Below, piece by piece: positions 1 through 57,495 of a DNA stretch of 57,495 nt. Below the pieces are notes generated by a model. That model was not told where the DNA came from and ran no database searches. It was given only the letters and a program-made list of their open reading frames with translations. This stretch comes from a virus. Where the stretch lies: positions 1-57,495 of the IMG/VR virus record IMGVR_UViG_3300007344_000034; one strand, 5' to 3'. The translations under genes were made by a program, and so were the position numbers. The stretch's first letter is position 1. Each line of letters begins with the position of its first letter.

Positions 1-168
1 AACCCACGCAGAAAAAGTCCAAGTATCTGAGTCATCACCCGCATCCACAGGAGTCCAACTCAGGTACGCAGAGTCATCATCGTTAAACCGTAGCGATCCT
101 TCAATGGTCTTAGGATAGAAGCCGCGAGTGGCGGCTTGCATGGCTGCTGGTACGGGTATAAGAGACAT
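1..168 (-). CDS. LamG-like tail fibre protein, N-terminal part only
   Basis: Only the first 56 codons are inside the window and the rest is cut at base 1. The visible stretch ends SLRFNDDDSAYLSWTP followed by DTWTFSAWV, the opening strands of a concanavalin/LamG-type jelly roll as found in many marine phage fibres (family knowledge). The start is an ATG overlapping the stop of the upstream gene (TAATG), so translation is probably coupled. It lies last in the visible part of the minus-strand structural operon, after glycine-rich and beta-rich fibre genes. A carbohydrate-binding or receptor-binding role is inference. Confidence 0.6.
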   Translation of the reverse strand, partial: MSLIPVPAAMQAATRGFYPKTIEGSLRFNDDDSAYLSWTPVDAGDDSDTWTFSAWV

Positions 169-593
169 TACGACCCCTCAGTCAAAGCTGGTGTCGCGGA
201 CAAATAGACATTAGTACCGTCTGGGCAAAAATAACCAAGCATGTAAGTACCCGCCGCATTGATTGCAGTTAAGTCAGCATCCGCTAGGTGTACGTCAGCA
301 TCGACAGTCACTGTTTGTGGCGTCGTATTAACAAGAAGAATAACGCCTGACTGGCCCGCTGTTTCATTAGTGAAGGTCAGATCAATTGCGCCTGTTGGCG
401 TACAGGAGAAAAAATTTCCCGCAGACATATCAAACGAACCATCAGCATCTGTAACAACTGTACCTGTCGCTGCGCCGTTAACATCTACGTCCGCAGCAAA
501 AGTGATATCGCCTTCAATAGTATCGGCTGCAGTTAGTTCACCAAGCGCCGTTACGTCCGAACCTGTGTATATGGATTTGACTAACTTAGCCAT
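168..593 (-). CDS. small beta-rich structural protein, fibre-associated
   Basis: 141 residues, rich in Thr, Ala, Val and Asp, with no membrane segment and no catalytic motif. The alternating hydrophobic pattern and repeated TVTVDADV-like strands suggest a beta-sandwich or solenoid, like other appendage proteins of this operon. It sits between two fibre-type genes on the same strand with a short gap upstream and a TAATG overlap downstream. I do not recognise a named family; a tail-fibre or head-fibre component is the likely role by position and composition. Confidence 0.6.
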   Translation of the reverse strand: MAKLVKSIYTGSDVTALGELTAADTIEGDITFAADVDVNGAATGTVVTDADGSFDMSAGNFFSCTPTGAIDLTFTNETAGQSGVILLVNTTPQTVTVDADVHLADADLTAINAAGTYMLGYFCPDGTNVYLSATPALTEGS

Positions 594-601
594 GTTTCAC
601 C

Positions 602-1021
602 TCAAGCCGTTAAGGGAATGTTATCTGCACTCCCGTCAGATTTAAAAAACGGAACCTGTTGAGTCGCCGTCAAAGAAATTGTATCAATAGTTGAGTCTGA
701 TTTATAAAATGGAATCTTCAAAGTGTTCGTGTAGCTAGACAGCCCAGCAACACTAAATATGTCGTACACCACGATCTCAACAACGTCAGATGCGGATAAA
801 GCGGCTAAGCCCGCAATTGTGTTAGCTGTGTTGACGTTGTAGTCAGTGTCTTTAACAAGCAGCACACCGTTCAAATAAACATCAACATAAGTGCCATCGG
901 TAAATACAAGTGCGTTGCCGTTGTCATCAGCACCAGACAAAGAAGTCTCGCTACCAGCCGCTGTGTAAAAGTACGTCTGCCGGACCGCTACATTGTTTGA
1001 GAATCTACCGATATAACTCAT
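602..1021 (-). CDS. fibre-associated protein with C-terminal tandem repeat
   Basis: 139 residues. The middle part (DGTYVDVYLNGVLLV, then ALSASDVVEIVVYD) matches the small beta modules that recur in marine phage fibre proteins. The C-terminus carries two near-copies of a ~20-residue unit, one with IPFYKSDSTIDTISLTA and one with VPFFKSDGSADNIPLTA. The start overlaps the stop of the upstream glycine-rich fibre gene (ATGA), indicating translational coupling. Role in fibre assembly or attachment is inferred from context. Confidence 0.6.
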   Translation of the reverse strand: MSYIGRFSNNVAVRQTYFYTAAGSETSLSGADDNGNALVFTDGTYVDVYLNGVLLVKDTDYNVNTANTIAGLAALSASDVVEIVVYDIFSVAGLSSYTNTLKIPFYKSDSTIDTISLTATQQVPFFKSDGSADNIPLTA

Positions 1022-2511
1022 GCTGTGTAGCTCCCGGAATCGTTAAATTGCAGAATTGTGTAATCTCCGACCGTAGTTTCAACAACGCTAGCGCCTGTAT
1101 AAGTCCCTGAGTAATACACAGTAGGTATCTTCAGGATACATACACCTGATCCACCAGAGCCGCCATTTTGCAGACTGTTACCGTAAGCGCCGCCGCCGCC
1201 GCCTCCGGTATTAGGATCTCCATCTTCACCGTTACCTGTAGAAGGCCCGGATGGAACTGGCCCTCCAGATCCTGCACCATCAGTACCAGTACCTGATGCA
1301 TCATTACTACGGCCACCACCGCCACCACCGCCTGCTCTACCTACAGGAGTACCAGTGATCGATGAGGTAACTCCAGATCCTCCATCTCCACCAACAAATG
1401 TGCCACTGTTATTGATGGCATCCTGACCTACACCGCCTGCGCCGCCTCCGCCTGCACCGTTATAAGTAACAGTAGTAAATACTAAATCTCCGCCATCATA
1501 GCCTTGGCCTGCGGTTCCTGATCCGCCTGATCTAGATGCGCTGTTATATGAAGTAGCTCCGCCACCTGATCCACCTGATCCACCTGCCGCTTCATCAAGA
1601 GTATCAGCGCCAGAGGAACCTCCGCCTCCGCCGCCAATAACAGTAATTGTAGATTGTCCTGTAACAGCTAGAGTTGAGTCAGTCCCTGCTCCTCCTCTAT
1701 TGTGAGTATCCGCAGTTTGACCTGCTCCACCGCCACCAACAACAATAGTCACAACATCTGATTGCTCTACTGTTATAGGTGATAAAGCAGAAGTGCCTCC
1801 ACCAGAACTCTCTCCGGACACAGACGACTTATAACCACCTCCGCCTCCGCCACCTGTGCCTGCGTCATAGTTTGATTGAGTAGCACCTGCTCCACCGCCA
1901 CCTGCAACAAGAACGTATTCAATATCGTAAGGGCCAAGAATATTCGTAGTACCTAAACCTACGTTAGCCCAGACGTTTGCGTCAGTCGTAGCATCAATAC
2001 ACACATATACTTCACCAGAAGTCTTGTTTAACCACAGGTGACCAGTAGCTGATGGGTTAGTGGTAATCGTTGGATCAGATGTCGATACAGTAGTGTCTGT
2101 TAACCCTTCAAATGTAGTTGACAGAGCCGCCCATGTGTTATCACCACGAAGGTATGAAGAACTAGAAGGCGTGCCAGTAGCACTTAATTCGGCTAGCCCT
2201 ATAGCGTCATCCTGCATCATCGCATTTGTTATTGAATTGGCAGGTGGTGTAGGGCTGGTTATAGCCGCGCCACGGTGAATGACATAGATATTTCCTGTGC
2301 CAGTTGGTGGTGGTGATGTAAATGTTATCGTAGTGCCTGAAATGGAATAGGCTGTAGTTGGTTGCTGTTGGACGTTTTCGACAAAAACTTCTACATCGTT
2401 TGTTGTAGCAGAGCGGGACAGCGTGAACTCAGTAGTGGAGTTATTACCGTTAAATGTATCTACGGTTGTCGTAGTAAAGTTGCTATCAGGCTGATTCCCA
2501 AGATACGGCAT
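1018..2511 (-). CDS. glycine-rich tail fibre protein
   Basis: 497 residues. The N-terminal ~80 residues form a beta module (PYLGNQPDSNFTTTT then NGNNSTTEFTLSRSA) typical of marine phage fibres and probably the virion-binding part. Residues ~200-460 are extremely glycine- and serine-rich with repeated GGGGGG runs, resembling phage adhesin tips built from polyglycine helices. The last ~35 residues (ILKIPTVYYSGTYTGA) form a small beta cap. The gene starts at a TAATG overlap with its upstream neighbour. A receptor-binding fibre is the best call; no catalytic motif is visible. Confidence 0.75.
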   Translation of the reverse strand: MPYLGNQPDSNFTTTTVDTFNGNNSTTEFTLSRSATTNDVEVFVENVQQQPTTAYSISGTTITFTSPPPTGTGNIYVIHRGAAITSPTPPANSITNAMMQDDAIGLAELSATGTPSSSSYLRGDNTWAALSTTFEGLTDTTVSTSDPTITTNPSATGHLWLNKTSGEVYVCIDATTDANVWANVGLGTTNILGPYDIEYVLVAGGGGAGATQSNYDAGTGGGGGGGYKSSVSGESSGGGTSALSPITVEQSDVVTIVVGGGGAGQTADTHNRGGAGTDSTLAVTGQSTITVIGGGGGGSSGADTLDEAAGGSGGSGGGATSYNSASRSGGSGTAGQGYDGGDLVFTTVTYNGAGGGGAGGVGQDAINNSGTFVGGDGGSGVTSSITGTPVGRAGGGGGGGRSNDASGTGTDGAGSGGPVPSGPSTGNGEDGDPNTGGGGGGAYGNSLQNGGSGGSGVCILKIPTVYYSGTYTGASVVETTVGDYTILQFNDSGSYTA

Positions 2512-2849
2512 TACGCGATCTCCAAGATACTTAGGGTTGTGTCAGCGGAGTTAGCTGTGTCGCTCGTAACTTTAATTACGTCGCTAGCCTCCATAACAAC
2601 CTTTTGGTCCCCTCCAACAGGTACAAGCGATGATCCAACAGGAATTGGTGCCGCCTTAACTAAATACACATTATCGCCATCGTTGTTCTCAAGCGTGACA
2701 TCCACAAGAATCTGGCTTGTAGTGATGTTCGCTATCGCTAACCCAATAACCGTAGTCGCGGTTGCGGATGGGCATGTGTAAATAGTCATCGCGGTGCTTG
2801 CCCCAGTGGCGCTACCGTCGAACGTTTTGACTTTAAATGTGTTCGCCAT
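2511..2849 (-). CDS. small virion structural protein
   Basis: 112 residues, beta-rich, Thr/Ala/Val rich, no membrane segment. It contains LAIANITTSQILVDVTLENNDGD, which reads as paired strands (only part shown as a motif). It is the second in a set of three similar-sized beta-rich genes between the adaptor genes and the fibre genes. Its stop overlaps the start of the glycine-rich fibre gene. Such proteins recur in marine phages in this position; a tail or fibre-base component is inferred and no family name is assigned. Confidence 0.55.
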   Translation of the reverse strand: MANTFKVKTFDGSATGASTAMTIYTCPSATATTVIGLAIANITTSQILVDVTLENNDGDNVYLVKAAPIPVGSSLVPVGGDQKVVMEASDVIKVTSDTANSADTTLSILEIA

Positions 2850-2852
2850 GTT

Positions 2853-3230
2853 TTACCCCAATGCAATCGCCAGAGCTACGGCTGTCCCGGCTGGGTCAAA
2901 GAACGTGCTCGTACCATCGGCTTCTAAATACGCGGCTCTTTCAGCGGGTTGAGTTACAAACACCGTCTTAGTACCCGCAGAAAAATTAACCAAGCTGCCG
3001 CTGTTAGACGACTCTAAGACAGTGTCACGTGATAATGTCGTACCAGAAGCCGTATATGTACCAACACCAATCTCAAACTCAGTCTCTCCTGCAATAGCGT
3101 AGTAAGTCGTATTGCCATCGCCAATAACCGAGAACGATTGAAAGCCAGACGCCGCCCCAGCCAAGGTGATAGTTCCTGTACCAGTAGTAGTCGTGCTTTC
3201 TTTAACTCGATCTTTAACGACGATAGCCAT
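2853..3230 (-). CDS. small virion structural protein
   Basis: 125 residues. The pattern KDRVKESTTTTGTGTITLAG, then FSVIGDGNTTYYAI and VGTYTASGTTLSRDTVLESS, is a module I know from fibre and tail-tip genes of marine phages and from longer fibre proteins. It ends with ERAAYLEADGTS, a common linker in such proteins. It begins at a TAATG overlap with its upstream neighbour. Likely a tail-spike or fibre base subunit; no enzymatic signature seen. Confidence 0.6.
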   Translation of the reverse strand: MAIVVKDRVKESTTTTGTGTITLAGAASGFQSFSVIGDGNTTYYAIAGETEFEIGVGTYTASGTTLSRDTVLESSNSGSLVNFSAGTKTVFVTQPAERAAYLEADGTSTFFDPAGTAVALAIALG

Positions 3231-3679
3231 TACGCGATCCTAATAATTGCCGTGTTATAAGCCGCAGCAGGTATAACAACAGTGAAGTCACCATCAGTCG
3301 CCGTCTTAGTCTCACCAAAATCCAACAAAGCAACAGCCTTATTCGCTTGAGATGAGTTGTAGATAATCGCGCCACGTGCGTCTAGGTCTACATTGCTAAA
3401 CACAACGTCATCGAAATCTACATACGCCACATCGTTAGTGTTGTCTGTAGTAACGGAAACGTTAGCTAACGTTGCTCCACCAGTCGTGTAGTTAGTTCCT
3501 GAAGAAGAAACCTCATCACTATTGCCTGTCACATCAGAATAATTAGTTGTGTCAGCGTCATAAGTGCCCGCCATACTTGGAATGATTAACGCCATCTTTA
3601 AGGTGTCATTAACCACATCGTGCGTGCCGTTCAAGATTTCATTCTTAAACGAGTTGCATAAAGTCTGCGTAATTGCCAT
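3230..3679 (-). CDS. virion structural protein of unknown role
   Basis: 149 residues. The N-terminus (CNSFKNEILNGTHD then DTLKMALI) followed by beta strands with TTGGATLANVSV and ARGAIIYNSS matches a frequent small protein of siphovirus- and podovirus-like marine phages, usually annotated only as virion structural. It lies directly downstream of the adaptor gene on the same strand. It could be a tail-tube-adjacent or fibre-base protein; the sequence does not decide. Confidence 0.6.
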   Translation of the reverse strand: MAITQTLCNSFKNEILNGTHDVVNDTLKMALIIPSMAGTYDADTTNYSDVTGNSDEVSSSGTNYTTGGATLANVSVTTDNTNDVAYVDFDDVVFSNVDLDARGAIIYNSSQANKAVALLDFGETKTATDGDFTVVIPAAAYNTAIIRIA

Positions 3680-3690
3680 TGTTTACTCCT

Positions 3691-4368
3691 TTACCTTACC
3701 GGGTATCTAGCTTGAGCAGTTCTGTACATATCCTGACGATTCTTACCTTCAGCCTGCATTTTAAGCTGTAGGAGCGCTTCGTCATACCGTTTTTGGTACT
3801 GTGCTATAACGTCTTGCTCACCTTTCATGAAAGTGTACGCCTCTAACAAAGCACCATAAAGCAATACAGAATCAAAGTTATCGCCAAGCCAAGTATTAGT
3901 GGCGGTAACGATTGTCTCTGGATAATAAAAATAGTGAAGCTCCACTGTATATGTGCTGTCAGGGGTGGGCCCAACAATCAGGGAGTTTTTATCGAAAGTC
4001 GCGTAATGAGAGGGCAACCCAGTATCTGTTGGCGTAGGAAACGCCTCACGGATAAAGTTCACATCCTTGTTCAACAGGTAGCTGTACGCCCCAGCGCCGT
4101 CTACGACAGCCAATGAATAAGTTGCCAACCAATCACTAGGCAGAGTGACATACTTATTGCTAGTAGTAACCGAACCAGTAACGTTCTTGCGAAGATCAAG
4201 AATCTGTACCCCGTTGTAAATCCGCTGTTCTGCTTGCTTGATAAATGTATCGAGCTGCTCTTTACCAGTGAAATCCGCAGAAGTACCCGTGGTAGTGGTC
4301 CACGTAGTGTTAGGGAAGTCGTTCTCAACGTACCCTTTGATTGTTTCAAACAGCGTAGTGTAGTTCAC
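3691..4368 (-). CDS. head-tail adaptor protein, gp4-like
   Basis: 225 residues, mostly helical at both ends with a beta centre. It has the hallmarks of phage adaptor proteins that dock under the portal: an early FIKQAEQRIYNGVQILDLRK helix region, a PSDWL segment and a helical C-terminus (EAYTFMKGEQDVIAQYQKRYDEALL in part). It occurs with a second gp4-type gene three positions upstream, a pairing common in P22-like marine podoviruses. It probably forms a ring connecting portal and tail. The assignment rests on pattern similarity and context. Confidence 0.65.
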   Translation of the reverse strand: MNYTTLFETIKGYVENDFPNTTWTTTTGTSADFTGKEQLDTFIKQAEQRIYNGVQILDLRKNVTGSVTTSNKYVTLPSDWLATYSLAVVDGAGAYSYLLNKDVNFIREAFPTPTDTGLPSHYATFDKNSLIVGPTPDSTYTVELHYFYYPETIVTATNTWLGDNFDSVLLYGALLEAYTFMKGEQDVIAQYQKRYDEALLQLKMQAEGKNRQDMYRTAQARYPVR

Positions 4369-4376
4369 AATATCTC

Positions 4377-4721
4377 CTACGAAGTCACTGTTACTGTACC
4401 TACTGCAGTAGTAGCTACAAGTTTATTCGGTAACCCACTGATATTATAGGGGTTTGATAGCCCAACAGGGTTCCAGCCCCATTGTATCTCCCTAGACTCA
4501 GCATAGCTATTGTCAGGTCTAGGATTCCGTAGCGCCTGTGGGTCTTCAATAACATACATACCCAACTGCAACTGCGGCTGATCTGGCTCCCAACACGTAG
4601 GACAAACCAGTATATTTACCTGCTTAGTCTTGATCGTCAGTGGCTTCAGCTTTTTCAGTTCGTACTGAAACCCACAACGGTCACATACTCCTAATGCTCT
4701 TTTACCGGCAGCAAATGCCAT
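4377..4721 (-). CDS. small zinc-ribbon structural protein
   Basis: 114 residues. Two CxxC pairs (Cys13/16 and Cys40/43) separated by a beta hairpin form a zinc ribbon at the N-terminus; the rest (DPQALRNPRPDNSYAESR) is unstructured-looking. This small protein recurs between two adaptor genes in marine phage structural operons, as here. Zinc binding is a prediction from the cysteine spacing. A virion assembly role is inferred from position and the molecular function is unknown. Confidence 0.65.
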   Translation of the reverse strand: MAFAAGKRALGVCDRCGFQYELKKLKPLTIKTKQVNILVCPTCWEPDQPQLQLGMYVIEDPQALRNPRPDNSYAESREIQWGWNPVGLSNPYNISGLPNKLVATTAVGTVTVTS

Positions 4722-4730
4722 ATCTGCTCC

Positions 4731-5408
4731 TTAGTAGAAGAACTCACGTGGAGCCAACCTCAACGAGGCTTTCTCTCTATCCTCCGCAGAAGCCAAAGTC
4801 CACTGTTCTTCATATGATGCCTTGAGCATCTCGATACGGTTCATAGCCTCTGGGATCTTTAGAGACAAGTAATACGCCAATCCAGCGACCAAACATGGAA
4901 GCATACGGAACGGGATGTCTTGGTTGTTTACACCGTTACCCGCGTCCTGAATACGGCGCATACGCCAATAAGTAAATGTATAGCTGCCATCAGGGACTGG
5001 CCACACGTTGATTTGCGGCACATCCGCTTGGCGGTCAATCCATACTTGGATCGGACGCCCTTCTACATTCTTGTTAGGGATACTAGCGTAGGTAGATACA
5101 CTAATTCGCGTCATACTAAGGTCTGACTGAGATGTACCAGTTCCTGTACGTATCACATGGTCAAGTAAGTCAATCGTATCAGCGGGTAAATTGTAAGTTC
5201 CTGTACCGTCAGTTAAGGCAATGGAGCCTTCTTCAATAGTCCACAGGTTAATACCACGATTCGCCCATTCGATGGACAGAAGGTTAAGGCTACGGCGAGC
5301 CGTACGCATGTCATAGCCCGTGCGAAGTTCTACGCCGCAACGTTCAAACGCCTCTTCAACGAGGTTGTTCAGGTCTAGGTCAAAGGCTGCTGTTCCTGAC
5401 GTTGCCAT
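4731..5408 (-). CDS. P22 gp4-like tail accessory / head-tail adaptor
   Basis: 225 residues with the organisation of P22 gp4-type adaptors: a helical N-terminus (LVEEAFERCGVELRTGYDMR), a central helix RRSLNLLSIEWANRG, a beta region ending PVPDGSYTFTYWRMRRI, and C-terminal helices with RMLPCLVAGLAYYLSLK. Proteins of this type close the portal after packaging and connect it to the tail. The start is an ATG at the stop of the upstream basic protein gene. Good confidence in the adaptor class, lower in orthology to P22 gp4. Confidence 0.75.
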   Translation of the reverse strand: MATSGTAAFDLDLNNLVEEAFERCGVELRTGYDMRTARRSLNLLSIEWANRGINLWTIEEGSIALTDGTGTYNLPADTIDLLDHVIRTGTGTSQSDLSMTRISVSTYASIPNKNVEGRPIQVWIDRQADVPQINVWPVPDGSYTFTYWRMRRIQDAGNGVNNQDIPFRMLPCLVAGLAYYLSLKIPEAMNRIEMLKASYEEQWTLASAEDREKASLRLAPREFFY

Positions 5409-5686
5409 TACTTCTTCTTCCTTTTAAGCGGGGCCACTCTACGCGGCTTACCTGCTGGTTGTCCTAGGCGCTTCTTCTGCGCTATACGCTTTTTCTTCTC
5501 CGCCGCCGTCATTTCACCAGACGTTTTCGGAGTTTTGCTAGAGACTCTTTTACTCGGTCTACAATACGGCGTACCGCGTTTTTCACCTTTGTCGCGTCCA
5601 CATGCTTTCCCAGTACGAACATCTTTCCAGTCCTCTTTGAACCAGCGTTTCAGTGCTGCACCTTTTGCAGTCTTGCGAACGGCCAT
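5408..5686 (-). CDS. small basic protein, DUF5872-like
   Basis: 92 residues, about one third Lys/Arg. The core WFKEDWKDVRTGKACGR followed by GTPYCRPSKRVSSKTPKT is the DUF5872 signature as I recall it (two Cys, conserved Trp and Pro). The C-terminus is a lysine-rich tail. It starts at a TAATG overlap with the upstream 46-residue gene and belongs to a run of very basic small proteins. DNA or capsid-interior binding is plausible from charge; the function is not established. Confidence 0.65.
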   Translation of the reverse strand: MAVRKTAKGAALKRWFKEDWKDVRTGKACGRDKGEKRGTPYCRPSKRVSSKTPKTSGEMTAAEKKKRIAQKKRLGQPAGKPRRVAPLKRKKK

Positions 5687-5826
5687 TACTTTTTACCAGC
5701 TCGCTTCTTTCTACATTTGGCGATAGCACCTGAAGCATAAGCAGAAGGGAAGACCTTATACTGCGCCTTTACCTTGTGGTAACAAGCGTCTTTAACAGAT
5801 CCACCCTTCTTATAGTAGCTACGCAT
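5686..5826 (-). CDS. 46-residue basic protein (MRSYYKKGG type)
   Basis: Reading the minus strand gives an intact 46-codon frame between the flanking basic-protein genes, with an overlap at its 3' end (TAATG) and its start abutting the stop of its upstream neighbour. The product begins MRSYYKKGGSVKDACYHKV and ends AKCRKKRAGKK. It has two Cys and is strongly basic. The opening MRxYYKKGG is shared with another gene in the same cluster. Conserved small proteins of this type occur beside DUF5872 genes in marine phages; function unknown. Confidence 0.7.
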   Translation of the reverse strand: MRSYYKKGGSVKDACYHKVKAQYKVFPSAYASGAIAKCRKKRAGKK

Positions 5827-6110
5827 TACCGCATTTGACCGCGAGTTTTGCCGCGCATAGCGCAACCGTCGATCCTACCGCCTCTAGCTTTTTTAGTAAC
5901 CGCTTTGCGGATTTTAGACAAATCTGGAGCTTCAGGTTTCTCACTAAATTTCTTTACAAACTCATCTCTAGTCATTTTATCGGTTATTTTACCGCCCGGT
6001 GCGTAGCCTTTCATCTTGCCGCCCATTTTGGCTTTCATAGTGTCTTTAGCTAAACACTTGCCAGCCGCTTTACATTTAGCTGGTGACTTACACCCTGCAC
6101 ACATTTTCAT
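5826..6110 (-). CDS. small basic Cys-rich protein with RGKT C-terminal tag
   Basis: 94 residues. Four Cys near the N-terminus (MKMCAGCKSPAKCKAAGKC) suggest metal binding. The middle is Lys/Gly-rich and the C-terminus ends GRIDGCAMRGKTRGQMR. That tail is shared with the adjacent upstream gene product (KIDGIAQRGKTKGRMI) and is a tag I have seen at the ends of many marine phage small proteins. The start overlaps the upstream stop (ATGA). Possibly a minor virion or DNA-binding protein; unknown. Confidence 0.6.
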   Translation of the reverse strand: MKMCAGCKSPAKCKAAGKCLAKDTMKAKMGGKMKGYAPGGKITDKMTRDEFVKKFSEKPEAPDLSKIRKAVTKKARGGRIDGCAMRGKTRGQMR

Positions 6111-6415
6111 ATCATACGTCCTTTTGTTTTACCGCGCTGGGCGATACCATCAATCTTACGAACTTTGCCGCCTTTCTTAAAAGACCCCATTTTTTCTTGG
6201 GTCCTCTTTTCAAACTTTTTTCGATCTTGTTCAAGAAAACGAGCTTGAAGTTTTTCCTCATCTGTGGGGTTTTTGCCCCCCGCTCTTTCTTCTTTTGTTT
6301 TAGGTGTTCTATTTTCTTTAACCTTTCTACCCAGACTTGGAGAAGGTCTCGCCCGTTCTGTCATTGACAAAGGCAACCCGGCGTATCCACCTTCGTCTCT
6401 AGTTTTTCTAGCCAT
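6107..6415 (-). CDS. small basic protein with RGKT C-terminal tag
   Basis: 102 residues when started at MARKTRDEGGYAGLPLS, an ATG that overlaps the stop of the upstream gene (TAATG); a longer frame upstream is possible but would overlap that gene by 54 bases. The product has a hydrophilic charged middle (EEKLQARFLEQDRKKFEKR) and ends with FKKGGKVRKIDGIAQRGKT plus a few residues, the same C-terminal tag as the downstream gene. Function unknown; the operon position suggests a virion-associated role. Confidence 0.6.
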   Translation of the reverse strand: MARKTRDEGGYAGLPLSMTERARPSPSLGRKVKENRTPKTKEERAGGKNPTDEEKLQARFLEQDRKKFEKRTQEKMGSFKKGGKVRKIDGIAQRGKTKGRMI

Positions 6416-6651
6416 TACATAAACCTCTCTGCTACGGCAACGCCTACAATAAGTACGGCTAAGCCCCACATACGTAGATCCAATTTTTCAAGAAAAGCCT
6501 TCTGGTCGGTCAGCTTCTCTTCAATGCGCTCATACCTAGAACTACACTCTTTCTCGTGTGACTCTAATAAAAGAAGCACATCTTTAGCCTGTAGTTCTTT
6601 GTCCTCCAATGACACCGTAACTTCCTGTAACTTTCTAGCTCTAGTCGCCAT
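6415..6651 (-). CDS. small coiled-coil plus single-TM protein (XhlA-like)
   Basis: 78 residues from the ATG that overlaps the upstream stop (TAATG). Residues ~5-55 form a charged helix likely to be a coiled coil (SLEDKELQAKDVLLLLESHE), and the C-terminus is one membrane segment (MWGLAVLIVGVAVAERF). This architecture resembles haemolysin XhlA-like phage proteins, which are membrane-associated and often near lysis or head genes. No other lysis gene lies next to it, so this is a weak functional guess. Confidence 0.55.
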   Translation of the reverse strand: MATRARKLQEVTVSLEDKELQAKDVLLLLESHEKECSSRYERIEEKLTDQKAFLEKLDLRMWGLAVLIVGVAVAERFM

Positions 6652-6953
6652 TAGCAATTCCACTTACGTAAACTTTTGTTAATACGGCTATTCGGATCGT
6701 TTGCTGTCTTTGCACTGGTAAGTCTTTTCTTCATACCAGACATACGCGCACAGAAAGAAGCGCGACGTTTCGCGGCCTTCGATCCTTTCTTGAGTTTGCT
6801 GGGCTTAGTAGTTACAGCCGTCTTTAACTTGCTACCGGGGTTCTGTTTCCGATAGCTAGCGACGCCTTTAGCGTTCAGCCCACCAGACTCACTTTTACCT
6901 TCTTTGCGCTGCCACGCGGCGGTCTTACCGCCTTTCTTGTAATACGCACGCAT
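6651..6953 (-). CDS. small basic protein, DUF6321-like
   Basis: 100 residues, highly basic. The N-terminus MRAYYKKGGKTAAWQRKEGK followed by SGGLNAKGVASYRKQNPGS and later RRASFCARMSGM matches DUF6321 as I remember it. The opening MRxYYKKGG is shared with the 46-residue gene downstream, suggesting module exchange or a common virion-targeting sequence. It has a single Cys in the middle and one at the extreme C-terminus. Function not established. Confidence 0.65.
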   Translation of the reverse strand: MRAYYKKGGKTAAWQRKEGKSESGGLNAKGVASYRKQNPGSKLKTAVTTKPSKLKKGSKAAKRRASFCARMSGMKKRLTSAKTANDPNSRINKSLRKWNC

Positions 6954-6961
6954 TACATAAC

Positions 6962-7240
6962 CTACGCATACAGCACTGTAACCGAAGTCACATTGGCAAT
7001 AGTGGCATAAGCACTGGTCTCACAACGGACTGGTGCGGCTGACAAATCTACGTAACTCGTAGCGGTGGCAGACGCAGGGGTAGCTACAGTAATAACAGCG
7101 GTGCCACTGGCTCCGCCGTCTTTAATAACTACGCTACCAGCGGTTCCGCTGGCGACATAGTAGATACCCATAATCCGAGCAGGACCACCAAATACCGCAC
7201 CAGAGGCGGTTACGGTAGTAGTCTTACCATCAGAGTGCAT
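6962..7240 (-). CDS. small beta-rich virion protein
   Basis: 92 residues, Ala/Thr/Val rich, no charged clusters and no TM segment. The pattern ARIMGIYYVASGTAGSVVIKDG is a beta-sandwich-like small structural protein commonly found near the capsid gene of marine phages. It starts at a TAATG overlap with the upstream 44-residue gene. Head decoration or tail-associated role is inferred from location only. Confidence 0.55.
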   Translation of the reverse strand: MHSDGKTTTVTASGAVFGGPARIMGIYYVASGTAGSVVIKDGGASGTAVITVATPASATATSYVDLSAAPVRCETSAYATIANVTSVTVLYA

Positions 7241-7374
7241 TACTTAGTTTCCTTCTTAGCCGCTGACTTTTTGGCTGCTGGCTTCTTAGGCTCTTCCTTT
7301 TTCATAGGAGTGCCGTCAGGGTTTAGCCCGCGAGCAGCTAGTTCTTCAGCAGAGGCTGGCTTAAAACGACTCAT
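7240..7374 (-). CDS. 44-residue basic Lys/Ala-rich peptide
   Basis: A 44-codon frame on the minus strand starts with MSRFKPASAEELAARGLNPD and ends with a Lys/Ala-rich tail (AKKSAAKKETK) like histone H1 tails. A GGGGGTGA purine stretch lies just upstream of the ATG as a possible ribosome site. Its stop overlaps the start of the next gene (TAATG). The frame fills the gap between two accepted genes in the operon, supporting it as real. Function unknown; small basic peptides of this sort recur beside capsid genes in marine phages. Confidence 0.6.
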   Translation of the reverse strand: MSRFKPASAEELAARGLNPDGTPMKKEEPKKPAAKKSAAKKETK

Positions 7375-7387
7375 AAGTCACCCCCGC

Positions 7388-7612
7388 TTACGCTGCTGCG
7401 ATAGTTGCGCCAGTATCTGAACGCTTCCAGTTAGTACCGTCAGAGAAAGCGAGAATTGCTGAACCTGCCGCACCGTTAGAAACGTAGATAAGCGTGCCAG
7501 CACCAGCGTCAGAAGCTGATGGAGCAGAAGCTACGGTATAAGTTGGAACTTTAATATCACCGACGAAGCCGTTCGTAGAGGTGACTGGACCTGAAAAGGT
7601 AGTTGATGCCAT
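7388..7612 (-). CDS. small virion-associated protein
   Basis: 74 residues. The sequence TFSGPVTSTNGFVGDI then AGTLIYVSNGAAGS and AFSDGTNWKRSDTGA is a widespread small module in marine phages, also seen as part of fibre proteins. A good ribosome site (GAGGA) precedes the ATG. It is the first gene after the capsid-gene terminator, so it may be expressed by read-through or from its own promoter. A role on the virion is likely; details unknown. Confidence 0.65.
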   Translation of the reverse strand: MASTTFSGPVTSTNGFVGDIKVPTYTVASAPSASDAGAGTLIYVSNGAAGSAILAFSDGTNWKRSDTGATIAAA

Positions 7613-7730
7613 TGCGATGTCCTCACATGCGAGTTTAGTGCGCCTGTCTGCATGTCGTCTGCTAGGTCAGTCCGACGCACCCATTTCCTAGTTACGCTTA
7701 CTAAAGCACAGGTAAAAGATTGAGTCAAAT

Positions 7731-7754
7731 AAAAAGGGGACCCGAAGGTCCCCT
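7731..7754 (-). terminator. intrinsic terminator after the major capsid gene
   Basis: On the minus strand the sequence reads GGGGACC, loop TTCG, GGTCCCC, then TTTTT: a perfect 7-bp stem with a stable tetraloop and U-tract. It lies ~20 bases past the capsid stop codon. It probably trims transcripts so that capsid mRNA is more abundant than distal tail-gene mRNA. A TTGACT hexamer follows downstream on the same strand and could restart transcription, but its -10 is weak. Confidence 0.9.
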
Positions 7755-7776
7755 CTAGCAGTAGCTTTTAAGCTAC

Positions 7777-8688
7777 TTATGCAGCACCCGGAGATCCGAA
7801 GATTCCCAGTGGATCTGACCAGCCGAAGCTGTAACGCTCACGAGCCTTGTAACGTACGTTACCAGTATCGAAATCGCCGTCCATGCCTGTAGTCATCGCA
7901 GCACGTGTGAAGTGCTTGAGACCGTTAGGTACGTCAGTAGTCAAGAACCATGCGTCATCATCAGTCAAGAAGTTGTTGACTGTGTAGCCTTCAGGAACAA
8001 CACCGTTGTTCATGATTGCGTTGATGTCGTTATCGGCAGTACCGACACGGCCTTCTGTTTCTAACAAACGAGTTGCTACGAACTGCAACGCAGGTGGAAT
8101 GATGAGCTTACGTGGCTTAGCTGCAATAAGCAGTCCACGCTCGTCAGTCCAAGCTGCAATCTGAATAACAGCCGCTTCCAAAGAAGTTTCGTTAAGGTCA
8201 GCCGCAGTTGAAGGCTCGTTAGAGTTAGTGCCACCAGAAACAAGTGGGTGCGCTGTAGAGAACAGCTCAACACCGTCGCCACCAGTGTAGCTAGAGTTGA
8301 AGCCGTTGTTCAGAACAGCAGCAGCCTTGGTTTGCTTCGTGTACGCCATCGCACGAGCCAATGCCTTGGTATAACGAGATGACAATGAGTCATACAGGTT
8401 ATCTTCAACCGCTTCTTCAGTGATTGAGAATCCAAGAGCAATAGTTTCGTGTGTGTAACGCGAAGTCCATGCTTCTTGTGCGTTGTCATAAGAGATTGAA
8501 GAACCTTCTTCCTTCACAGGAGCAGTTCCAAATCCTGACAACTTGGTTTCTTCTTCAAATGAGCGCTCAGAAGTCTCTGCTTCAAAGATTTCTTTATGCT
8601 GCTCACCATACTTTTGATATTCCAAGCCGAACAATGCGTTCAGGCCGGGAAGTAGCTCTTTAAGGAGCTGGGCGCGTGAAATTGCCAT
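7777..8688 (-). CDS. major capsid protein, Mu gpT-like
   Basis: 303 residues. The sequence follows the Mu gpT / HK97-fold capsid family: an N-terminal helix region (LLKELLPGLNALFGLEYQK), E-loop-like EETKLSGFGTAPVKEEG, then SITEEAVEDNLYDSLSSRY, a conserved FSTAHPLVSGGT and a C-terminal FGWSDPLGIFGSPGA. Its position between the decoration-like gene and a strong terminator, downstream of scaffold and portal, supports this. It assembles the icosahedral head. No separate prohead protease is visible. Family assignment is from recognised motifs. Confidence 0.85.
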   Translation of the reverse strand: MAISRAQLLKELLPGLNALFGLEYQKYGEQHKEIFEAETSERSFEEETKLSGFGTAPVKEEGSSISYDNAQEAWTSRYTHETIALGFSITEEAVEDNLYDSLSSRYTKALARAMAYTKQTKAAAVLNNGFNSSYTGGDGVELFSTAHPLVSGGTNSNEPSTAADLNETSLEAAVIQIAAWTDERGLLIAAKPRKLIIPPALQFVATRLLETEGRVGTADNDINAIMNNGVVPEGYTVNNFLTDDDAWFLTTDVPNGLKHFTRAAMTTGMDGDFDTGNVRYKARERYSFGWSDPLGIFGSPGAA

Positions 8689-8701
8689 GTTGTATTACTC
8701 C

Positions 8702-9304
8702 TTATACACCAGTGCTCATGGTCATCATGTGTGCATCAGTAACGATCTTAACCAGTACATCTGGGTAAGCGTCGCTAGGATCAGACACGTGAGCCACAAT
8801 TTTGAACGGCTTAGCAGTAGTAGCTACTGTAGCGTCCAACGCTGAAGTTGAGTTACCAGTTGTAGTAGAACCAGTAGACGTTGATTGAACTGCCGCGAAG
8901 GTAGTAGTAGCACCAATAATAGTTTGAGCGCCAGTACCATCCAACTGAGCTTGGAACAATACGTTTGGATCGTCAACAACGTAAGCCTTCACAGTACCAG
9001 TAGTTCCAGAAGGATAATACTGACTGTGAATAACTTGACCTTGAGCATTAACATACTCACAACCAACGAATACGCCGATAGCACCAATAGTGTTACCGCC
9101 TAGGTTGTTAGTAGTCAGGTCTGCACCTGAGCCAGTTGCTAATGCAATATACCCATCCGCCCCGATAGTAACTACTTGACCATTAAAAATGTTAGTAGCT
9201 TCACCAGCAGGATCAATCAGATAGGTAGAAGTCGCCCCTGCATAGGGCATACCGTCAGCGCGTTTTACCGGCTTCAGGCCATATGGAGCTGCTGTAGTAG
9301 CCAT
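8702..9304 (-). CDS. head decoration-like / capsid-associated protein
   Basis: 200 residues, beta-rich. It opens with TAAPYGLKPVKRADGMPYAG, a signature of a protein found immediately upstream of the capsid gene in many marine phages, followed by IFNGQVVTIGADGYIALATG and DPNVLFQAQLDG. It has no signal peptide or TM segment. Products of such genes are usually found on the head, but whether this one decorates the capsid or has another role is inference from position. Confidence 0.65.
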   Translation of the reverse strand: MATTAAPYGLKPVKRADGMPYAGATSTYLIDPAGEATNIFNGQVVTIGADGYIALATGSGADLTTNNLGGNTIGAIGVFVGCEYVNAQGQVIHSQYYPSGTTGTVKAYVVDDPNVLFQAQLDGTGAQTIIGATTTFAAVQSTSTGSTTTGNSTSALDATVATTAKPFKIVAHVSDPSDAYPDVLVKIVTDAHMMTMSTGV

Positions 9305-9324
9305 TGCTCATTCTCCTAAAAAAT

Positions 9325-9795
9325 TTAATTGCCTTTCCCGAATGATGTCTTGGATTTCCTATCCGAAAATAAGGGCATCCGAGGATCATTCTCACGCATA
9401 AAGTTGTTATCTACTGATTCCATCTGAGCTTGGTTCTTACCTGCGTAATACTGTTCACGCTGTTCCACAAACTCATTTGGTATCTTGCAGAGTAAAAGTC
9501 CTTGGACTTCGATATTGTCTTTATAACGACTATCGGTATCCACGAACATTCTGAACTGGGGCTGCTCCTCAATCCGAACCGGCTCCCAACCCTGACGCAT
9601 TTTTGATGAAATATTGCGTGGATCGGCCTGATTCATCTGAGATACCCGAACCCAGCGGTACGCATAACCCGGCTGCTTATCTGGCTCTGGTAATACAGAG
9701 GCAGGTTGCCATGCCTTCGGACGTTCCGATGTAGCTCTTGTTTCCAGTTCGCGTGCAAGTCTGTTATCAGAAGTAGCTTTCTCTTGTGTAGCCAT
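9325..9795 (-). CDS. conserved head-module protein of unknown function
   Basis: 156 residues, hydrophilic. It contains YAYRWVRVSQMNQADPRNIS and KMRQGWEPVRIEEQPQ, a pattern I know from proteins located between scaffold and capsid genes in marine podovirus- and siphovirus-like phages. No catalytic motif, TM or Cys cluster is visible. A capsid assembly role is inferred from the conserved neighbourhood; the biochemical function is not known. Confidence 0.6.
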   Translation of the reverse strand: MATQEKATSDNRLARELETRATSERPKAWQPASVLPEPDKQPGYAYRWVRVSQMNQADPRNISSKMRQGWEPVRIEEQPQFRMFVDTDSRYKDNIEVQGLLLCKIPNEFVEQREQYYAGKNQAQMESVDNNFMRENDPRMPLFSDRKSKTSFGKGN

Positions 9796-9797
9796 GA

Positions 9798-10778
9798 TTA
9801 GTTCCCCATCTTCTTCAGTTCCCGAGCGTACTGCTCAGGGGTCAATCCCAGTTTTCTCGCAATTTCAACTTGCGATCTTTTTAGCACGATCTTTTTTGGA
9901 GACCTGCTACGGGATGCCGGAGCAACTACCGTGGCTGGCTTCTTCTCTGCGCTCTTGGTGGGCCTGCCGCCCCCACCAGTCGTTTCTTCTCCGAAATACT
10001 CCGGAAACCGACGCTGCATTGTGTTGTCAATGCTTTGCCAGTATTCATCGGTGCCAATAAATTGAGCACCGTGCTCCCGCTCTAACTTTTGGTGTAAGCC
10101 TAGTGCGAGGGCTGTCATCTCTTGGTCTGTGCCGAACCATGTGTTTTGTTCTTGCCACGCAGCCGTTTTGGCGTCTGGGGCTGGCACGTTGACCTGCTCA
10201 GATTCAGTTTGTACCGCAACTTCATTCTCTTGTAAAGAACGAGGTTTAAATGTTTGAGCTTGTTGAAGTTTATATGTCGCTGAATTAAATTTCTTCTGCG
10301 CTTCAATAAGTGCATCAGAATCGCCACTCTCATGTGCTTCTTTATAAGCACGTTCTGCGGCAGCGACTTCAAGTTCTGCTTCCCGTTTGTAAGTCTCGGC
10401 CAGTGTCTGCTCGCCATGAGACAGATTAGCTTTCAACTTCTTGTTTTCTTCAAGCGCCTTCTGCGCCATGCGGATAGCTTCTTGCTGCTCACGCATTGCA
10501 CGTTCTTTTTCACGGCGCTCGTCATGCCACACCTTCTTCATCTGCTTCAGGCGTTGCTTAACCTTATCTGAGTAGTCTTCTAACTCATCAGCTTCCAGTT
10601 CTTCAACGATTTCCTTCGGCATGGGTGAATGGCCACGGTCTTCCTCCGGTGTGTCATCTTCAATCTCTAGTTCAGCATCGTTATCAGCCTCGACTTCTTC
10701 CGCCACGGCCTCCTCTTGCTGCTCTTCCTCTACTTCAAACTCAAAGTCGTCTTCAGCTTTTTGCGCTTCAGCGTTCAT
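9798..10778 (-). CDS. scaffolding-like protein
   Basis: 326 residues. The first ~70 are extremely acidic (runs such as EVEEEQQEEAVAEEVEAD), residues ~70-190 are long charged helices with coiled-coil character (KQRLKQMKKVWHDERREKER), and the C-terminus is a basic helix (KIVKRS-like, ending QVEIARKLGLTPEQYARELK). This charge layout, acidic head to basic helix-turn tail, is typical of phage scaffolds whose C-terminal basic helix docks on the capsid shell. It lies between portal and capsid genes, as scaffolds do. No protease motif is seen. Confidence 0.7.
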   Translation of the reverse strand: MNAEAQKAEDDFEFEVEEEQQEEAVAEEVEADNDAELEIEDDTPEEDRGHSPMPKEIVEELEADELEDYSDKVKQRLKQMKKVWHDERREKERAMREQQEAIRMAQKALEENKKLKANLSHGEQTLAETYKREAELEVAAAERAYKEAHESGDSDALIEAQKKFNSATYKLQQAQTFKPRSLQENEVAVQTESEQVNVPAPDAKTAAWQEQNTWFGTDQEMTALALGLHQKLEREHGAQFIGTDEYWQSIDNTMQRRFPEYFGEETTGGGGRPTKSAEKKPATVVAPASRSRSPKKIVLKRSQVEIARKLGLTPEQYARELKKMGN

Positions 10779-10789
10779 ATGTGCCTCCT

Positions 10790-11203
10790 TTAGGCTCTGG
10801 ATATTCCACGTGGGTCTTCAACAACCGCCTCAACCGCATCATCATTGATGATCCGGAACTCACGACCATGAATCTTCACCCGTGTACCGGCGTGTGGGCG
10901 AACTAGAATAAAGTCGCCTTCTTTACACCAAGGTCCGCTAGGGAACCGGGTTTCGTCCTTATAACAATCAGGACCGAGCTTTAATACAAATAATGTAGTA
11001 GTCAGTAGCTCTTCGTTATGCATAGTCTGAGCGGATTTAATTAAACCGCTATCGCCATACGTTTCTTCGATATCAGGCACACCACAAAGGATGCGATACC
11101 CTGAAGGATCAGGTAATTGTTTTGCTTTTTGCTCCGGTGTTTCCGGTAGTTCTGTTGCTTCATCCGGATTATCGGGGTTTGTGCCGATTAGGATTTCAGT
11201 CAT
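10790..11203 (-). CDS. GroES-like co-chaperonin
   Basis: 137 residues. After a ~30-residue acidic leader the sequence follows the Cpn10 fold: PDPSGYRILCGVPDIEE (first strand), a flexible region ~44-65 where GroES has its mobile loop, WCKEGDFILVRPHAGTRVKI (the GDxVLxxxxAGTEVKI signature) and EFRIINDDAVEAVVED (final strand). It is longer than GroES (~97) because of the leader. Phage co-chaperonins such as T4 gp31 (family knowledge) adapt host GroEL to fold capsid protein. Location among head genes fits that role. Recognised by pattern, not by a search. Confidence 0.7.
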   Translation of the reverse strand: MTEILIGTNPDNPDEATELPETPEQKAKQLPDPSGYRILCGVPDIEETYGDSGLIKSAQTMHNEELLTTTLFVLKLGPDCYKDETRFPSGPWCKEGDFILVRPHAGTRVKIHGREFRIINDDAVEAVVEDPRGISRA

Positions 11204-11390
11204 CGTCGTTCTCCATGCGTTGTGCCGTCTCCAGCACGAGGTTGTTTGCGATCATAAGGCCGCGAATTACGCCAGTGGCGTGCTTATATTGGGCGTGATC
11301 GGGAGCCTTACCGGCTGCAAGATCCTCCACAATAATTTCTCTTTCCTCGTTGATTTTGTCCGCGAGGTACTTCAGTAGGTCTGTACTCAT
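11196..11390 (-). CDS. small helical protein between portal and co-chaperonin genes
   Basis: 64 residues, helical and acidic at the C-terminus (TAQRMENDDD). It contains INEEREIIVEDLAAGKAPDH and YKHATGVIRGLMIANN, a pattern seen in small proteins next to portal genes in marine and T7-like phages. Both ends overlap neighbouring genes by a few bases, so translation is likely coupled. Function unknown; an assembly accessory is possible. Confidence 0.6.
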   Translation of the reverse strand: MSTDLLKYLADKINEEREIIVEDLAAGKAPDHAQYKHATGVIRGLMIANNLVLETAQRMENDDD

Positions 11391-13879
11391 TCTTCACCTT
11401 GAGGCTGCTGAGTTTGTTGTTGCCGCATAGCGCGGTCCTCTTGAGCTGCTTCACGGGCGATATTGATGCCCATCTCCAGCCCATCTTTCTGCTGTTGAGC
11501 AGATAACTTGTCTTTCTCGGAAGCGATTTTTGCTCCGACTTGCATACCAGCGGTACGTTCTTGGGAGGCGATACGCTCTCTTTCCAGCTCCAGACGGTCG
11601 GCTTTCTCGGCTGCATCGATCTGCATCTTCTGAGCCTTGAGCTGAGCTTCCTGCTGCTTGATCTGCAGTTCTGCCTGTTGCATCTGGACAATTGGGTCTT
11701 GCTGAGCCTGTTGCGCTTGTTGAGCGGCTTGCTCCGCCTGATTCTTGCCAAGGACTTGTTGGGCTGCAGCGGCTGCGAGACGCGAAATCTCCAGCTCTGT
11801 GTTCTCGTCCATCTTGTCCTCTGGCGTTGGGTAAGGCACACCAGCAGCGTCTTCGATCTGTTTTCTGTACGCCATCGCCAAGTGTTGAGCCAAGTGCTCT
11901 TGGAAAGCTGCGCCGATAGTCTTAGCCATAGGGCTCTGCTGAAGCATACCCATCATCTTCGGATCTTGGGCTGCCGCCATATGCACAGCGATATGCGCCT
12001 CATGATCCTGATACAAGAACGCCTTGACCGGCTTGCCCTGCAACATATTCATGTTTTCTGTCACTGGGTCGGTTGGCTTCTGGTCGTCTTCCATTGGAAC
12101 GAGCTTTTCAGCGTTCTTTATTCCTAAAACTTCTAACATCTGCCGGTGTAAGAACGGCATGTCATAAAGCTGAGGTGCAGACTGCGCCATTTGCAAAACT
12201 GCTTGGTACTGAACGACTTTTTGCGCCATTGTGGCCGCATTTGGGTCAGAAACAGGGATAACTTCAACCTGATCGTAGTCAGCGCCACGGTCCATAGCCT
12301 CGCCTGTGCTTGGCTCGTACGTATACTCATCGTCGGCATAGTCACGAATGACGCCTTTCAGGAGTTTAAGTTCCTGCTTCATTGAGTAATGGATGCGTGC
12401 CTGTACCGCAGACATGATCTTGAGCGTGCGCTCAAGGATTGCCAGAGTAGTACCAACAGGAGCCTGACCAGACATGTCAGAGATCTTCATGTCAGCCGCA
12501 GAAGCGAAGCGACGGCCTTCTTCTACGATCTTGTCGAGCAACTGAGACAGAACCATTGACGGCTCTTTATATGGGAGCGTCATGATGTTGTCTTTGATTG
12601 TGCCCGAAGCTACGTCTACATCACGAAACTCCGCTGGGGAGATCGGGGTGTCATCTCCTTTAACTCGTAATCCTTTGGTTTTGAATCCTCCGGGGAGGTT
12701 GGAGAGGGTTCCCGCATCAACAAGTTGTCTAATGATTGCGGTGCCGGACTTAGCGAAAGCACCAACAAGATGAATAAGACCGAAAGCATAGAAGCCAAAA
12801 CCGGGTACATAACTATAATGAACAAAATGGTTCCGCTTCTGCTTGCTCTCATCCTCTTGATTCCAGTTACGACGGATCGCGAGAATAGTCTCCGAATGCT
12901 TCTCAATAGTAACCACGTACGGTAACGCAATACCTGTAGCCTTGCCGTCTTCATCCTCGTCCTCGTAACCGGGAAGATCCAAGTCAACGTGCATTTCGAG
13001 AATCTTATGGCGGTCATCAGATGTGGCACTGAAGCCCATCTTCTCTGCAATCGACTTCTCTATATCATCTAATGTATCGCCCGGTTCATCCAGCTCTATG
13101 TCACGATAGAAGCCAGCGCTCTGTAACTTTTTGATTTCATTAGCAGTTTTGCGCATAACGTGAGTTACACGCTCGGCTGTCTCGATATTAGACGCGCCGT
13201 ATGGCACCACAACGTCTTCCGCTGGCACGTAAGTCGAAGTCTGACGATTCAGGCTAGGGTCGAAGTACACCTTCTTGAAGGCATTACCAGAGAGGCCAAG
13301 ACCCCAGAGCATGCGCTCATGCTCGGGGCGATACTCTACCATCTTCTCTGTGAGCTGGTAGTTCATGTCATCCTTTACACGCTTGGCGACTTCCAGTTTT
13401 TCAGGAGTTTCTTTCCCGATAACCTTGGTCTTTACCGGCCCCTGCGCCGGGAATGTCTCCATCATCGTTTCAGACTGAAACTTAACAAGAGCTTCAGACA
13501 GGAGGGGGTGGTAGACACCACAAGCACCGGGCCAAGGCTCTGAGCGATCCTCAACCTTCATACCCAACAGCTCAAGGCCGTCTACATAAGTCTGCATCCA
13601 GTCGCGACGCGAACCAGTATCTTCTTCAAAGTCAGATAGTAGCTCCTCACTAAGAGCTGCAAGGGACTCTTCTTCCATCTCTTCTGCGAGATTGGCCCCG
13701 AACTCTTCGTCGTCCTGCATATTATCCGGGTCGAGAACAATCTCCATGTCCCCAACTCGGACGGTAACTTCTTCCGGATCTTCGATCTCGATCTCAATAT
13801 CTGGCTCCATATTGGCCGCTTGGGCCATCATTTCATCAATCCCCATAGGGGCTTGGTTTACGGCTTTCTCAATTGCCAT
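11387..13879 (-). CDS. portal protein, P22-like size class
   Basis: 830 residues. Residues ~50-115 are acidic and lead into EDRSEPWPGACGVYHPLLSEA, a recognisable portal entry motif; KVYFDPSLNRQTSTYVPAEDVVVPYGA follows in part, then the crown/wing and stem helices (LERTLKIMSAVQARIHYSM). The last ~200 residues are Gln-rich coiled coil (QAEQAAQQAQQAQQD), like the barrel extension of P22-type portals. It lies directly after the large terminase on the same strand. It forms the dodecameric DNA gate. Size well above lambda-type portals supports the P22-like class. Confidence 0.85.
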   Translation of the reverse strand: MAIEKAVNQAPMGIDEMMAQAANMEPDIEIEIEDPEEVTVRVGDMEIVLDPDNMQDDEEFGANLAEEMEEESLAALSEELLSDFEEDTGSRRDWMQTYVDGLELLGMKVEDRSEPWPGACGVYHPLLSEALVKFQSETMMETFPAQGPVKTKVIGKETPEKLEVAKRVKDDMNYQLTEKMVEYRPEHERMLWGLGLSGNAFKKVYFDPSLNRQTSTYVPAEDVVVPYGASNIETAERVTHVMRKTANEIKKLQSAGFYRDIELDEPGDTLDDIEKSIAEKMGFSATSDDRHKILEMHVDLDLPGYEDEDEDGKATGIALPYVVTIEKHSETILAIRRNWNQEDESKQKRNHFVHYSYVPGFGFYAFGLIHLVGAFAKSGTAIIRQLVDAGTLSNLPGGFKTKGLRVKGDDTPISPAEFRDVDVASGTIKDNIMTLPYKEPSMVLSQLLDKIVEEGRRFASAADMKISDMSGQAPVGTTLAILERTLKIMSAVQARIHYSMKQELKLLKGVIRDYADDEYTYEPSTGEAMDRGADYDQVEVIPVSDPNAATMAQKVVQYQAVLQMAQSAPQLYDMPFLHRQMLEVLGIKNAEKLVPMEDDQKPTDPVTENMNMLQGKPVKAFLYQDHEAHIAVHMAAAQDPKMMGMLQQSPMAKTIGAAFQEHLAQHLAMAYRKQIEDAAGVPYPTPEDKMDENTELEISRLAAAAAQQVLGKNQAEQAAQQAQQAQQDPIVQMQQAELQIKQQEAQLKAQKMQIDAAEKADRLELERERIASQERTAGMQVGAKIASEKDKLSAQQQKDGLEMGINIAREAAQEDRAMRQQQTQQPQGEE

Positions 13880-13889
13880 TGCTCAGTCC

Positions 13890-15428
13890 TCAGTAGTATC
13901 CAGCGTGCGGTCGTCTAAATGTTGGTGGGTCGTCTTCCTCGTCTAGCAATGTCCGTATGTATCCGCCACGGCGGAACCGCGCTAGAGCTAACGAAGTAGA
14001 GTCAACGTAGTCATCGTGCTCTCCCGAAGGAAAACTTGCAACTTCTTCAATGACTTCCTCGGCCCAATGGGTGTTGGGTGCCCACACTCTGCCACTGGCA
14101 AAAATGTCTGCGACCGCATTTAACCGGGTAATTTTGTCGTTCCCTTTCACTGGCGTGAACTCTTGGACCGGGATACCCATAGCCCGCATCTCGTATATCA
14201 GTGGCGCACCTGATGCTTTCTTCTCGATAATGACCCCGTCTGGCTCCCAGTCGCGGTAATACTCGATTGCCACCTGTTTCAACCTCGGAAACTCCATCCG
14301 CTCCCTGAAGGCATCTAATAATATGATATTAGCCTGTGGTACGCCGGTATCGTCGTCCTTGTAGAACACACCCCACGTAGTTAACGCCGAATAGTCAGCA
14401 CGTTGTGACTTCTCGAACGCCGTATCCCACGACATAAGGACAAAATCACAGTGTGGAGGGCTGTCTCCTTCCCAAATCTGCCACCATTCGCGTTTGATGA
14501 TGGCCGTAGCGTCCGATGTCGGGTTCTGTTGGTACTGAGCCATCCATTTTGAGTGTGGAAGTTCCTCTTGGAGGGCTTTTAGCTCTTCTTCTGCCCAAAA
14601 TTCAGGCCAAAGTGGCTTGTTTGACGGCAAAATCGCCGGAAATTCAATGACTTCCCACTCTGTACCGCCTCTTTCGGCCTCTGCCTTGAGCACACGAGCA
14701 GTAATGTCCTTCTTGGACCACCGAGTCATGACGATCACGATGGCTCCACCCGGCTGTAGACGCTGACGAGGGCCAGATGTGTACCACTCGTAGGTCTTAT
14801 CGTAGATTTCCGGGTTTATTTCGGCCAGTGCAGCCTCCTGCTCCGAGTGAGGATCGTCAATAATCAACAAATCCGCACCCTTACCAGTCACCGCACCGCC
14901 CACACCGATGGCGAAGTAGTCACCACCTTTGTTTGTAGCCCATCGTCCAGCCGCTTTGGAGTCTTGCTGCAGCCCTACGCCGGGAAATATTTTGGCGTAG
15001 ACTTCCTGATCGACCAAGTTCCGCACTTTACGACCGAACCCGACCGCGAGTTCTGCTGTGTGGGAGGTCTGAATGATCTTCTTATGGGGAAATTTCCCCA
15101 AGAACCACGCAGGTAGAAGATAGGAAGCGAACTCTGACTTTGTATGTCGAGGCGGCATATTGATGATGAGTCTTTTACACTCACCCTTAGCCACCCGTTC
15201 AAATGCTTCTGCCATTTTTGCATGGTGACGCCCTGCAATGAACGTCGGCCACGCCTCTTTCACGAACGCAAGAAACTTCTCTTGCGCCAGTTTTCTGGTT
15301 TTCAGGGACTGCAAGTGCTCCAGCTCAGCCAAGAGCTTCTCTTGCTCCCCCGGAGTTAAGGCCGGAAGGATGCTCGGTATATCCTTCAAGGATATATTTT
15401 CTAGGATGTCACTCGCTCTCGCTGCCAT
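13890..15428 (-). CDS. terL: terminase large subunit
   Basis: 512 residues with both domains of a packaging motor. The ATPase has Walker A MPPRHTKSE (residues 91-99) and Walker B LLIIDDPHSE with the acidic pair at 191-192, followed by TRWSKKD (coupling region). The C-terminal RNase H-like nuclease starts with LMSWDTAFEKSQRADYSAL (Asp335 and Asp345 as metal ligands) and continues with IIEKKASG. Length is typical. The first codons overlap the small-subunit gene. It translocates and cuts DNA at the portal. Confidence 0.93.
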   Translation of the reverse strand: MAARASDILENISLKDIPSILPALTPGEQEKLLAELEHLQSLKTRKLAQEKFLAFVKEAWPTFIAGRHHAKMAEAFERVAKGECKRLIINMPPRHTKSEFASYLLPAWFLGKFPHKKIIQTSHTAELAVGFGRKVRNLVDQEVYAKIFPGVGLQQDSKAAGRWATNKGGDYFAIGVGGAVTGKGADLLIIDDPHSEQEAALAEINPEIYDKTYEWYTSGPRQRLQPGGAIVIVMTRWSKKDITARVLKAEAERGGTEWEVIEFPAILPSNKPLWPEFWAEEELKALQEELPHSKWMAQYQQNPTSDATAIIKREWWQIWEGDSPPHCDFVLMSWDTAFEKSQRADYSALTTWGVFYKDDDTGVPQANIILLDAFRERMEFPRLKQVAIEYYRDWEPDGVIIEKKASGAPLIYEMRAMGIPVQEFTPVKGNDKITRLNAVADIFASGRVWAPNTHWAEEVIEEVASFPSGEHDDYVDSTSLALARFRRGGYIRTLLDEEDDPPTFRRPHAGYY

Positions 15429-16026
15429 TCTCTAGATCCGCTGCAATACCTACTAACTCTGAAGGCTCTTCATAAGCCCCCAACTCCTCATCCAAATCTA
15501 CGCCCAGTGGCGTCACATCAATCACATCTGCGTTCAACAGGCGTTTGACACGCTCCTTGATCGCATTTTCCAGATCCTCTGGATTCTTATAGTTGATGGT
15601 GACTTCGCTTCGTTCTGTAAATAACCCGATGTCACTATGCTTACCAAGGAGTTCCAGCGCCTTTAGCTCGTATCTGGTGTCCCCGCAGTTGGCAATCTCC
15701 ATCAACTTGTTAGTAATAGCAGACCGCGCTTCGCCGACATCTAGTGCAAGAGAGCTTCCATAAGTTCTTAGGAAGGCTGCGGCAGCAAATGCTGTGGTCT
15801 GGTTTGTCAGGTTCTTTGTGCTTTTGTCTTTTACGACAGCTTCAAGCAGCTTCTTTTCGCGCTCAGCGTCTGCCTCAGATATTTCGAGAGGAGCGCCAAG
15901 TTCAGCTTTTAGTTCAGCCGTGTTACCGGCAACCGCCAGTTCTTCTAACAGGGTAGGGACAGTGTCGTCCGAAGTGTCATACGGAACGGGCTTGTCTTTT
16001 GTAGGTTCGATCTTTGTCGTTGGCAT
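15409..16026 (-). CDS. terminase small subunit-like protein
   Basis: 205 residues from ATG MPTTKIEPTKDKPVPYD; a TTG 63 bases further upstream could extend it, but neither start has a strong ribosome site. The C-terminal half (ELKALELLGKHSDIGLFTER, then NPEDLENAIKERVKRLLNA) matches the tail of Terminase_2-type small subunits, where a helix contacts the motor. It overlaps terL by 20 bases and is the first gene of the late operon. It would recognise viral DNA for packaging. Identification is by motif and position. Confidence 0.75.
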   Translation of the reverse strand: MPTTKIEPTKDKPVPYDTSDDTVPTLLEELAVAGNTAELKAELGAPLEISEADAEREKKLLEAVVKDKSTKNLTNQTTAFAAAAFLRTYGSSLALDVGEARSAITNKLMEIANCGDTRYELKALELLGKHSDIGLFTERSEVTINYKNPEDLENAIKERVKRLLNADVIDVTPLGVDLDEELGAYEEPSELVGIAADLENGSESE

Positions 16027-16193
16027 TGTCTGTACGGCGGTTTGTGGCCTCAGTTGCGGTGATCCTAACAGAGTATTTGTAAGAAACAAAATATATCAAG
16101 GAAACGGGACTCTAACTTTTTAGGTAGGGGGGTACTTCTATATATGGAGTGCATGCCAACCGGGCGTAGAAAAGAAGGGGGGTGGGGGTATGT

Positions 16194-16210
16194 TTTAGAC
16201 AGTGTCTAAA
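16194..16210. promoter_or_regulatory. 17-bp dyad, candidate late operator
   Basis: TTTAGAC-AGT-GTCTAAA is a perfect inverted repeat of two 7-bp arms around a 3-bp centre. It covers the -10 hexamer of the minus-strand promoter candidate, the classic place for a repressor site. No second copy was noticed in the window. Confidence 0.5.
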
Positions 16211-16231
16211 GAAGGGGTAAGGCTTTGTCAA
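16203..16231 (-). promoter_or_regulatory. candidate late promoter
   Basis: On the minus strand TTGACA is followed by a 17-base spacer and TAGACA. The -35 is perfect, the -10 matches only 3 of 6. It points towards the terminase genes, with an untranslated leader of ~170 bases. The weak -10 and the overlapping dyad suggest activation or repression rather than constitutive use. Confidence 0.45.
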
Positions 16232-16351
16232 AATTGCTCATCTAATGTGCATATTATTATTACTACGTAGCTGCTATGTAACTAATGCTGCCAGCGGGGG
16301 GTAGGGGGGCGGCATATCGCGCCCAAATCAACTAAAAACCCCCACCCCAGA

Positions 16352-16387
16352 GCAGAATCGTACTTCTGTACCACAATTAGAGATAAT
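16352..16387 (+). promoter_or_regulatory. early promoter-like repeat, copy 1
   Basis: First of three ~36-bp repeats (parts GCAGAATCGTA, TGTACCACAA, TTAGAGATAAT). GATAAT can serve as -10; the -35 position (TCGTAC) is weak. It ends 50 bases before the start codon of the first early gene. The TGTACCACA segment is the reverse complement of the TGTGGTACA found in the -10 region of two stronger promoters downstream. Confidence 0.55.
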
Positions 16388-16436
16388 GGAATCGTTCCAT
16401 AGGGGAACACAACTAAAAGAGGTAACCAAGAACGTT

Positions 16437-16673
16437 ATGCAATTATTTGTATTCGTTATTTCATGGGTGTCAGGCATCTGCCTGATGGGTTCAGGTCTAC
16501 TGGTGGCGTGGGCATCACACACCGTAACAGCTACGTCATTCACCGGTCCAGTGCTTGGTGGGTTACTAGCAATCATCGGGTTCGTACTTGTGATGCTAGG
16601 CATCAACGCATACGAGCAATGGCAAGCCAAACGAAAGCTACGCGATCTGCGTAGCTGGGGAGGTCGGTCATGA
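16437..16673 (+). CDS. small membrane protein, two TM segments
   Basis: 78 residues starting at MQLFVFVISW, chosen because AAAGAGGTAAC lies at ribosome-site distance, the same leader that precedes five other starts in this region. Two membrane segments (about 4-26 and 40-58) flank a short Thr/Ser-rich loop; the C-terminus is basic and cytoplasmic-like (QWQAKRKLRDLRSW). It is the first early gene and overlaps the next by ATGA. It could modify the host envelope or exclude superinfection, which is a guess. No family recognised. Confidence 0.65.
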   Translation: MQLFVFVISWVSGICLMGSGLLVAWASHTVTATSFTGPVLGGLLAIIGFVLVMLGINAYEQWQAKRKLRDLRSWGGRS

Positions 16674-16969
16674 AGACGCTCAAGACACAGATCGATCTAT
16701 TCGACGATGGCATCATCAAGTTGGCATCACAAATGGCTGTCCGATACTTCCATGTGTTCATGGAGTTAAAGACAATGTGGGATCAAGCACCGCAGGTATG
16801 TGACGACGATCACAAGAAGCAAATGCATCGTGCAGACATTCAGTTCCAAGAATACTCACGGATGTCTGGATGTGATCCCTTCCAACTACTGAAGCACGCG
16901 GCGAAGAACAACTTGCTACCAAGCGATGATGTATTCGCCTACTTGTACATGTACAAGTATTCAGACTGA
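16670..16969 (+). CDS. unknown early protein, 99 aa
   Basis: 99 residues, helical, with two Cys and a clustered Asp/His segment (CDDDHKKQMHRAD). The start is an ATG inside the stop of the membrane-protein gene (ATGA) with a strong GGGGAGG site upstream. The gene is followed by a GC-rich hairpin. I do not recognise a family. Position in the first early transcript suggests a host-takeover function, without direct evidence. Confidence 0.6.
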   Translation: MKTLKTQIDLFDDGIIKLASQMAVRYFHVFMELKTMWDQAPQVCDDDHKKQMHRADIQFQEYSRMSGCDPFQLLKHAAKNNLLPSDDVFAYLYMYKYSD

Positions 16970-16976
16970 GTCAATC

Positions 16977-16996
16977 GGCTCCCCTTCGGGGGAGCC
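16977..16996 (+). terminator. hairpin after first early transcript
   Basis: GGCTCCCC, loop TTCG, GGGGAGCC: a perfect 8-bp stem. The following bases (ATTGATGATAG) lack a U-tract, so it may act as a weak terminator or an RNA-stabilising hairpin. The first 30-bp repeat begins three bases after it. Confidence 0.65.
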
Positions 16997-16998
16997 AT

Positions 16999-17028
16999 TG
17001 ATGATAGTTATACGTACTGCGCCGAGCC
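16999..17028 (+). repeat. 30-bp direct repeat, copy 1
   Basis: Reads TGATGATAGTTA, then TACGTA, then CTGCGCCGAGCC. The outer parts are conserved in all five copies and the middle varies. It follows the first terminator hairpin. Confidence 0.75.
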
Positions 17029-17050
17029 GCCGCCGCGTCTAGGGGTCGGA

Positions 17051-17064
17051 CTAACATTTGTTAG
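17051..17064. promoter_or_regulatory. CTAACATTTGTTAG dyad, site 1
   Basis: Flanked as GGA-CTAACATTTGTTAG-TCTGA, giving most of the extended 18-bp dyad. It ends 10 bases before early promoter-like repeat copy 2 and ~25 bases before its TGTATCACAA segment. Confidence 0.75.
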
Positions 17065-17073
17065 TCTGATGGA

Positions 17074-17109
17074 GCGGAATCGTATTTATGTATCACAATT
17101 AGAGACAAT
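17074..17109 (+). promoter_or_regulatory. early promoter-like repeat, copy 2
   Basis: Parts GCGGAATCGTA, TGTATCACAA and TTAGAGACAAT match copy 1 with few changes. GACAAT would be the -10. It ends 53 bases before the start of the 216-residue gene. Confidence 0.55.
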
Positions 17110-17161
17110 ACACACATCGAAGCAATCCCGCTTCGGTGTTCCATAAAAGAGGTAATCACTC

Positions 17162-17812
17162 ATGGAAAATCAAACTAAAGTCGTTGCCGACTCAAAGGCT
17201 ACTAGCGTCCCTTCAATGAACACTGTTATTGCGGAGCTTGAAGGCTTCGCTTCCAAAGCGGTAGATTTTGACACCGCCGCCGAATCAGTGTCGGTAACCT
17301 TGCTCGAATACTTTGGTTATCAGTTCAACACTGAAAAGACGAAGGTTCTGGAAGCGTCAAAGAAAGATGCTTACCCATGGTTCAATCAAGTAGGGGACGC
17401 TATCCAGAAAGCGACCGACGACAATGGCAAAGATCTTCGTAAGTTCCGCGACACTTTATATCTAGCGTTGCATGTGCAAGCGAAGGCGAAGGCTAAAGCG
17501 ATCAACCCGTCCATCACTGATGAAGCCTTGAAGAAGGTTAAATACACGAACCCTTCAAACCGGTTCGACCAAATCAAAAGTGTGGCCAAAGGGATTGTCG
17601 AAGGTTCCCGCCGACTAGGTAAGCGCGGTGCTGACCGCACTGTAACTGAACTTGCATTGCGGGATTGTCACCCTGCATGGGCGCGGCTTGCAAAGCTCGA
17701 AGAACTCACTGACCGCGAAATGAAGATCATGAAAGCACTTGACGCTGTTATCCGCGCATGTGGACACGATCCTCAGAAGGTTGATCTGAAAGCTCTAGGC
17801 TTGAAGAAGTAA
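17162..17812 (+). CDS. unknown early protein, paralogue A
   Basis: 216 residues, hydrophilic, helical, no TM. Its last ~90 residues resemble those of the next gene: SRRLGKRGADRTVTELALRD with HPAWARLAKLEELTDRE, ending GHDPQKVDLKALGLKK. The paralogue ends GHDPQKVDLVKLGLKKS. Start ATG follows AAAAGAGGTAAT at the right distance. It has its own promoter-like repeat and its own strong terminator, so it is a single-gene unit. The conserved basic RRLGKRGAD segment could bind nucleic acid (inference). I recognise no family. Confidence 0.7.
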   Translation: MENQTKVVADSKATSVPSMNTVIAELEGFASKAVDFDTAAESVSVTLLEYFGYQFNTEKTKVLEASKKDAYPWFNQVGDAIQKATDDNGKDLRKFRDTLYLALHVQAKAKAKAINPSITDEALKKVKYTNPSNRFDQIKSVAKGIVEGSRRLGKRGADRTVTELALRDCHPAWARLAKLEELTDREMKIMKALDAVIRACGHDPQKVDLKALGLKK

Positions 17813-17819
17813 CCACAAG

Positions 17820-17845
17820 GCGACCCTTCGGGGTCGCTTTTTTTT
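17820..17845 (+). terminator. intrinsic terminator after paralogue A
   Basis: GCGACCC, loop TTCG, GGGTCGC followed by eight T residues: a textbook rho-independent terminator immediately after the stop codon. Confidence 0.93.
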
Positions 17846-17857
17846 GGCCAAAAATTT

Positions 17858-17887
17858 TGATGATAGTTATCTCCTCTGCGTTGAGCT
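17858..17887 (+). repeat. 30-bp direct repeat, copy 2
   Basis: TGATGATAGTTA, then TCTCCT, then CTGCGTTGAGCT. It starts 32 bases before copy 3, so these two form a near-tandem pair about three helical turns apart. Confidence 0.75.
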
Positions 17888-17889
17888 GT

Positions 17890-17919
17890 TGATGATAGTT
17901 AGACGTTCTGCGCCGAGCC
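17890..17919 (+). repeat. 30-bp direct repeat, copy 3
   Basis: TGATGATAGTTA, then GACGTT, then CTGCGCCGAGCC, closest to copy 1. It is the second of a near-tandem pair. Confidence 0.75.
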
Positions 17920-17942
17920 CCCTGCGCCCGCCATCGGTCAGA

Positions 17943-17956
17943 CTAACTTTTGTTAG
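17943..17956. promoter_or_regulatory. CTAACTTTTGTTAG dyad variant, site 2
   Basis: One base differs from the consensus core, breaking symmetry at one position, but the flanks GA and TC complete the outer dyad. It ends 9 bases before early promoter-like repeat copy 3, as site 1 does relative to copy 2. Confidence 0.7.
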
Positions 17957-17964
17957 TCCGATGA

Positions 17965-18000
17965 GCAGAATCGTATTTATGTACCACAAATAGAGATAAT
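17965..18000 (+). promoter_or_regulatory. early promoter-like repeat, copy 3
   Basis: Parts GCAGAATCGTA, TGTACCACAA and ATAGAGATAAT. GATAAT is a good -10. It ends 44 bases before the GTG start of paralogue B. Confidence 0.55.
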
Positions 18001-18043
18001 GGACTCGTCCAATCAAGGACATAACTAAACAGGAGTTTCCAAA

Positions 18044-18610
18044 GTGGAAAACTTAAATGATGTTGTGGCTAACACAAAAAAGCCAACTGCCAAGGCAGTA
18101 CAGGATGCACTCGTTGCTAACGCAGAGATTGCAGTTTCATCAACTCTTTCAGATGAGGACACCGCGAAAATCCTTAATCTGTTCTACGGTTGCAAGGACA
18201 AGGCATCTGGCTTCAAGTGGTATGAAGTCAAAAATGCCAAGGACTCAACCAAGGAAAAGGAAAAGGAATTGTGGGTTAAATTCCAGAATCCTTACTACAA
18301 GGCATTGCGGACTGCGTTCAAAACCAAGACCGGCAAGGACTTGTCTAATCCTTCCACTTACTGGCTTAGGATTAAGAACGCAGGCAAGGGGCTCGTTGAG
18401 GGCACTCGCAAACTTGGCAAGGGCGCGGACAAGACGCCAGAGGATAGGCTGTTAATTGCAACGTATCCGCGTTGGGCAGAGTATGCTCGTCTTGAGGAGC
18501 CTACCCACCGTCAGGCAGAGATCCAGGATCTCTTGTCTCAACTGATCTTCAAGATCGGACACGATCCACAAAAAGTGGATCTGGTTAAACTGGGGCTCAA
18601 GAAGTCCTAA
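18044..18610 (+). CDS. unknown early protein, paralogue B
   Basis: 188 residues from a GTG preceded by ACAGGAGT. The N-terminal half differs from paralogue A, but the C-terminal ~80 residues align (TRKLGKGADKTPEDRLLIAT, YPRWAEYARLEEPTHRQ, ending GHDPQKVDLVKLGLKKS). Codon choice is shifted towards AAG and CTT compared with paralogue A, suggesting old duplication or separate acquisition. It is very Lys-rich. It also has its own promoter-like repeat and terminator. Function unknown; a DNA-associated early protein is a guess. Confidence 0.7.
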   Translation: MENLNDVVANTKKPTAKAVQDALVANAEIAVSSTLSDEDTAKILNLFYGCKDKASGFKWYEVKNAKDSTKEKEKELWVKFQNPYYKALRTAFKTKTGKDLSNPSTYWLRIKNAGKGLVEGTRKLGKGADKTPEDRLLIATYPRWAEYARLEEPTHRQAEIQDLLSQLIFKIGHDPQKVDLVKLGLKKS

Positions 18611-18617
18611 CCACACG

Positions 18618-18644
18618 GGCAGACCTTCAGGTCTGCCTTTTTTT
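18618..18644 (+). terminator. intrinsic terminator after paralogue B
   Basis: GGCAGACC, loop TTCA, GGTCTGCC, then seven T residues. Strong rho-independent terminator just after the stop codon. Confidence 0.93.
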
Positions 18645-18657
18645 CGCCCGTCATCTA

Positions 18658-18687
18658 CGATGACAGTTACATCCTCTGCGTTGAGCC
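18658..18687 (+). repeat. 30-bp direct repeat, copy 4
   Basis: CGATGACAGTTA, then CATCCT, then CTGCGTTGAGCC. It begins 14 bases after the terminator, as copies 1 and 2 also follow terminators. Confidence 0.7.
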
Positions 18688-18696
18688 ATGCACCTA

Positions 18697-18726
18697 GTGT
18701 GATAGTTACACGACCTGCGTTGAGCC
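18697..18726 (+). repeat. 30-bp direct repeat, copy 5
   Basis: GTGTGATAGTTA, then CACGAC, then CTGCGTTGAGCC. It is the least conserved at the left edge and is 39 bases after copy 4. Confidence 0.65.
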
Positions 18727-18751
18727 ACTGAAGCTGCGGTGACCCATCGGA

Positions 18752-18765
18752 CTAACATTTGTTAG
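18752..18765. promoter_or_regulatory. CTAACATTTGTTAG dyad, site 3
   Basis: Perfect core at the entrance to the AT-rich region. A TGTACCACA segment follows 23 bases later, as at sites 1 and 2, but here no GCAGAATCG promoter-like repeat and no gene follow. Confidence 0.7.
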
Positions 18766-18769
18766 GCTA

Positions 18770-19115
18770 ACCCTAAAAATACAACTTTGTACCACATTGT
18801 AGTATTGTTGTAAAACCACTTTTGTATTGTTATACGCTAAGTTATTGATTTTTAAGTAAAGTATGCTTTGTTGTATTGTTGCGTTTTAAAAACGCTATTT
18901 ATAGAGATTCCAAAGAGTGCCCTCATGCAGATGCAAATCGCAAGAATCTGTCTAGAGGAAACTTATTTATTTAAAAATAAAACAATACAACAATACACCC
19001 ATTTTCACCCCTCAACACCGCGTCGTTACTCGGTTTTGCATTGTTGTATTTTTTTACAACATTAAGACCGTTTTTACAACTTTACAACAATACCCATTAT
19101 TTTGTAATACATAAA
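18770..19115. other. AT-rich non-coding region, candidate replication origin
   Basis: About 345 bases with no convincing gene and strong AT bias. The 9-mer GTATTGTTG occurs at 18802 and 18873 (variant GTATTGTTA at 18824), and its inverse CAACAATAC at 18988 and 19085 (near-copies at 18981 and 19040), so left-half copies face right-half copies. A hairpin GCGTTTT-A-AAAACGC lies at 18881-18895. It is flanked by 30-bp repeats on the left and a strong promoter on the right. The arrangement resembles iteron-type origins; function is inference. Confidence 0.45.
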
Positions 19116-19118
19116 AAC

Positions 19119-19147
19119 TTGACTTTTATGTAACTTTGTGGTACAAT
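19119..19147 (+). promoter_or_regulatory. strong sigma70 promoter with dyad over -10
   Basis: TTGACT, 17-base spacer, TACAAT. The spacer end and -10 form TTGTGGTACAA (19136-19146), an imperfect dyad with TTGT/ACAA arms. It drives the small-gene operon beginning with the 92-residue gene. A CTAACA dyad begins exactly 45 bases after the -10. Confidence 0.85.
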
Positions 19148-19191
19148 ATAAAAATGGGGCGAGATGTGTATGTACTCAGCACCCCATCTGC

Positions 19192-19205
19192 CTAACAAAT
19201 GTTAG
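19192..19205. promoter_or_regulatory. CTAACAAATGTTAG dyad, site 4
   Basis: Lies in the 5' leader of the promoter at 19119, 45 bases past its -10, and is followed by TCAGACCATTAACAA, the same sequence that follows site 7. It could be an operator blocking elongation or part of an RNA leader. Confidence 0.8.
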
Positions 19206-19235
19206 TCAGACCATTAACAATACGAGGTAACTAAT

Positions 19236-19514
19236 ATGTCTATGTCACGTGACGCGCAACGCCTGTTGCGTCAGAAAGCATGGTTCGATAAGAACGGCAA
19301 CGAACACTCACGCCTAATGGCGCAGTACATCTTCATGCAAATGCAGTTGTTGACTGAACACCCACCACAGCGTGGCTCTTACCGCTTCTATGCAAACAAC
19401 AACCCGATGCATCGTGCTATCAAAGCGCATCTTGGTTTCGATGTTGTTGATCCCGCGTGGATGAACAGAGTCACTGATGAAATCGCAGACTCTAGTGCAA
19501 AGCACATTAACTGA
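19236..19514 (+). CDS. unknown early protein, 92 aa
   Basis: 92 residues, Met/His/Arg-rich, likely helical (DAQRLLRQKAWFDKNGNEHS). ATG is preceded by ACGAGGTAACTAAT, the recurrent leader and ribosome site of this region. It is the first gene of the transcript from the strong promoter upstream. No TM, Cys cluster or catalytic motif. Family not recognised. Confidence 0.65.
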   Translation: MSMSRDAQRLLRQKAWFDKNGNEHSRLMAQYIFMQMQLLTEHPPQRGSYRFYANNNPMHRAIKAHLGFDVVDPAWMNRVTDEIADSSAKHIN

Positions 19515-19519
19515 GGAGC

Positions 19520-19533
19520 CTAACAAATGTTAG
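19520..19533. promoter_or_regulatory. CTAACAAATGTTAG dyad, site 5, over a start codon
   Basis: The ATG of the zinc-finger gene is bases 8-10 of the dyad, with GAGGAG just before it. In RNA the arms could pair with the start codon in or near the loop. Either DNA binding or translational control is possible. Confidence 0.7.
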
Positions 19534-19736
19534 TCAGATGTGTTGAGTGTGACGAACCGATCACACCAGTTAAGCGTGCAGAGCTTGGCTACACCATGTG
19601 TTTATCATGCGGCGATAAGCAGGCTCGGGCTACCGTTCGTACAGTAGCTCCAATGCACAAGAGCAACTACATGTTGTTCACCAATCTCGATGACCTGAAA
19701 GGCATCAACAATAAAGGAGGCTTTCACCGTGAGTGA
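19527..19736 (+). CDS. small zinc-finger protein, DksA/TraR-like C4 motif
   Basis: 69 residues. CxxC pairs at Cys5/8 and Cys25/28 around ITPVKRAELGYTMCLSC match the C4 zinc finger of DksA/TraR-type proteins, though the coiled-coil arm of DksA is missing. The rest is basic and short. Its start codon sits inside a CTAACA dyad. DksA-like proteins modulate host RNA polymerase through its secondary channel; without the arm this one may only share the zinc ribbon. Confidence 0.65.
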   Translation: MLVRCVECDEPITPVKRAELGYTMCLSCGDKQARATVRTVAPMHKSNYMLFTNLDDLKGINNKGGFHRE

Positions 19737-19977
19737 AATAAAGAAAATGAAGATATTAAAGAATGAAAAAGTTCCAACTCGCGGTTGGAGCAAGATTGAA
19801 AAGATAATTGATGGTATGGATTTCGATGATTGTGCGGAGTTTGATACCGAGCAAGAGGCGCAAGCCTTTTACTCAGCGGCCAAGCGATTGGTTTACCGCA
19901 AAAACAGCGAGTTTGACGTAGTGAAGAGACGCAAACGTGTATGGAAAGTAGCGAAGGAGTCAAACGATGAGGCATAA
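19729..19977 (+). CDS. unknown small protein, 82 aa
   Basis: 82 residues from a GTG with AAAGGAGG at good distance, overlapping the end of the zinc-finger gene. It is basic at both ends and has an acidic centre (DFDDCAEFDTEQEAQAFYSA). The fold appears to be alpha/beta and no known motif is visible. It belongs to a chain of overlapping small early genes. Function unknown. Confidence 0.6.
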   Translation: MSEIKKMKILKNEKVPTRGWSKIEKIIDGMDFDDCAEFDTEQEAQAFYSAAKRLVYRKNSEFDVVKRRKRVWKVAKESNDEA

Positions 19978-20152
19978 ATTGGAGAACATGGGACAGCTTG
20001 TCTACAACAAAGAGACAGCAGAGGGCGAGATCAACATACCTGAGATTCAATATGACCAAGTGGGGTTAGACATACTCCACGATTGGATCTCTGACTTGCA
20101 AGCGTTATACGACGAGATCAATGAGGAGGTTCGTGGTGAACTACGAAGATGA
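19967..20152 (+). CDS. unknown small acidic protein, 61 aa
   Basis: 61 residues, acidic, helical C-terminus (ILHDWISDLQALYDEINEEV). ATG follows GAAGGAGT. It overlaps both neighbours, consistent with coupled translation. No family recognised. Confidence 0.55.
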   Translation: MRHKLENMGQLVYNKETAEGEINIPEIQYDQVGLDILHDWISDLQALYDEINEEVRGELRR

Positions 20153-20393
20153 GTACGACGAGTACGACGAGACTAGCGGGGGTATTGATTTACGCACGCA
20201 GTTAGATTGCGCCTTGCGGATAATGACGAAAGCACAAGTGGATAACTGGCATACGCAGTTAGAAGTGATTCAACTGCAATGTGAGTTGACCGATGCGAGG
20301 CGGGCTATCCAAAGTCGTGAGTATGCGATAGAGCAACTGCAACAGCAGTTAGACACAGCGCAGACATTGTTGCGAGGAGAAACAAGTGAGTGA
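20136..20393 (+). CDS. small acidic coiled-coil protein
   Basis: 85 residues when started at a GTG six bases after AGGAGG; an ATG 15 bases upstream overlaps that ribosome site and is less likely. The N-terminus is YEDEYDEYDE, very acidic, perhaps DNA-mimic-like. The C-terminal half is a Gln-rich coiled coil (EYAIEQLQQQLDTAQTLL). An anti-host or scaffold role is only a guess from charge. Confidence 0.55.
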   Translation: MNYEDEYDEYDETSGGIDLRTQLDCALRIMTKAQVDNWHTQLEVIQLQCELTDARRAIQSREYAIEQLQQQLDTAQTLLRGETSE

Positions 20394-20589
20394 TCTAAAC
20401 GAGCAAGCGGAAGCAGTCCGCAGACTGAACGATGAGCAACTTGGCGATTTGTTTGAGGTGCTTCATTGGGTGGCGTATTGCCCTGATATTGAGTACATGG
20501 TTCCGCCATATATCGGGCGCAAAGCGCTGAATTTACTTAGAGACAAACAACAGGAGATAGAGAGTAATGCACAAGTCAAAACCAAGTAA
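20386..20589 (+). CDS. unknown small protein, 67 aa
   Basis: 67 residues from a GTG with GCGAGGAG upstream, overlapping the previous stop. Helical (LNEQAEAVRRLNDEQLGDLF), with a middle AYCPDIEYMVPPYIG. Occurs in the chain of overlapping small genes. No family recognised. Confidence 0.55.
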   Translation: MSDLNEQAEAVRRLNDEQLGDLFEVLHWVAYCPDIEYMVPPYIGRKALNLLRDKQQEIESNAQVKTK

Positions 20590-20728
20590 GCACAACCTAG
20601 TGCTTGATCGCCAGAAGGCGAAGGAGTTCATGCGTAAGCGTGAAGAATTGAAACAGAAGCGACTAACAAATGTTAGGGAGACCGACAATGGCAAAAATGT
20701 GGATAGCACCAGACGGGAGATGGAGTAG
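20567..20728 (+). CDS. 53-residue basic peptide spanning a dyad
   Basis: An ATG with GGAGATAGAGAG upstream opens a 53-codon frame overlapping the previous gene and running into the next gene's start. The product is strongly basic (LDRQKAKEFMRKREELKQKR). Codons 33-37 (LTNV and flanks) lie in a CTAACA dyad. The basic helical composition supports a real gene, but translation is unproven; alternatively the stretch is only leader for the next gene. Confidence 0.45.
   Translation: MHKSKPSKHNLVLDRQKAKEFMRKREELKQKRLTNVRETDNGKNVDSTRREME
20663..20676. promoter_or_regulatory. CTAACAAATGTTAG dyad, site 6
   Basis: Lies 11 bases before the ATG of the 323-residue gene; GGGAG immediately follows it as ribosome site. 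The internal ATG of the dyad is in frame with that gene but lacks a ribosome site. Confidence 0.75.
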
Positions 20729-21659
20729 AGCTATGTTCAAGTGTAATGCGTTTCCTCTGTTAGATACCTATATGAAGGCTCTAACACACGAGGAGCAAGT
20801 CGTGCCTATCCGAGGCACAAACCAGAAGCCAATACATATGCGCTCGCGCAAGTATATGCAGATCGCGGTGTTGCCCAACGAAGACGTTGTGTATTTCGAT
20901 GGTTGGGGCACGAAAGGTGAGCCAGTCAATGACAATGACTACATTGTTAAGTGGAAGCCGAATGGTGAGATCCACATCAACGCGCCCATGTACAACTGCG
21001 TGTACGAGCAACTGACTAGCCTGTTAGGTGTAAAGTTCTTCCGAGCTACGAACCTGTTGTGGGTATATATGGATGACGCACTACCGCTACGTCGCTATAC
21101 GGGAGGCACGCCTACGATACTGAAGTGGAAGGATGACCGCCTTGTGTATACGAACCCGCCAGAGGTAACGCAAAAAGCGATTAACCGAGGTGTCGCCAAG
21201 GCGGTGCGTGCAAAGTACAAGAGCATCTATGACTACTTGCGTGGCATGACCAAGGTGCGCGATAGCGTGTACGAGTACAGCGAGTTTATTGATGCGTTCG
21301 ATTTTAAAGCTGATGAACAGTATAGGCAGTTTAATAACAATGCGTATTTCACACTGCACCGCCTGATGCCGAAGATCTCGCTATATGTATCGTTGCCAAA
21401 GCAAGACGACATCGTGGAGTTGATCGGTATGGCTAACGAAGGAGACCTAACTGCATCGCATAAGCTGTGGCTGATATGTGCGTGGAGTAATGGTGGCCAT
21501 AGAAGTTGGCACAGCGAGAATGTGGTGTGTGCGCCTAACCAAGTAATCAAAGCGTTCGATGACTTTATCTTACGCATACATAGAGAGGAGGTTTTCTACG
21601 ATAAAGAAGTGCCTATGGGCAAATTACCAAGCACAGCGAATGAAAAGTTCTTCCGCTGA
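20688..21659 (+). CDS. unknown protein preceding the MoxR-VWA cluster
   Basis: 323 residues from MAKMWIAPDGRWSRAMFKCN; start chosen because GGGAG is at ideal distance. The N-terminal third is beta-rich (YMQIAVLPNEDVVYFDGWGT), the rest mixed, with a Trp-rich WLICAWSNGGHRSWHSENV near the C-terminus. No Walker, nuclease or zinc motif is seen. It is the last gene before the strong promoter of the MoxR gene. No family recognised. Confidence 0.65.
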   Translation: MAKMWIAPDGRWSRAMFKCNAFPLLDTYMKALTHEEQVVPIRGTNQKPIHMRSRKYMQIAVLPNEDVVYFDGWGTKGEPVNDNDYIVKWKPNGEIHINAPMYNCVYEQLTSLLGVKFFRATNLLWVYMDDALPLRRYTGGTPTILKWKDDRLVYTNPPEVTQKAINRGVAKAVRAKYKSIYDYLRGMTKVRDSVYEYSEFIDAFDFKADEQYRQFNNNAYFTLHRLMPKISLYVSLPKQDDIVELIGMANEGDLTASHKLWLICAWSNGGHRSWHSENVVCAPNQVIKAFDDFILRIHREEVFYDKEVPMGKLPSTANEKFFR

Positions 21660-21663
21660 AAAC

Positions 21664-21692
21664 TTGACACAAGACTATAATTGTGGTACAAT
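21664..21692 (+). promoter_or_regulatory. strong sigma70 promoter with dyad over -10
   Basis: TTGACA, 17-base spacer, TACAAT. As at 19119, the end of the spacer plus -10 is TTGTGGTACAA (21681-21691). It begins 5 bases after the stop of the upstream gene and drives the MoxR-VWA genes. Confidence 0.9.
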
Positions 21693-21736
21693 ATACACAC
21701 TGGCGCGGAATGAAGCATTTAGCCAGTGGGGTCGCA

Positions 21737-21750
21737 CTAACATTTGTTAG
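21737..21750. promoter_or_regulatory. CTAACATTTGTTAG dyad, site 7
   Basis: Begins 45 bases after the -10 of the promoter above, the same spacing as site 4. Followed by TCAGACCATTAACAA and the ribosome leader AGAGGTAACTAA of the MoxR gene. Confidence 0.8.
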
Positions 21751-21789
21751 TCAGACCATTAACAACTATTACATTAGAGGTAACTAAAA

Positions 21790-22854
21790 ATGTCTATTAA
21801 CTTTGGAACTACCGTTTCTTTGAAGCAAGCGGCTAACCTTATCACTAACTCACCAGAGCTAAGATACTTCTTGCAGGGTGAACCTGGGATCGGTAAGTCG
21901 TCCATCATGAAGCTGATCGGTAACAGCAAGCCCGATCACATCAAGTCCTACATGGACTGCTCACAGCTTGACCTTGGTGACATTGCGATGCCATACGTGG
22001 ACAAGGAGCAGGGCATTACGACTTACTACCCTAACGGTAGATTTGGTATGCACACACAAGAGCCAGTGCTGATGATGCTTGACGAGTTCACCAAAGCGGC
22101 TGAGCCAGTTAAGAATATGTTGCATCCGCTGCTAGAGTCGTCTAACCCGCGCCTTGGAGATATTCCAGTACACCCAGAGTCGATCATATTCCTCACGGGT
22201 AACCTGAGTACGGACGGTGTTGGCGATGTTCTCAAAGCGCATACCCGCAATCGTATTATTCCGCTAAACGTAAGGAAGCCTAGCTCCGATGAGTGGCTAG
22301 AGTGGGCGGTGAACAACGACATTGAACCAATCGTCATGTCGTGGGTGCATCAGTTCCCCCATGCGCTAGCGTCATACACTGAGGAAGGACAAGCCGAGAA
22401 CCCGTACATCTTCAACCCGAAGAAAGTACAGACCGCGTTTGTATCGCCTCGATCCTTGGAGCGAGCCTCGCACATACTGAAGCAACGCGAACATCTGGAC
22501 GCTGAGTCGCTTATAGCTGCTCTAACAGGTGCTATTGGCGAAGCCGGTGCGCGTGATATGCAAGCCTATGTCGAGTATCAGGATCAGCTACCAACGTGGG
22601 ACTCGATCATCAAGTCGCCTGAGTCGGCCACTGTACCTGACAGCGTAGGTGCTTGTGCCGTGCTTGTGTTTGGTGCGATCACCAAGGTGGATAAAAACAA
22701 TATGCCTATGTTCATGAAGTACCTAGAGCGTTTCGCTTCTGAGTGGCAAGCGTGCTTTGCAATCAACATTGCGAAGAATCCACAGAAACAATCGGTTGCA
22801 TTTAGTTCATCAGCGTTTGCTGACTGGGTGCAGAAGAACGAGGACTTACTATGA
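21790..22854 (+). CDS. MoxR-type AAA+ ATPase
   Basis: 354 residues. Walker A GEPGIGKSS at 30-38, Walker B LMMLDEF at 94-100, sensor-1 FLTGNLS at ~134-140 and Arg candidates in HTRNRII (151-157) give a complete AAA+ core of the MoxR/CobS type; the rest is a helical lid and C-terminal domain. MoxR ATPases remodel partner complexes together with VWA proteins (family knowledge), and a VWA gene lies next but one. Start follows AGAGGTAACTAAAA under a strong promoter. Partner and client are unknown. Confidence 0.85.
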   Translation: MSINFGTTVSLKQAANLITNSPELRYFLQGEPGIGKSSIMKLIGNSKPDHIKSYMDCSQLDLGDIAMPYVDKEQGITTYYPNGRFGMHTQEPVLMMLDEFTKAAEPVKNMLHPLLESSNPRLGDIPVHPESIIFLTGNLSTDGVGDVLKAHTRNRIIPLNVRKPSSDEWLEWAVNNDIEPIVMSWVHQFPHALASYTEEGQAENPYIFNPKKVQTAFVSPRSLERASHILKQREHLDAESLIAALTGAIGEAGARDMQAYVEYQDQLPTWDSIIKSPESATVPDSVGACAVLVFGAITKVDKNNMPMFMKYLERFASEWQACFAINIAKNPQKQSVAFSSSAFADWVQKNEDLL

Positions 22855-22994
22855 GAGACGAAGAAGTAGTTGAGTTGGCGTTCGACATACTAGAGGACGC
22901 AGAACTAATGCAGGAGTTTGACGACACTGTGTGGATCAGTGTTGACAAGACTCTGTGGGAACAATTCACAACAGGTGGGACTAACAAATGTTAG
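22851..22994 (+). CDS. 47-residue acidic peptide between MoxR and VWA genes
   Basis: ATG overlaps the MoxR stop (ATGA), and the frame closes with TGT TAG inside the dyad that also holds the start of the VWA gene. The product is acidic (RDEEVVELAFDILEDAELMQ) with two Trp. Coupled overlaps on both sides argue for translation. It may be a small adaptor between the two partners, or merely a bridge that couples their translation. Confidence 0.55.
   Translation: MRDEEVVELAFDILEDAELMQEFDDTVWISVDKTLWEQFTTGGTNKC
22981..22994. promoter_or_regulatory. CTAACAAATGTTAG dyad, site 8, over start and stop
   Basis: Contains the ATG of the VWA gene and the TAG of the 47-residue gene. GGTGGGA just upstream is the likely ribosome site. 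Binding here by a repressor or RNA folding would affect the VWA gene directly. Confidence 0.7.
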
Positions 22995-24199
22995 ACAGAT
23001 CTAAGATTGAACGACGGGTGAAGAAAGCCAAGATCACCCTTATGCGTAAGCCAGAATTTGCAATGTGGTCTGGCATCATGATGGTAGGCAAGACCGAAGT
23101 GCGTGATGACTTCCCAACTGCCGCGACCAACGGGCGTGACGAGATATACGGCACAGAGTTTGTGGACTCTCTCAATGACAAGGAACTTATGTTCGTTGTG
23201 CTACACGAGAACCTACACAAAGCGTTCCGTCATCTCTACATCTGGCGCAAGTTGCACGAAGAAAATTCACGGCTGGCAAATATGGCTTGTGACTACGTGA
23301 TTAACCTGATCCTGCATGACGCTGATCCATCGGAGCAGACGATTGCTATGCCTCGCAAGGACGGTGAGATATACGGGTTGTTGGATACACGGTTCCGGCA
23401 CATGAACACTAAACAAGTGTTCGACCTACTGAAGCAGGAGCAAGAAGAAGGTAAGGGACAGTCCGGAGACAGCGAAGGCGAGTCCGGTGGCTTTGACGAG
23501 CATGACTGGGACGGAGCGCAGGAACTCGATGCTGAACAGCAGGAGCAACTAGCGAAGGAAGTCGATCAGGCATTACGTCAGGGTCAGATGGCCGCCCAAA
23601 AGATAGCGGGCAAGGGCGCGGGCAATATGCCACGCGAGCTAGGAGACTTACTTGCACCCAAAGTCGATTGGCGCGAAGTGCTACGGGAGTTTGTGAACTC
23701 TGTGTGTAGTGCGAAAGACGCAAGCAGTTGGCGACGAGTCAACCGTAGGTTCGTTGGTCAGCACATCTATCTACCCTCACTGATCGGTGAGAAGGTGGGT
23801 CACGTTGTGGTTGGCATCGACACATCGGGTTCGATACAGCAAGACGAGATCACGCGGTTCTTATCCGAGGTTAAGTCTATTGTAGAAGATGTACACCCCG
23901 ACAAGCTCGACCTGATCTACTGGGATCACGAGGTTGCGAGCCATGAGGTGTATGACTCAGCCACTATGGGTACGTTGCTAGACTCAACCAAGCCTAGAGG
24001 CGGGGGAGGAACATCGCCTACCTGTGTGATGGAGTATCTCAAGCAGGAGAACATCAAGCCCGAGTGCATCATCATGCTAACTGATGGCTACATCTACGAC
24101 TGGGGTAACGAGTGGGACTCGCCTACATTGTGGGTGATTACGTCCGATCATACATCGCCTGTGGGTAAGTCAGTACAGATAACGGAGGAAGCGGCATGA
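22988..24199 (+). CDS. DUF2201-like protein: metallopeptidase-like domain plus VWA
   Basis: 403 residues. N-terminal domain has HENLH (73-77), an HExxH zinc signature, followed by NMACDYVIN with Asp102. A Glu/Gln/Gly-rich linker spans ~150-200. The C-terminal VWA domain shows the MIDAS motif DTSGS (278-282), a conserved Thr region and LTDG (364-367). This is the layout of DUF2201-type VWA proteins, which pair with MoxR ATPases. Proteolytic activity is not certain because these domains can be degenerate. The start codon lies in a CTAACA dyad. Confidence 0.8.
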   Translation: MLDRSKIERRVKKAKITLMRKPEFAMWSGIMMVGKTEVRDDFPTAATNGRDEIYGTEFVDSLNDKELMFVVLHENLHKAFRHLYIWRKLHEENSRLANMACDYVINLILHDADPSEQTIAMPRKDGEIYGLLDTRFRHMNTKQVFDLLKQEQEEGKGQSGDSEGESGGFDEHDWDGAQELDAEQQEQLAKEVDQALRQGQMAAQKIAGKGAGNMPRELGDLLAPKVDWREVLREFVNSVCSAKDASSWRRVNRRFVGQHIYLPSLIGEKVGHVVVGIDTSGSIQQDEITRFLSEVKSIVEDVHPDKLDLIYWDHEVASHEVYDSATMGTLLDSTKPRGGGGTSPTCVMEYLKQENIKPECIIMLTDGYIYDWGNEWDSPTLWVITSDHTSPVGKSVQITEEAA

Positions 24200-24438
24200 G
24201 GTTTCTATTCGAGATTGGCTACAAGTCATATGTACTTGATGCCGACCAAGCGCAGATTATCTGGGACACGATACGTGACGCGGAGATACATGAGGAGAAG
24301 CACGATGGATACGGAGATGATCGTACAACTACGTACCACGTGTACTCTCAAGATCTGTTGGGCGAACCTGTTCATATGAAGATGCTGACGGATCGTCAGT
24401 ACAACATGGCTAAGTTAGCCGGTAAACCAAAGAAGTAG
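24196..24438 (+). CDS. unknown small protein, 80 aa
   Basis: 80 residues, beginning at ATGA overlap with the VWA gene, with GGAGGAAG upstream. Alpha/beta composition with acidic centre (EIHEEKHDGYGDDRTTTY). Third or fourth gene of the MoxR transcript. No family recognised; co-translation suggests a role with the VWA protein. Confidence 0.6.
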   Translation: MRFLFEIGYKSYVLDADQAQIIWDTIRDAEIHEEKHDGYGDDRTTTYHVYSQDLLGEPVHMKMLTDRQYNMAKLAGKPKK

Positions 24439-24440
24439 GA

Positions 24441-24454
24441 CTAACATTTGTTAG
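24441..24454. promoter_or_regulatory. CTAACATTTGTTAG dyad, site 9
   Basis: Extended dyad GGACTAACATTTGTTAGTCC is nearly perfect over 20 bases. It starts 3 bases after a stop codon and lies upstream of the leader AGAGGTAACTAAAG of the DUF3150-like gene. No clear sigma70 promoter accompanies it. Confidence 0.8.
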
Positions 24455-24484
24455 TCCGACCTACAACAATAGAGGTAACTAAAG

Positions 24485-25336
24485 ATGAGTATTACAGCAA
24501 GAGCATTACTTGTAGAGCATAGCATTTCAGTTTGGACTGCTAACAAACTGGACAAACACGCTACTGACGTAGTGATAACGCAGAATTGTGCGGCAGACAA
24601 AGCCGCCCAAGTTCGCAAGAACCTGATGGCAGGGTCAAGCCAACGGAAAGACATAGCCGATTTCGCGGCAGGTTGTCGCTTGTGGCACAACGTTAAAACG
24701 TTGCCGTGGGCAAACAGTGGCGCACGTATGCTACCGACCTCGATGTTCCTAGACTACAAGCAGGAGCTTAACGACCGTAAAGCGAAGTTCGACAGTATGG
24801 TGTCGCAGTTCCTAATTGACTACCCACAACTGGTGCAGATCAGTCAGAACTACTTGGGTTCGCTGTTCAACGCAGATGACTACCCGAGCGTGGAGGAGGT
24901 AGCTGATAAGTTCGCTTACAGATACGTCATTAGCCCTGTGCCTGACTCCGGTCACTTTGTGCTTGACGTAGCAAGTGAGGAGATGAACGAGCTACGCGAG
25001 CAATACGAGAAGGACTTCAACACACGGGTGAACGATGCGATGAAGGACGCATGGACACGGCTACACAAGACGCTCACGGGTATGAGCGAGAAGCTGACCG
25101 ATGCACCGGACGAGAAGAAACGCAGGTTCCACGATACGTTTATCACCAACGCGCAGGAGATGTGCGGTCTGCTCAGTCACTTGAACGTGAACAACGACCC
25201 AGACTTGGAGTCAGCTAGACGCCAACTGGAAGTGGCTCTAATGGCTACTGACGTAGATGTAATCAAGGCTTCCGAGTACGCCCGGGGTGAGCTTAAATCG
25301 AAGGTAGATAACGTACTAGGACAATTTGAGTGGTGA
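24485..25336 (+). CDS. DUF3150-like protein
   Basis: 283 residues, mostly helical. It starts with an ARALLVEHSISVWTANKLDK segment and contains a conserved-looking LPTSMFLDYKQELNDRKAKF followed by coiled helices (EEMNELREQYEKDFNTRV). The overall pattern recalls DUF3150 proteins of phages and plasmids, which in my recollection often neighbour MoxR/CobS-type ATPase and VWA genes, as here. I am moderately sure of the family and not of a function. Start after AGAGGTAACTAAAG. Confidence 0.5.
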   Translation: MSITARALLVEHSISVWTANKLDKHATDVVITQNCAADKAAQVRKNLMAGSSQRKDIADFAAGCRLWHNVKTLPWANSGARMLPTSMFLDYKQELNDRKAKFDSMVSQFLIDYPQLVQISQNYLGSLFNADDYPSVEEVADKFAYRYVISPVPDSGHFVLDVASEEMNELREQYEKDFNTRVNDAMKDAWTRLHKTLTGMSEKLTDAPDEKKRRFHDTFITNAQEMCGLLSHLNVNNDPDLESARRQLEVALMATDVDVIKASEYARGELKSKVDNVLGQFEW

Positions 25337-26214
25337 GTAATATGTCAGATATGCAAGATACACAATTCATGCGCCCGAATATGTTCGTACGAACGGGTAG
25401 CATAGACATAGATAAAGTAGAGATGCCTACGTTCTGGGAGCCAGTAATCGTCTGGCTTGCAGACAAGTTTCCAAAGTGGAAGTTTGTGGGTTCTCACTTA
25501 ACCCAATCGGAAGCATCGCGCGTGAAGGAGCGAGAGGAGTGGAAGTGGTATCCGCGTAGGTGGACTGTGTACCTAGACGGTGAGGAGCTAGGCACAATCG
25601 GCATGGACTACTACGGCCACAAGAAGTGTTACGCGATCAGCAATGACCGCATCGGAAACAAACGTGAGCGTGGTTGGGCTGATAAGACTACCAAGATCGA
25701 GCAAGCCAAGAAGATCATTATGAAGAACTTCAGGCCGAAGGATCTGAAAGAGCTAACGACTGAGTGCGTAAACACAGTGCGTCGCAACGTAACATCCAAT
25801 GTGTATGCGTCAGCTAGCACTTACTCAAGGCTACTACAACGACTAGCGCAGTACCTTGCTGCTGACTTGGAAAGTAACTTGGATACATATATGCAAATAG
25901 CCAGAAGAGCCGGTTATACCGAGGAGCAAGAGTTCAAAGAGGCTATTGAAACAAGCAAGATTCACAGGAGCATGGACAAATGCACGCAAGAAAACAAAGG
26001 GGCGGTTGTTCTGATTCATGGGGACACGTATGCCGTACAAACCGACGACGGCCAGTTCTACACGTACGAAAATGCTACACTACCCGACTTGCTAAAACGC
26101 AGGGTCGGTATGTTGAAGCTATTGGACAACGAGCAAACGCTAATTAACGTCGGCTACCGTGAGAACGAAAACCAATACTATGTCAGCTTGGAGGAAGATA
26201 ATGGAGCAACCTAA
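25333..26214 (+). CDS. unknown protein, 293 aa
   Basis: Starts probably at a GTG overlapping the previous stop (GTGA); ATG three codons later (MSDMQDTQFMRPNMFV) is the alternative. The N-terminal half has beta strands with several Trp (EEWKWYPRRWTVYLDGEELG), the C-terminal half is helical, ending with NVGYRENENQYYVSLEED. No catalytic motif is seen. It follows the DUF3150-like gene without a gap and is probably part of the same functional set. No family recognised. Confidence 0.6.
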   Translation: MSNMSDMQDTQFMRPNMFVRTGSIDIDKVEMPTFWEPVIVWLADKFPKWKFVGSHLTQSEASRVKEREEWKWYPRRWTVYLDGEELGTIGMDYYGHKKCYAISNDRIGNKRERGWADKTTKIEQAKKIIMKNFRPKDLKELTTECVNTVRRNVTSNVYASASTYSRLLQRLAQYLAADLESNLDTYMQIARRAGYTEEQEFKEAIETSKIHRSMDKCTQENKGAVVLIHGDTYAVQTDDGQFYTYENATLPDLLKRRVGMLKLLDNEQTLINVGYRENENQYYVSLEEDNGAT

Positions 26215-26362
26215 ACGCACAAGGGGGAAGCAGAAAGCGCCTACGCTTGTACACGTAAATCTGCGAGTCCCTCAAGAAGTTTTGGACTACTATAAACAGT
26301 GGCCGAGCTATACCAAAATGATGCGAACCGTACTTACGAATTACGCTGAATCGCAAAAGTAA
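26201..26362 (+). CDS. BrnA-like ribbon-helix-helix protein
   Basis: 53 residues from an ATG with GGAGGAAG upstream. After a basic leader (KRTRGKQKAP) the sequence VHVNLRVPQEVLDYYKQWPS followed by MRTVLTNYAESQK has the beta strand-helix-helix order of BrnA/DUF4415 antitoxins. No BrnT toxin gene lies nearby, so it is more likely a stand-alone DNA-binding regulator. It is a candidate for binding the CTAACA dyad, one copy of which follows 55 bases downstream. Confidence 0.6.
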   Translation: MEQPKRTRGKQKAPTLVHVNLRVPQEVLDYYKQWPSYTKMMRTVLTNYAESQK

Positions 26363-26367
26363 TATGA

Positions 26368-26391
26368 AGCCCCGCTAGTCGGGGCTTTTTT
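26368..26391 (+). terminator. intrinsic terminator
   Basis: AGCCCCG, loop CTAGT, CGGGGCT, then a run of T. It separates the MoxR-VWA/RHH unit from the replication genes. Confidence 0.93.
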
Positions 26392-26416
26392 ACGCCTGTA
26401 CGACAAAGGGGTAGGA

Positions 26417-26430
26417 CTAACAAATGTTAG
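26417..26430. promoter_or_regulatory. CTAACAAATGTTAG dyad, site 10
   Basis: Extended dyad GGACTAACAAATGTTAGTCT. It lies after the terminator and just before a TTGACA hexamer, so it could control entry into the replication genes. Confidence 0.8.
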
Positions 26431-26452
26431 TCTGATCCCCCAGAAAAAATGT

Positions 26453-26481
26453 TTGACATTGCCAAAAATGACAGTTACCGT
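26453..26481 (+). promoter_or_regulatory. weak promoter candidate for the replication genes
   Basis: TTGACA, 17-base spacer, TACCGT. The -35 is perfect, the -10 is poor (3 of 6). If used, transcription would start almost at the ATG of the VRR-NUC gene, giving a nearly leaderless message, which fits the lack of a ribosome site there. Confidence 0.35.
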
Positions 26482-26487
26482 TGGCCT

Positions 26488-26817
26488 ATGGCTACACCTG
26501 AGAAGAAAGTAAAAGATAAGATCGTTAAGGTTCTCAAAGACCAAGGCGTGTACTACTTCTTCCCCGCTACGCACGGGTACGGACGTAGTGGTGTGCCTGA
26601 TATAATATGCTGTTGCAACGGTGTCTTTATTGGCATCGAGTGCAAGGCAGGAGTCAACAAGCCAACTGCGCTACAAGAAAAAGAGATGCGAGATATACGC
26701 AACGCGGGCGGCATAACAAAAGTCATCAACGAAGATAATATCGTTGAGGTATTAGAGGTAATAACTTATGCACAAGAGTATGGAAATTCTCATGGCTCGT
26801 ATGGAGAGCCATCCTGA
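26488..26817 (+). CDS. VRR-NUC domain nuclease
   Basis: 109 residues from MATPEKKVKDKIVKVLKDQG; an ATG 39 bases upstream is possible but gives non-conserved sequence. The core HGYGRSGVPDIICCCNG and GIECKAG contains the PD-(D/E)XK residues Asp38, Glu51 and Lys53, with Gln63 in the following helix (TALQEKEM). This is a compact viral VRR-NUC. Such enzymes act on branched or flap DNA and may resolve recombination intermediates. It opens the replication gene block. Confidence 0.85.
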   Translation: MATPEKKVKDKIVKVLKDQGVYYFFPATHGYGRSGVPDIICCCNGVFIGIECKAGVNKPTALQEKEMRDIRNAGGITKVINEDNIVEVLEVITYAQEYGNSHGSYGEPS

Positions 26818-27091
26818 AGAGTTTGATCTGACGTTTAGAGCTACTCAGCTTAATCCAGAGAAACGTTGGGATTTCGTTGTCAAGCCTTTGATGGAACGCG
26901 CTGAAGCAATGGTGCGTGGCGAGCCATCATTCATGCTTGGCTTCCTGTCCGACGACGAATTGTCCCAAGTATTCCAAAAGCTAATGCTAGTTCAAGGTGA
27001 TGTAACCACACAGCGTATCATGAACGAGCTACTGCGTGATGAAGACCGTCCGGTTGCTAAGGGTGGGTTGAAGTTTGGCGGTAATCGATGA
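26768..27091 (+). CDS. unknown protein upstream of DNA polymerase, 107 aa
   Basis: 107 residues, helical, with a Phe-rich centre (EPSFMLGFLSDDELSQVFQK). Overlaps the nuclease gene by 50 bases; a later start at MEILMARMESHPEEF is possible. It ends with GGLKFGGNR. Not recognised. Its position between two replication enzymes suggests a replication accessory role. Confidence 0.6.
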   Translation: MHKSMEILMARMESHPEEFDLTFRATQLNPEKRWDFVVKPLMERAEAMVRGEPSFMLGFLSDDELSQVFQKLMLVQGDVTTQRIMNELLRDEDRPVAKGGLKFGGNR

Positions 27092-27145
27092 CAGTTCCGA
27101 CCCCTCGCTTTTTACCTCAAATTCACATCGGGTCGCACTGAGCTT

Positions 27146-28972
27146 ATGGACATTTACACAATAGATTTTGAGACGTATTACGCAAAAGACTACGGACTCA
27201 ACAAATTTACAACAGAAGAGTACATACGTGACCCTCGCTTTGAGGTTATCGGTGTAGCTGTAAAGAAGAACGACGAAGAAACCCAGTGGTTCAGTGGAAC
27301 CAAAGTGCAAACACAGCGGTGGCTAGATCAGTTCCCGTGGGAAGATAACATCGCTCTTGCACACAATGGGATGTTCGACTTTGCGATTATGGCGTGGCAT
27401 TTCGACATTCACCCAAAGAAGTTAGCGGATACGCTGTGCATGGCACGTGCGCTCCACACTATCGAGGTAGGTGGAAGTCTGGCCGCATTGACCCAGTATT
27501 ATGGGTTAGGCAAGAAAGGTACCGAAGTAGTTAACGCGCTTGGACTCAAACGTTTGGACTTTCCGAAGGCACAGTTAGAAGCGTATTCTGGTTACTGTAT
27601 TAACGATGTGGACTTAACATATGCGCTTTTTGAAATCCTTATTACAAGGTTTCCTGTTAGCGAGCTTAATCTTGTTGATCTTACTTTACGTATGTTTACT
27701 AAGCCTTGCATTGAGCTAAACAAATACATACTCGGTGAACACTTACAACACGTAAAGGAAAACAAAGAACGGCTGATGAGCCTGATTACTCAAAGCCGTG
27801 AGGAGTTGATGAGCAATGAGAAGTTCGCTAATGCACTACGGATTGCAGGAGTTGAACCTCCGACAAAGATTAGCCCTACGACGGGAAAAGAAACGTACGC
27901 ATTTGCAAAGGCCGACGAAGACTTTAAGGCGTTGTTGGAGCATGAGAACGAAGCCGTCCAAGCCCTCGTTAGTGCTAGACTTGGCGTCAAATCCACGATT
28001 GAAGAAACACGTACTCAGCGCTTTATTGAGATTGCGAGTCGCGGCACGCTACCCATCCCGCTACGCTATTATGCGGCACACACTGGAAGGTGGGGCGGGG
28101 ATGATAAAGTTAACCTCCAAAATCTGCCACGCACATCCGCAATCAAACAGGCAATGGAAGCTCCGGTCGGTTACAAGATTATCGACTCGGACTCTTCTCA
28201 AATCGAAGCGAGGACACTCGCATGGCTAGCAGAGCAAGACGATCTCGTAGACGCTTTCGACAAGGGCGAAGACGTATACAAGATTATGGCTTCCGCTATC
28301 TACGGCAAACATATAGACGAGATCACGAAGGACGAGCGTTTTGTCGGCAAGACAACAATCCTTGGTGCAGGGTATGGCATGGGTGCGTTCAAGTTCAGGA
28401 CGCAATTAAAAACCTTTGGCGTAGATTTACCACAAGAAGAATGTGATCGGATTATTAGAGTATATCGAGAGACATACCCGCAGATTCCTTTGCTCTGGCG
28501 TGCCGCAGGCGATGCGCTAAAGGCTATTGAGCAAGGTGCAACGTCCCCGCTAGGGAGGGGGTTAGCTTTAACCGTGGAGGGAAAACACGGTATCCGCCTC
28601 CCTAACGGGTTCTATATCAAGTATCCAAATTTACGACGCCAAGTCAACGAAGAAGGCCGCGATGAGTTGGTCTACGACACTAAGAAAGGACGAACCACTG
28701 TACCCAACCGTATATACGGTGGAAAAGTTGTGGAAAACGTTTGCCAAGCACTAGCAAGAATCGTGATCGGTGAGCAGATGTTGCGTATAGCTAAGAAGTA
28801 CCAAGTCGTCATGACGGTACATGACGCTGTTTGCTGTGTAGTACCCGAAGATGAAGCAGATACGGCTCGTGAATACGTAGAGCTGTGTATGCGGTTACGG
28901 CCTGAGTGGGCACCAGAACTCCCGTTGGACTGCGAGTCAGGTGTCGGTGATTCATATGGAGACTGTAAATGA
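27146..28972 (+). CDS. family A DNA polymerase with 3'-5' exonuclease
   Basis: 608 residues. Exonuclease motifs: DFET (Asp7, Glu9), AHNGMFDF (Asn74, Asp78) and NDVDL (Asp154). Polymerase motif A is DSSQIEARTLAWL with catalytic Asp349; the O-helix region follows as RFVGKTTILGAGYGMG; motif C is TVHDAV with Asp560. No 5'-3' exonuclease domain is present, normal for phage replicative Pol A. The residue after DSSQIE motif differs from Phe-type pol I. It replicates the phage genome with the downstream primase-helicase and SNF2 helicase. Confidence 0.93.
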   Translation: MDIYTIDFETYYAKDYGLNKFTTEEYIRDPRFEVIGVAVKKNDEETQWFSGTKVQTQRWLDQFPWEDNIALAHNGMFDFAIMAWHFDIHPKKLADTLCMARALHTIEVGGSLAALTQYYGLGKKGTEVVNALGLKRLDFPKAQLEAYSGYCINDVDLTYALFEILITRFPVSELNLVDLTLRMFTKPCIELNKYILGEHLQHVKENKERLMSLITQSREELMSNEKFANALRIAGVEPPTKISPTTGKETYAFAKADEDFKALLEHENEAVQALVSARLGVKSTIEETRTQRFIEIASRGTLPIPLRYYAAHTGRWGGDDKVNLQNLPRTSAIKQAMEAPVGYKIIDSDSSQIEARTLAWLAEQDDLVDAFDKGEDVYKIMASAIYGKHIDEITKDERFVGKTTILGAGYGMGAFKFRTQLKTFGVDLPQEECDRIIRVYRETYPQIPLLWRAAGDALKAIEQGATSPLGRGLALTVEGKHGIRLPNGFYIKYPNLRRQVNEEGRDELVYDTKKGRTTVPNRIYGGKVVENVCQALARIVIGEQMLRIAKKYQVVMTVHDAVCCVVPEDEADTAREYVELCMRLRPEWAPELPLDCESGVGDSYGDCK

Positions 28973-29163
28973 ACCTAAATAACCCGTACTGGAGGAACCA
29001 CAATACGCGAAAGATCGACCCTGAAGATGTGCTGTTGATACAAGAACTGTACAGAGAAGGACTAGGATCGCAAGAGATCGCGGACAAATTTGAAGTTTCC
29101 AGAACTCATGTCTGGAGAATCGTAAATAAAAAAGCATGGGGGCACCTAAATGTCACTGACTGA
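28969..29163 (+). CDS. small HTH protein
   Basis: 64 residues, start overlapping the polymerase stop (ATGA). The segment LIQELYREGLGSQEIADKFE then VSRTHVWRIVN is a resolvase/HNH-associated type helix-turn-helix with a good recognition helix. It has no catalytic domain. It may be a small DNA-binding regulator. The following gene has a similar, weaker helical pattern, so the two may be related. Confidence 0.6.
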   Translation: MNLNNPYWRNHNTRKIDPEDVLLIQELYREGLGSQEIADKFEVSRTHVWRIVNKKAWGHLNVTD

Positions 29164-29332
29164 AGAAGACAAAGAACTAATAAGAGCTTTATGCCAAGAA
29201 AAAGCTGAAGGCAAAACAGATCTTACATATAGAGAAATAGGTATTAAGTTTGAACTGAAACCCCACGAAGTGCTCGAAATATGGACGGGCATGAAGTGGG
29301 ATACAAGTCAGAGGCATATTTATTATGGGTAA
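29150..29332 (+). CDS. small HTH-like protein
   Basis: 60 residues, overlapping both neighbours. The pattern LIRALCQEKAEGKTDLTYRE followed by GIKFELKPHEVLEIW looks like a helix-turn-helix resembling that of the preceding gene but with an insertion before the second helix. Possible diverged duplicate. No other motif. Confidence 0.55.
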   Translation: MSLTEEDKELIRALCQEKAEGKTDLTYREIGIKFELKPHEVLEIWTGMKWDTSQRHIYYG

Positions 29333-29579
29333 ATTACCACCAGTTGAGCGTGATCCAATCATGCCGAACGGAATAACTATAGAGTGCGCGGCTAAGTGGC
29401 ACCTTTTTCTAGCGGAAGAATACGAGATGCTAGACGAAAGCGACAAAGCCAAAGCGCACCGTCAAAGGGGCGAAAGCCTAAACGCAATGCCGATGAAGGG
29501 ATCTGTATCTGATGCAGAACTGGAGACGGAAATAGCAATATGGACTGCAAAAAGAGGTAAGTCTAATGAAAGCAAATAA
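29325..29579 (+). CDS. unknown small protein, 84 aa
   Basis: 84 residues, helical, with AAKWHLFLAEEYEMLDESDK and KAHRQRGESLNAMPMKGS. Overlaps both neighbours by a few codons. The order of small genes here resembles other phage replication regions. No family recognised. Confidence 0.55.
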   Translation: MGKLPPVERDPIMPNGITIECAAKWHLFLAEEYEMLDESDKAKAHRQRGESLNAMPMKGSVSDAELETEIAIWTAKRGKSNESK

Positions 29580-30009
29580 GCGAAACAAAGTAATCAAGTA
29601 CATAAGCAAACACCCAAACGCTAAGCCAGCTAGTGTAGCTAATGCCGTAGGTACTACCTACGGGTATGCATACAAAGTTATGCGCTCAGTTTTGGACGCG
29701 GTAGAGGATTCTGTTGCTACTAAACCTAATACTTTAGTAGTAGAGAAATCGCTTACCTCATACAAAGGTACTCAAAGCTCATCAGATGGTAGTTCGGCTG
29801 ACTATTATGTATTGCCAAATGGCGCAAAAGAATTGCAAGATCTGATTTCGCACAAGAATATGAACGCACAAATTGGCGAGATATTCCGGTCGTGCTATCG
29901 CTACGGTGAAGTGGCGCACAGCAAGATGCTACGAGATGCGAAGAAAATTAAGTTCTATGCGGAAGCTGAGATTAAGCGTCTGGAGAGACTGAATGAAGGT
30001 AAAGATTGA
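29566..30009 (+). CDS. winged-helix plus DUF3310-like protein
   Basis: 147 residues. Residues ~1-50 (KRNKVIKYISKHPNAKPASV then GTTYGYAYKVMRSVL) form a winged-helix-like DNA-binding domain. After a Ser-rich linker, residues ~80-147 (YYVLPNGAKELQDLISHKNM then EIFRSCYRYGEVAHSKMLRD) fit DUF3310, a small helical domain common in phages and once annotated as nucleotide kinase-related. The fusion of the two is less usual. It may regulate or organise replication. Confidence 0.6.
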   Translation: MKANKRNKVIKYISKHPNAKPASVANAVGTTYGYAYKVMRSVLDAVEDSVATKPNTLVVEKSLTSYKGTQSSSDGSSADYYVLPNGAKELQDLISHKNMNAQIGEIFRSCYRYGEVAHSKMLRDAKKIKFYAEAEIKRLERLNEGKD

Positions 30010-30172
30010 GATCGACTGCACTCCGCATGAGTTCCAAGAGCTGTTTGTCCCCGGTGATAGACAGCAGGAGTTCGTAGAGACCACGTACAATGCGTACGTG
30101 GATGCTCTGCAAAAGATGATGTGGAATCAGATCGACCCGCATAATTTTATAAAGACAAAGGATGACAAATGA
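29993..30172 (+). CDS. 59-residue DUF6489-like protein
   Basis: A 59-codon frame starts with MKVKIEIDCTPHEFQELFVP, which matches the DUF6489 opening (MKVxIDIDCTPEE) well. The C-terminal half is helical (VETTYNAYVDALQKMMWNQ). It overlaps the DUF3310-like gene and its stop overlaps the next start, so it fits the operon. Function unknown; the family is seen in alphaproteobacteria and phages. Confidence 0.7.
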   Translation: MKVKIEIDCTPHEFQELFVPGDRQQEFVETTYNAYVDALQKMMWNQIDPHNFIKTKDDK

Positions 30173-30834
30173 CAACGTGGTCTTACAGCAGTCTCAAGAC
30201 ATTTGAGCAGTGCCCAAAGAAGTATTTCCATCTGAAGGTGGTGAAAGATGTCAAAGACTCAGGCAGTGAGGCTACGATATACGGTCAAGAAGTGCATAAA
30301 GTGGCGGAAGAATACATCAGAGATGGTGTAGAAATACCGAACAAATTCAAGTTCTTACAAGGAACTCTTGAGGCTCTTAACAAGATCGAAGGTGAACGTC
30401 ATTGCGAAATGAAGCTAGGACTGGCTTTGACCGATGACGATTACCGCCCTTGCGGGTTCTTTGATAAGGAAGTTTGGTGGCGGGGTATCGCTGACCTTGT
30501 GATTATTAAAGGAGATATAGCGTACTCTGTTGACTACAAGACCAGTAAAAATGCGAAGTACGCGGATACTAAACAGTTGGATATTGTAGCCGCCGCGCTT
30601 TTTGTGCATTTCCCACAGGTGCAGAAGATTAAATCAGGTCTAGCGTTTGTGGTTAGTAATGAATTTATTAAGAAGGATCATCACCGAGAAAAACGTGACG
30701 AATATTTTGCATCGTTTAATCCGCTTCTGGGTAGGTTAGAAGGTGCAATGGATAACGACGTTTGGAACGCGGTAACTGGTCCTTTGTGTAGGTTCTGTCC
30801 GGTTGTAACGTGTGAGCACAATAGCAAGAGGTAA
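30169..30834 (+). CDS. PD-(D/E)XK exonuclease with Fe-S-type Cys set
   Basis: 221 residues of the RecB/Cas4-like nuclease family. The N-terminus WSYSSLKTFEQCPKKY is the conserved entry; GQEVHKVAEEYI gives His43; the active site is GIADLVIIKGD with Asp109, then VDYKTSK with Asp122 and Lys124. Cys15 and C-terminal Cys207, Cys210 and Cys215 form the one-plus-three arrangement of Fe-S cluster nucleases such as Cas4 and AddB. It likely processes DNA ends for recombination. No CRISPR genes or arrays are nearby. Confidence 0.85.
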   Translation: MTTWSYSSLKTFEQCPKKYFHLKVVKDVKDSGSEATIYGQEVHKVAEEYIRDGVEIPNKFKFLQGTLEALNKIEGERHCEMKLGLALTDDDYRPCGFFDKEVWWRGIADLVIIKGDIAYSVDYKTSKNAKYADTKQLDIVAAALFVHFPQVQKIKSGLAFVVSNEFIKKDHHREKRDEYFASFNPLLGRLEGAMDNDVWNAVTGPLCRFCPVVTCEHNSKR

Positions 30835-30840
30835 CGAGAA

Positions 30841-31209
30841 ATGAATGGACACACTTTAATAGCTGAAGAACTAGAAGTTAAAGATGCTACGTTTGAGTAT
30901 TCTAACGACGACGTGATGGCTCTAGAGTTAGCCGTACAGTTTGGACCGGATAAGGATAAAAGTACCAAATCCACAGTATCTTTTTGCACTGGTAATATCA
31001 GCGGCTACCCCATGAAGATAGTAGTACAGCCAACGTGGGGAGGAGACTACGCGCCCACAAGACCAATAGAGGTAGATGCGGTATCCATACAGTTTACAGG
31101 TTCATACGAAAGGGACATTTTAATTGCCGCTTTGCAAAAAATAGGTTTGATGACTATCCCAACCTACGGCAAAATACAGAATGGACCTTTTGAACCCCAC
31201 GAGGAGTAA
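30841..31209 (+). CDS. unknown protein, 122 aa
   Basis: 122 residues, beta-rich, with DVMALELAVQFGPDKDKS and GYPMKIVVQPTWGGDYAPTR. A compact beta-sandwich is likely. It lies between the exonuclease and HNH genes, where phages often carry recombination accessory or ssDNA-binding proteins, but no OB-fold motif is clear. Not recognised. Confidence 0.6.
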   Translation: MNGHTLIAEELEVKDATFEYSNDDVMALELAVQFGPDKDKSTKSTVSFCTGNISGYPMKIVVQPTWGGDYAPTRPIEVDAVSIQFTGSYERDILIAALQKIGLMTIPTYGKIQNGPFEPHEE

Positions 31210-31215
31210 GTCCCC

Positions 31216-31503
31216 ATGCCGTACGTAAACAAGAAGCGCCCATACAAGAAAGAGTATGAGCAGTATCAAGGGTCAGAAGAACAGAAGAAAAACCGCGCCA
31301 AGCGCAATGCCGCTAGACGCGAGTTAGAAAAACAAGGTCGCGTCAAAAAGGGCGACGGTAAAGATGTAGACCACAAGAAACCTATTTCAAAGGGCGGGTC
31401 TAACACTAAAGGTAACCTGCGAGTAAAGAGCGCATCGGCAAACCGTTCGTTCTCTCGCAACAGCGATAGGTCAGTTAAAAAGAATGGAAGTCGTAGAAAA
31501 TAA
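31216..31503 (+). CDS. small HNH-type protein
   Basis: 95 residues, very basic. The motif KDVDHKKPISKGGSNTKGNL with His53 and later Asn67 and ASANRSF matches the betabetaalpha-metal HNH core of small phage proteins found next to SNF2 helicase genes. Unlike typical homing enzymes it has no separate DNA-binding domain. It may nick DNA during replication or packaging. It overlaps the helicase start by ~20 bases. Confidence 0.7.
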   Translation: MPYVNKKRPYKKEYEQYQGSEEQKKNRAKRNAARRELEKQGRVKKGDGKDVDHKKPISKGGSNTKGNLRVKSASANRSFSRNSDRSVKKNGSRRK

Positions 31504-33040
31504 AGTCTTAACCCTGCTAACACGTAATCCGCAGGCAATTACAGACGCAATTACAAAGAGCGCGATCCTAGAGGAACAAGAAGACGGTATATACAAAGTA
31601 GCAGTGAACTGGGGGCTGGATGAAATGCAGACTCTTGCTTCTCTGCCTTTTAAAACACCGCCGTCTACTATTAAACGCGACTACCAGTGGACAGGCAAGT
31701 TCACGCCGTTCGACCATCAAAAAGAAACAGCTTCATTCTTATCACTACATAAGAAGGCTTTCTGCTTCAACGAGCAGGGTACAGGTAAGACAGCATCAGT
31801 AATCTGGGCGGCTGACTACCTAATGAAGCAAGGGCGCATAAAGCGCGTGCTAGTGCTATGCCCGTTATCTATTATGAAGTCAGCATGGCAACAAGATCTG
31901 TTTAAATTTGCCATGCACCGTAGCTGTTCTGTTGCTTATGGTGACAAACGTGCCCGCAAGAAAATTATTGAAGCTGGCGCTGAGTTCGTAGTGATTAACT
32001 TTGATGGCCTCGGAGTAGTAAAAGAAACCATTATGGCTGGCGGCTTTGACATGGTTGTGGTTGATGAAGCTAGCGCCTATAAGAACCCGCAAACTAATCG
32101 TTGGAAGGTATTACGCGATGTGATGCTTAAAACTGAATGGCTGTGGATGCTCACAGGCACACCAGCCGCGCAGTCACCTTTAGACGCATATGGTCTAGCT
32201 AAGCTAATAAATCCTGTCCATTGCCCTAAGTTTTACGGGCAGTTCCGGGACGCTGTGATGTTTAAAGTGACTCAATTTAAGTGGGTGCCAAAGCCAAAGT
32301 CTCAAGACTATATACACAGACTGCTACAGCCCGCTATCCGGTTTGAGAAGGATCAATGTTTAGACCTACCTGAAGTTACGCACGTAGAGCGAGAAGCCCC
32401 GTTAACCACTCAACAGAAGAAGTATTACTTAGACCTCAAGAAAGAAATGATGATGGAGGCCGACGGGGAACAAGTAACCGCGTTCAATGCGGCGACTAAA
32501 ATAAACAAACTACTGCAAATATCTGGCGGCTGTGTGTATACCGATACCCGTGAAGTTATTGAGTTTGATGTGTCTAATAGGCTAAATGTAATCGAGGAAG
32601 TTATCAATGAGTCGTCACACAAGGTGCTTGTCTTCGTTCCCTTTACGCACACAATTGAGTTACTACGCGCTCATCTTGAGAATAAAAATCATTCATGCGC
32701 TGTTATTAACGGCAAAGTTTCTGTCAACAAACGGAGCGATATTGTTAAAGATTTTCAAGAACAGCCCACGCCTCGTGTTCTTATTATCCAACCGCAAGCC
32801 GCGTCGCATGGACTCACTCTGACTGCGGCAAACACAATCATCTGGTATGCACCAGTGACCAGTGTTGAGACTTATTTGCAAGCCAATGCGCGTATCAACC
32901 GTCCCGGACAGAAGAACGCGATGACAATCGTGCACATACAGGGCAGTGAAGTAGAAGACAAACTGTACAACATGCTTAGAAACAACATCAGCAACCACGA
33001 GAAGATCATTGATTTATACCGTCAAGAATTAAGTTCTTGA
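31484..33040 (+). CDS. SNF2/DEAD-type DNA helicase
   Basis: 518 residues. Motif I NEQGTGKTAS with Lys102, motif II VVDEASAYKN (Asp194, Glu195), motif III LTGTPA, motif V region IIQPQAASHGLTL and motif VI NARINRPGQ give a complete two-domain SF2 core of the SNF2 type. The sequence is shorter than cellular chromatin remodellers and lacks extra domains. Family members in phages are taken to act in replication or recombination as translocases. The stop codon overlaps the -35 of the next promoter. Confidence 0.9.
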   Translation: MEVVENKVLTLLTRNPQAITDAITKSAILEEQEDGIYKVAVNWGLDEMQTLASLPFKTPPSTIKRDYQWTGKFTPFDHQKETASFLSLHKKAFCFNEQGTGKTASVIWAADYLMKQGRIKRVLVLCPLSIMKSAWQQDLFKFAMHRSCSVAYGDKRARKKIIEAGAEFVVINFDGLGVVKETIMAGGFDMVVVDEASAYKNPQTNRWKVLRDVMLKTEWLWMLTGTPAAQSPLDAYGLAKLINPVHCPKFYGQFRDAVMFKVTQFKWVPKPKSQDYIHRLLQPAIRFEKDQCLDLPEVTHVEREAPLTTQQKKYYLDLKKEMMMEADGEQVTAFNAATKINKLLQISGGCVYTDTREVIEFDVSNRLNVIEEVINESSHKVLVFVPFTHTIELLRAHLENKNHSCAVINGKVSVNKRSDIVKDFQEQPTPRVLIIQPQAASHGLTLTAANTIIWYAPVTSVETYLQANARINRPGQKNAMTIVHIQGSEVEDKLYNMLRNNISNHEKIIDLYRQELSS

Positions 33041-33064
33041 CAAAGTCAAAAACAACACTATAGT
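33037..33064 (+). promoter_or_regulatory. sigma70 promoter with dyad over -10
   Basis: TTGACA, 16-base spacer, TATAGT. An inverted repeat AACAAC-ACTATA-GTTGTT (33051-33068) straddles the -10. It drives the ssDNA-binding-like, XRE and primase genes. The dyad differs from the CTAACA and TTGTGGTACAA families, suggesting control by a different protein, perhaps the XRE regulator downstream. Confidence 0.75.
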
Positions 33065-33096
33065 TGTTAATGGAGTCAACCAAAGAGGTAATAACT

Positions 33097-33495
33097 ATGG
33101 CAACACCAGCCGATAAATTAGTGCCTGTGTACATTAAGATCCGCGATTCTATTCGTGAGAAAGAAGACAAGCACAAGCTAGAGATAGCTACGCTCAAAGA
33201 GCAATTGGAAGCTGTGGCTCAAGCCTTACTAGAAATATGTGAGGAGAATGGGCAGGATGGCTTCCGCACACCCGAAGGCACAGTCACTCGTAGAGTTACG
33301 TCACGGTATTGGACGAGTGACTGGGAGGCTATGTACAAGACAATTAAGGAACACGATGCTCCTTTTTTGCTTGAACAAAGAATCCACAACGGCAACATGA
33401 AGCAATTTCTCGAAGAACACCCAGATGTTCACCCAACGGGGTTGCAAGCTGACCGCAAATATACCGTGCAAGTACGTAAACCAACTTCTAAGTGA
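33097..33495 (+). CDS. conserved early phage protein upstream of an SSB-like gene
   Basis: 132 residues from ATG after AGAGGTAATAACT. The N-terminal half is a coiled helix (IRDSIREKEDKHKLEIATLK); the C-terminal half has GFRTPEGTVTRRVTSRYWTS and a conserved-looking LLEQRIHNGNMKQFLEEHPD. I know this pattern from many phages next to ssDNA-binding and recombination genes, without an established function. Helical N-terminus resembles Gam-like nuclease inhibitors, but that is weak evidence. Confidence 0.6.
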   Translation: MATPADKLVPVYIKIRDSIREKEDKHKLEIATLKEQLEAVAQALLEICEENGQDGFRTPEGTVTRRVTSRYWTSDWEAMYKTIKEHDAPFLLEQRIHNGNMKQFLEEHPDVHPTGLQADRKYTVQVRKPTSK

Positions 33496-33503
33496 GGTAC
33501 ACA

Positions 33504-34409
33504 ATGAGCAATCAAGTCTCAATTTTTGAAAACAATACTGGCGTAACAGTATCAACTCCACGTAAGGGTGCATTGGGCGATGTGTTCGCTCCAGCCCCTA
33601 CAGTCCCTAATACTCGTCGTATACAGGCGCGTAACAATGGTGACTTTGTTCGGTATATTAACGGGCAACAAGCTGGGGATTCTGTGCGCGACGCGCTAAA
33701 TGTAATCATCGTAGGGGCGCTTAAAGAAATATCCCGTGAATACTACAGCTCAGCTTTCGATCCGGATAGTCCATCACTACCAGATTGTTGGGCTAATCAA
33801 GGTGATTCCCCAGAAGATGGCTGTAGTAACCCGCAAGCAAGCTCCTGCGCCTCCTGCCCTCAAAATATAAAAGGCTCAGGCGGCGGTGAGCGTCGTGCAT
33901 GTAAGTTCCAACGCCGGATTGCTGTGATGGTTGAGGGTGACCCCAAAGGCACTGTGTATCAACTAAAAATCCCCGGTGGTTCTTTGTTCGGCAAGGGCAC
34001 TGGTAACACACACCCGTTTGAGAGCTACACTAAGTTTCTTGCTGGTAACGGAGAATCTCCAGACACAGTTGTAACGCAGATACTGCACGACCCTAACAAT
34101 ACGGGGCAGACCTACGTGCTAAAGTTTAAGCCGATCCGTCAGGTATCGGATGAAGAGTACGAGCTAGTCCTTGCGGCACAGAAGAACCCCGATACAGAAA
34201 TGTATACGAAAATCACTACAGCGCAGACAGATCAAGTCACTGCTTTGCCGCCTAGTGCTCCGGAACAGTCCGCATTTGTTGAAGAGCCAGAGGAAGAGCC
34301 AGTAGTAGAAGAAGCGAAGCCAGCTAAGCGTCAGGCTAAAAAAGCTGAACCTAAACCAGAAAACAGCAAACTCGCTGATGTATTGAGTACATGGGGCGAT
34401 GAAGGCTAA
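33504..34409 (+). CDS. candidate ssDNA-binding protein
   Basis: 301 residues from ATG after GTGAGGT. A Cys cluster (CSNPQASSCASCPQN and a later Cys) suggests zinc binding in the middle. The beta-rich core contains GTVYQLKIPGGSLFGKG and QTYVLKFKPIRQVSD. The tail is Glu/Lys-rich and ends with LADVLSTWGDEG, resembling acidic tails of SSB proteins that recruit partners. Position before the primase-helicase supports a replication role; identification as SSB is inference. Confidence 0.5.
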   Translation: MSNQVSIFENNTGVTVSTPRKGALGDVFAPAPTVPNTRRIQARNNGDFVRYINGQQAGDSVRDALNVIIVGALKEISREYYSSAFDPDSPSLPDCWANQGDSPEDGCSNPQASSCASCPQNIKGSGGGERRACKFQRRIAVMVEGDPKGTVYQLKIPGGSLFGKGTGNTHPFESYTKFLAGNGESPDTVVTQILHDPNNTGQTYVLKFKPIRQVSDEEYELVLAAQKNPDTEMYTKITTAQTDQVTALPPSAPEQSAFVEEPEEEPVVEEAKPAKRQAKKAEPKPENSKLADVLSTWGDEG

Positions 34410-34645
34410 TGAGCTATGGCTACAGCAATAGGCTTATCGAGCTGAATAAAAAAGCTGATGGCAACTCGCTGGGCGTACAACTGGGGCGGCTCTGCATCGA
34501 ACGCGATGTACCCGTCTCGGACGTAGCAGTCCATCTAGGTGTAACACGGCAAACTGTATACAACTGGTTCTGTGGGGCTAACGCTCCACGTGCCAAGTTA
34601 CTACAGATAAAAGAAATAATAAGCTCACTAGCCGCTGACAAATAA
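34409..34645 (+). CDS. XRE-family HTH regulator
   Basis: 78 residues. Helix-turn-helix at ~36-58: VSDVAVHLGVTRQTVYNWFC with the characteristic GVTRQTVYNW recognition helix, close to cI/Cro-type proteins. It is small, with only the DNA-binding domain. ATGA overlap with the previous gene. It is one of two or three candidates to bind the dyads of the early region; the ACTATA-centred dyad at the promoter of its own operon would suit autoregulation. Confidence 0.8.
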   Translation: MSYGYSNRLIELNKKADGNSLGVQLGRLCIERDVPVSDVAVHLGVTRQTVYNWFCGANAPRAKLLQIKEIISSLAADK

Positions 34646-34669
34646 AATTACACAGCAAGGGATTTAGGG

Positions 34670-37504
34670 ATGACATTCGACCTACTACGCTCAGTGCAGC
34701 CTGAAGAAGGCTGGTTCTGCGCTTTCGGTATAAAGGGGAGTAGCATTGTACAAAAACTTGTACAAACCCGCGAAGAGCTAGACGAAATATCAGAACAGTT
34801 TGTGGCTGATAAATATAATGCTTTCTTTGCGGTAGCTAAGTTTCAAACAGACGTAGACCGGAAAAAAGATAATGTACGGGCTTTAAAAGCCTTCTGGTTG
34901 GACATTGATTGTGGTCCTACCAAGGCAGAGGTTAACAAGAAAACAGGCCGCCCTGACGGCTATATAGATCAAGATGCTGGGCTAGCGGCGTTAGAAGAGT
35001 TTCGTGAGTTAGTTGGACTTCCTGAACCTATACTCGTTAACTCTGGCCGTGGTATCCACGTTTATTGGGCACTGACTGAAGAAGTAACCAGAGAGCAGTG
35101 GGAGCCAGTCGCACACCGCCTACGTGAGCTGTGCTTTACGCATGAGCTATATGTAGACTCTGCGGTGTTTGAAGTTGCGCGTGTACTTAGGGTGCCCGGT
35201 ACGTATAACTTTAAAGATGATCCAGCTAAGCCAGTATCTGTAATTCAAGAAGCTAATGCTATAGATTTCAATGAGTTACGAGACATACTTGGTGTAGAAG
35301 ATAAAGTTGAGACCGCACCAAAACGTGAGTTAACTGCGCTAGGCCAGCAGTTTGCGGATTCAGCAACTAACAGCTTCAAAAAGATTTTAGAGCGTAGCGC
35401 TAAAGGCAACGGGTGCCCGCAGATACTAGCCTGTTACGAAGAACAGCAAACGCTAGCGGAACCTAGATGGTTCAATGCGTTATCAATAGCTAAGTTCTGC
35501 AAGGACTCGTCCAAAGCGATACACGTACTGTCTTCTGAATACCCCGGTTACAACTATAATGAAGTAGAACACAAGATACAGCACATAGTTGGGCCACATA
35601 CTTGCGAAAAGTTTGAAGCGAATAACCCCGGTGGGTGCGACGATTGTCCGTTCAAAGGCCAGATTAAAAGTCCTATCGTGCTTGGCCGTGAGATAGAACG
35701 TGCCTCCGAAGCGGACAGTATAATTTCTTATGAAGAAGACGGTGTAGCGGAAGTATACAAAATACCAGAATACCCGTTTCCATTTTTCCGTGGTAAAGGC
35801 GGCGGTATATGGCATCAGTCTGATAGCGATGAAGTCGAGCCTACTCTGGTGTACGAGCACGACTTGTATCTGCTCAAACGTATGAAAGACCCTGTTAAGA
35901 AAGATGTCGCCGTGTTTAAACTGCACACTCCGCATGACGGTATCATTGAATTTATTATTCCAAATTACCAACTAACAGAACCTAGAGAAGTCAGAAAGCT
36001 ATTGGCGGAACAAGGCGTACTGTGCGGGAACACTAAAAAAAGTGAGTTACTGAGTTGGTACATCATTGCATCTGTACGCGAGATGCAAACACGAGAGAAG
36101 GCGGAGAAGATGAGATTACAGTTTGGATGGGCTGATAATGACAGCAAATTTATTATTGGGGATAGGGAGATAACTCCAGACGGTGTGTTTCACACGCCTC
36201 CGTCTCCGTCAATGGAATCGTTTGTGGAGAATATGCAGAAGGCCGGTTCATTTGACAAATGGAAAGAGATCTTTGCGATATACAGTCGAAAAGGACTAGA
36301 GCCGCAAGCGTTCGCCACACTTAGTGCTTTCGGTGCGCCGATTTTCAAATACACAGGCCAGCAAGGGGCTTTGATTAGCTTAGTAGCAGAAGGCTCTGGC
36401 GATGGTAAATCTACAGTGTTGTACATGCAGAACAGCGTATGGGGGCACCCAAGGGCTTTAACTGCGCTCAAAGAAGACACAATGAACGCCAAGTTTATGC
36501 GCTTAGGTATCCATAACAATCTACCTGTAACGATGGACGAAATGACTGAGTGTGCTCCGCAAGAAGTGTCGCACCTAGCTTATGGTGTATCACAAGGTAA
36601 AGGTAAGGAGCGTATGAAGCAGTCAGGTAACGAGCTACGTAAGAACCTGACCAGTTGGTGTACTTTGGTAACGACTTCTGCAAATAGCTCTTTCTACGAA
36701 TCTCTTGCGTCTGTTAAGAACCGCCCGGAAGCGGAAATGATGCGGATCATAGAATATAAGATACCGACCGACGAAGAGATCAAGAACGACGTAGCTTTGA
36801 AGTTTATGTTTGATACAGATCTACTAGAAAACTACGGTCACGCTGGCGACATATACGCCGAATACCTTGTGAATAACTTAGAAGAAGTAAAAGAAGCTGT
36901 TCGGTCAATCCAAATGCGTGCGGATAGGCAGTTTAAAATTACACAGAAGGAACGTTTTTGGTCCGCGATCATCGCAGCAAACATAACAGGCGGCATAATT
37001 GCTAGGCGGTTAGGGCTTATCAACTGGGATATACAACGTATATATCAGTGGTGCGGTTCAGTAATGCTTCCAGAACTACGTGAGGATGTACGCACACCAG
37101 TTGACGACAGCGTAGCGACCGTTGGTGATTTTATTAACCGGCATATGCAAAACATTTTGGTAGTGAATGATGAGGTGGATTCTCGTTCCAACATGCCGAC
37201 CCTGCCTCTCATGGAGCCTAGAGGCAATCTTCTTATACGGTACGAGCCTGACACCAAATTGATGTACATATCTGCTAAGGCGTTCAAAGAGGACTGTGTT
37301 AAGTACCGCTTGAACTACAAAGGCGTCCTTAAAGACCTTACTAAAAAGGGCATACTGAAAGATACGATATACAAGCGTATGTCTAAAGGCATGAAAGTAT
37401 CTTCTCCGGCTACGCGAGCAATGCTACTAGATTGCGATAATAGCGAGTTCTTAGATGTAGAGAGCATGTTTGAGGAGTCGGTAAATGCTGGTGGAGAAAG
37501 TTAG
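34670..37504 (+). CDS. primase-helicase (archaeo-eukaryotic primase plus AAA-type helicase)
   Basis: 944 residues. The N-terminal primase shows FWLDIDCGPT (Asp78, Asp80), SGRGIHVYWAL (125-135) with catalytic His130, and VARVLRVPGTYN, the three signatures of AEP/RepB-type primases. A Cys/His cluster (CEKFEANNPGGCDDC) at ~315-330 may bind zinc. The helicase has Walker A GSGDGKST with Lys580 and Walker B TMDEMTE (Asp623, Glu624), resembling DUF927/SF3-type. It replaces DnaG and DnaB-type proteins and works with the family A polymerase. Confidence 0.88.
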   Translation: MTFDLLRSVQPEEGWFCAFGIKGSSIVQKLVQTREELDEISEQFVADKYNAFFAVAKFQTDVDRKKDNVRALKAFWLDIDCGPTKAEVNKKTGRPDGYIDQDAGLAALEEFRELVGLPEPILVNSGRGIHVYWALTEEVTREQWEPVAHRLRELCFTHELYVDSAVFEVARVLRVPGTYNFKDDPAKPVSVIQEANAIDFNELRDILGVEDKVETAPKRELTALGQQFADSATNSFKKILERSAKGNGCPQILACYEEQQTLAEPRWFNALSIAKFCKDSSKAIHVLSSEYPGYNYNEVEHKIQHIVGPHTCEKFEANNPGGCDDCPFKGQIKSPIVLGREIERASEADSIISYEEDGVAEVYKIPEYPFPFFRGKGGGIWHQSDSDEVEPTLVYEHDLYLLKRMKDPVKKDVAVFKLHTPHDGIIEFIIPNYQLTEPREVRKLLAEQGVLCGNTKKSELLSWYIIASVREMQTREKAEKMRLQFGWADNDSKFIIGDREITPDGVFHTPPSPSMESFVENMQKAGSFDKWKEIFAIYSRKGLEPQAFATLSAFGAPIFKYTGQQGALISLVAEGSGDGKSTVLYMQNSVWGHPRALTALKEDTMNAKFMRLGIHNNLPVTMDEMTECAPQEVSHLAYGVSQGKGKERMKQSGNELRKNLTSWCTLVTTSANSSFYESLASVKNRPEAEMMRIIEYKIPTDEEIKNDVALKFMFDTDLLENYGHAGDIYAEYLVNNLEEVKEAVRSIQMRADRQFKITQKERFWSAIIAANITGGIIARRLGLINWDIQRIYQWCGSVMLPELREDVRTPVDDSVATVGDFINRHMQNILVVNDEVDSRSNMPTLPLMEPRGNLLIRYEPDTKLMYISAKAFKEDCVKYRLNYKGVLKDLTKKGILKDTIYKRMSKGMKVSSPATRAMLLDCDNSEFLDVESMFEESVNAGGES

Positions 37505-37679
37505 CTACGATGTTAACTGGCGTAATTTTAAACGAGGGTATTCGTTTTTTATACCCTGTTTAGACCCAAAGTCGGCACGAGATGAAATAAAAGCGGTCAC
37601 TAACCGCTTTAAATACAAGATTTTAACAAAAGTCGTTATCGAAGAAGGAGTTAGGGGTTTACGTGTGTGGCGGCTTTAG
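37485..37679 (+). CDS. conserved small phage protein, 64 aa
   Basis: 64 residues, basic. The pattern NWRNFKRGYSFFIPCLDPKS is one I know from small proteins after primase genes in many phages; the C-terminal VIEEGVRGLRVWRL is also typical. Overlaps the primase stop by 20 bases. It is the last gene of the early strand. Function unknown. Confidence 0.65.
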   Translation: MLVEKVSYDVNWRNFKRGYSFFIPCLDPKSARDEIKAVTNRFKYKILTKVVIEEGVRGLRVWRL

Positions 37680-37763
37680 TATACAGTTTACTCACGAAAC
37701 TTGAGGCAGTGTTCACTGTTGCTTTTTCGTGGTTACCTCTAAGGGTTGACTCCCTAAGCTGTG

Positions 37764-37787
37764 CCCCGCCTTGTGCGGGGTTTTTTT
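37764..37787 (+). terminator. intrinsic terminator between converging units
   Basis: CCCCGC, loop CTTGT, GCGGGG, then seven T. It stops early-strand transcription just before the 3' end of the giant late gene. The hairpin is formed on the other strand too, but without a U-tract there. Confidence 0.92.
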
Positions 37788-40700
37788 AATAGAACGAATA
37801 GTCCATACGACTCATGTTAATGGCGTCCCGCATTATTGGACTAATAGATACCCCATCAAACATTTCTGCAGAAGCCTTAATATGCTGCTTCATTGATTTA
37901 TCTAAGGTCTCCCCATCTATCGCTGCGTATGGATGCCGGTCGTTGTAGTCTAGTATTTCGTCTATAGCATCTGACATAGCGTCTAGATCCCCCGCACGAG
38001 CCGCGATGTAATACTTACGTAACAGCTTAGTACGTGTTGTGGTAACGGCTTTTTCTATGCGCTTATCCCGCAAATTACGTTCTTGCCGCGCTGTGTATTC
38101 AGCAGGTGGGAAGCCAAGAAGCTGAGCAGCTAGTTCACCGTGCGTCATGTCAGCATAAATGGGGTCGCCCCGACGAGTATATATACCGTCATCTTTTTGG
38201 TAACGCCCTATGGGCATAGCTTTGTAAGCATTTGATATAGCAGCGGGTAGCATATTTTCTATACCGCGTTCGATATTGCCCTCTTGGAGATCAGCCACCC
38301 CACGTGCGAACCGCTTACCCACACTTAGAGCAGGGCCACCCAGATAGAACAATAAATTTTCTTCTGGAGACGCATTAGTGTTGTATCTATTCTCTTGGAT
38401 AACAAGTCCTGTTAGCCGTACGCGACTAGCTACATCAAGCCCAGTAAGTTCGTTTAGTGGGCCTTTGAAATAAAATTCACCTATAGCTTTACGCACTACG
38501 GTGTCAAAATCATCTTCGTCTTCGTCAGCAAATGTGTTGTACGCAAGTGCTATGGCTCCGTATATAGGGATACCGTATACCCCTGCAAACAAAGCTGCCG
38601 ATCCATGCAAACCTACCAATTGCTTAAACGCCACGTTACGTTTTCGTTTAGTTTCCGCATCGGAACCCGGATACATGCCTTTCAGTAGGTCGCGTAAGGC
38701 CATAAACATCGTGGTATACATACGCACGCCGAAGCCTTTGTACATACCCGCTACACGCCCCACGTTTTGATTTGTATAACGCATGCCGGTTTCGATGACA
38801 GTTCCACCGTTAACCATTTGAGTTTTTTCGATAGCTTCTTCAATAGCTCGTTTTTTCACTACAGAGTCAGCCAGTTTACGATCTGCGGGACGAGCGTCGT
38901 TTAATTTCTTCTGGCGTTCAATAGCCATTTGATAAATAGCCATCAGCGTAACTTGACGGTTAAATCTTTCGCCGTGGTTGAACATAAACGCACTGAGTCC
39001 GGTAATCGTATCCAGTAGGTTCTTCTGCTCCCCCAGTGCTATAACGTCTGCTATGTAAGTCTGGTTTAACAAACCACGCCCGGAGGCTTCTTGAACTACA
39101 GGCGCTAGTTCCTCTAACAGCGCTCTCTGCCTAGCATCGGTTACAGTATCCATTACTGCAAAGTTACCTTGCTCATCTAGGGTGTAGTAGCTTTCTATAT
39201 TGTTTTTGAACACCCCTACTTGGTTCATAGCCTTACGTATAGCACCATATGCATTAGTGTATCCGTAGTCTGCCCCCAGATAAGGGAATGCAAACAACGG
39301 CACTTGTGACATATTCACCAAATAAGAAGACACGTTAAACCCGATAGTGAATAAGAAAGCGGACTGGTTAAGAGTCTTAGCTATTTCTTCTGCGCCCTTA
39401 AATCTTGCGCCTTCTCTAGCAAAGTTAATACGATCATTAAGCTCTCGGGTTACAACCCGTATAGAATCGTGATACTTTCTTTGCGCTCTTCTAGGGTTAC
39501 GTGACCCCGCTATTTCGATCATGCGCTGCATATACTCTACGGTAAGATTATTAGCCCGAGCTATGTCGTACAACGTAGAATTAGGGTTTCTTTCTATTAA
39601 GGCTTGCACTTGTTGATAAGTAGGTAGCGCAAAATTGTTTATAGTATTTTGATAAGCATTTAGCTCTTTAACCGCTTGCATACGCACGACTTGGCGCCCG
39701 AACTCAAAGGCGCGATTTTTAAGCGCTAGCAGTGAATTTGCTTCATAACCTAGTGTTCCCTTACGTTTTTGTAAGGACCGCGCAATAGCTGTTTGCGGTA
39801 GAGCATTTACAAATGTACGCAATACCTGTTCGCGCAAAGCTCTACCAGCCTCACCGCTGGTCTCTGGGTTGTTATTTAACGCTGTAAGCAAGGCGTTAAC
39901 AAAAGAAGATGGTGGGGACTCTTTAGCTACTTGCTCCATAGACCCAGAATCATCGGTACTAAAGGACTCGTTAATCACCGTTGGGTCGTTTGAAAGCTCT
40001 AATATAGCTCGTTCACGTTGTTTGTCAGTTTCAAAAAACCTTACAACATAGGGTTCCACACCTCTTTCGACTGAATTAGGGTCTAGATTGTAGGAAAGCA
40101 TGAACTTACCTACACGTTCTAATGGAAAGTAAACTTCTAACGTGTCTTGCTCGGCTAGTAACCTACTTATGAGCGTCTGCCGTACGCTAGCATCTTGGTC
40201 ACCGGGCATTATGTCTTTGAAAGTGGCTTGTATTATTTCCAACATTGATTTGCGTTGGTCAGAATAAAACTTGCGTAACCGGTTAAACATCTGTTGTCCG
40301 TTTACACCGCCTTTACCTACATCTCTGCCTATTTGATTCCATACTCGTTGCAAGTCATCCCATACATCGCCTAAATCTGTTACGTCATCCTTTGCCAGTT
40401 TCCCAGCATATTCAGACCTAGGTTTATTGGGGTCTATTTGGAAGATAGTTGCGCCAAATTCGCTGCTGTAAACAACAGCGTTAAATCTAGCTTCCGCCTG
40501 TGGGCCTACAGAATCAAACCACTCAGCAAGATTATCTACTTCGTCCTGAACTGCTTGATCTGATTTAACAAGCCTAGCGCGTTGAGTTTCAATGGAGCGC
40601 TGTACTTTAAACCCGGTCCTACCCATACCAAGCGCTTCGTATATTTGACTAACTGTAAGTAAATCAGCGGCACCAAGTAGTGTGCGTTGAGCAAACAGTC

Positions 40701-43700
40701 TAAAAGGCGAGCCCAAGAAACTAAGTATTTTATCAAGTAAGGACGCACGGTCTTTCTCAGATGCTTTCCTGCGCTGGTTAATCGCCATGTGTTTAAAGAT
40801 TTTTTTAACGCCACCACGATCACTGTTTAAGTACGCTGGAGCACCGCTTGCAGAATACGGAGCGGGGTCAATTATTGAGTCAATTAAGGTGTCTATTTCC
40901 GCTACTGTGGCTTCTGATCCTTTAGGTTCCAGCCCCATAACTCTACGTAATAGATTACGTATAGCTCGTATTATTTCTCTAGCCGCAGAAACCCGCTGTC
41001 CTTTAGCTGTAAGTCGCGCTACTTCTTTTCTAAACTCAACGTTGGATTTGAACTCAGCCACAAACTCTTCTAAAGATTGTGCGCCATAAGCGGTGCTTAG
41101 ACGGTTTTTCAAGCTGTCATATATAGTCCGTAGCCGCTTAACATGAATACTACCGGGCTTATTACGTATGGTGTCTAAGGTAATAGCATGGCCCATCTCA
41201 TGCATGATTGCATGAGCGGTAACACCCTCATCTGGGTTAATGCTAATAGTATTGGTGGTAGGATCAAATTTACCCGGTACAGGCTTGCCTTTAGCGTCAA
41301 CTAGCCCCGGAGTTAATTGTATTTTTGTAGTCCCTACATTCTCCATAAATTTACGGATTGTGCGGGCAAGCATTTTATTTGGTGTGCTTTGTTGCAACAA
41401 ATCTAACGTAAGCCTTAGATCTCCAGCTTTCAATGCTTGATACACGCTTGGGGGCACAAGCGCCTCAGATGCCATCAAAGCGTTGTATTCCAAATACACT
41501 TCAATTCCGTTGTCTGCTAATACGTCTTCAATAGCTTCAAAGTCATCATCAATAGGGCCAAACGTATCTCTAGCCTCTTTAATTAGCTGGTCCGTTTGTT
41601 CATCGGAAAACGCAGCTACGTCAATTTCGCCATCTCTCTTCTGTTGCTCTAGCTCTTTTATGACATCTTCTTCTTTTATTAAATCAATCTCTGAGGCTTC
41701 TACACGCTCGGCTCGGCTTAGAGGTTGGCCGTCTTTAGCCTCTACTTTTTTATACCGCCCCAGTGCACGTTGCTCTCTTATTACGTCTCGTATTTCATCA
41801 GTCTCAAAAGCGCGGGTAATAGCTAAGTCGCCGCCGTATATAGTAACCACATCAGCAAAAGAAGGCTCCCCTGCTAGCTTAACGGTGTCGTTAAGCACGA
41901 TAGCTACAGCCAAATCATTGAGTCCTTCCAAGAAGCCACCACGAGCTAGCTGGCTAGTAAGCAAGTTTTTACGTTCGTTCTTGCTAGCTACTGGAGTTTT
42001 AGCGCCTAGTTGCTTACGTAAGTTTTCAGTTTCTTTATTAAGCTCAACTACTCCTTCTGCTGCTAGCCTAGCGTCTTCTATACGACGCTGTTCCACATGA
42101 TCTACAGCTTCTGCTGCTGCGTTAGGCTTAATAAACGCATCAGGGTCCATATTCATGTTGTTGTAAGCAGCGAGAATAGTTAGGCGGCTGCGACGCCATG
42201 CCGCTAAACGCTCAGAAAGTAGGTTCCTAACTTCTTTACTTCCGTATTGGCGTAAATACTTAGCAGCGGCGAGTGCTGTGGGCCGATGGTATAGCCCTCT
42301 GTTAATTTCTCGCGCTTCAAAATACTGTTCACTTTCGCCTAATTCTCTACGCGCTTGATCCTGTAATTTTTGAGATATTTTACCTTCAGGTTTTCCAAGG
42401 TGCTCCCTTACCTGCGCTAAGCTAATTGTTGGTTGGGCTACCTGATCGGTGTATACGGGAGCAGGAGCTTTACCTTCTTCATATTTTACTTTCTTACTTA
42501 ACGGATAAACTATGTCGTATGCGATGTAGTTAATTACATCTTCAGGACGATCTGACTTAGACGCATAGATACGCAGAGCATTGTAAGGATTTAACTTAGC
42601 ATCGTTAGCGTCTGGGTAACCGCCGTTTCTTGCGTTGTCTATTACTTCTGTGTCTGCTTCTGATAGGGCATCGGGGACTACATTTGCGTTTTCTAGCTGT
42701 TCAGATTTATCTTTGCCTAACGCTTTTTGTTCGGCGCGTAGCCGATTCGCTATTTCGTTAGTACGTTTTAAGCTAGCGCCGCTTTGAGAAAGCCTTTCTT
42801 GTTGCCCTTCTCTAGCTTCAGTTTGTAAAACATCTAAATCTTGCGTAGCGTTATCAAGCGCAACTTTTTCTGCGGACTCTTGTAAATAGCTAGCCGCTTC
42901 ACTATCTAGTTGTTCAGGAGTAAGGCTGGGTTGTAGTCTTTGTATTAAACGTCTGGCTTCTCTGGCAGCGGTGTTGTATTTACTCGCCGCCACTTGTTTT
43001 TTCTGACGAGCGTAGCTAACAAGCCCCTCAATGTTGGCTATACGTTGATTTTCCGGAGTAGTCTCTTCTTCCGGCGCTAGACCTAATGCGGCTTTTTCCG
43101 CGTTTGGGTCAGTAGTGTCTTTAAACTTAATTTTAGACGCTTTAGCTTTTTCTTCTGCTTGCAGTTCTTTAAACTCAGGACTGTTAACAACGTCATCCAG
43201 CTCGCCTTCCCGCGCTAGATTATCAACCACATTCTGTTCTAGCAGTGCCTGCGCTTCTTCAACAGTTTGGCCAGTTTCTTCTGCATATTCAGCAAGTTTT
43301 TTAGGATCGTTTAGCAGTTCGCGGCGTTTGTCTTGCTCTTCTTTTACACTCTGCTGCTCAGCTAACACTCCACGAGCAGTTTGAGTACGAGTCGTTTCTA
43401 CCGTAGTCTCACCTTCTGGCGTAGTCCGCTCAATTGTAGTTTCAGTAGTTTTTGGTTGCTCTCGCTGTGCTTCAGCGTCTTGTTCCTGTTGTGAACGCTC
43501 TTGCTCAAGCAACGCTTCTAAATCGGAAACCCTCGCTGCTTCTTCCGCTGTCTTTTCTGCTGTTATTTTTTTCTCAGCTTCTTTTGTTCGCACTCTCGCT
43601 TCTTCTACGCCCGCGATAGCGTTGTCAAGTTTTGCCTTTAACTCAGGCTGCGCTTCAGCTACCTGTAGCTCCGCTTCTTCAGGAGACAAATTTTGGTCAA

Positions 43701-45021
43701 CAACTAACTCACTTATGCGAGCGTTATACTCTGCTTGGGTAGCATCTAGTAAAGCATCCGCACTATCCGCGTCTTGTTTAGCGGCTCCCACTTCTGCATC
43801 GGCCACGGTGGACTCAGGGCGGAGTTTTGCAAGCATTTCTTCTGCTGTCGTTTGCCCCGCTGGCGGTGCCTCTGGTTCAGCTTCAGTTGTGGTAGCTCCT
43901 TCAGGGCGAAGTCTAGCTAGTAGCTCTTCTGCCGCAACCTCTCCGGGGCCACGATCATCAACTACAGGAGCTGGTTCTGCAGGTGGTGTGGATGGCGGGG
44001 GTGTAGTAGGAGTTTCGGGGCCACGAGGTATACCGGCTATACCACCAAGCGGCGCGGCAGCGAAACCTTCCATAGAGGCTTGAGCCGCTACACCTGCACC
44101 TAAATCAACATCAAACCCTTCACGTTGCAATGCAAGATTCTGTGCAAATTTTTCTTGCCCAGCCTGAATAGATTCAGGAATTGCTTCTGCGACCGTGCCT
44201 TTTGCTAGGCGTGCTGCTATGTTACCGGACAGTTTTTTTACTAAAATTCTTTCGAGCGGCCCTACTGCGGCACCTGCGCCAAGGAGCGTACCCAAAAGAA
44301 TTTGGTCTATGTTTTCGCCACCATAAGCCTGTGCTTGTTCTGCTGCGGCGGCAGCGCGTTCAGGGTCCACCCCTTCTTTTAATAACTCACTTTCTACAGC
44401 GTCATACACGCCACCTTTTACAATACCTGCTCCAGTTACAGCACCGAGCCCAACAAGCGCGGGTGTCCCTAGTAAGCTAGTTGCAATAAAAGGTATGGCG
44501 CTACCGCCAGCTTGCGAAATAATTCCACTAGGATCTGCGGCTACCGCTTGTAAACCCGCGATAAGCTCTTCTTTAATCCCTTTACCTTCTGCATCCGCGA
44601 TGATCTGTGCGGCGCGTTCGGCGTCAGCTTGCCCTTCGGCGGATAGTAAAGCGGCTAAATGCTTATCCGCTCGCTTCATAAATTTAGATGCGTCGCTACT
44701 AGCACCACCAAATGCGTCAATAGCTGCGTCAACTATGGTTAAAGTTCCCCGCTGAACTCCTATACCAATATCCGCTAATGATTCACCAAAAGAAGCATCG
44801 GACTCTTGTACCCGTCTAAATTCATCCTGCGCGGCTTTAGTTCTTGCTTCAGCAGCGGCTAGGTTTTCCTGCATCTGCTGATCTATGGGATCTACAGAAT
44901 CAGTTGCGGGCGCAGACAATTGTTGATTAAGTAAAGCAGCTAACTGAGCATCAGTAGCACCTTCGGGGCCTTCTACATCAAACTTACGTCCGTCTTTTAA
45001 CGCTAATTCGTAGATTGGCAT
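37786..45021 (-). CDS. giant polyvalent internal virion / ejection protein with HExxH
   Basis: 2411 residues. The N-terminus (YELALKDGRKFDVEGPEGAT) is a small module shared by large phage virion proteins. Residues ~90-330 are Ala/Gly-rich with amphipathic stretches such as GSAIPFIATSLLGTPALVGL. ~350-900 are Glu/Gln/Ala-rich coiled coils. A metallopeptidase-like motif MHEMGH with GVTAHAI lies at ~1270. The remaining half is helical, with FAGVYGIPIYGAIALAYNTF possibly membrane-active. No classical tape-measure repeats. Likely ejected with DNA, as in polyvalent proteins of podoviruses; lytic transglycosylase or RNA polymerase motifs were not seen. Confidence 0.75.
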   Translation of the reverse strand: MPIYELALKDGRKFDVEGPEGATDAQLAALLNQQLSAPATDSVDPIDQQMQENLAAAEARTKAAQDEFRRVQESDASFGESLADIGIGVQRGTLTIVDAAIDAFGGASSDASKFMKRADKHLAALLSAEGQADAERAAQIIADAEGKGIKEELIAGLQAVAADPSGIISQAGGSAIPFIATSLLGTPALVGLGAVTGAGIVKGGVYDAVESELLKEGVDPERAAAAAEQAQAYGGENIDQILLGTLLGAGAAVGPLERILVKKLSGNIAARLAKGTVAEAIPESIQAGQEKFAQNLALQREGFDVDLGAGVAAQASMEGFAAAPLGGIAGIPRGPETPTTPPPSTPPAEPAPVVDDRGPGEVAAEELLARLRPEGATTTEAEPEAPPAGQTTAEEMLAKLRPESTVADAEVGAAKQDADSADALLDATQAEYNARISELVVDQNLSPEEAELQVAEAQPELKAKLDNAIAGVEEARVRTKEAEKKITAEKTAEEAARVSDLEALLEQERSQQEQDAEAQREQPKTTETTIERTTPEGETTVETTRTQTARGVLAEQQSVKEEQDKRRELLNDPKKLAEYAEETGQTVEEAQALLEQNVVDNLAREGELDDVVNSPEFKELQAEEKAKASKIKFKDTTDPNAEKAALGLAPEEETTPENQRIANIEGLVSYARQKKQVAASKYNTAAREARRLIQRLQPSLTPEQLDSEAASYLQESAEKVALDNATQDLDVLQTEAREGQQERLSQSGASLKRTNEIANRLRAEQKALGKDKSEQLENANVVPDALSEADTEVIDNARNGGYPDANDAKLNPYNALRIYASKSDRPEDVINYIAYDIVYPLSKKVKYEEGKAPAPVYTDQVAQPTISLAQVREHLGKPEGKISQKLQDQARRELGESEQYFEAREINRGLYHRPTALAAAKYLRQYGSKEVRNLLSERLAAWRRSRLTILAAYNNMNMDPDAFIKPNAAAEAVDHVEQRRIEDARLAAEGVVELNKETENLRKQLGAKTPVASKNERKNLLTSQLARGGFLEGLNDLAVAIVLNDTVKLAGEPSFADVVTIYGGDLAITRAFETDEIRDVIREQRALGRYKKVEAKDGQPLSRAERVEASEIDLIKEEDVIKELEQQKRDGEIDVAAFSDEQTDQLIKEARDTFGPIDDDFEAIEDVLADNGIEVYLEYNALMASEALVPPSVYQALKAGDLRLTLDLLQQSTPNKMLARTIRKFMENVGTTKIQLTPGLVDAKGKPVPGKFDPTTNTISINPDEGVTAHAIMHEMGHAITLDTIRNKPGSIHVKRLRTIYDSLKNRLSTAYGAQSLEEFVAEFKSNVEFRKEVARLTAKGQRVSAAREIIRAIRNLLRRVMGLEPKGSEATVAEIDTLIDSIIDPAPYSASGAPAYLNSDRGGVKKIFKHMAINQRRKASEKDRASLLDKILSFLGSPFRLFAQRTLLGAADLLTVSQIYEALGMGRTGFKVQRSIETQRARLVKSDQAVQDEVDNLAEWFDSVGPQAEARFNAVVYSSEFGATIFQIDPNKPRSEYAGKLAKDDVTDLGDVWDDLQRVWNQIGRDVGKGGVNGQQMFNRLRKFYSDQRKSMLEIIQATFKDIMPGDQDASVRQTLISRLLAEQDTLEVYFPLERVGKFMLSYNLDPNSVERGVEPYVVRFFETDKQRERAILELSNDPTVINESFSTDDSGSMEQVAKESPPSSFVNALLTALNNNPETSGEAGRALREQVLRTFVNALPQTAIARSLQKRKGTLGYEANSLLALKNRAFEFGRQVVRMQAVKELNAYQNTINNFALPTYQQVQALIERNPNSTLYDIARANNLTVEYMQRMIEIAGSRNPRRAQRKYHDSIRVVTRELNDRINFAREGARFKGAEEIAKTLNQSAFLFTIGFNVSSYLVNMSQVPLFAFPYLGADYGYTNAYGAIRKAMNQVGVFKNNIESYYTLDEQGNFAVMDTVTDARQRALLEELAPVVQEASGRGLLNQTYIADVIALGEQKNLLDTITGLSAFMFNHGERFNRQVTLMAIYQMAIERQKKLNDARPADRKLADSVVKKRAIEEAIEKTQMVNGGTVIETGMRYTNQNVGRVAGMYKGFGVRMYTTMFMALRDLLKGMYPGSDAETKRKRNVAFKQLVGLHGSAALFAGVYGIPIYGAIALAYNTFADEDEDDFDTVVRKAIGEFYFKGPLNELTGLDVASRVRLTGLVIQENRYNTNASPEENLLFYLGGPALSVGKRFARGVADLQEGNIERGIENMLPAAISNAYKAMPIGRYQKDDGIYTRRGDPIYADMTHGELAAQLLGFPPAEYTARQERNLRDKRIEKAVTTTRTKLLRKYYIAARAGDLDAMSDAIDEILDYNDRHPYAAIDGETLDKSMKQHIKASAEMFDGVSISPIMRDAINMSRMDYSFY

Positions 45022-45036
45022 ACGTTCTCCCTATGC

Positions 45037-47385
45037 CTACTTAACTCGTGAGCTTGCTATGTCGCCCGGAGCAACAGTATTTGGTAATAACTGCCTCTGT
45101 ATTCCAGCGAGTTCATTTTCTCGTTGTCTCAATAATCTATTTAGCCCCGACGTTCTTCTCTCAATTTCTTCATCTAGTTTTGCTTTCAGCGCTTGGTACT
45201 CCGCAACTACTTTGTCACTCGCGTCAGGAGCACTGGCTTGCATTTCTAATTTTGGTAGTTTCAAAAATTGTTGTGAATTTCTTACGTCATCGGCAACGTC
45301 GTTAATATCAGTTTGTATTTTTCTTATACCCTCTAGACTGCTTGATCGCGTAGAGCTGAGTCTAGTAAGTAGATTAGCTTCAGCCTGTCCTTCCGCAATG
45401 GCTTGAGTAGCAGCGGCCTTTTTCATACCAACACGTTCTGTAACATCAGCGCTATACAAACTCGCTGCAACTGAATTGGCATTAGTAGCCAACTGAGTCG
45501 CGGTTTGACGTATAGAGTTAGCACGTTGCCCGTACACTTGAGCAAGAAGCCTATCTGTAGCTGCCTTCTCTTTAGCATCCATTTGCTCAAGGCTAAGACC
45601 GAGCTGTAAGAGTTCACGATCTTCTTTCTTAGCGGCTGTAATTGAATCTGCGTATTGCTTAGTAGCTGGAAGTGCGGCTTTACCAAGCGCTTGCAACGCT
45701 GTTTGTCCGCCACCTTGGCCGAGCATGCCAAGCCCCGCTTGCAATAACGCCATGCTAAACGCTTCTTTCTTAGCTGACTTGAAGCGTGCGTCACGGTCCT
45801 TAACCAATGCTTCCATTTCTTTACGGAACTCGCCCTTGGCCGCGGGCTTCATAATTTCTTCAATCTTCTTATTAAAGTCGCCGTCAGCCTCTGTAAGTAA
45901 AGAATCAAATTTGTCGGTAATTGCTTTGCTTTGTTCTTGAATAGCGGTAAGCGCCGCAGACGCTGCTGTAGGATCAGTGGCTTCAACCTTCGGAGCATTA
46001 ACTTTCTCAACCACCTCCTGAACATTATTTATTTGATCTGAAACTGATTCTGATCCTGATTCAGTCTGTGCAGCGGCTCTCAATTCCGCTTCTTTCTTCT
46101 CTAGTTCCGCTACTTTTGCTAGAGCCTCATCGCCTTTAAGCATTGTGCCTTCTTTAGGTACAAACGTGCTTTCCGCTTCCGCTGCTTTAGCTGCTTGTTC
46201 AGCTTCAAATTTAGCTCTAACGTCGTCACGGGTAGGCATCCGATCAGTATCTTGGTCTTGGAATCTACGACCTTTTAACCAATCTGGTATAAGACCTACA
46301 TTAGCTCGTCTTTCAGACATCCGCATTACGTTGTCTTGCATTTCTTGTTGAGCAGCAGTTAGCGGTACAGCATCCACCCCAAAATCTCTAGCCTCTTGCG
46401 TGCTTGCTAGCCCCGCTGGAGCCTCTGTTTGTTTAGGAGTCATTGCACGAGTTTTTCCTAGGATAGCTTCTGCACGAGCGATGGTGCCCTCATCCCCTAA
46501 CCCAAATGAACCTATACCTGCAGGTACATTAGAAGCTATCTTTTTGCCCTGTTCCACCGCGCCTAGAAGCCCAGCATCGTCCGTGCTAGAAACTTGACGC
46601 TGTAGCCTTTTAGCGTCCTGTGTGTCCGCCCGCATGTTATTAAGGTATGCATCGAATCCGGGAAGGGTAAATCCAGAAGATTCTTCGACTGGAGCAGTAT
46701 CCACAGGATTAGCGGCAGCGATACGTGCTTGCCTTGCTGCCTCTCCGGGAACTGCCGCTGGCTCAGCGTTTTTGAGTTGGTCAAACAGGTTCGTTTCAGT
46801 AAGAGGCGCTGCGCCGGTGAAGCTAGCGTCTTGGTTTAGACGAGAGTCAGTTACAGCCTGTCCGCCGGGGCTAGTCACGGCGCCCATTTTTTTAATGTTT
46901 TCTATCTGAGCGTTAATCTCAGCCCGTTCTTGAGCACTGCCAGCAGCCATATATGCTTGCCCAAGCTGAGCTAGTAGCTGTTCTTTACTTAGTACGGCTC
47001 CTTTGCTAAAGCTAACAATACCACCCGGTGCATAATTACCTTCAACGTAGTCAATAGAATTAACACCGCCGCCCATAGCCATACGAGGCATCTGTTGTGG
47101 CATGCCCATCTGAGGTGGACGCTGAGCCATCTGCTGCGCCTGTGGCGTAGCCGCCATACCCTGTGGTGGCATCTGTGGCTGTGGGTTCATAACCTGTTCA
47201 GCGACGGTAGGCTGTTGAGCTTGCTCTTGCGCCGCTGCGTTACGCATGCGGTCGATAAACATACCTGCCATAACTGCTTCAGTAGGAGCAATTAACCCCT
47301 GTGCTGCAGCTTGTTGAATTTTCTTCTTGTTACCACCGTACTTCTTGGCGATTTCTTCAGGAGCTGTGATGCTATATGCGTTCAT
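45037..47385 (-). CDS. internal virion-like protein, Ala/Gln-rich, 782 aa
   Basis: 782 residues. The N-terminal region has PEEIAKKYGGNKKKIQQAAA, then Met/Pro/Gln-rich low-complexity sequence (QQMAQRPPQMGMPQQMPRMA) and GGIVSFSKGA, a motif (APGGIVSF-like) found in many marine phage virion proteins. The C-terminal half is long Ala-rich coiled coil (LLQAGLGMLGQGGGQTALQA then DRELLQLGLSLEQM). Overall composition matches ejection-type proteins. It is immediately upstream of the giant protein gene; both probably form the DNA-delivery channel. Confidence 0.65.
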   Translation of the reverse strand: MNAYSITAPEEIAKKYGGNKKKIQQAAAQGLIAPTEAVMAGMFIDRMRNAAAQEQAQQPTVAEQVMNPQPQMPPQGMAATPQAQQMAQRPPQMGMPQQMPRMAMGGGVNSIDYVEGNYAPGGIVSFSKGAVLSKEQLLAQLGQAYMAAGSAQERAEINAQIENIKKMGAVTSPGGQAVTDSRLNQDASFTGAAPLTETNLFDQLKNAEPAAVPGEAARQARIAAANPVDTAPVEESSGFTLPGFDAYLNNMRADTQDAKRLQRQVSSTDDAGLLGAVEQGKKIASNVPAGIGSFGLGDEGTIARAEAILGKTRAMTPKQTEAPAGLASTQEARDFGVDAVPLTAAQQEMQDNVMRMSERRANVGLIPDWLKGRRFQDQDTDRMPTRDDVRAKFEAEQAAKAAEAESTFVPKEGTMLKGDEALAKVAELEKKEAELRAAAQTESGSESVSDQINNVQEVVEKVNAPKVEATDPTAASAALTAIQEQSKAITDKFDSLLTEADGDFNKKIEEIMKPAAKGEFRKEMEALVKDRDARFKSAKKEAFSMALLQAGLGMLGQGGGQTALQALGKAALPATKQYADSITAAKKEDRELLQLGLSLEQMDAKEKAATDRLLAQVYGQRANSIRQTATQLATNANSVAASLYSADVTERVGMKKAAATQAIAEGQAEANLLTRLSSTRSSSLEGIRKIQTDINDVADDVRNSQQFLKLPKLEMQASAPDASDKVVAEYQALKAKLDEEIERRTSGLNRLLRQRENELAGIQRQLLPNTVAPGDIASSRVK

Positions 47386-47388
47386 CTC

Positions 47389-48339
47389 TTATCGTCCCAA
47401 GTTATACAGACCAAGAGCAGACAGTCCGAGACCACCTACCTGCTGTAGCATTGATGGAGGCTGGGCATACGCAGTCTGCGTAGAACCCATTTGTACTGGC
47501 AAGCCACGAAGAATCGAGCTGTAGAAGCCAAGCTGTTCTTGCGGATAATCACGCTGGCGTAAGAAGTCAGAATACGACATATCCATACGCTGTTGGTCAA
47601 GCGCACGTTGCTCACCGGCAGACGCAGCCTGTGCCTGCAACCGTTGTAGGTTTGCGGCCTGTTCTTGTGTACCTAATTGACCAAGCTGGGCGCCCATTTG
47701 GCCGACTTGCCCTAAACCCTGCAGTCCAGTCTGGATGCCCTGTAATCCCAGTTGCGAACCAAACTGTTGTGCCTGTTGGGCTGCTTCAAAACCTTTTTGA
47801 GAGCCAGCCGCTTGGATATTAGCAAGTTGTGACCCTAGATTACGTTCTCTTTCGGTCTGTGCCAAGAGTTGTCTTGCACCGCCGTACGTTCCTTGTCTAG
47901 CCGCCCCTAGGCTCGCACCTAGTTGTTGCTTCTGTGCATCACGAATAGCAGATTGCTTTTGTACGTCTACAACATTCTGCATATAAGGAGACATATAAGA
48001 CTGGATCTGACTTGGATCGGTAGCCATCTGAGCGTACTGCTGACCAGCGCCCATAGCCTGTGCGCCCGCGCCTAACGAACCTAGCCCTGCGGCTGTCGTC
48101 ATCTGATTAGCGCCTTGGAACTGCCCCGGAGTCTGCATACCAGCAACTTCGCCCTGTACGGCTTGCTGTTCTGGTGTGAACCCAGCAATACGCTGACCTT
48201 GGTATGGCGTGTAATCCCTGTAGGATTCAGCCTGAGTCCGTTGCAAAAGATTCTCAAAATACGGACGAGCGTATTCCGGCAGGTTAGTCTGCGTTACTGT
48301 TTGGCTGCTTGGTTGTGAAGGTCCGCTACCCTTACCCAT
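47389..48339 (-). CDS. Gln-rich internal virion-like protein, 316 aa
   Basis: 316 residues. The opening TNLPEYARPYFENLLQRTQ and YTPYQGQRIAGFTPEQQAVQ match a family I know from marine podoviruses. The middle is Gln/Ala/Gly-rich helix (GSQLGLQGIQTGLQGLGQVG), consistent with a coiled or membrane-inserting ejection protein. Its start overlaps the previous gene by a few bases. Function inferred from context and composition. Confidence 0.6.
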   Translation of the reverse strand: MGKGSGPSQPSSQTVTQTNLPEYARPYFENLLQRTQAESYRDYTPYQGQRIAGFTPEQQAVQGEVAGMQTPGQFQGANQMTTAAGLGSLGAGAQAMGAGQQYAQMATDPSQIQSYMSPYMQNVVDVQKQSAIRDAQKQQLGASLGAARQGTYGGARQLLAQTERERNLGSQLANIQAAGSQKGFEAAQQAQQFGSQLGLQGIQTGLQGLGQVGQMGAQLGQLGTQEQAANLQRLQAQAASAGEQRALDQQRMDMSYSDFLRQRDYPQEQLGFYSSILRGLPVQMGSTQTAYAQPPSMLQQVGGLGLSALGLYNLGR

Positions 48340-48772
48340 ATTTCCGCTCCTCGACCTGTACGTCTACAGGTAGTTCGTAAGTCTGCCATAGCGGTTTGTA
48401 GCCATCAGACTTGAATACTTTACTCCATCCTACCCTTCCGGTGGATTCTATTCCGTCACAGTCGTTGTCTTTTGACCAACGCTGCAATAATTCTAACATT
48501 GGTCCTTGCCAAGTATTAACTTCAACGCCACCGCAAAACTGCATACATAACATACGCTTACGAGGGTAATCGCTAAAATTTGTAACAACTGCACCTTTTA
48601 TACCTTCTTCAGTAAACGCAATCCACAATGTGTAATCATAGTCGGTGATTAAGTCCAAAATGTCGCTAACTTCGTAGCGTCCATAAGTGTAATCAGCCGC
48701 ACCCTGCATATACTCTGTAACGTCCGGCCAAACCTGTTTGACGTATTCAGCCGGTACAGCAGATACTTGCAT
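48332..48772 (-). CDS. GNAT-like acetyltransferase fold protein
   Basis: 146 residues. The order YTLWIAFTEEGIKGAVVTNF (strands around the acetyl-CoA site) then RMLCMQFCGGVEVNTW and a helix ending with IESTGRVGWSKVFKSDGYKP fits the GNAT fold of T7-like phage small virion-operon proteins. The classic Q/RxxGxG/A acetyl-CoA loop is not obvious, so activity is uncertain. It overlaps the downstream virion gene. Such proteins occur in podovirus tail modules with unclear role. Confidence 0.6.
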   Translation of the reverse strand: MQVSAVPAEYVKQVWPDVTEYMQGAADYTYGRYEVSDILDLITDYDYTLWIAFTEEGIKGAVVTNFSDYPRKRMLCMQFCGGVEVNTWQGPMLELLQRWSKDNDCDGIESTGRVGWSKVFKSDGYKPLWQTYELPVDVQVEERKYG

Positions 48773-50535
48773 TAAGCCACCAGTTGTTTCAGCCCTGTGC
48801 TCTGCCCGCGTCCATTCTTCTTACGCGACTTTCGAGCTTGTTCCATAAGTGCATATAGTTTTTTCTCGCCAACCTTGAGCGATCCACCACCGTACATTGC
48901 TACAGCATCTGGCGGCATATAAACCTCATCACGGGCAACCATTGCTGGCTGCATACCGTCAATATTCGCTGGGATAGAGTCGCTAGTGCCGTCACCCGGT
49001 CCCATAATAGGCTGTCCACCGATCCGTGCAAACCGCTCCATGCCCGCATTTGAGCTACCGTTACCGACTTCAGACACAGTGTGTGCATCGACAACAAAGC
49101 CGTTATTGTGCATGTCTACTTCGCCACCTTCTGCATAATAACCATCAGCGCGTAGTTGTGGGCCGATCTGTGGGTGGTTTAAAAAGTGATTTATTATAGA
49201 ACTTTGATGTTGTTGCCCTGTTAAATTAGTACCGGCAAACCCTGTACCACGCCCAATCTTACCTTGCGCTTGTAGATCAGCGAGGCTTTGTGTTTTATAC
49301 CCCGGTAACCCACTTACACCTTGCGTTTGCATTTGCCCTTGTACTGGCTGGGTAGACGGTACGTTAGCCATAGGCTGGAAGCCATAATCAAACTCGGCGT
49401 CTCGCCCTGCTACATAACTCGTTGGCGCTATCTTAGCCCCACCACCTTCTGCAAAACTATATAGGTCTGGATTCTGCTGGTAGTCCCGCATGCGCTCTGG
49501 ATCAGTCGCTATTTCTACTGGGATACCTGCAAAGCGCGGTGCATCTGGGCCGTACGTATTCTCTGGGAGTGGCGTACTAGAAGCCATAGGCTCAAAACCC
49601 GGTGATGGGTTTACAACGTCAAAATACTGGAACTCAGAAGAATCAGTAGGATCACGTTCAGGGCCGGGGTAACGCACCTTGCGCTCTGTAGGCTTATACG
49701 GACCGTCGTAGTTGTATTCATATTCTTCTACTTCAGGCATTGGTGCTGGTTGACTTAGTGGTCCCGCCAATGCGGCTCCGGCTGTTGTAGCCAAACCTGT
49801 ACCACCACCAAGTTGGGCCATTGCTGCGTTACGCGCCGCTTCTTGTGTAGCTGCCGTACCCGAAGTGCCAAGGATATTACTTATACCAGATCCTGCTTGA
49901 GCTAAATTACCCATAGCTGTTGTTGGAGCAGCGTAAGTAGCTGCGCTAATCGGAGTAGCTAAACCACTAGCTGCTGAACTAGACCCCGCTTGCATTGCGG
50001 TTTGAAGCGCGGAAGGGGCCGCTTGAGTTGCTACTGGACTAAACGCTGAACTAGCCCCTGTTGTTAAACTGCTTTGAAGTGGTGTTGTAGCCAAGCTAGG
50101 AGTTTGAGTAGCTGCAGATTGTAATGCGGTCTGCCTACCCGCTTCTGATGCGGCCATCGTACCCGCTTGATTACCTGCGGCATACGCTGCTGAACCTAGT
50201 CCTGCGCCACCGTATGCACCAAGACCAGCCATTAGACCTTTACCAAGATCACCAGTACGCACACCTTCTACGCCGCCAACAATCAGGCCAGCAGTCAGTG
50301 GATTGATCGCGCCACCTGAGAATATAGTGAGACCAGCACCAATCAACGTAGGTAATAAGGATTTGAGGAAGCCAGCTTCAGGTAGACCCGTTTCTGGGTT
50401 TGTGGATAAGCTACCGCCGTAGGCCATCGCCAACTGCTGTAGTCCTTTGACCTCACCGGGGGTCATGTGGACAAGCATTGTGTCGTCGCCGCGTCCCTTA
50501 CTTCGGACTGCTTCTGCTGCGTATTCTAGGCTCAT
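48772..50535 (-). CDS. virion protein with Gly/Ala-rich hydrophobic region
   Basis: 587 residues. The N-terminal part has DDTMLVHMTPGEVKGLQQLA and PTLIGAGLTIFSGGAINPLT, then glycine-zipper-like GKGLMAGLGAYGGAGLGSAA, suggesting membrane insertion. The middle is low-complexity Ala/Ser/Thr. Near the C-terminus a TSDSIPANIDGMQPAMVARDE segment occurs in many marine phage proteins next to tail genes. Probably an ejected or tail-tip protein; no catalytic motif. Confidence 0.65.
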   Translation of the reverse strand: MSLEYAAEAVRSKGRGDDTMLVHMTPGEVKGLQQLAMAYGGSLSTNPETGLPEAGFLKSLLPTLIGAGLTIFSGGAINPLTAGLIVGGVEGVRTGDLGKGLMAGLGAYGGAGLGSAAYAAGNQAGTMAASEAGRQTALQSAATQTPSLATTPLQSSLTTGASSAFSPVATQAAPSALQTAMQAGSSSAASGLATPISAATYAAPTTAMGNLAQAGSGISNILGTSGTAATQEAARNAAMAQLGGGTGLATTAGAALAGPLSQPAPMPEVEEYEYNYDGPYKPTERKVRYPGPERDPTDSSEFQYFDVVNPSPGFEPMASSTPLPENTYGPDAPRFAGIPVEIATDPERMRDYQQNPDLYSFAEGGGAKIAPTSYVAGRDAEFDYGFQPMANVPSTQPVQGQMQTQGVSGLPGYKTQSLADLQAQGKIGRGTGFAGTNLTGQQHQSSIINHFLNHPQIGPQLRADGYYAEGGEVDMHNNGFVVDAHTVSEVGNGSSNAGMERFARIGGQPIMGPGDGTSDSIPANIDGMQPAMVARDEVYMPPDAVAMYGGGSLKVGEKKLYALMEQARKSRKKNGRGQSTGLKQLVA

Positions 50536-50552
50536 AGCTTAATTATCCTCAT

Positions 50553-51197
50553 TTACGGCGGTGTTGCAATGGTAAACCCACGTGTGCTAGAGACGAAGTT
50601 TACCGCCATTACGGCTGATGCAATACCCGGATAGGGCGCAGATGCTGCTGTAGAGTCAAATTTTAAGTCTAAATTATCAGCGGCATAACGTATTTTTATG
50701 TAACTACCAGCAGCTAAGTCGATGTTAAAGTTCCAGTTTACTTCCTCATACGCGCTGTTTGAGCTGATTGTGTAGGCATGCGCTGAGAACCCAATATCTG
50801 TACCATCACGGTTAATCCATATCTGCATAGTCTTAGCGTTAGAACTTGCACTAAATAGCTGTGCGGACAACTGGAAGTTGTAGATGCCAGTACGAGTCGC
50901 ATAGATTTCTTTACTGTTAGTCAGCGTTAGCTCGTTCTCAAAATACACATTGTTGTAAGTCAGGTCATACGCTGTGTCTACGACAACAGGGGCTTGGTCT
51001 TGAGTGCTGTAATACAAAGCGGATGGGACAGTCAGCTCATCACCACGGCCTTTGAAATATTCAGCCTGTAACGGGGTCTGTGAGTCTAGCTGGTTGAAGT
51101 AGACCTCAAGCACACGGATCAACTGGCGTTGTGTTTCCGCATCGTACTCTATGGTAGGGTTCGGCAGTGGTGCCGCCCTAAACTTCTCCATCGCCAT
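50553..51197 (-). CDS. C1q/TNF-like jelly-roll fibre protein
   Basis: 214 residues from ATG at a TAATG overlap with the upstream gene. The N-terminal ~55 residues (QRQLIRVLEVYFNQLDSQ) are helical and may trimerise; the C-terminal domain (YATRTGIYNFQLSAQLFSAS, AKTMQIWINRDGTDIGFS, GSYIKIRYAADN) has the strand order and aromatic pattern of C1q/TNF-like trimers used as phage receptor binders. Likely tail-tip or fibre head. Family by pattern. Confidence 0.65.
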   Translation of the reverse strand: MAMEKFRAAPLPNPTIEYDAETQRQLIRVLEVYFNQLDSQTPLQAEYFKGRGDELTVPSALYYSTQDQAPVVVDTAYDLTYNNVYFENELTLTNSKEIYATRTGIYNFQLSAQLFSASSNAKTMQIWINRDGTDIGFSAHAYTISSNSAYEEVNWNFNIDLAAGSYIKIRYAADNLDLKFDSTAASAPYPGIASAVMAVNFVSSTRGFTIATPP

Positions 51198-53110
51198 TAG
51201 CGTTTGCCATCCGTTCTTGCATCTAAGCGTGGAGAGCCAAGCTGCCACTGAACTCCGGCTGTGTCTGACTCCACCCTTAGCGCCATCTGCCTAGCACGGG
51301 CGCGAATAAATACTTGGTCGGTGTATGTGCCTACAGAAGTTCTAACAATACGGCGTCTATCTGCGCTATCTGAAGACAGTGCGCCGCCCGGGAAGTTACG
51401 AGTCTTGATCTCCATGTCAATCTCAGGAGTCAGGGAAGTGGACTCAATAAACTCTATGTCAGGAATAATACGGCGTGTAAGCGCGAAAGACTCGCCATCG
51501 CCAAGATCAAAGTCGGAAGACTCAATAAACGATGTCATTGGCCCAGTATCATCCTCGATGCCATTCTCATGGTCGTAGAGGTAACCAACAGAATCAGTGC
51601 GGCTAGAACCAGCAGCGATTGGGAACTCACGGTTAGGTGCATCCAGCCAAGCGGTACGCTCAATAGTGCCGAAATACCAGATCCTATCGAGGTAGTTATA
51701 AATGACGTAGCGGTCATTCCAGTTATTACCACTACTTTCGCTTGGGTAGAACCACCAGACTTCGCTCCATTCCTCGTTAGTACCACACACAATCTGGTCA
51801 GCTTGAGTAAAGTCGATGTCAGAAAATACGTAATTACGTACGGAACAAGGCAGGGTGTCTACACGACCGGTGTATACATAGAACTTATCTCGGCCCATCC
51901 AGAACGTTGCGTTTGCCGCAGTAGCCACAGCACGTGGACTAGCGATGGAAATACCGTCAGCGTATTCCTGCAAACCAAACACATCAGTTGTTCCTAAGAA
52001 CTGCAATGCATACAGGTGTGTGTCAGTCCAAACCAAGACTTCCTGACGAGTTGGTAACGCCCGTACAATCTTCGACCCACGTGATACACGGATAAAGCCA
52101 GCAGAATTAGTAACTTGTGGCTCCCACTGCCCCGGTGCATCCTGACTAGCCCAGCGGATAAGTAGCGGATCAAAGTCAGCCGCAGATGTAGAGCCATAAG
52201 GAACAGCGCCAAACGCTAGTAAATGCTTGTCCTGCTGAGACACAAGCAACTGTCCGACCTTAACCGGCACATCGTTAGCGTCATATCCATCCGCAGTAGC
52301 TACAGACTGTAGTGTTACAGCCCGCGCACTTAACGCAGTGTCAGGCACAGAAATAGTGCCCCGCGCCCAGTAATAGGGTTTGCCGTTACGGATATTCAGA
52401 ATGAGGTCATTATCAAAGTTGTCAAAGAACCAATCACGTTGCGGTAAGTTTACAGGTTCAAACGTAGCGGGGGCACCAAGGCCCCAACTGCCCGTTCCCC
52501 ACGTGACCACTCCCCAGCCATAGCCTAGAGTAGTGTCAGGGTTACCGACTTCTACTTGGAACTCTGCGGTGATACCTGTTCCGCCCCCGGCGGCTACAGT
52601 AGATGTAGCTGCTGTAGTAACACTAATAATAAAGCTATTAGCATCAACATATTGCACCACATGCTCTGCATTGAGTTCGTCAGCAGGTACACCTCCGACA
52701 GCAGTAGAACCAGAAAAAGTAACGTAGTCGCCATCGCTAGCCCCATGACCAGTGATAGTTACCGTTACATCTGTAGAAGTATTTGTAGTCGCAAAACAGT
52801 TATCGGTGTCCGTAGATGTAAACGTAGCCCGTAAAGGAGTGATGTCGTACAAGTTACCACCAGCTTCAATATAGACTTTTTTATGCGTACCTATAGCTAG
52901 TAAGTTATCCGAGTACGAAGTAATCCAGTTGAGCAGACTACGTGCTACTCCTAAGTAAGACTCAGATGTTGCCTTGATCCAGCCACCAATTTTCTCTGGA
53001 AAGCCCGCTCGAAAGCGTATCTTGTCACAGTCATACCACCCACCTTCGTTCGTGTAGTTAGCCTGATCGCGGTTAATACCCGGTTTGAACTGTAACTTGA
53101 TAAGAGGCAT
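51197..53110 (-). CDS. phage stabilisation-like tail protein (P22 gp10 type)
   Basis: 637 residues. The opening PLIKLQFKPGINRDQANYTN and EGGWYDCDKIRFRAGFPEKI is a recognised signature of gp10-like packaged-DNA stabilisation proteins in marine podoviruses. The rest is beta-rich, with an inserted Ig-like or beta module (TVTITGHGASDGDYVTFSG) at ~110-170 and repeated WYFGTIERTAWLD-type motifs, consistent with a beta-propeller-like tail hub. It would bind under the adaptor ring and plug the portal. Confidence 0.75.
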   Translation of the reverse strand: MPLIKLQFKPGINRDQANYTNEGGWYDCDKIRFRAGFPEKIGGWIKATSESYLGVARSLLNWITSYSDNLLAIGTHKKVYIEAGGNLYDITPLRATFTSTDTDNCFATTNTSTDVTVTITGHGASDGDYVTFSGSTAVGGVPADELNAEHVVQYVDANSFIISVTTAATSTVAAGGGTGITAEFQVEVGNPDTTLGYGWGVVTWGTGSWGLGAPATFEPVNLPQRDWFFDNFDNDLILNIRNGKPYYWARGTISVPDTALSARAVTLQSVATADGYDANDVPVKVGQLLVSQQDKHLLAFGAVPYGSTSAADFDPLLIRWASQDAPGQWEPQVTNSAGFIRVSRGSKIVRALPTRQEVLVWTDTHLYALQFLGTTDVFGLQEYADGISIASPRAVATAANATFWMGRDKFYVYTGRVDTLPCSVRNYVFSDIDFTQADQIVCGTNEEWSEVWWFYPSESSGNNWNDRYVIYNYLDRIWYFGTIERTAWLDAPNREFPIAAGSSRTDSVGYLYDHENGIEDDTGPMTSFIESSDFDLGDGESFALTRRIIPDIEFIESTSLTPEIDMEIKTRNFPGGALSSDSADRRRIVRTSVGTYTDQVFIRARARQMALRVESDTAGVQWQLGSPRLDARTDGKR

Positions 53111-53121
53111 CTGAGTATTCC

Positions 53122-53568
53122 TTATGCAACGTTCTTCATGCGCTCACACAGGCGGCCCGCTCGGTTAGGTACTTGATTGTACCACTTGCTATCCGCCATC
53201 TGGATAGCAGCTTCTGCCCAATCGCGTGCGTCTACCGCTGTCTTCATCATCTTAAACTGACTCAAACGTGGACGGCCCATGTTAAACATCATGTTGGCGA
53301 TAATTAGCTGTACTTCTTCTGGTAGGTCATCCCAGTCATCATAGAGCTTCTTGCACTCACCGATAGTGATCTGCACATCCTGCTCAAACACTTCTACTAC
53401 ACGGGCCTCGTCTACAGGAGTACCGACTTCTTGCCCGTTCTCTGGATCATCTTCAGTAACTAAATGCCCAATACCAAACGTAGGCAGTCCAAGGTGATCT
53501 AGGTAAATTTCATACTTGCAGCCTTCGTCGTACTCCAGCTCCATGCGTAGTTGGTCGATATTCATCAT
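53122..53568 (-). CDS. endolysin, GH24 T4-type lysozyme
   Basis: 148 residues. The catalytic triad follows T4 lysozyme spacing exactly: Glu15 in YDEG, Asp24 in IYLDH, Thr30 in LPTFGIGH (T4: 11, 20, 26). An AEAAIQMADSKWYNQVPNRAGRL segment is also family-typical (shown here in part as the WYNQVPNRA motif). No signal peptide, so a holin is needed for export. Start overlaps the upstream holin-like gene (ATGA). It cleaves peptidoglycan glycosidic bonds at lysis. Confidence 0.92.
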   Translation of the reverse strand: MMNIDQLRMELEYDEGCKYEIYLDHLGLPTFGIGHLVTEDDPENGQEVGTPVDEARVVEVFEQDVQITIGECKKLYDDWDDLPEEVQLIIANMMFNMGRPRLSQFKMMKTAVDARDWAEAAIQMADSKWYNQVPNRAGRLCERMKNVA

Positions 53569-53945
53569 TGCTTACCCTTCTTCATAGCCATGAGTTTGTC
53601 TGCGCCCTTAACGCCAAATGACGCGCTGACCGCAATAAATAGTAAGTATTGATACCATTCCGGCAAGGAATTGAGTGCGCTAAACGCCTCGTCCATACGA
53701 GCAATAATGGCTTGGTCGTCCATCGCCACGCTGTAGGCAACAGCGATCAGGGGCGCACTGAGGATCAAGCTGAACCATTCATCCTTCCAAGATGACTTGG
53801 TTGCATCAGCCATAGATGCTTCCCAGTTAGCATCATTGTTTATCTTATGGATCTTGGCTTGCTGAATTGCTTTCTTCTCTTCAGCCTTCCCTTTGATAAA
53901 GTCTTTGCCTAGCTCAAGTGCTGGGCCTAGTAGCATGTTAAGCAT
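53565..53945 (-). CDS. holin-like protein (GTA-type 3TM class)
   Basis: 126 residues. A charged N-terminus (KAEEKKAIQQAKIHKINN) precedes SSWKDEWFSLILSAPLIAVA and a second hydrophobic segment YQYLLFIAVSASFGVKGADK, ending in a basic tail. The order resembles GTA_holin_3TM proteins. It sits directly upstream of the lysozyme gene with overlap, as holins do. Two tiny membrane peptides are encoded just before it. Membrane topology is predicted by eye only. Confidence 0.7.
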   Translation of the reverse strand: MLNMLLGPALELGKDFIKGKAEEKKAIQQAKIHKINNDANWEASMADATKSSWKDEWFSLILSAPLIAVAYSVAMDDQAIIARMDEAFSALNSLPEWYQYLLFIAVSASFGVKGADKLMAMKKGKQ

Positions 53946-53949
53946 AACG

Positions 53950-54027
53950 TTACCCCGCTATTAAAGCCGTTAAAAAAGAAATTGAAGAAATAACTGCGAC
54001 GAATTGGACATCGCTTAGACTAAGCAT
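53950..54027 (-). CDS. 25-residue membrane peptide, lysis cassette
   Basis: Minus-strand frame MLSLSDVQFVAVISSISFLTALIAG is 25 codons (shown here only in part as SDVQFVAVISSISFLTALIA) and ends with GGGGTAA, which provides purines upstream of the holin ATG. It is almost entirely hydrophobic. Its start overlaps the stop of the other tiny frame. The position just before the holin suggests an antiholin, second holin or regulatory leader peptide; translation is unproven. Confidence 0.45.
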   Translation of the reverse strand: MLSLSDVQFVAVISSISFLTALIAG

Positions 54028-54091
54028 TTTTATCACCCACTAATAGCCAAATGGCAAATAGACAAACAATTAATCCAGATACAAACTCCAT
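54020..54091 (-). CDS. 23-residue membrane peptide, lysis cassette
   Basis: The frame opens with MEFVSGLIVCLFAIWLLVG followed by DKNA, a single hydrophobic helix of membrane length with a charged end. ATG is preceded by GGACAGTTAAT. It overlaps the next tiny frame by eight bases. Together with that frame it fills an otherwise empty gap of ~145 bases. Phage micro-holins and pinholin partners can be this small, but this is inference. Confidence 0.45.
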   Translation of the reverse strand: MEFVSGLIVCLFAIWLLVGDKNA

Positions 54092-54092
54092 A

Positions 54093-54623
54093 TTAACTGT
54101 CCTTTTTCTTCCCTGCGATTGCTGACGCCCCAAAGAATGCGCTTACTAATACGGCAATAGACGCAAAGTAAGTAGGAGCGATGTCAGCGATTAGTTGCGC
54201 GGCAGTACCCATAGCGAAGGCATCAGCAAGAAAAATCCCAAATGGATACAGTAGAAGACCAATAAGAGCAAACCAAGCCATCTTACGGATCGAGTCACGC
54301 TGGGCGTCCTCGTCTTCCATCTTGCGGCGCATGTCTTCCAACATGATTCTGCGTTCTTGTTCATCCAGCACACCGTCGCCATTGAGGTCGTACTTTTGCA
54401 TTTCTTCTGTCATATCAATATCTCCAACACATTGTTCTTCGTTTCTATGACTTGGGCATTCTTTCCGTATGTTATTGATTCTATTGTGTATTGATTCGAG
54501 AGCCTCTGCCAGTTTATATATGGAAGTTCCTTTGACTTCTGCTGGTACTCCGTAACCGGACACCATGCGTCGGGCTTCCTGTAAACGGGATGAAAAGGAC
54601 TTATGAATAAGTCGCTCATCCAC
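54093..54623 (-). CDS. membrane protein with EF-hand motif
   Basis: 176 residues from a GTG overlapping the upstream stop (TAGTG). An internal ATG (MTEEMQKYDLNGDG) with GGAG upstream may give a shorter 106-residue form. Residues 79-90 (DLNGDGVLDEQE) are a canonical 12-residue EF-hand loop with Asp/Asn/Asp/Asp/Glu in positions 1, 3, 5, 9 and 12. Two membrane segments follow (~116-135 and ~150-170). Ca2+ binding is predicted. Its place before the holin suggests a part in lysis timing or in the tail-membrane contact. Confidence 0.65.
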   Translation of the reverse strand: MDERLIHKSFSSRLQEARRMVSGYGVPAEVKGTSIYKLAEALESIHNRINNIRKECPSHRNEEQCVGDIDMTEEMQKYDLNGDGVLDEQERRIMLEDMRRKMEDEDAQRDSIRKMAWFALIGLLLYPFGIFLADAFAMGTAAQLIADIAPTYFASIAVLVSAFFGASAIAGKKKDS

Positions 54624-55072
54624 TACTTACCTTTAAGACTAATAACCCACAGTAGTAAGGCCACGGCCCCGCCCACAGCACCGAGAACAGCAATGCCAAC
54701 AGCACCATACAAAAATCCATTCTGTATGGCTTTTTTTCTAGCCAGTTTTTTAGCTTCTGCACGCTTACGCTCGTTCTCCCGCATTTGCTTACGGTTGGCT
54801 ATGAACTTTTGGTAGTCATCCCACAGTCCCGCCCGACCGTTGTAGATAAACATTTGCTTGACTTCAGCCTCATGACGCTTGATGTCCTCTAGAGCCCAAA
54901 AAGCCTGCATGTCACCATCTTTAGCATCTTTCTCTAACTGGTCTTTTGCGTCGGCTAGCTTAGTTAGATCCTTGCCCATTTCACCGACGGACTGAACATG
55001 CCCTGCAAACTCTTTAATTGCGCCAATAGCCTCGTTCGCTATCTTGATCGCTGCTATGGCTTCAAAAATCAT
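54623..55072 (-). CDS. coiled-coil protein with C-terminal TM segment
   Basis: 149 residues. A helical N-terminus (IAAIKIANEAIGAIKEFAG) leads into a charged coil and GLWDDYQKFIANRKQMRENE, then a basic region and a single membrane helix (FLYGAVGIAVLGAVGGAVAL). I have seen this layout in marine phages next to lysis genes. It could be a spanin-like or structural membrane-anchored protein, but no lipobox or rz1-like frame is visible. Role unknown. Confidence 0.6.
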   Translation of the reverse strand: MIFEAIAAIKIANEAIGAIKEFAGHVQSVGEMGKDLTKLADAKDQLEKDAKDGDMQAFWALEDIKRHEAEVKQMFIYNGRAGLWDDYQKFIANRKQMRENERKRAEAKKLARKKAIQNGFLYGAVGIAVLGAVGGAVALLLWVISLKGK

Positions 55073-55074
55073 AT

Positions 55075-55521
55075 CTAGGCTCCATCGTCGCGGCGCACAG
55101 TGAAACTTGTACCGCCATTGTGAGATGTGTTGATCCCTGTCACTGTTCGACCCGAATAAAATCTAACCTGAGTCCCCGGAGATGCTGTGCCAGTGAAAGT
55201 GCCATCGGATGACACCACCCTGTAACCTTCTTTAACGTAGACAGTATAGGTTGTGTCTGTACCCGGCCCTTGCGTATATCCTTGAGAATGAAATGCGTCT
55301 AAGGATTGAAACGTAGATAGCATGTTTTCAATATCAGCAGAGTCAGGGGCTAGTCCACCAGTCATTATTGTTGTTTCAGAGCTAAACCCAGTCAGGCCAT
55401 GTATTTTTGTACCATTAACGTTTATGGTGCCCGGAGAGTTCGGGCTAGATATAGTAGTGCCGTTGACATTTATAGTGTCCTCGTACCAGCGCTTAGTATC
55501 TCCGTCGATAACTAAAGCCAT
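55075..55521 (-). CDS. fibre-associated beta-rich protein
   Basis: 148 residues. Two similar strands INVNGTTISSPNSPGT and INVNGTKIHGLTG at the N-terminus, a helix (DIENMLSTFQSLDAFHSQG), and a C-terminal beta region (VKEGYRVVSSDGTFTGTASP). Located downstream of a tail-fibre gene. Probably an appendage component; no family name assigned. Confidence 0.55.
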   Translation of the reverse strand: MALVIDGDTKRWYEDTINVNGTTISSPNSPGTINVNGTKIHGLTGFSSETTIMTGGLAPDSADIENMLSTFQSLDAFHSQGYTQGPGTDTTYTVYVKEGYRVVSSDGTFTGTASPGTQVRFYSGRTVTGINTSHNGGTSFTVRRDDGA

Positions 55522-55523
55522 AA

Positions 55524-56363
55524 TTAGTCGCTCGTATAGATGTTGACGGTGCTACCACTCACTTCTACACGTATTGCACCGCGTACACTTGATGTAGCAT
55601 ACGGAAGCCGCGCACCTGCTACAGTGCCCTGTGAGATGTTTGAACCGCTAAGTTGGGTGATGTTATCGCCTGTGCCCGCAAGAGTTACACCGCTTATCGC
55701 GCCACCTGTGATACTAACGTTGTTCGCGTCTTGAGTAGCAATAGTGCCTAAAGAACCTGTGGCCGCATCGACATAAGCAGTTGTAGCGACTTTAGTTGAG
55801 TTATCAGAAGCAGACTGTGTCGTTGCGGTTACTGAACTAGCTAAGCTACCTGTAAGCCCTGTGACCGCTGGTGATGTCAAAGTCTTGTTAGTCAGCGTCT
55901 GGGTCGCAGCTTCCGTTACAACCGGATCTACTGTTGCACCTATTGTAAGAGACGTAAGGTGTGTAGTTACATCTACTACGTTAGACCCAGTCGAATAGAC
56001 CCACATAGTCTTACCAGCAGGGACAGATACCGTAGAGCCAGTCGAGTTAGAGATAGCAACGGCATCAGCACAGCCGTTGTTAACAATGTAGGTTTTCTCG
56101 ATGTCAGGCACGGTCAGCGTACGCGCTGTTCCGCCAGTAGTACCCGTCAAGTTGAGACGTACGTTACGTGCGGCCTGTGTCGCATTGGAGTTGGTAAGAG
56201 TTATAGAGAGATCTGAGCTAGAAAACGTCACATCAGCAGACCCAACAATTGCTTCTTCTAGCGTCGTACCTAGGTTTGTGTTCGTGATCGAACCCCAAGT
56301 GGTTGCTTTCTCACCTGTGGTAATCAGCTCAAGTTTCAGATTGTTACTATATGTACTCGCCAT
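55524..56363 (-). CDS. tail fibre protein with ATTAYVDA repeat module
   Basis: 279 residues. The N-terminus (TYSNNLKLELITTGEKATTW then GSITNTNLGTTLEEAI) is a module typical of cyanophage and marine podovirus fibres. The middle contains TQTLTNKTLTSPAVTGLTG, and the later DNSTKVATTAYVDAATGSLG is also a known fibre repeat. The C-terminus ends with a small ASSVRGAIRVEVSGSTVNIYT domain. Likely a receptor-recognition fibre. Confidence 0.75.
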   Translation of the reverse strand: MASTYSNNLKLELITTGEKATTWGSITNTNLGTTLEEAIVGSADVTFSSSDLSITLTNSNATQAARNVRLNLTGTTGGTARTLTVPDIEKTYIVNNGCADAVAISNSTGSTVSVPAGKTMWVYSTGSNVVDVTTHLTSLTIGATVDPVVTEAATQTLTNKTLTSPAVTGLTGSLASSVTATTQSASDNSTKVATTAYVDAATGSLGTIATQDANNVSITGGAISGVTLAGTGDNITQLSGSNISQGTVAGARLPYATSSVRGAIRVEVSGSTVNIYTSD

Positions 56364-56370
56364 ACTTCAC

Positions 56371-57327
56371 CTACGTTTCTATCTCAACCCACGTTACCGT
56401 GTTGCCATCATCCACGAGCGTCCACGTGGTGCTTTGTGAATCATCTACGTCTACCCAGCTCGGAGTCTGGGCGTCATCGATTTCGCCCCAAACAAACGCT
56501 ACGCCGAGTTCGCCTGCGGCCACCACACCAGTTGGGGTTATCGTAGCATCTGCAGTAACTGTAATGCTACCAATTGCTGTAGTAGCTCCAAGCCCAGTCT
56601 CAGTAACTATGGCTTCCGCATCGACGCCTTCGTCCCCTACAGCGGTATTAGCAGCTACACCTGTGACATCTAGTGACGCATCCGCAGTAATAGTTACATC
56701 AGCAACCGTGGCCGAGCCCTGAACACCCGTAATGTCTATAATCGCGTCTGCTTCAATAGTTACGCTGGCTGTGGTGGTAGTAGCAGAAACACCCGTAGGA
56801 CGTACATTGATACCAATACCAACGGTTTCGTCGCCTATCGCTGTGCTGGCCTCTACGCCAGTTACTTCAACCCGTCTACCAGTGGTAATTTCTACAGAGC
56901 CAACCGAACCTGTAGCATCGACTCCAGTTACGTCTGCGTTTGCATCAGCATCAGTGTCTTCTATACCAACAGCGGTGGTAGCGGATACTCCGGTAACATT
57001 TAATACAGAGTTGGCGGAAACGGTTACGACATCGACAGTAGAAGTTAATTGAAGCCCCGTTTCATCTACACTGGCTTGCCCATCAATAGTTACACTAGCA
57101 GCGCTAACAGTAGCTGAGACACCCGTGCCTGTTATGTTAGCTTGTGCATCAATGCCTTCGTCGCCAGTATTAGCATTAACAAAAATACCAGTTACGTTAA
57201 CAGATGCTTTTGCGACTACAGATACTGTTCCTACAGTGGAAACAGCACTTAACCCCGTTACTTCTACCTCAACGCCTATAGGAGCATGCGAAAACGCACT
57301 TGAAGCAAACGGGGTATTACCGAACAT
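56371..57327 (-). CDS. TGV-repeat structural protein
   Basis: 318 residues made of about a dozen ~20-residue repeats of the type V(T)GVxATTAVGxxxV followed by an alternating strand (e.g. VEVTGVEASTAIGDETVGIG). The C-terminal ~40 residues are different and Trp-rich (VWGEIDDAQTPSWVDVDD then TWTLVDDGNTVTWVEIET). The regular repeat implies a beta-solenoid or string of beta hairpins, suitable for a fibre shaft. It begins at a TGATG overlap with the preceding partial gene. A structural role is likely. Confidence 0.65.
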   Translation of the reverse strand: MFGNTPFASSAFSHAPIGVEVEVTGLSAVSTVGTVSVVAKASVNVTGIFVNANTGDEGIDAQANITGTGVSATVSAASVTIDGQASVDETGLQLTSTVDVVTVSANSVLNVTGVSATTAVGIEDTDADANADVTGVDATGSVGSVEITTGRRVEVTGVEASTAIGDETVGIGINVRPTGVSATTTTASVTIEADAIIDITGVQGSATVADVTITADASLDVTGVAANTAVGDEGVDAEAIVTETGLGATTAIGSITVTADATITPTGVVAAGELGVAFVWGEIDDAQTPSWVDVDDSQSTTWTLVDDGNTVTWVEIET

Positions 57328-57495
57328 CAGTCATCCGCATCCTGTATGGTTAGCTCACCCGCCTCAACCTGACGCATGATTTCTGCGTAGTGGCGGTTTG
57401 CGGGGTCGAGTGGGACTGACAAGGTGATGCCGTCAATGGTTGCTTGGACTAATGTATTAACACCATCTATGTCTTGAATGTACTGCGCTGAAGTA
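57327..57495 (-). CDS. C-terminal part of a small fibre-operon protein
   Basis: The upstream part is beyond the window end. The visible ~55 residues include YIQDIDGVNTLVQATIDGIT and LSVPLDPANRHYAEIMRQVE, ending TIQDADD. This C-terminal pattern is common in short marine phage proteins placed before repeat-type fibre proteins. The frame does not continue into the gene cut at base 1 if the ends are joined. Function unknown. Confidence 0.55.
   Translation of the reverse strand, partial: TSAQYIQDIDGVNTLVQATIDGITLSVPLDPANRHYAEIMRQVEAGELTIQDADD

What the first reader, a model, noticed from the sequence alone, without database searches (positions are those of the whole stretch)
21790..26214. Phage-borne MoxR ATPase - VWA/HExxH - DUF3150-like gene cluster under its own regulatory dyads
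MoxR ATPases with VWA partners (RavA-ViaA, CobS-CobT, NorQ-NorD) act as chaperone-like machines that insert metals or remodel complexes. Here a MoxR protein, a 47-residue acidic peptide, a DUF2201-type protein with HENLH plus DTSGS motifs, an 80-residue protein, a DUF3150-like protein and a 293-residue unknown form one early set. The early timing implies action on a host target rather than virion assembly. The full set with its small peptide and dyads appears to be an undescribed system.
Basis: partly seen in the sequence, partly recalled or inferred. Interest (0 to 1): 0.75.

Follow-up and report, generated by a model that had tools for sequence, protein, structure and literature searches.

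The report
Phage–plasmid MoxR–DUF3150–VWA protein machine
A phage from environmental DNA carries an early operon for a probable ATP-driven protein-remodelling machine of three parts (an ATPase, a metal-protease-like partner and a helper of unknown role) that is also carried by conjugative plasmids, so it probably helps incoming mobile DNA get established rather than build virus particles.

Summary
The genes are real and form a conserved operon. MoxR lies just upstream of the VWA protein in 100/107 related IMG/VR loci, and VWA upstream of the 283-aa protein in 117/121. The 80-aa and 294-aa genes follow in most. The VWA protein has invariant HExxH and MIDAS residues and a VWA fold. The 283-aa protein belongs to the DUF3150 superfamily. 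The 47-residue peptide is not part of the system; a conserved 53-aa gene (26201-26362) was missed. The dyads are real but not private to the cluster: ten DNA-operator-type sites over 17.0-26.4 kb, whose sequence differs between near-identical relatives.

The MoxR/VWA-metallopeptidase pair is already described in phages (N4 gp24/gp25; jumbo phages, where virion assembly was proposed). New here is DUF3150 as a recurrent third component. MoxR-DUF3150-VWA is found on plasmids and in about 50 Burkholderiaceae loci. A parallel AAA-DUF3150-CobT/VWA set sits beside ssb-bet-exo on IncC-type conjugative plasmids. Plasmids make no virions, so a role in early establishment or processing of incoming DNA is more likely. 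The target is unknown and nothing was tested experimentally. Verdict: new variant of a known kind, moderately interesting.

The parts
21664..21692 (+). sigma70 promoter with extended -10 (TTGACA-17-TACAAT, TG before the -10)
   Evidence: 11 of 12 consensus; promoter-like site upstream of MoxR in 86/108 relatives
21735..21752 (.). dyad (operator-like), about 43 bp after the -10 box
21790..22854 (+). MoxR-type AAA+ ATPase, 354 aa
   Evidence: phrog_1297 3.6e-49; invariant Walker A, Walker B, sensor and arginine residues
22851..22994 (+). 47-aa acidic ORF; not part of the conserved set
   Evidence: no match in the closest relatives; scattered in other loci
22979..22996 (.). dyad overlapping the VWA start codon
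22988..24199 (+). metallopeptidase-like (HExxH) + VWA protein, DUF2201, 403 aa
24196..24438 (+). 80-aa conserved accessory protein (invariant AGKP)
   Evidence: downstream of VWA in 130/149; alignment
24439..24456 (.). dyad between the 80-aa gene and the DUF3150-like gene
24485..25336 (+). DUF3150-superfamily protein, 283 aa; third core component
25330..26214 (+). 294-aa fast-evolving accessory protein
   Evidence: downstream of the DUF3150 gene in 125/145; 30% mean column identity
26201..26362 (+).
   Evidence: found in 126 loci
26369..26391 (+). intrinsic terminator, end of the unit
   Evidence: GCCCCGCTAGTCGGGGC then TTTTTT
26415..26432 (.). dyad of the next unit
17049..20678 (.). six further dyads (17049, 17941, 18750, 19190, 19518, 20661): the array covers the early region

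Best explanation
The operon encodes a three-part ATP-driven protein-remodelling machine. A MoxR AAA+ ring supplies the force. The DUF2201 protein docks to it, grips a client through its VWA MIDAS site and probably clips or metal-dependently processes it through its HExxH domain. The DUF3150 protein is the third core subunit, likely a helical adaptor or scaffold. In this phage lineage three more proteins (80, 294 and 53 aa) are added; the fast-evolving 294-aa protein is the best candidate for the part that meets a varying host target. The machine is made early from a host-type promoter and most likely acts on protein complexes on the element's newly entered DNA (replication, recombination or nuclease complexes), not on virions. 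Shown: operon, conservation, motifs, VWA fold, triad on plasmids and phages. Inferred: complex formation, proteolysis, the role of each part, the DNA-linked target.
For: Synteny in more than 100 IMG/VR loci. The same three genes together in 6/6 plasmid loci opened, adjacent in five, and in about 50 bacterial genome loci. Canonical DUF3150 genes mostly sit between an AAA_5/CbbQ_C ATPase and a CobT-type HExxH/VWA protein; on conjugative plasmids they sit beside or near ssb, bet, exo, radC, exonuclease or helicase genes. 978 of 1168 plasmid records with a DUF3150 homologue are typed conjugative. Here the operon is followed by an Hjc-like resolvase and PolA in most relatives; in N4-like LIT1 the pair sits beside helicase and DNA polymerase. 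Catalytic and MIDAS residues are invariant. A promoter-like site is conserved upstream of MoxR.
Against: No client is known and no complex was modelled. The DUF3150 model matches nothing significant in the PDB. HExxH is lost or changed in 7 of 65 bacterial, plasmid or other-phage copies, so proteolysis cannot be the core activity everywhere. The N4-like pair has no DUF3150 homologue in the candidate tested, so the third part is not universal. Linkage to DNA genes is only suggestive, since early phage regions are rich in them. Iyer et al. proposed virion assembly for the pair.
Confidence: 0.5

Rival explanations
1. Virion-assembly chaperone and protease: MoxR-VWA helps fold or process structural proteins, as proposed for jumbo phages and by analogy with the Acidianus two-tailed virus.
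For: Explicit proposal for the same domain architecture in group 2.2 jumbo phages (PMC7824862); the pair is widespread in phages.
Against: The triad is carried by plasmids that make no virions; the cluster lies with DNA-replication genes on the + strand, while terminase, portal, tail-fibre and virion genes found here lie on the - strand.
Confidence: 0.17
2. Metal chelatase or metal-insertion machine (CobST-, NorQD- or CoxDE-like) that matures a metalloenzyme.
For: Canonical DUF3150 loci pair with CobT-type VWA and CbbQ_C-type ATPases.
Against: No CobN in the window; no metalloenzyme found beside the operon. CobT labels may reflect shared domain architecture only; the profile match between the DUF2201-type and CobT-type proteins is weak.
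Confidence: 0.1
3. Competition or defence module: mobile elements carry the triad to exclude or attack other invaders, like the MoxR-VWA ternary conflict systems.
For: Shared by phages and plasmids; MoxR-VWA ternary conflict systems exist (PMC7159879).
Against: No PADLOC match beyond one chance-level hit for any part; no VMAP or effector domain among family matches.
Confidence: 0.15
4. The genes only share a transcript and have separate functions.
For: Gene order differs between phages and plasmids, and other genes intervene in MinM2 and in the Simplicispira plasmid.
Against: Three families stay together across unrelated elements and gene orders, and two different VWA types pair with DUF3150.
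Confidence: 0.08

Closest known systems
MoxR-vWA/metallopeptidase pair of jumbo phages (Iyer et al. 2021, PMC7824862) and N4 gp24/gp25
   Same: Same two protein types: MoxR ATPase and VWA protein with an N-terminal metallopeptidase domain; pair near replication genes in LIT1
   Different: Here a DUF3150 protein plus 80-, 294- and 53-aa proteins are added; no DUF3150 homologue in the LIT1 candidate tested
AAA-DUF3150-VWA set of IncC/MOBH conjugative plasmids
   Same: Same three domain families, linked to recombination genes
   Different: CobT-type instead of DUF2201-type VWA protein in the family members scanned; in pTC2 ssb-bet-exo lie between AAA and DUF3150; weak direct profile matches
Burkholderiaceae plasmid/genome operon MoxR-DUF3150-DUF2201
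   Same: Direct homologues of all three core parts
   Different: Gene order; no 80- or 294-aa genes between or after in the loci opened; HExxH lost in some copies
RavA-ViaA, CobS-CobT, NorQ-NorD, midasin
   Same: MoxR-type AAA+ with VWA/MIDAS partner; midasin is the closest solved ATPase by profile and MDN1-MIDAS is among the VWA fold matches
   Different: No RavA- or CobN-type extra parts found; target unknown

Membership tests
MoxR AAA+ ATPase | Walker A, Walker B, sensor and arginine residues of AAA+ | tested here: met
   G30, G33, G35, K36, D98, E99, N138, R155, R221 invariant in 38 relatives, most also in plasmid homologues
MoxR AAA+ ATPase | Match to AAA_5 above the Pfam cut-off | tested here: inconclusive
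   Window protein 19.7 bits, cut-off 22; plasmid and MinM2 homologues pass
MoxR AAA+ ATPase | Hexameric ring, ATP hydrolysis | not testable with these tools
   No complex prediction or assay available
DUF2201 metallopeptidase-VWA protein | DUF2201_N and DUF2201 domains | tested here: met
   101 and 69.9 bits, cut-offs 23.2 and 26.4
DUF2201 metallopeptidase-VWA protein | MIDAS residues and VWA fold | tested here: met
   D278, S280, S282, T342, D366 invariant; Foldseek VWA matches at probability 1.00
DUF2201 metallopeptidase-VWA protein | Metal binding or proteolysis by HExxH | not testable with these tools
DUF3150 | Match to PF11348 | tested here: met
   Window protein alone is below the cut-off (15.5 vs 24.9 bits), but family profile A6 aligns with a true PF11348 member at 99.8%, L279 passes PF11348 and the A6 profile (1e-79), and the best viral fold match is a named DUF3150 protein
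Cobaltochelatase CobNST | CobN large subunit | tested here: not met
   PF02514 absent from the window record
RavA-ViaA | RavA-specific domains and ViaA-type partner | tested here: not met
   Only general AAA families match the ATPase; the partner matches DUF2201
MoxR-VWA ternary conflict systems | VMAP or effector third component | tested here: not met
   No such match among Pfam or PADLOC results
Stoperator-like repressor array (dyads) | Many copies of one DNA site in early regions | tested here: met
   10 copies here; similar arrays in relatives
Stoperator-like repressor array (dyads) | Known repressor and lysogeny functions | not tested
   No integrase or repressor among the family matches made, but not every gene was scanned; the binding protein was not identified

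The most novel reading that the evidence does not exclude
MoxR-DUF3150-VWA is a general, unnamed three-component ATP-driven remodelling protease that phages and conjugative plasmids share to establish incoming DNA, by dismantling or processing a host nuclease, recombination or defence complex; in this phage lineage it is expressed at once from a strong host-type promoter and controlled through a DNA-operator array whose specificity switches as a whole between close relatives.
Probability: 0.25. Interest if true: 0.8.

Novelty: new variant of a known kind. Interest (0 to 1): 0.52.

Why it matters
DUF3150 is a widespread protein family with no known role: it passes the Pfam cut-off in 30 of 395 sampled genomes of one phylum and 8 of 398 of another, a homologue is in 1168 plasmid records, most of them conjugative, and no open-access paper searched mentions it. 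Showing that it is the third partner of MoxR-VWA machines, in two different pairings (DUF2201-type and CobT-type), gives it a testable role. The sharing between phages and conjugative plasmids argues against the published virion-assembly proposal for at least this branch and points to establishment of incoming DNA, which bears on how broad-host-range plasmids and phages take hold in new cells.

Tried and rejected
RNA hairpin reading of the dyads: rejected, since only 4 of 140 single-mismatch sites make a G-U pair and the flanks hardly extend the stem. The 53-aa protein as the protein that sets dyad specificity: considered because it looks like a ribbon-helix-helix protein by eye, but no family or PDB match supports that, and L094 and L096 carry near-identical 53-aa proteins with different dyads. 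LIT1 ORF31, phage G gp569 and MinM2 gp72 as DUF3150 homologues: no match. The 47-aa peptide as a system part: rejected. Defence system: no convincing PADLOC match. CobN partner: absent. Rfam: nothing. PDB fold search with the DUF3150 model: nothing significant. A genome scan with alignment A6 failed for lack of conserved blocks and was replaced by a plasmid-only alignment. Two papers read for the plasmid homologues do not discuss them.

Full report
What is there. The window is a 57,495-bp virus record. Between 21,790 and 26,362 on the + strand lies a close-packed set: MoxR ATPase (354 aa), a 47-aa ORF, a DUF2201 protein (403 aa), an 80-aa protein, a 283-aa DUF3150-like protein, a 294-aa protein and a 53-aa protein that overlaps its end (53-aa gene). 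A sigma70 promoter with 11 of 12 consensus bases and a TG extension lies at 21,664-21,692, and a clear intrinsic terminator at 26,369-26,391.

Is it more than chance? In loci fetched with the VWA and 283-aa proteins, MoxR lies directly upstream of VWA in 100 of 107, VWA upstream of the 283-aa gene in 117 of 121, the 80-aa gene after VWA in 130 of 149, the 294-aa gene after the 283-aa gene in 125 of 145, an Hjc-like resolvase next in 94 of 113, and PolA downstream in 79 of 87. The loci were found with two of the genes, some contigs occur twice, and the lineage is related by descent, so these counts show conservation, not independent events. The 47-aa ORF is not conserved: it has no match in the two closest relatives and lies elsewhere in the nine other loci that have it. 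The 53-aa gene is present in 126 loci.

What the proteins are. MoxR: phrog_1297 'ATPase' at 3.6e-49; the Pfam AAA_5 match is just below its cut-off. The AAA+ residues are invariant in 38 relatives, and the best solved match to its profile is midasin. VWA: DUF2201_N and DUF2201 well above cut-offs. H73, E74, H77, H82, D102 and the MIDAS residues D278, S280, S282, T342, D366 are invariant in 45 relatives, and nearly all of them also across plasmid, N4-like and jumbo-phage homologues. Its AlphaFold2 model (pLDDT 79) matches VWA domains including MDN1-MIDAS at Foldseek probability 1.00. PHROG 1314 calls this family 'HNH endonuclease', which the domain matches do not support. DUF3150-like: the window protein alone is below the Pfam cut-off. 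However, its family profile aligns with a true PF11348 member end to end at 99.8%, a bacterial protein (L279) passes both models, and its model (pLDDT 81) has a named DUF3150 protein as best viral match and no significant PDB match. The 294-aa protein evolves fast (30% mean column identity, against 60-67% for the core).

Beyond this lineage. The VWA protein and MoxR have homologues in 790 and 392 phage records. In LIT1 the pair sits beside helicase and DNA polymerase, with no DUF3150 homologue in the candidate tested. Phage MinM2, with a related terminase, has MoxR, DUF3150 and VWA in a different order. Six plasmid loci opened all have MoxR, then DUF3150, then VWA; in five the three genes are adjacent, in Simplicispira other genes lie between MoxR and DUF3150. 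About 50 Burkholderiaceae and related genome loci show the same order. Genes of the canonical DUF3150 family sit mostly between an AAA_5/CbbQ_C ATPase and a CobT-type HExxH/VWA protein. 1168 plasmid records have a DUF3150 homologue, 978 of them typed conjugative. Three were opened: pTC2 has AAA, a hypothetical, ssb, bet, exo, DUF3150, VWA; a Pseudomonas veronii plasmid has AAA, DUF3150, VWA near an exonuclease and a helicase; a Vibrio plasmid has ssb, bet, exo, AAA, DUF3150, VWA, radC with small genes between. Direct profile matches between the window-type and the pTC2 and P. veronii proteins are weak; the link runs through the Pfam family and the shared domain set.

Mechanism. From MoxR-VWA biology (established knowledge; PMC7159879) the ATPase and VWA protein should form a chaperone-cochaperone pair. 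The HExxH domain suggests clipping or metal-dependent action in this phage lineage, but its loss or change in 7 of 65 bacterial, plasmid or other-phage copies means it is not needed everywhere. DUF3150 is the constant third part of this branch. Because plasmids have no virions, the published virion-assembly proposal (PMC7824862) does not fit this branch well; the recurrent neighbours are replication and recombination genes. I therefore favour action on protein complexes on incoming DNA. The client is unknown and this step is inference.

The dyads. GACTAACAWWTGTTAGTC occurs ten times between 17,049 and 26,432, against 0.05 expected. Three copies (19518, 20661, 22979) contain the start codon of the next ORF. 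Related genomes carry similar arrays, often with other sequences. G013, whose 283-aa protein is 92% identical, has eight copies of GTTACAWTGTAAC instead. Among 780 distinct sites, only 4 of 140 single-mismatch sites form G-U pairs, where random change would give about 23, and the flanks hardly extend the stem; this fits DNA sites, not RNA hairpins. Where a promoter-like site is present, dyads tend to lie 35-59 bp after the -10 box, and MoxR has a promoter-like site in 86 of 108 relatives and a dyad in 70 of 108. Most dyads have no such promoter next to them. This resembles stoperator arrays of mycobacteriophages (PMC9283540, PMC6550527, listed), but the sites are palindromic and no repressor was identified.

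Limits. No complex was modelled, model coordinates could not be inspected, no expression data exist, the host is unknown, and the literature search covers open-access papers only (no paper with the word DUF3150).

Noticed in passing
window 17049-26432; G013 (L241-L244); L094, L096: Arrays of near-identical palindromes in the early region; closely related phages carry arrays of different sequence, as if all sites switched together. The DNA-binding protein is unknown; the 216-aa and 188-aa early genes are candidates.
   Followed up: partly
window 26201-26362: Conserved 53-aa protein after the 294-aa gene, found in 126 loci; looks like a ribbon-helix-helix protein by eye but has no family match.
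   Followed up: partly
window 16350-16400, 17072-17122, 17963-18013 and 16992-17036, 17883-17927: Long direct repeats upstream of the first early genes, possibly promoter-leader cassettes.
   Followed up: no
window 37786-45021: 2411-aa protein whose C-terminal part matches a DarB-like antirestriction PHROG.
   Followed up: no
L165, L189, L192, L193, L195, L205, L221: VWA proteins in bacterial or plasmid triads that lost or changed HExxH, including an HDVLH variant, while the triad is kept.
   Followed up: no
L295, L296, L297: IncC and other MOBH conjugative plasmids carry AAA-DUF3150-VWA beside or near recombination and repair genes (ssb, bet, exo, radC, exonuclease); one VWA protein is annotated as NorD.
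   Followed up: partly
PHROG 1314 and many phage records: DUF2201 VWA proteins are widely annotated 'HNH endonuclease'.
   Followed up: no
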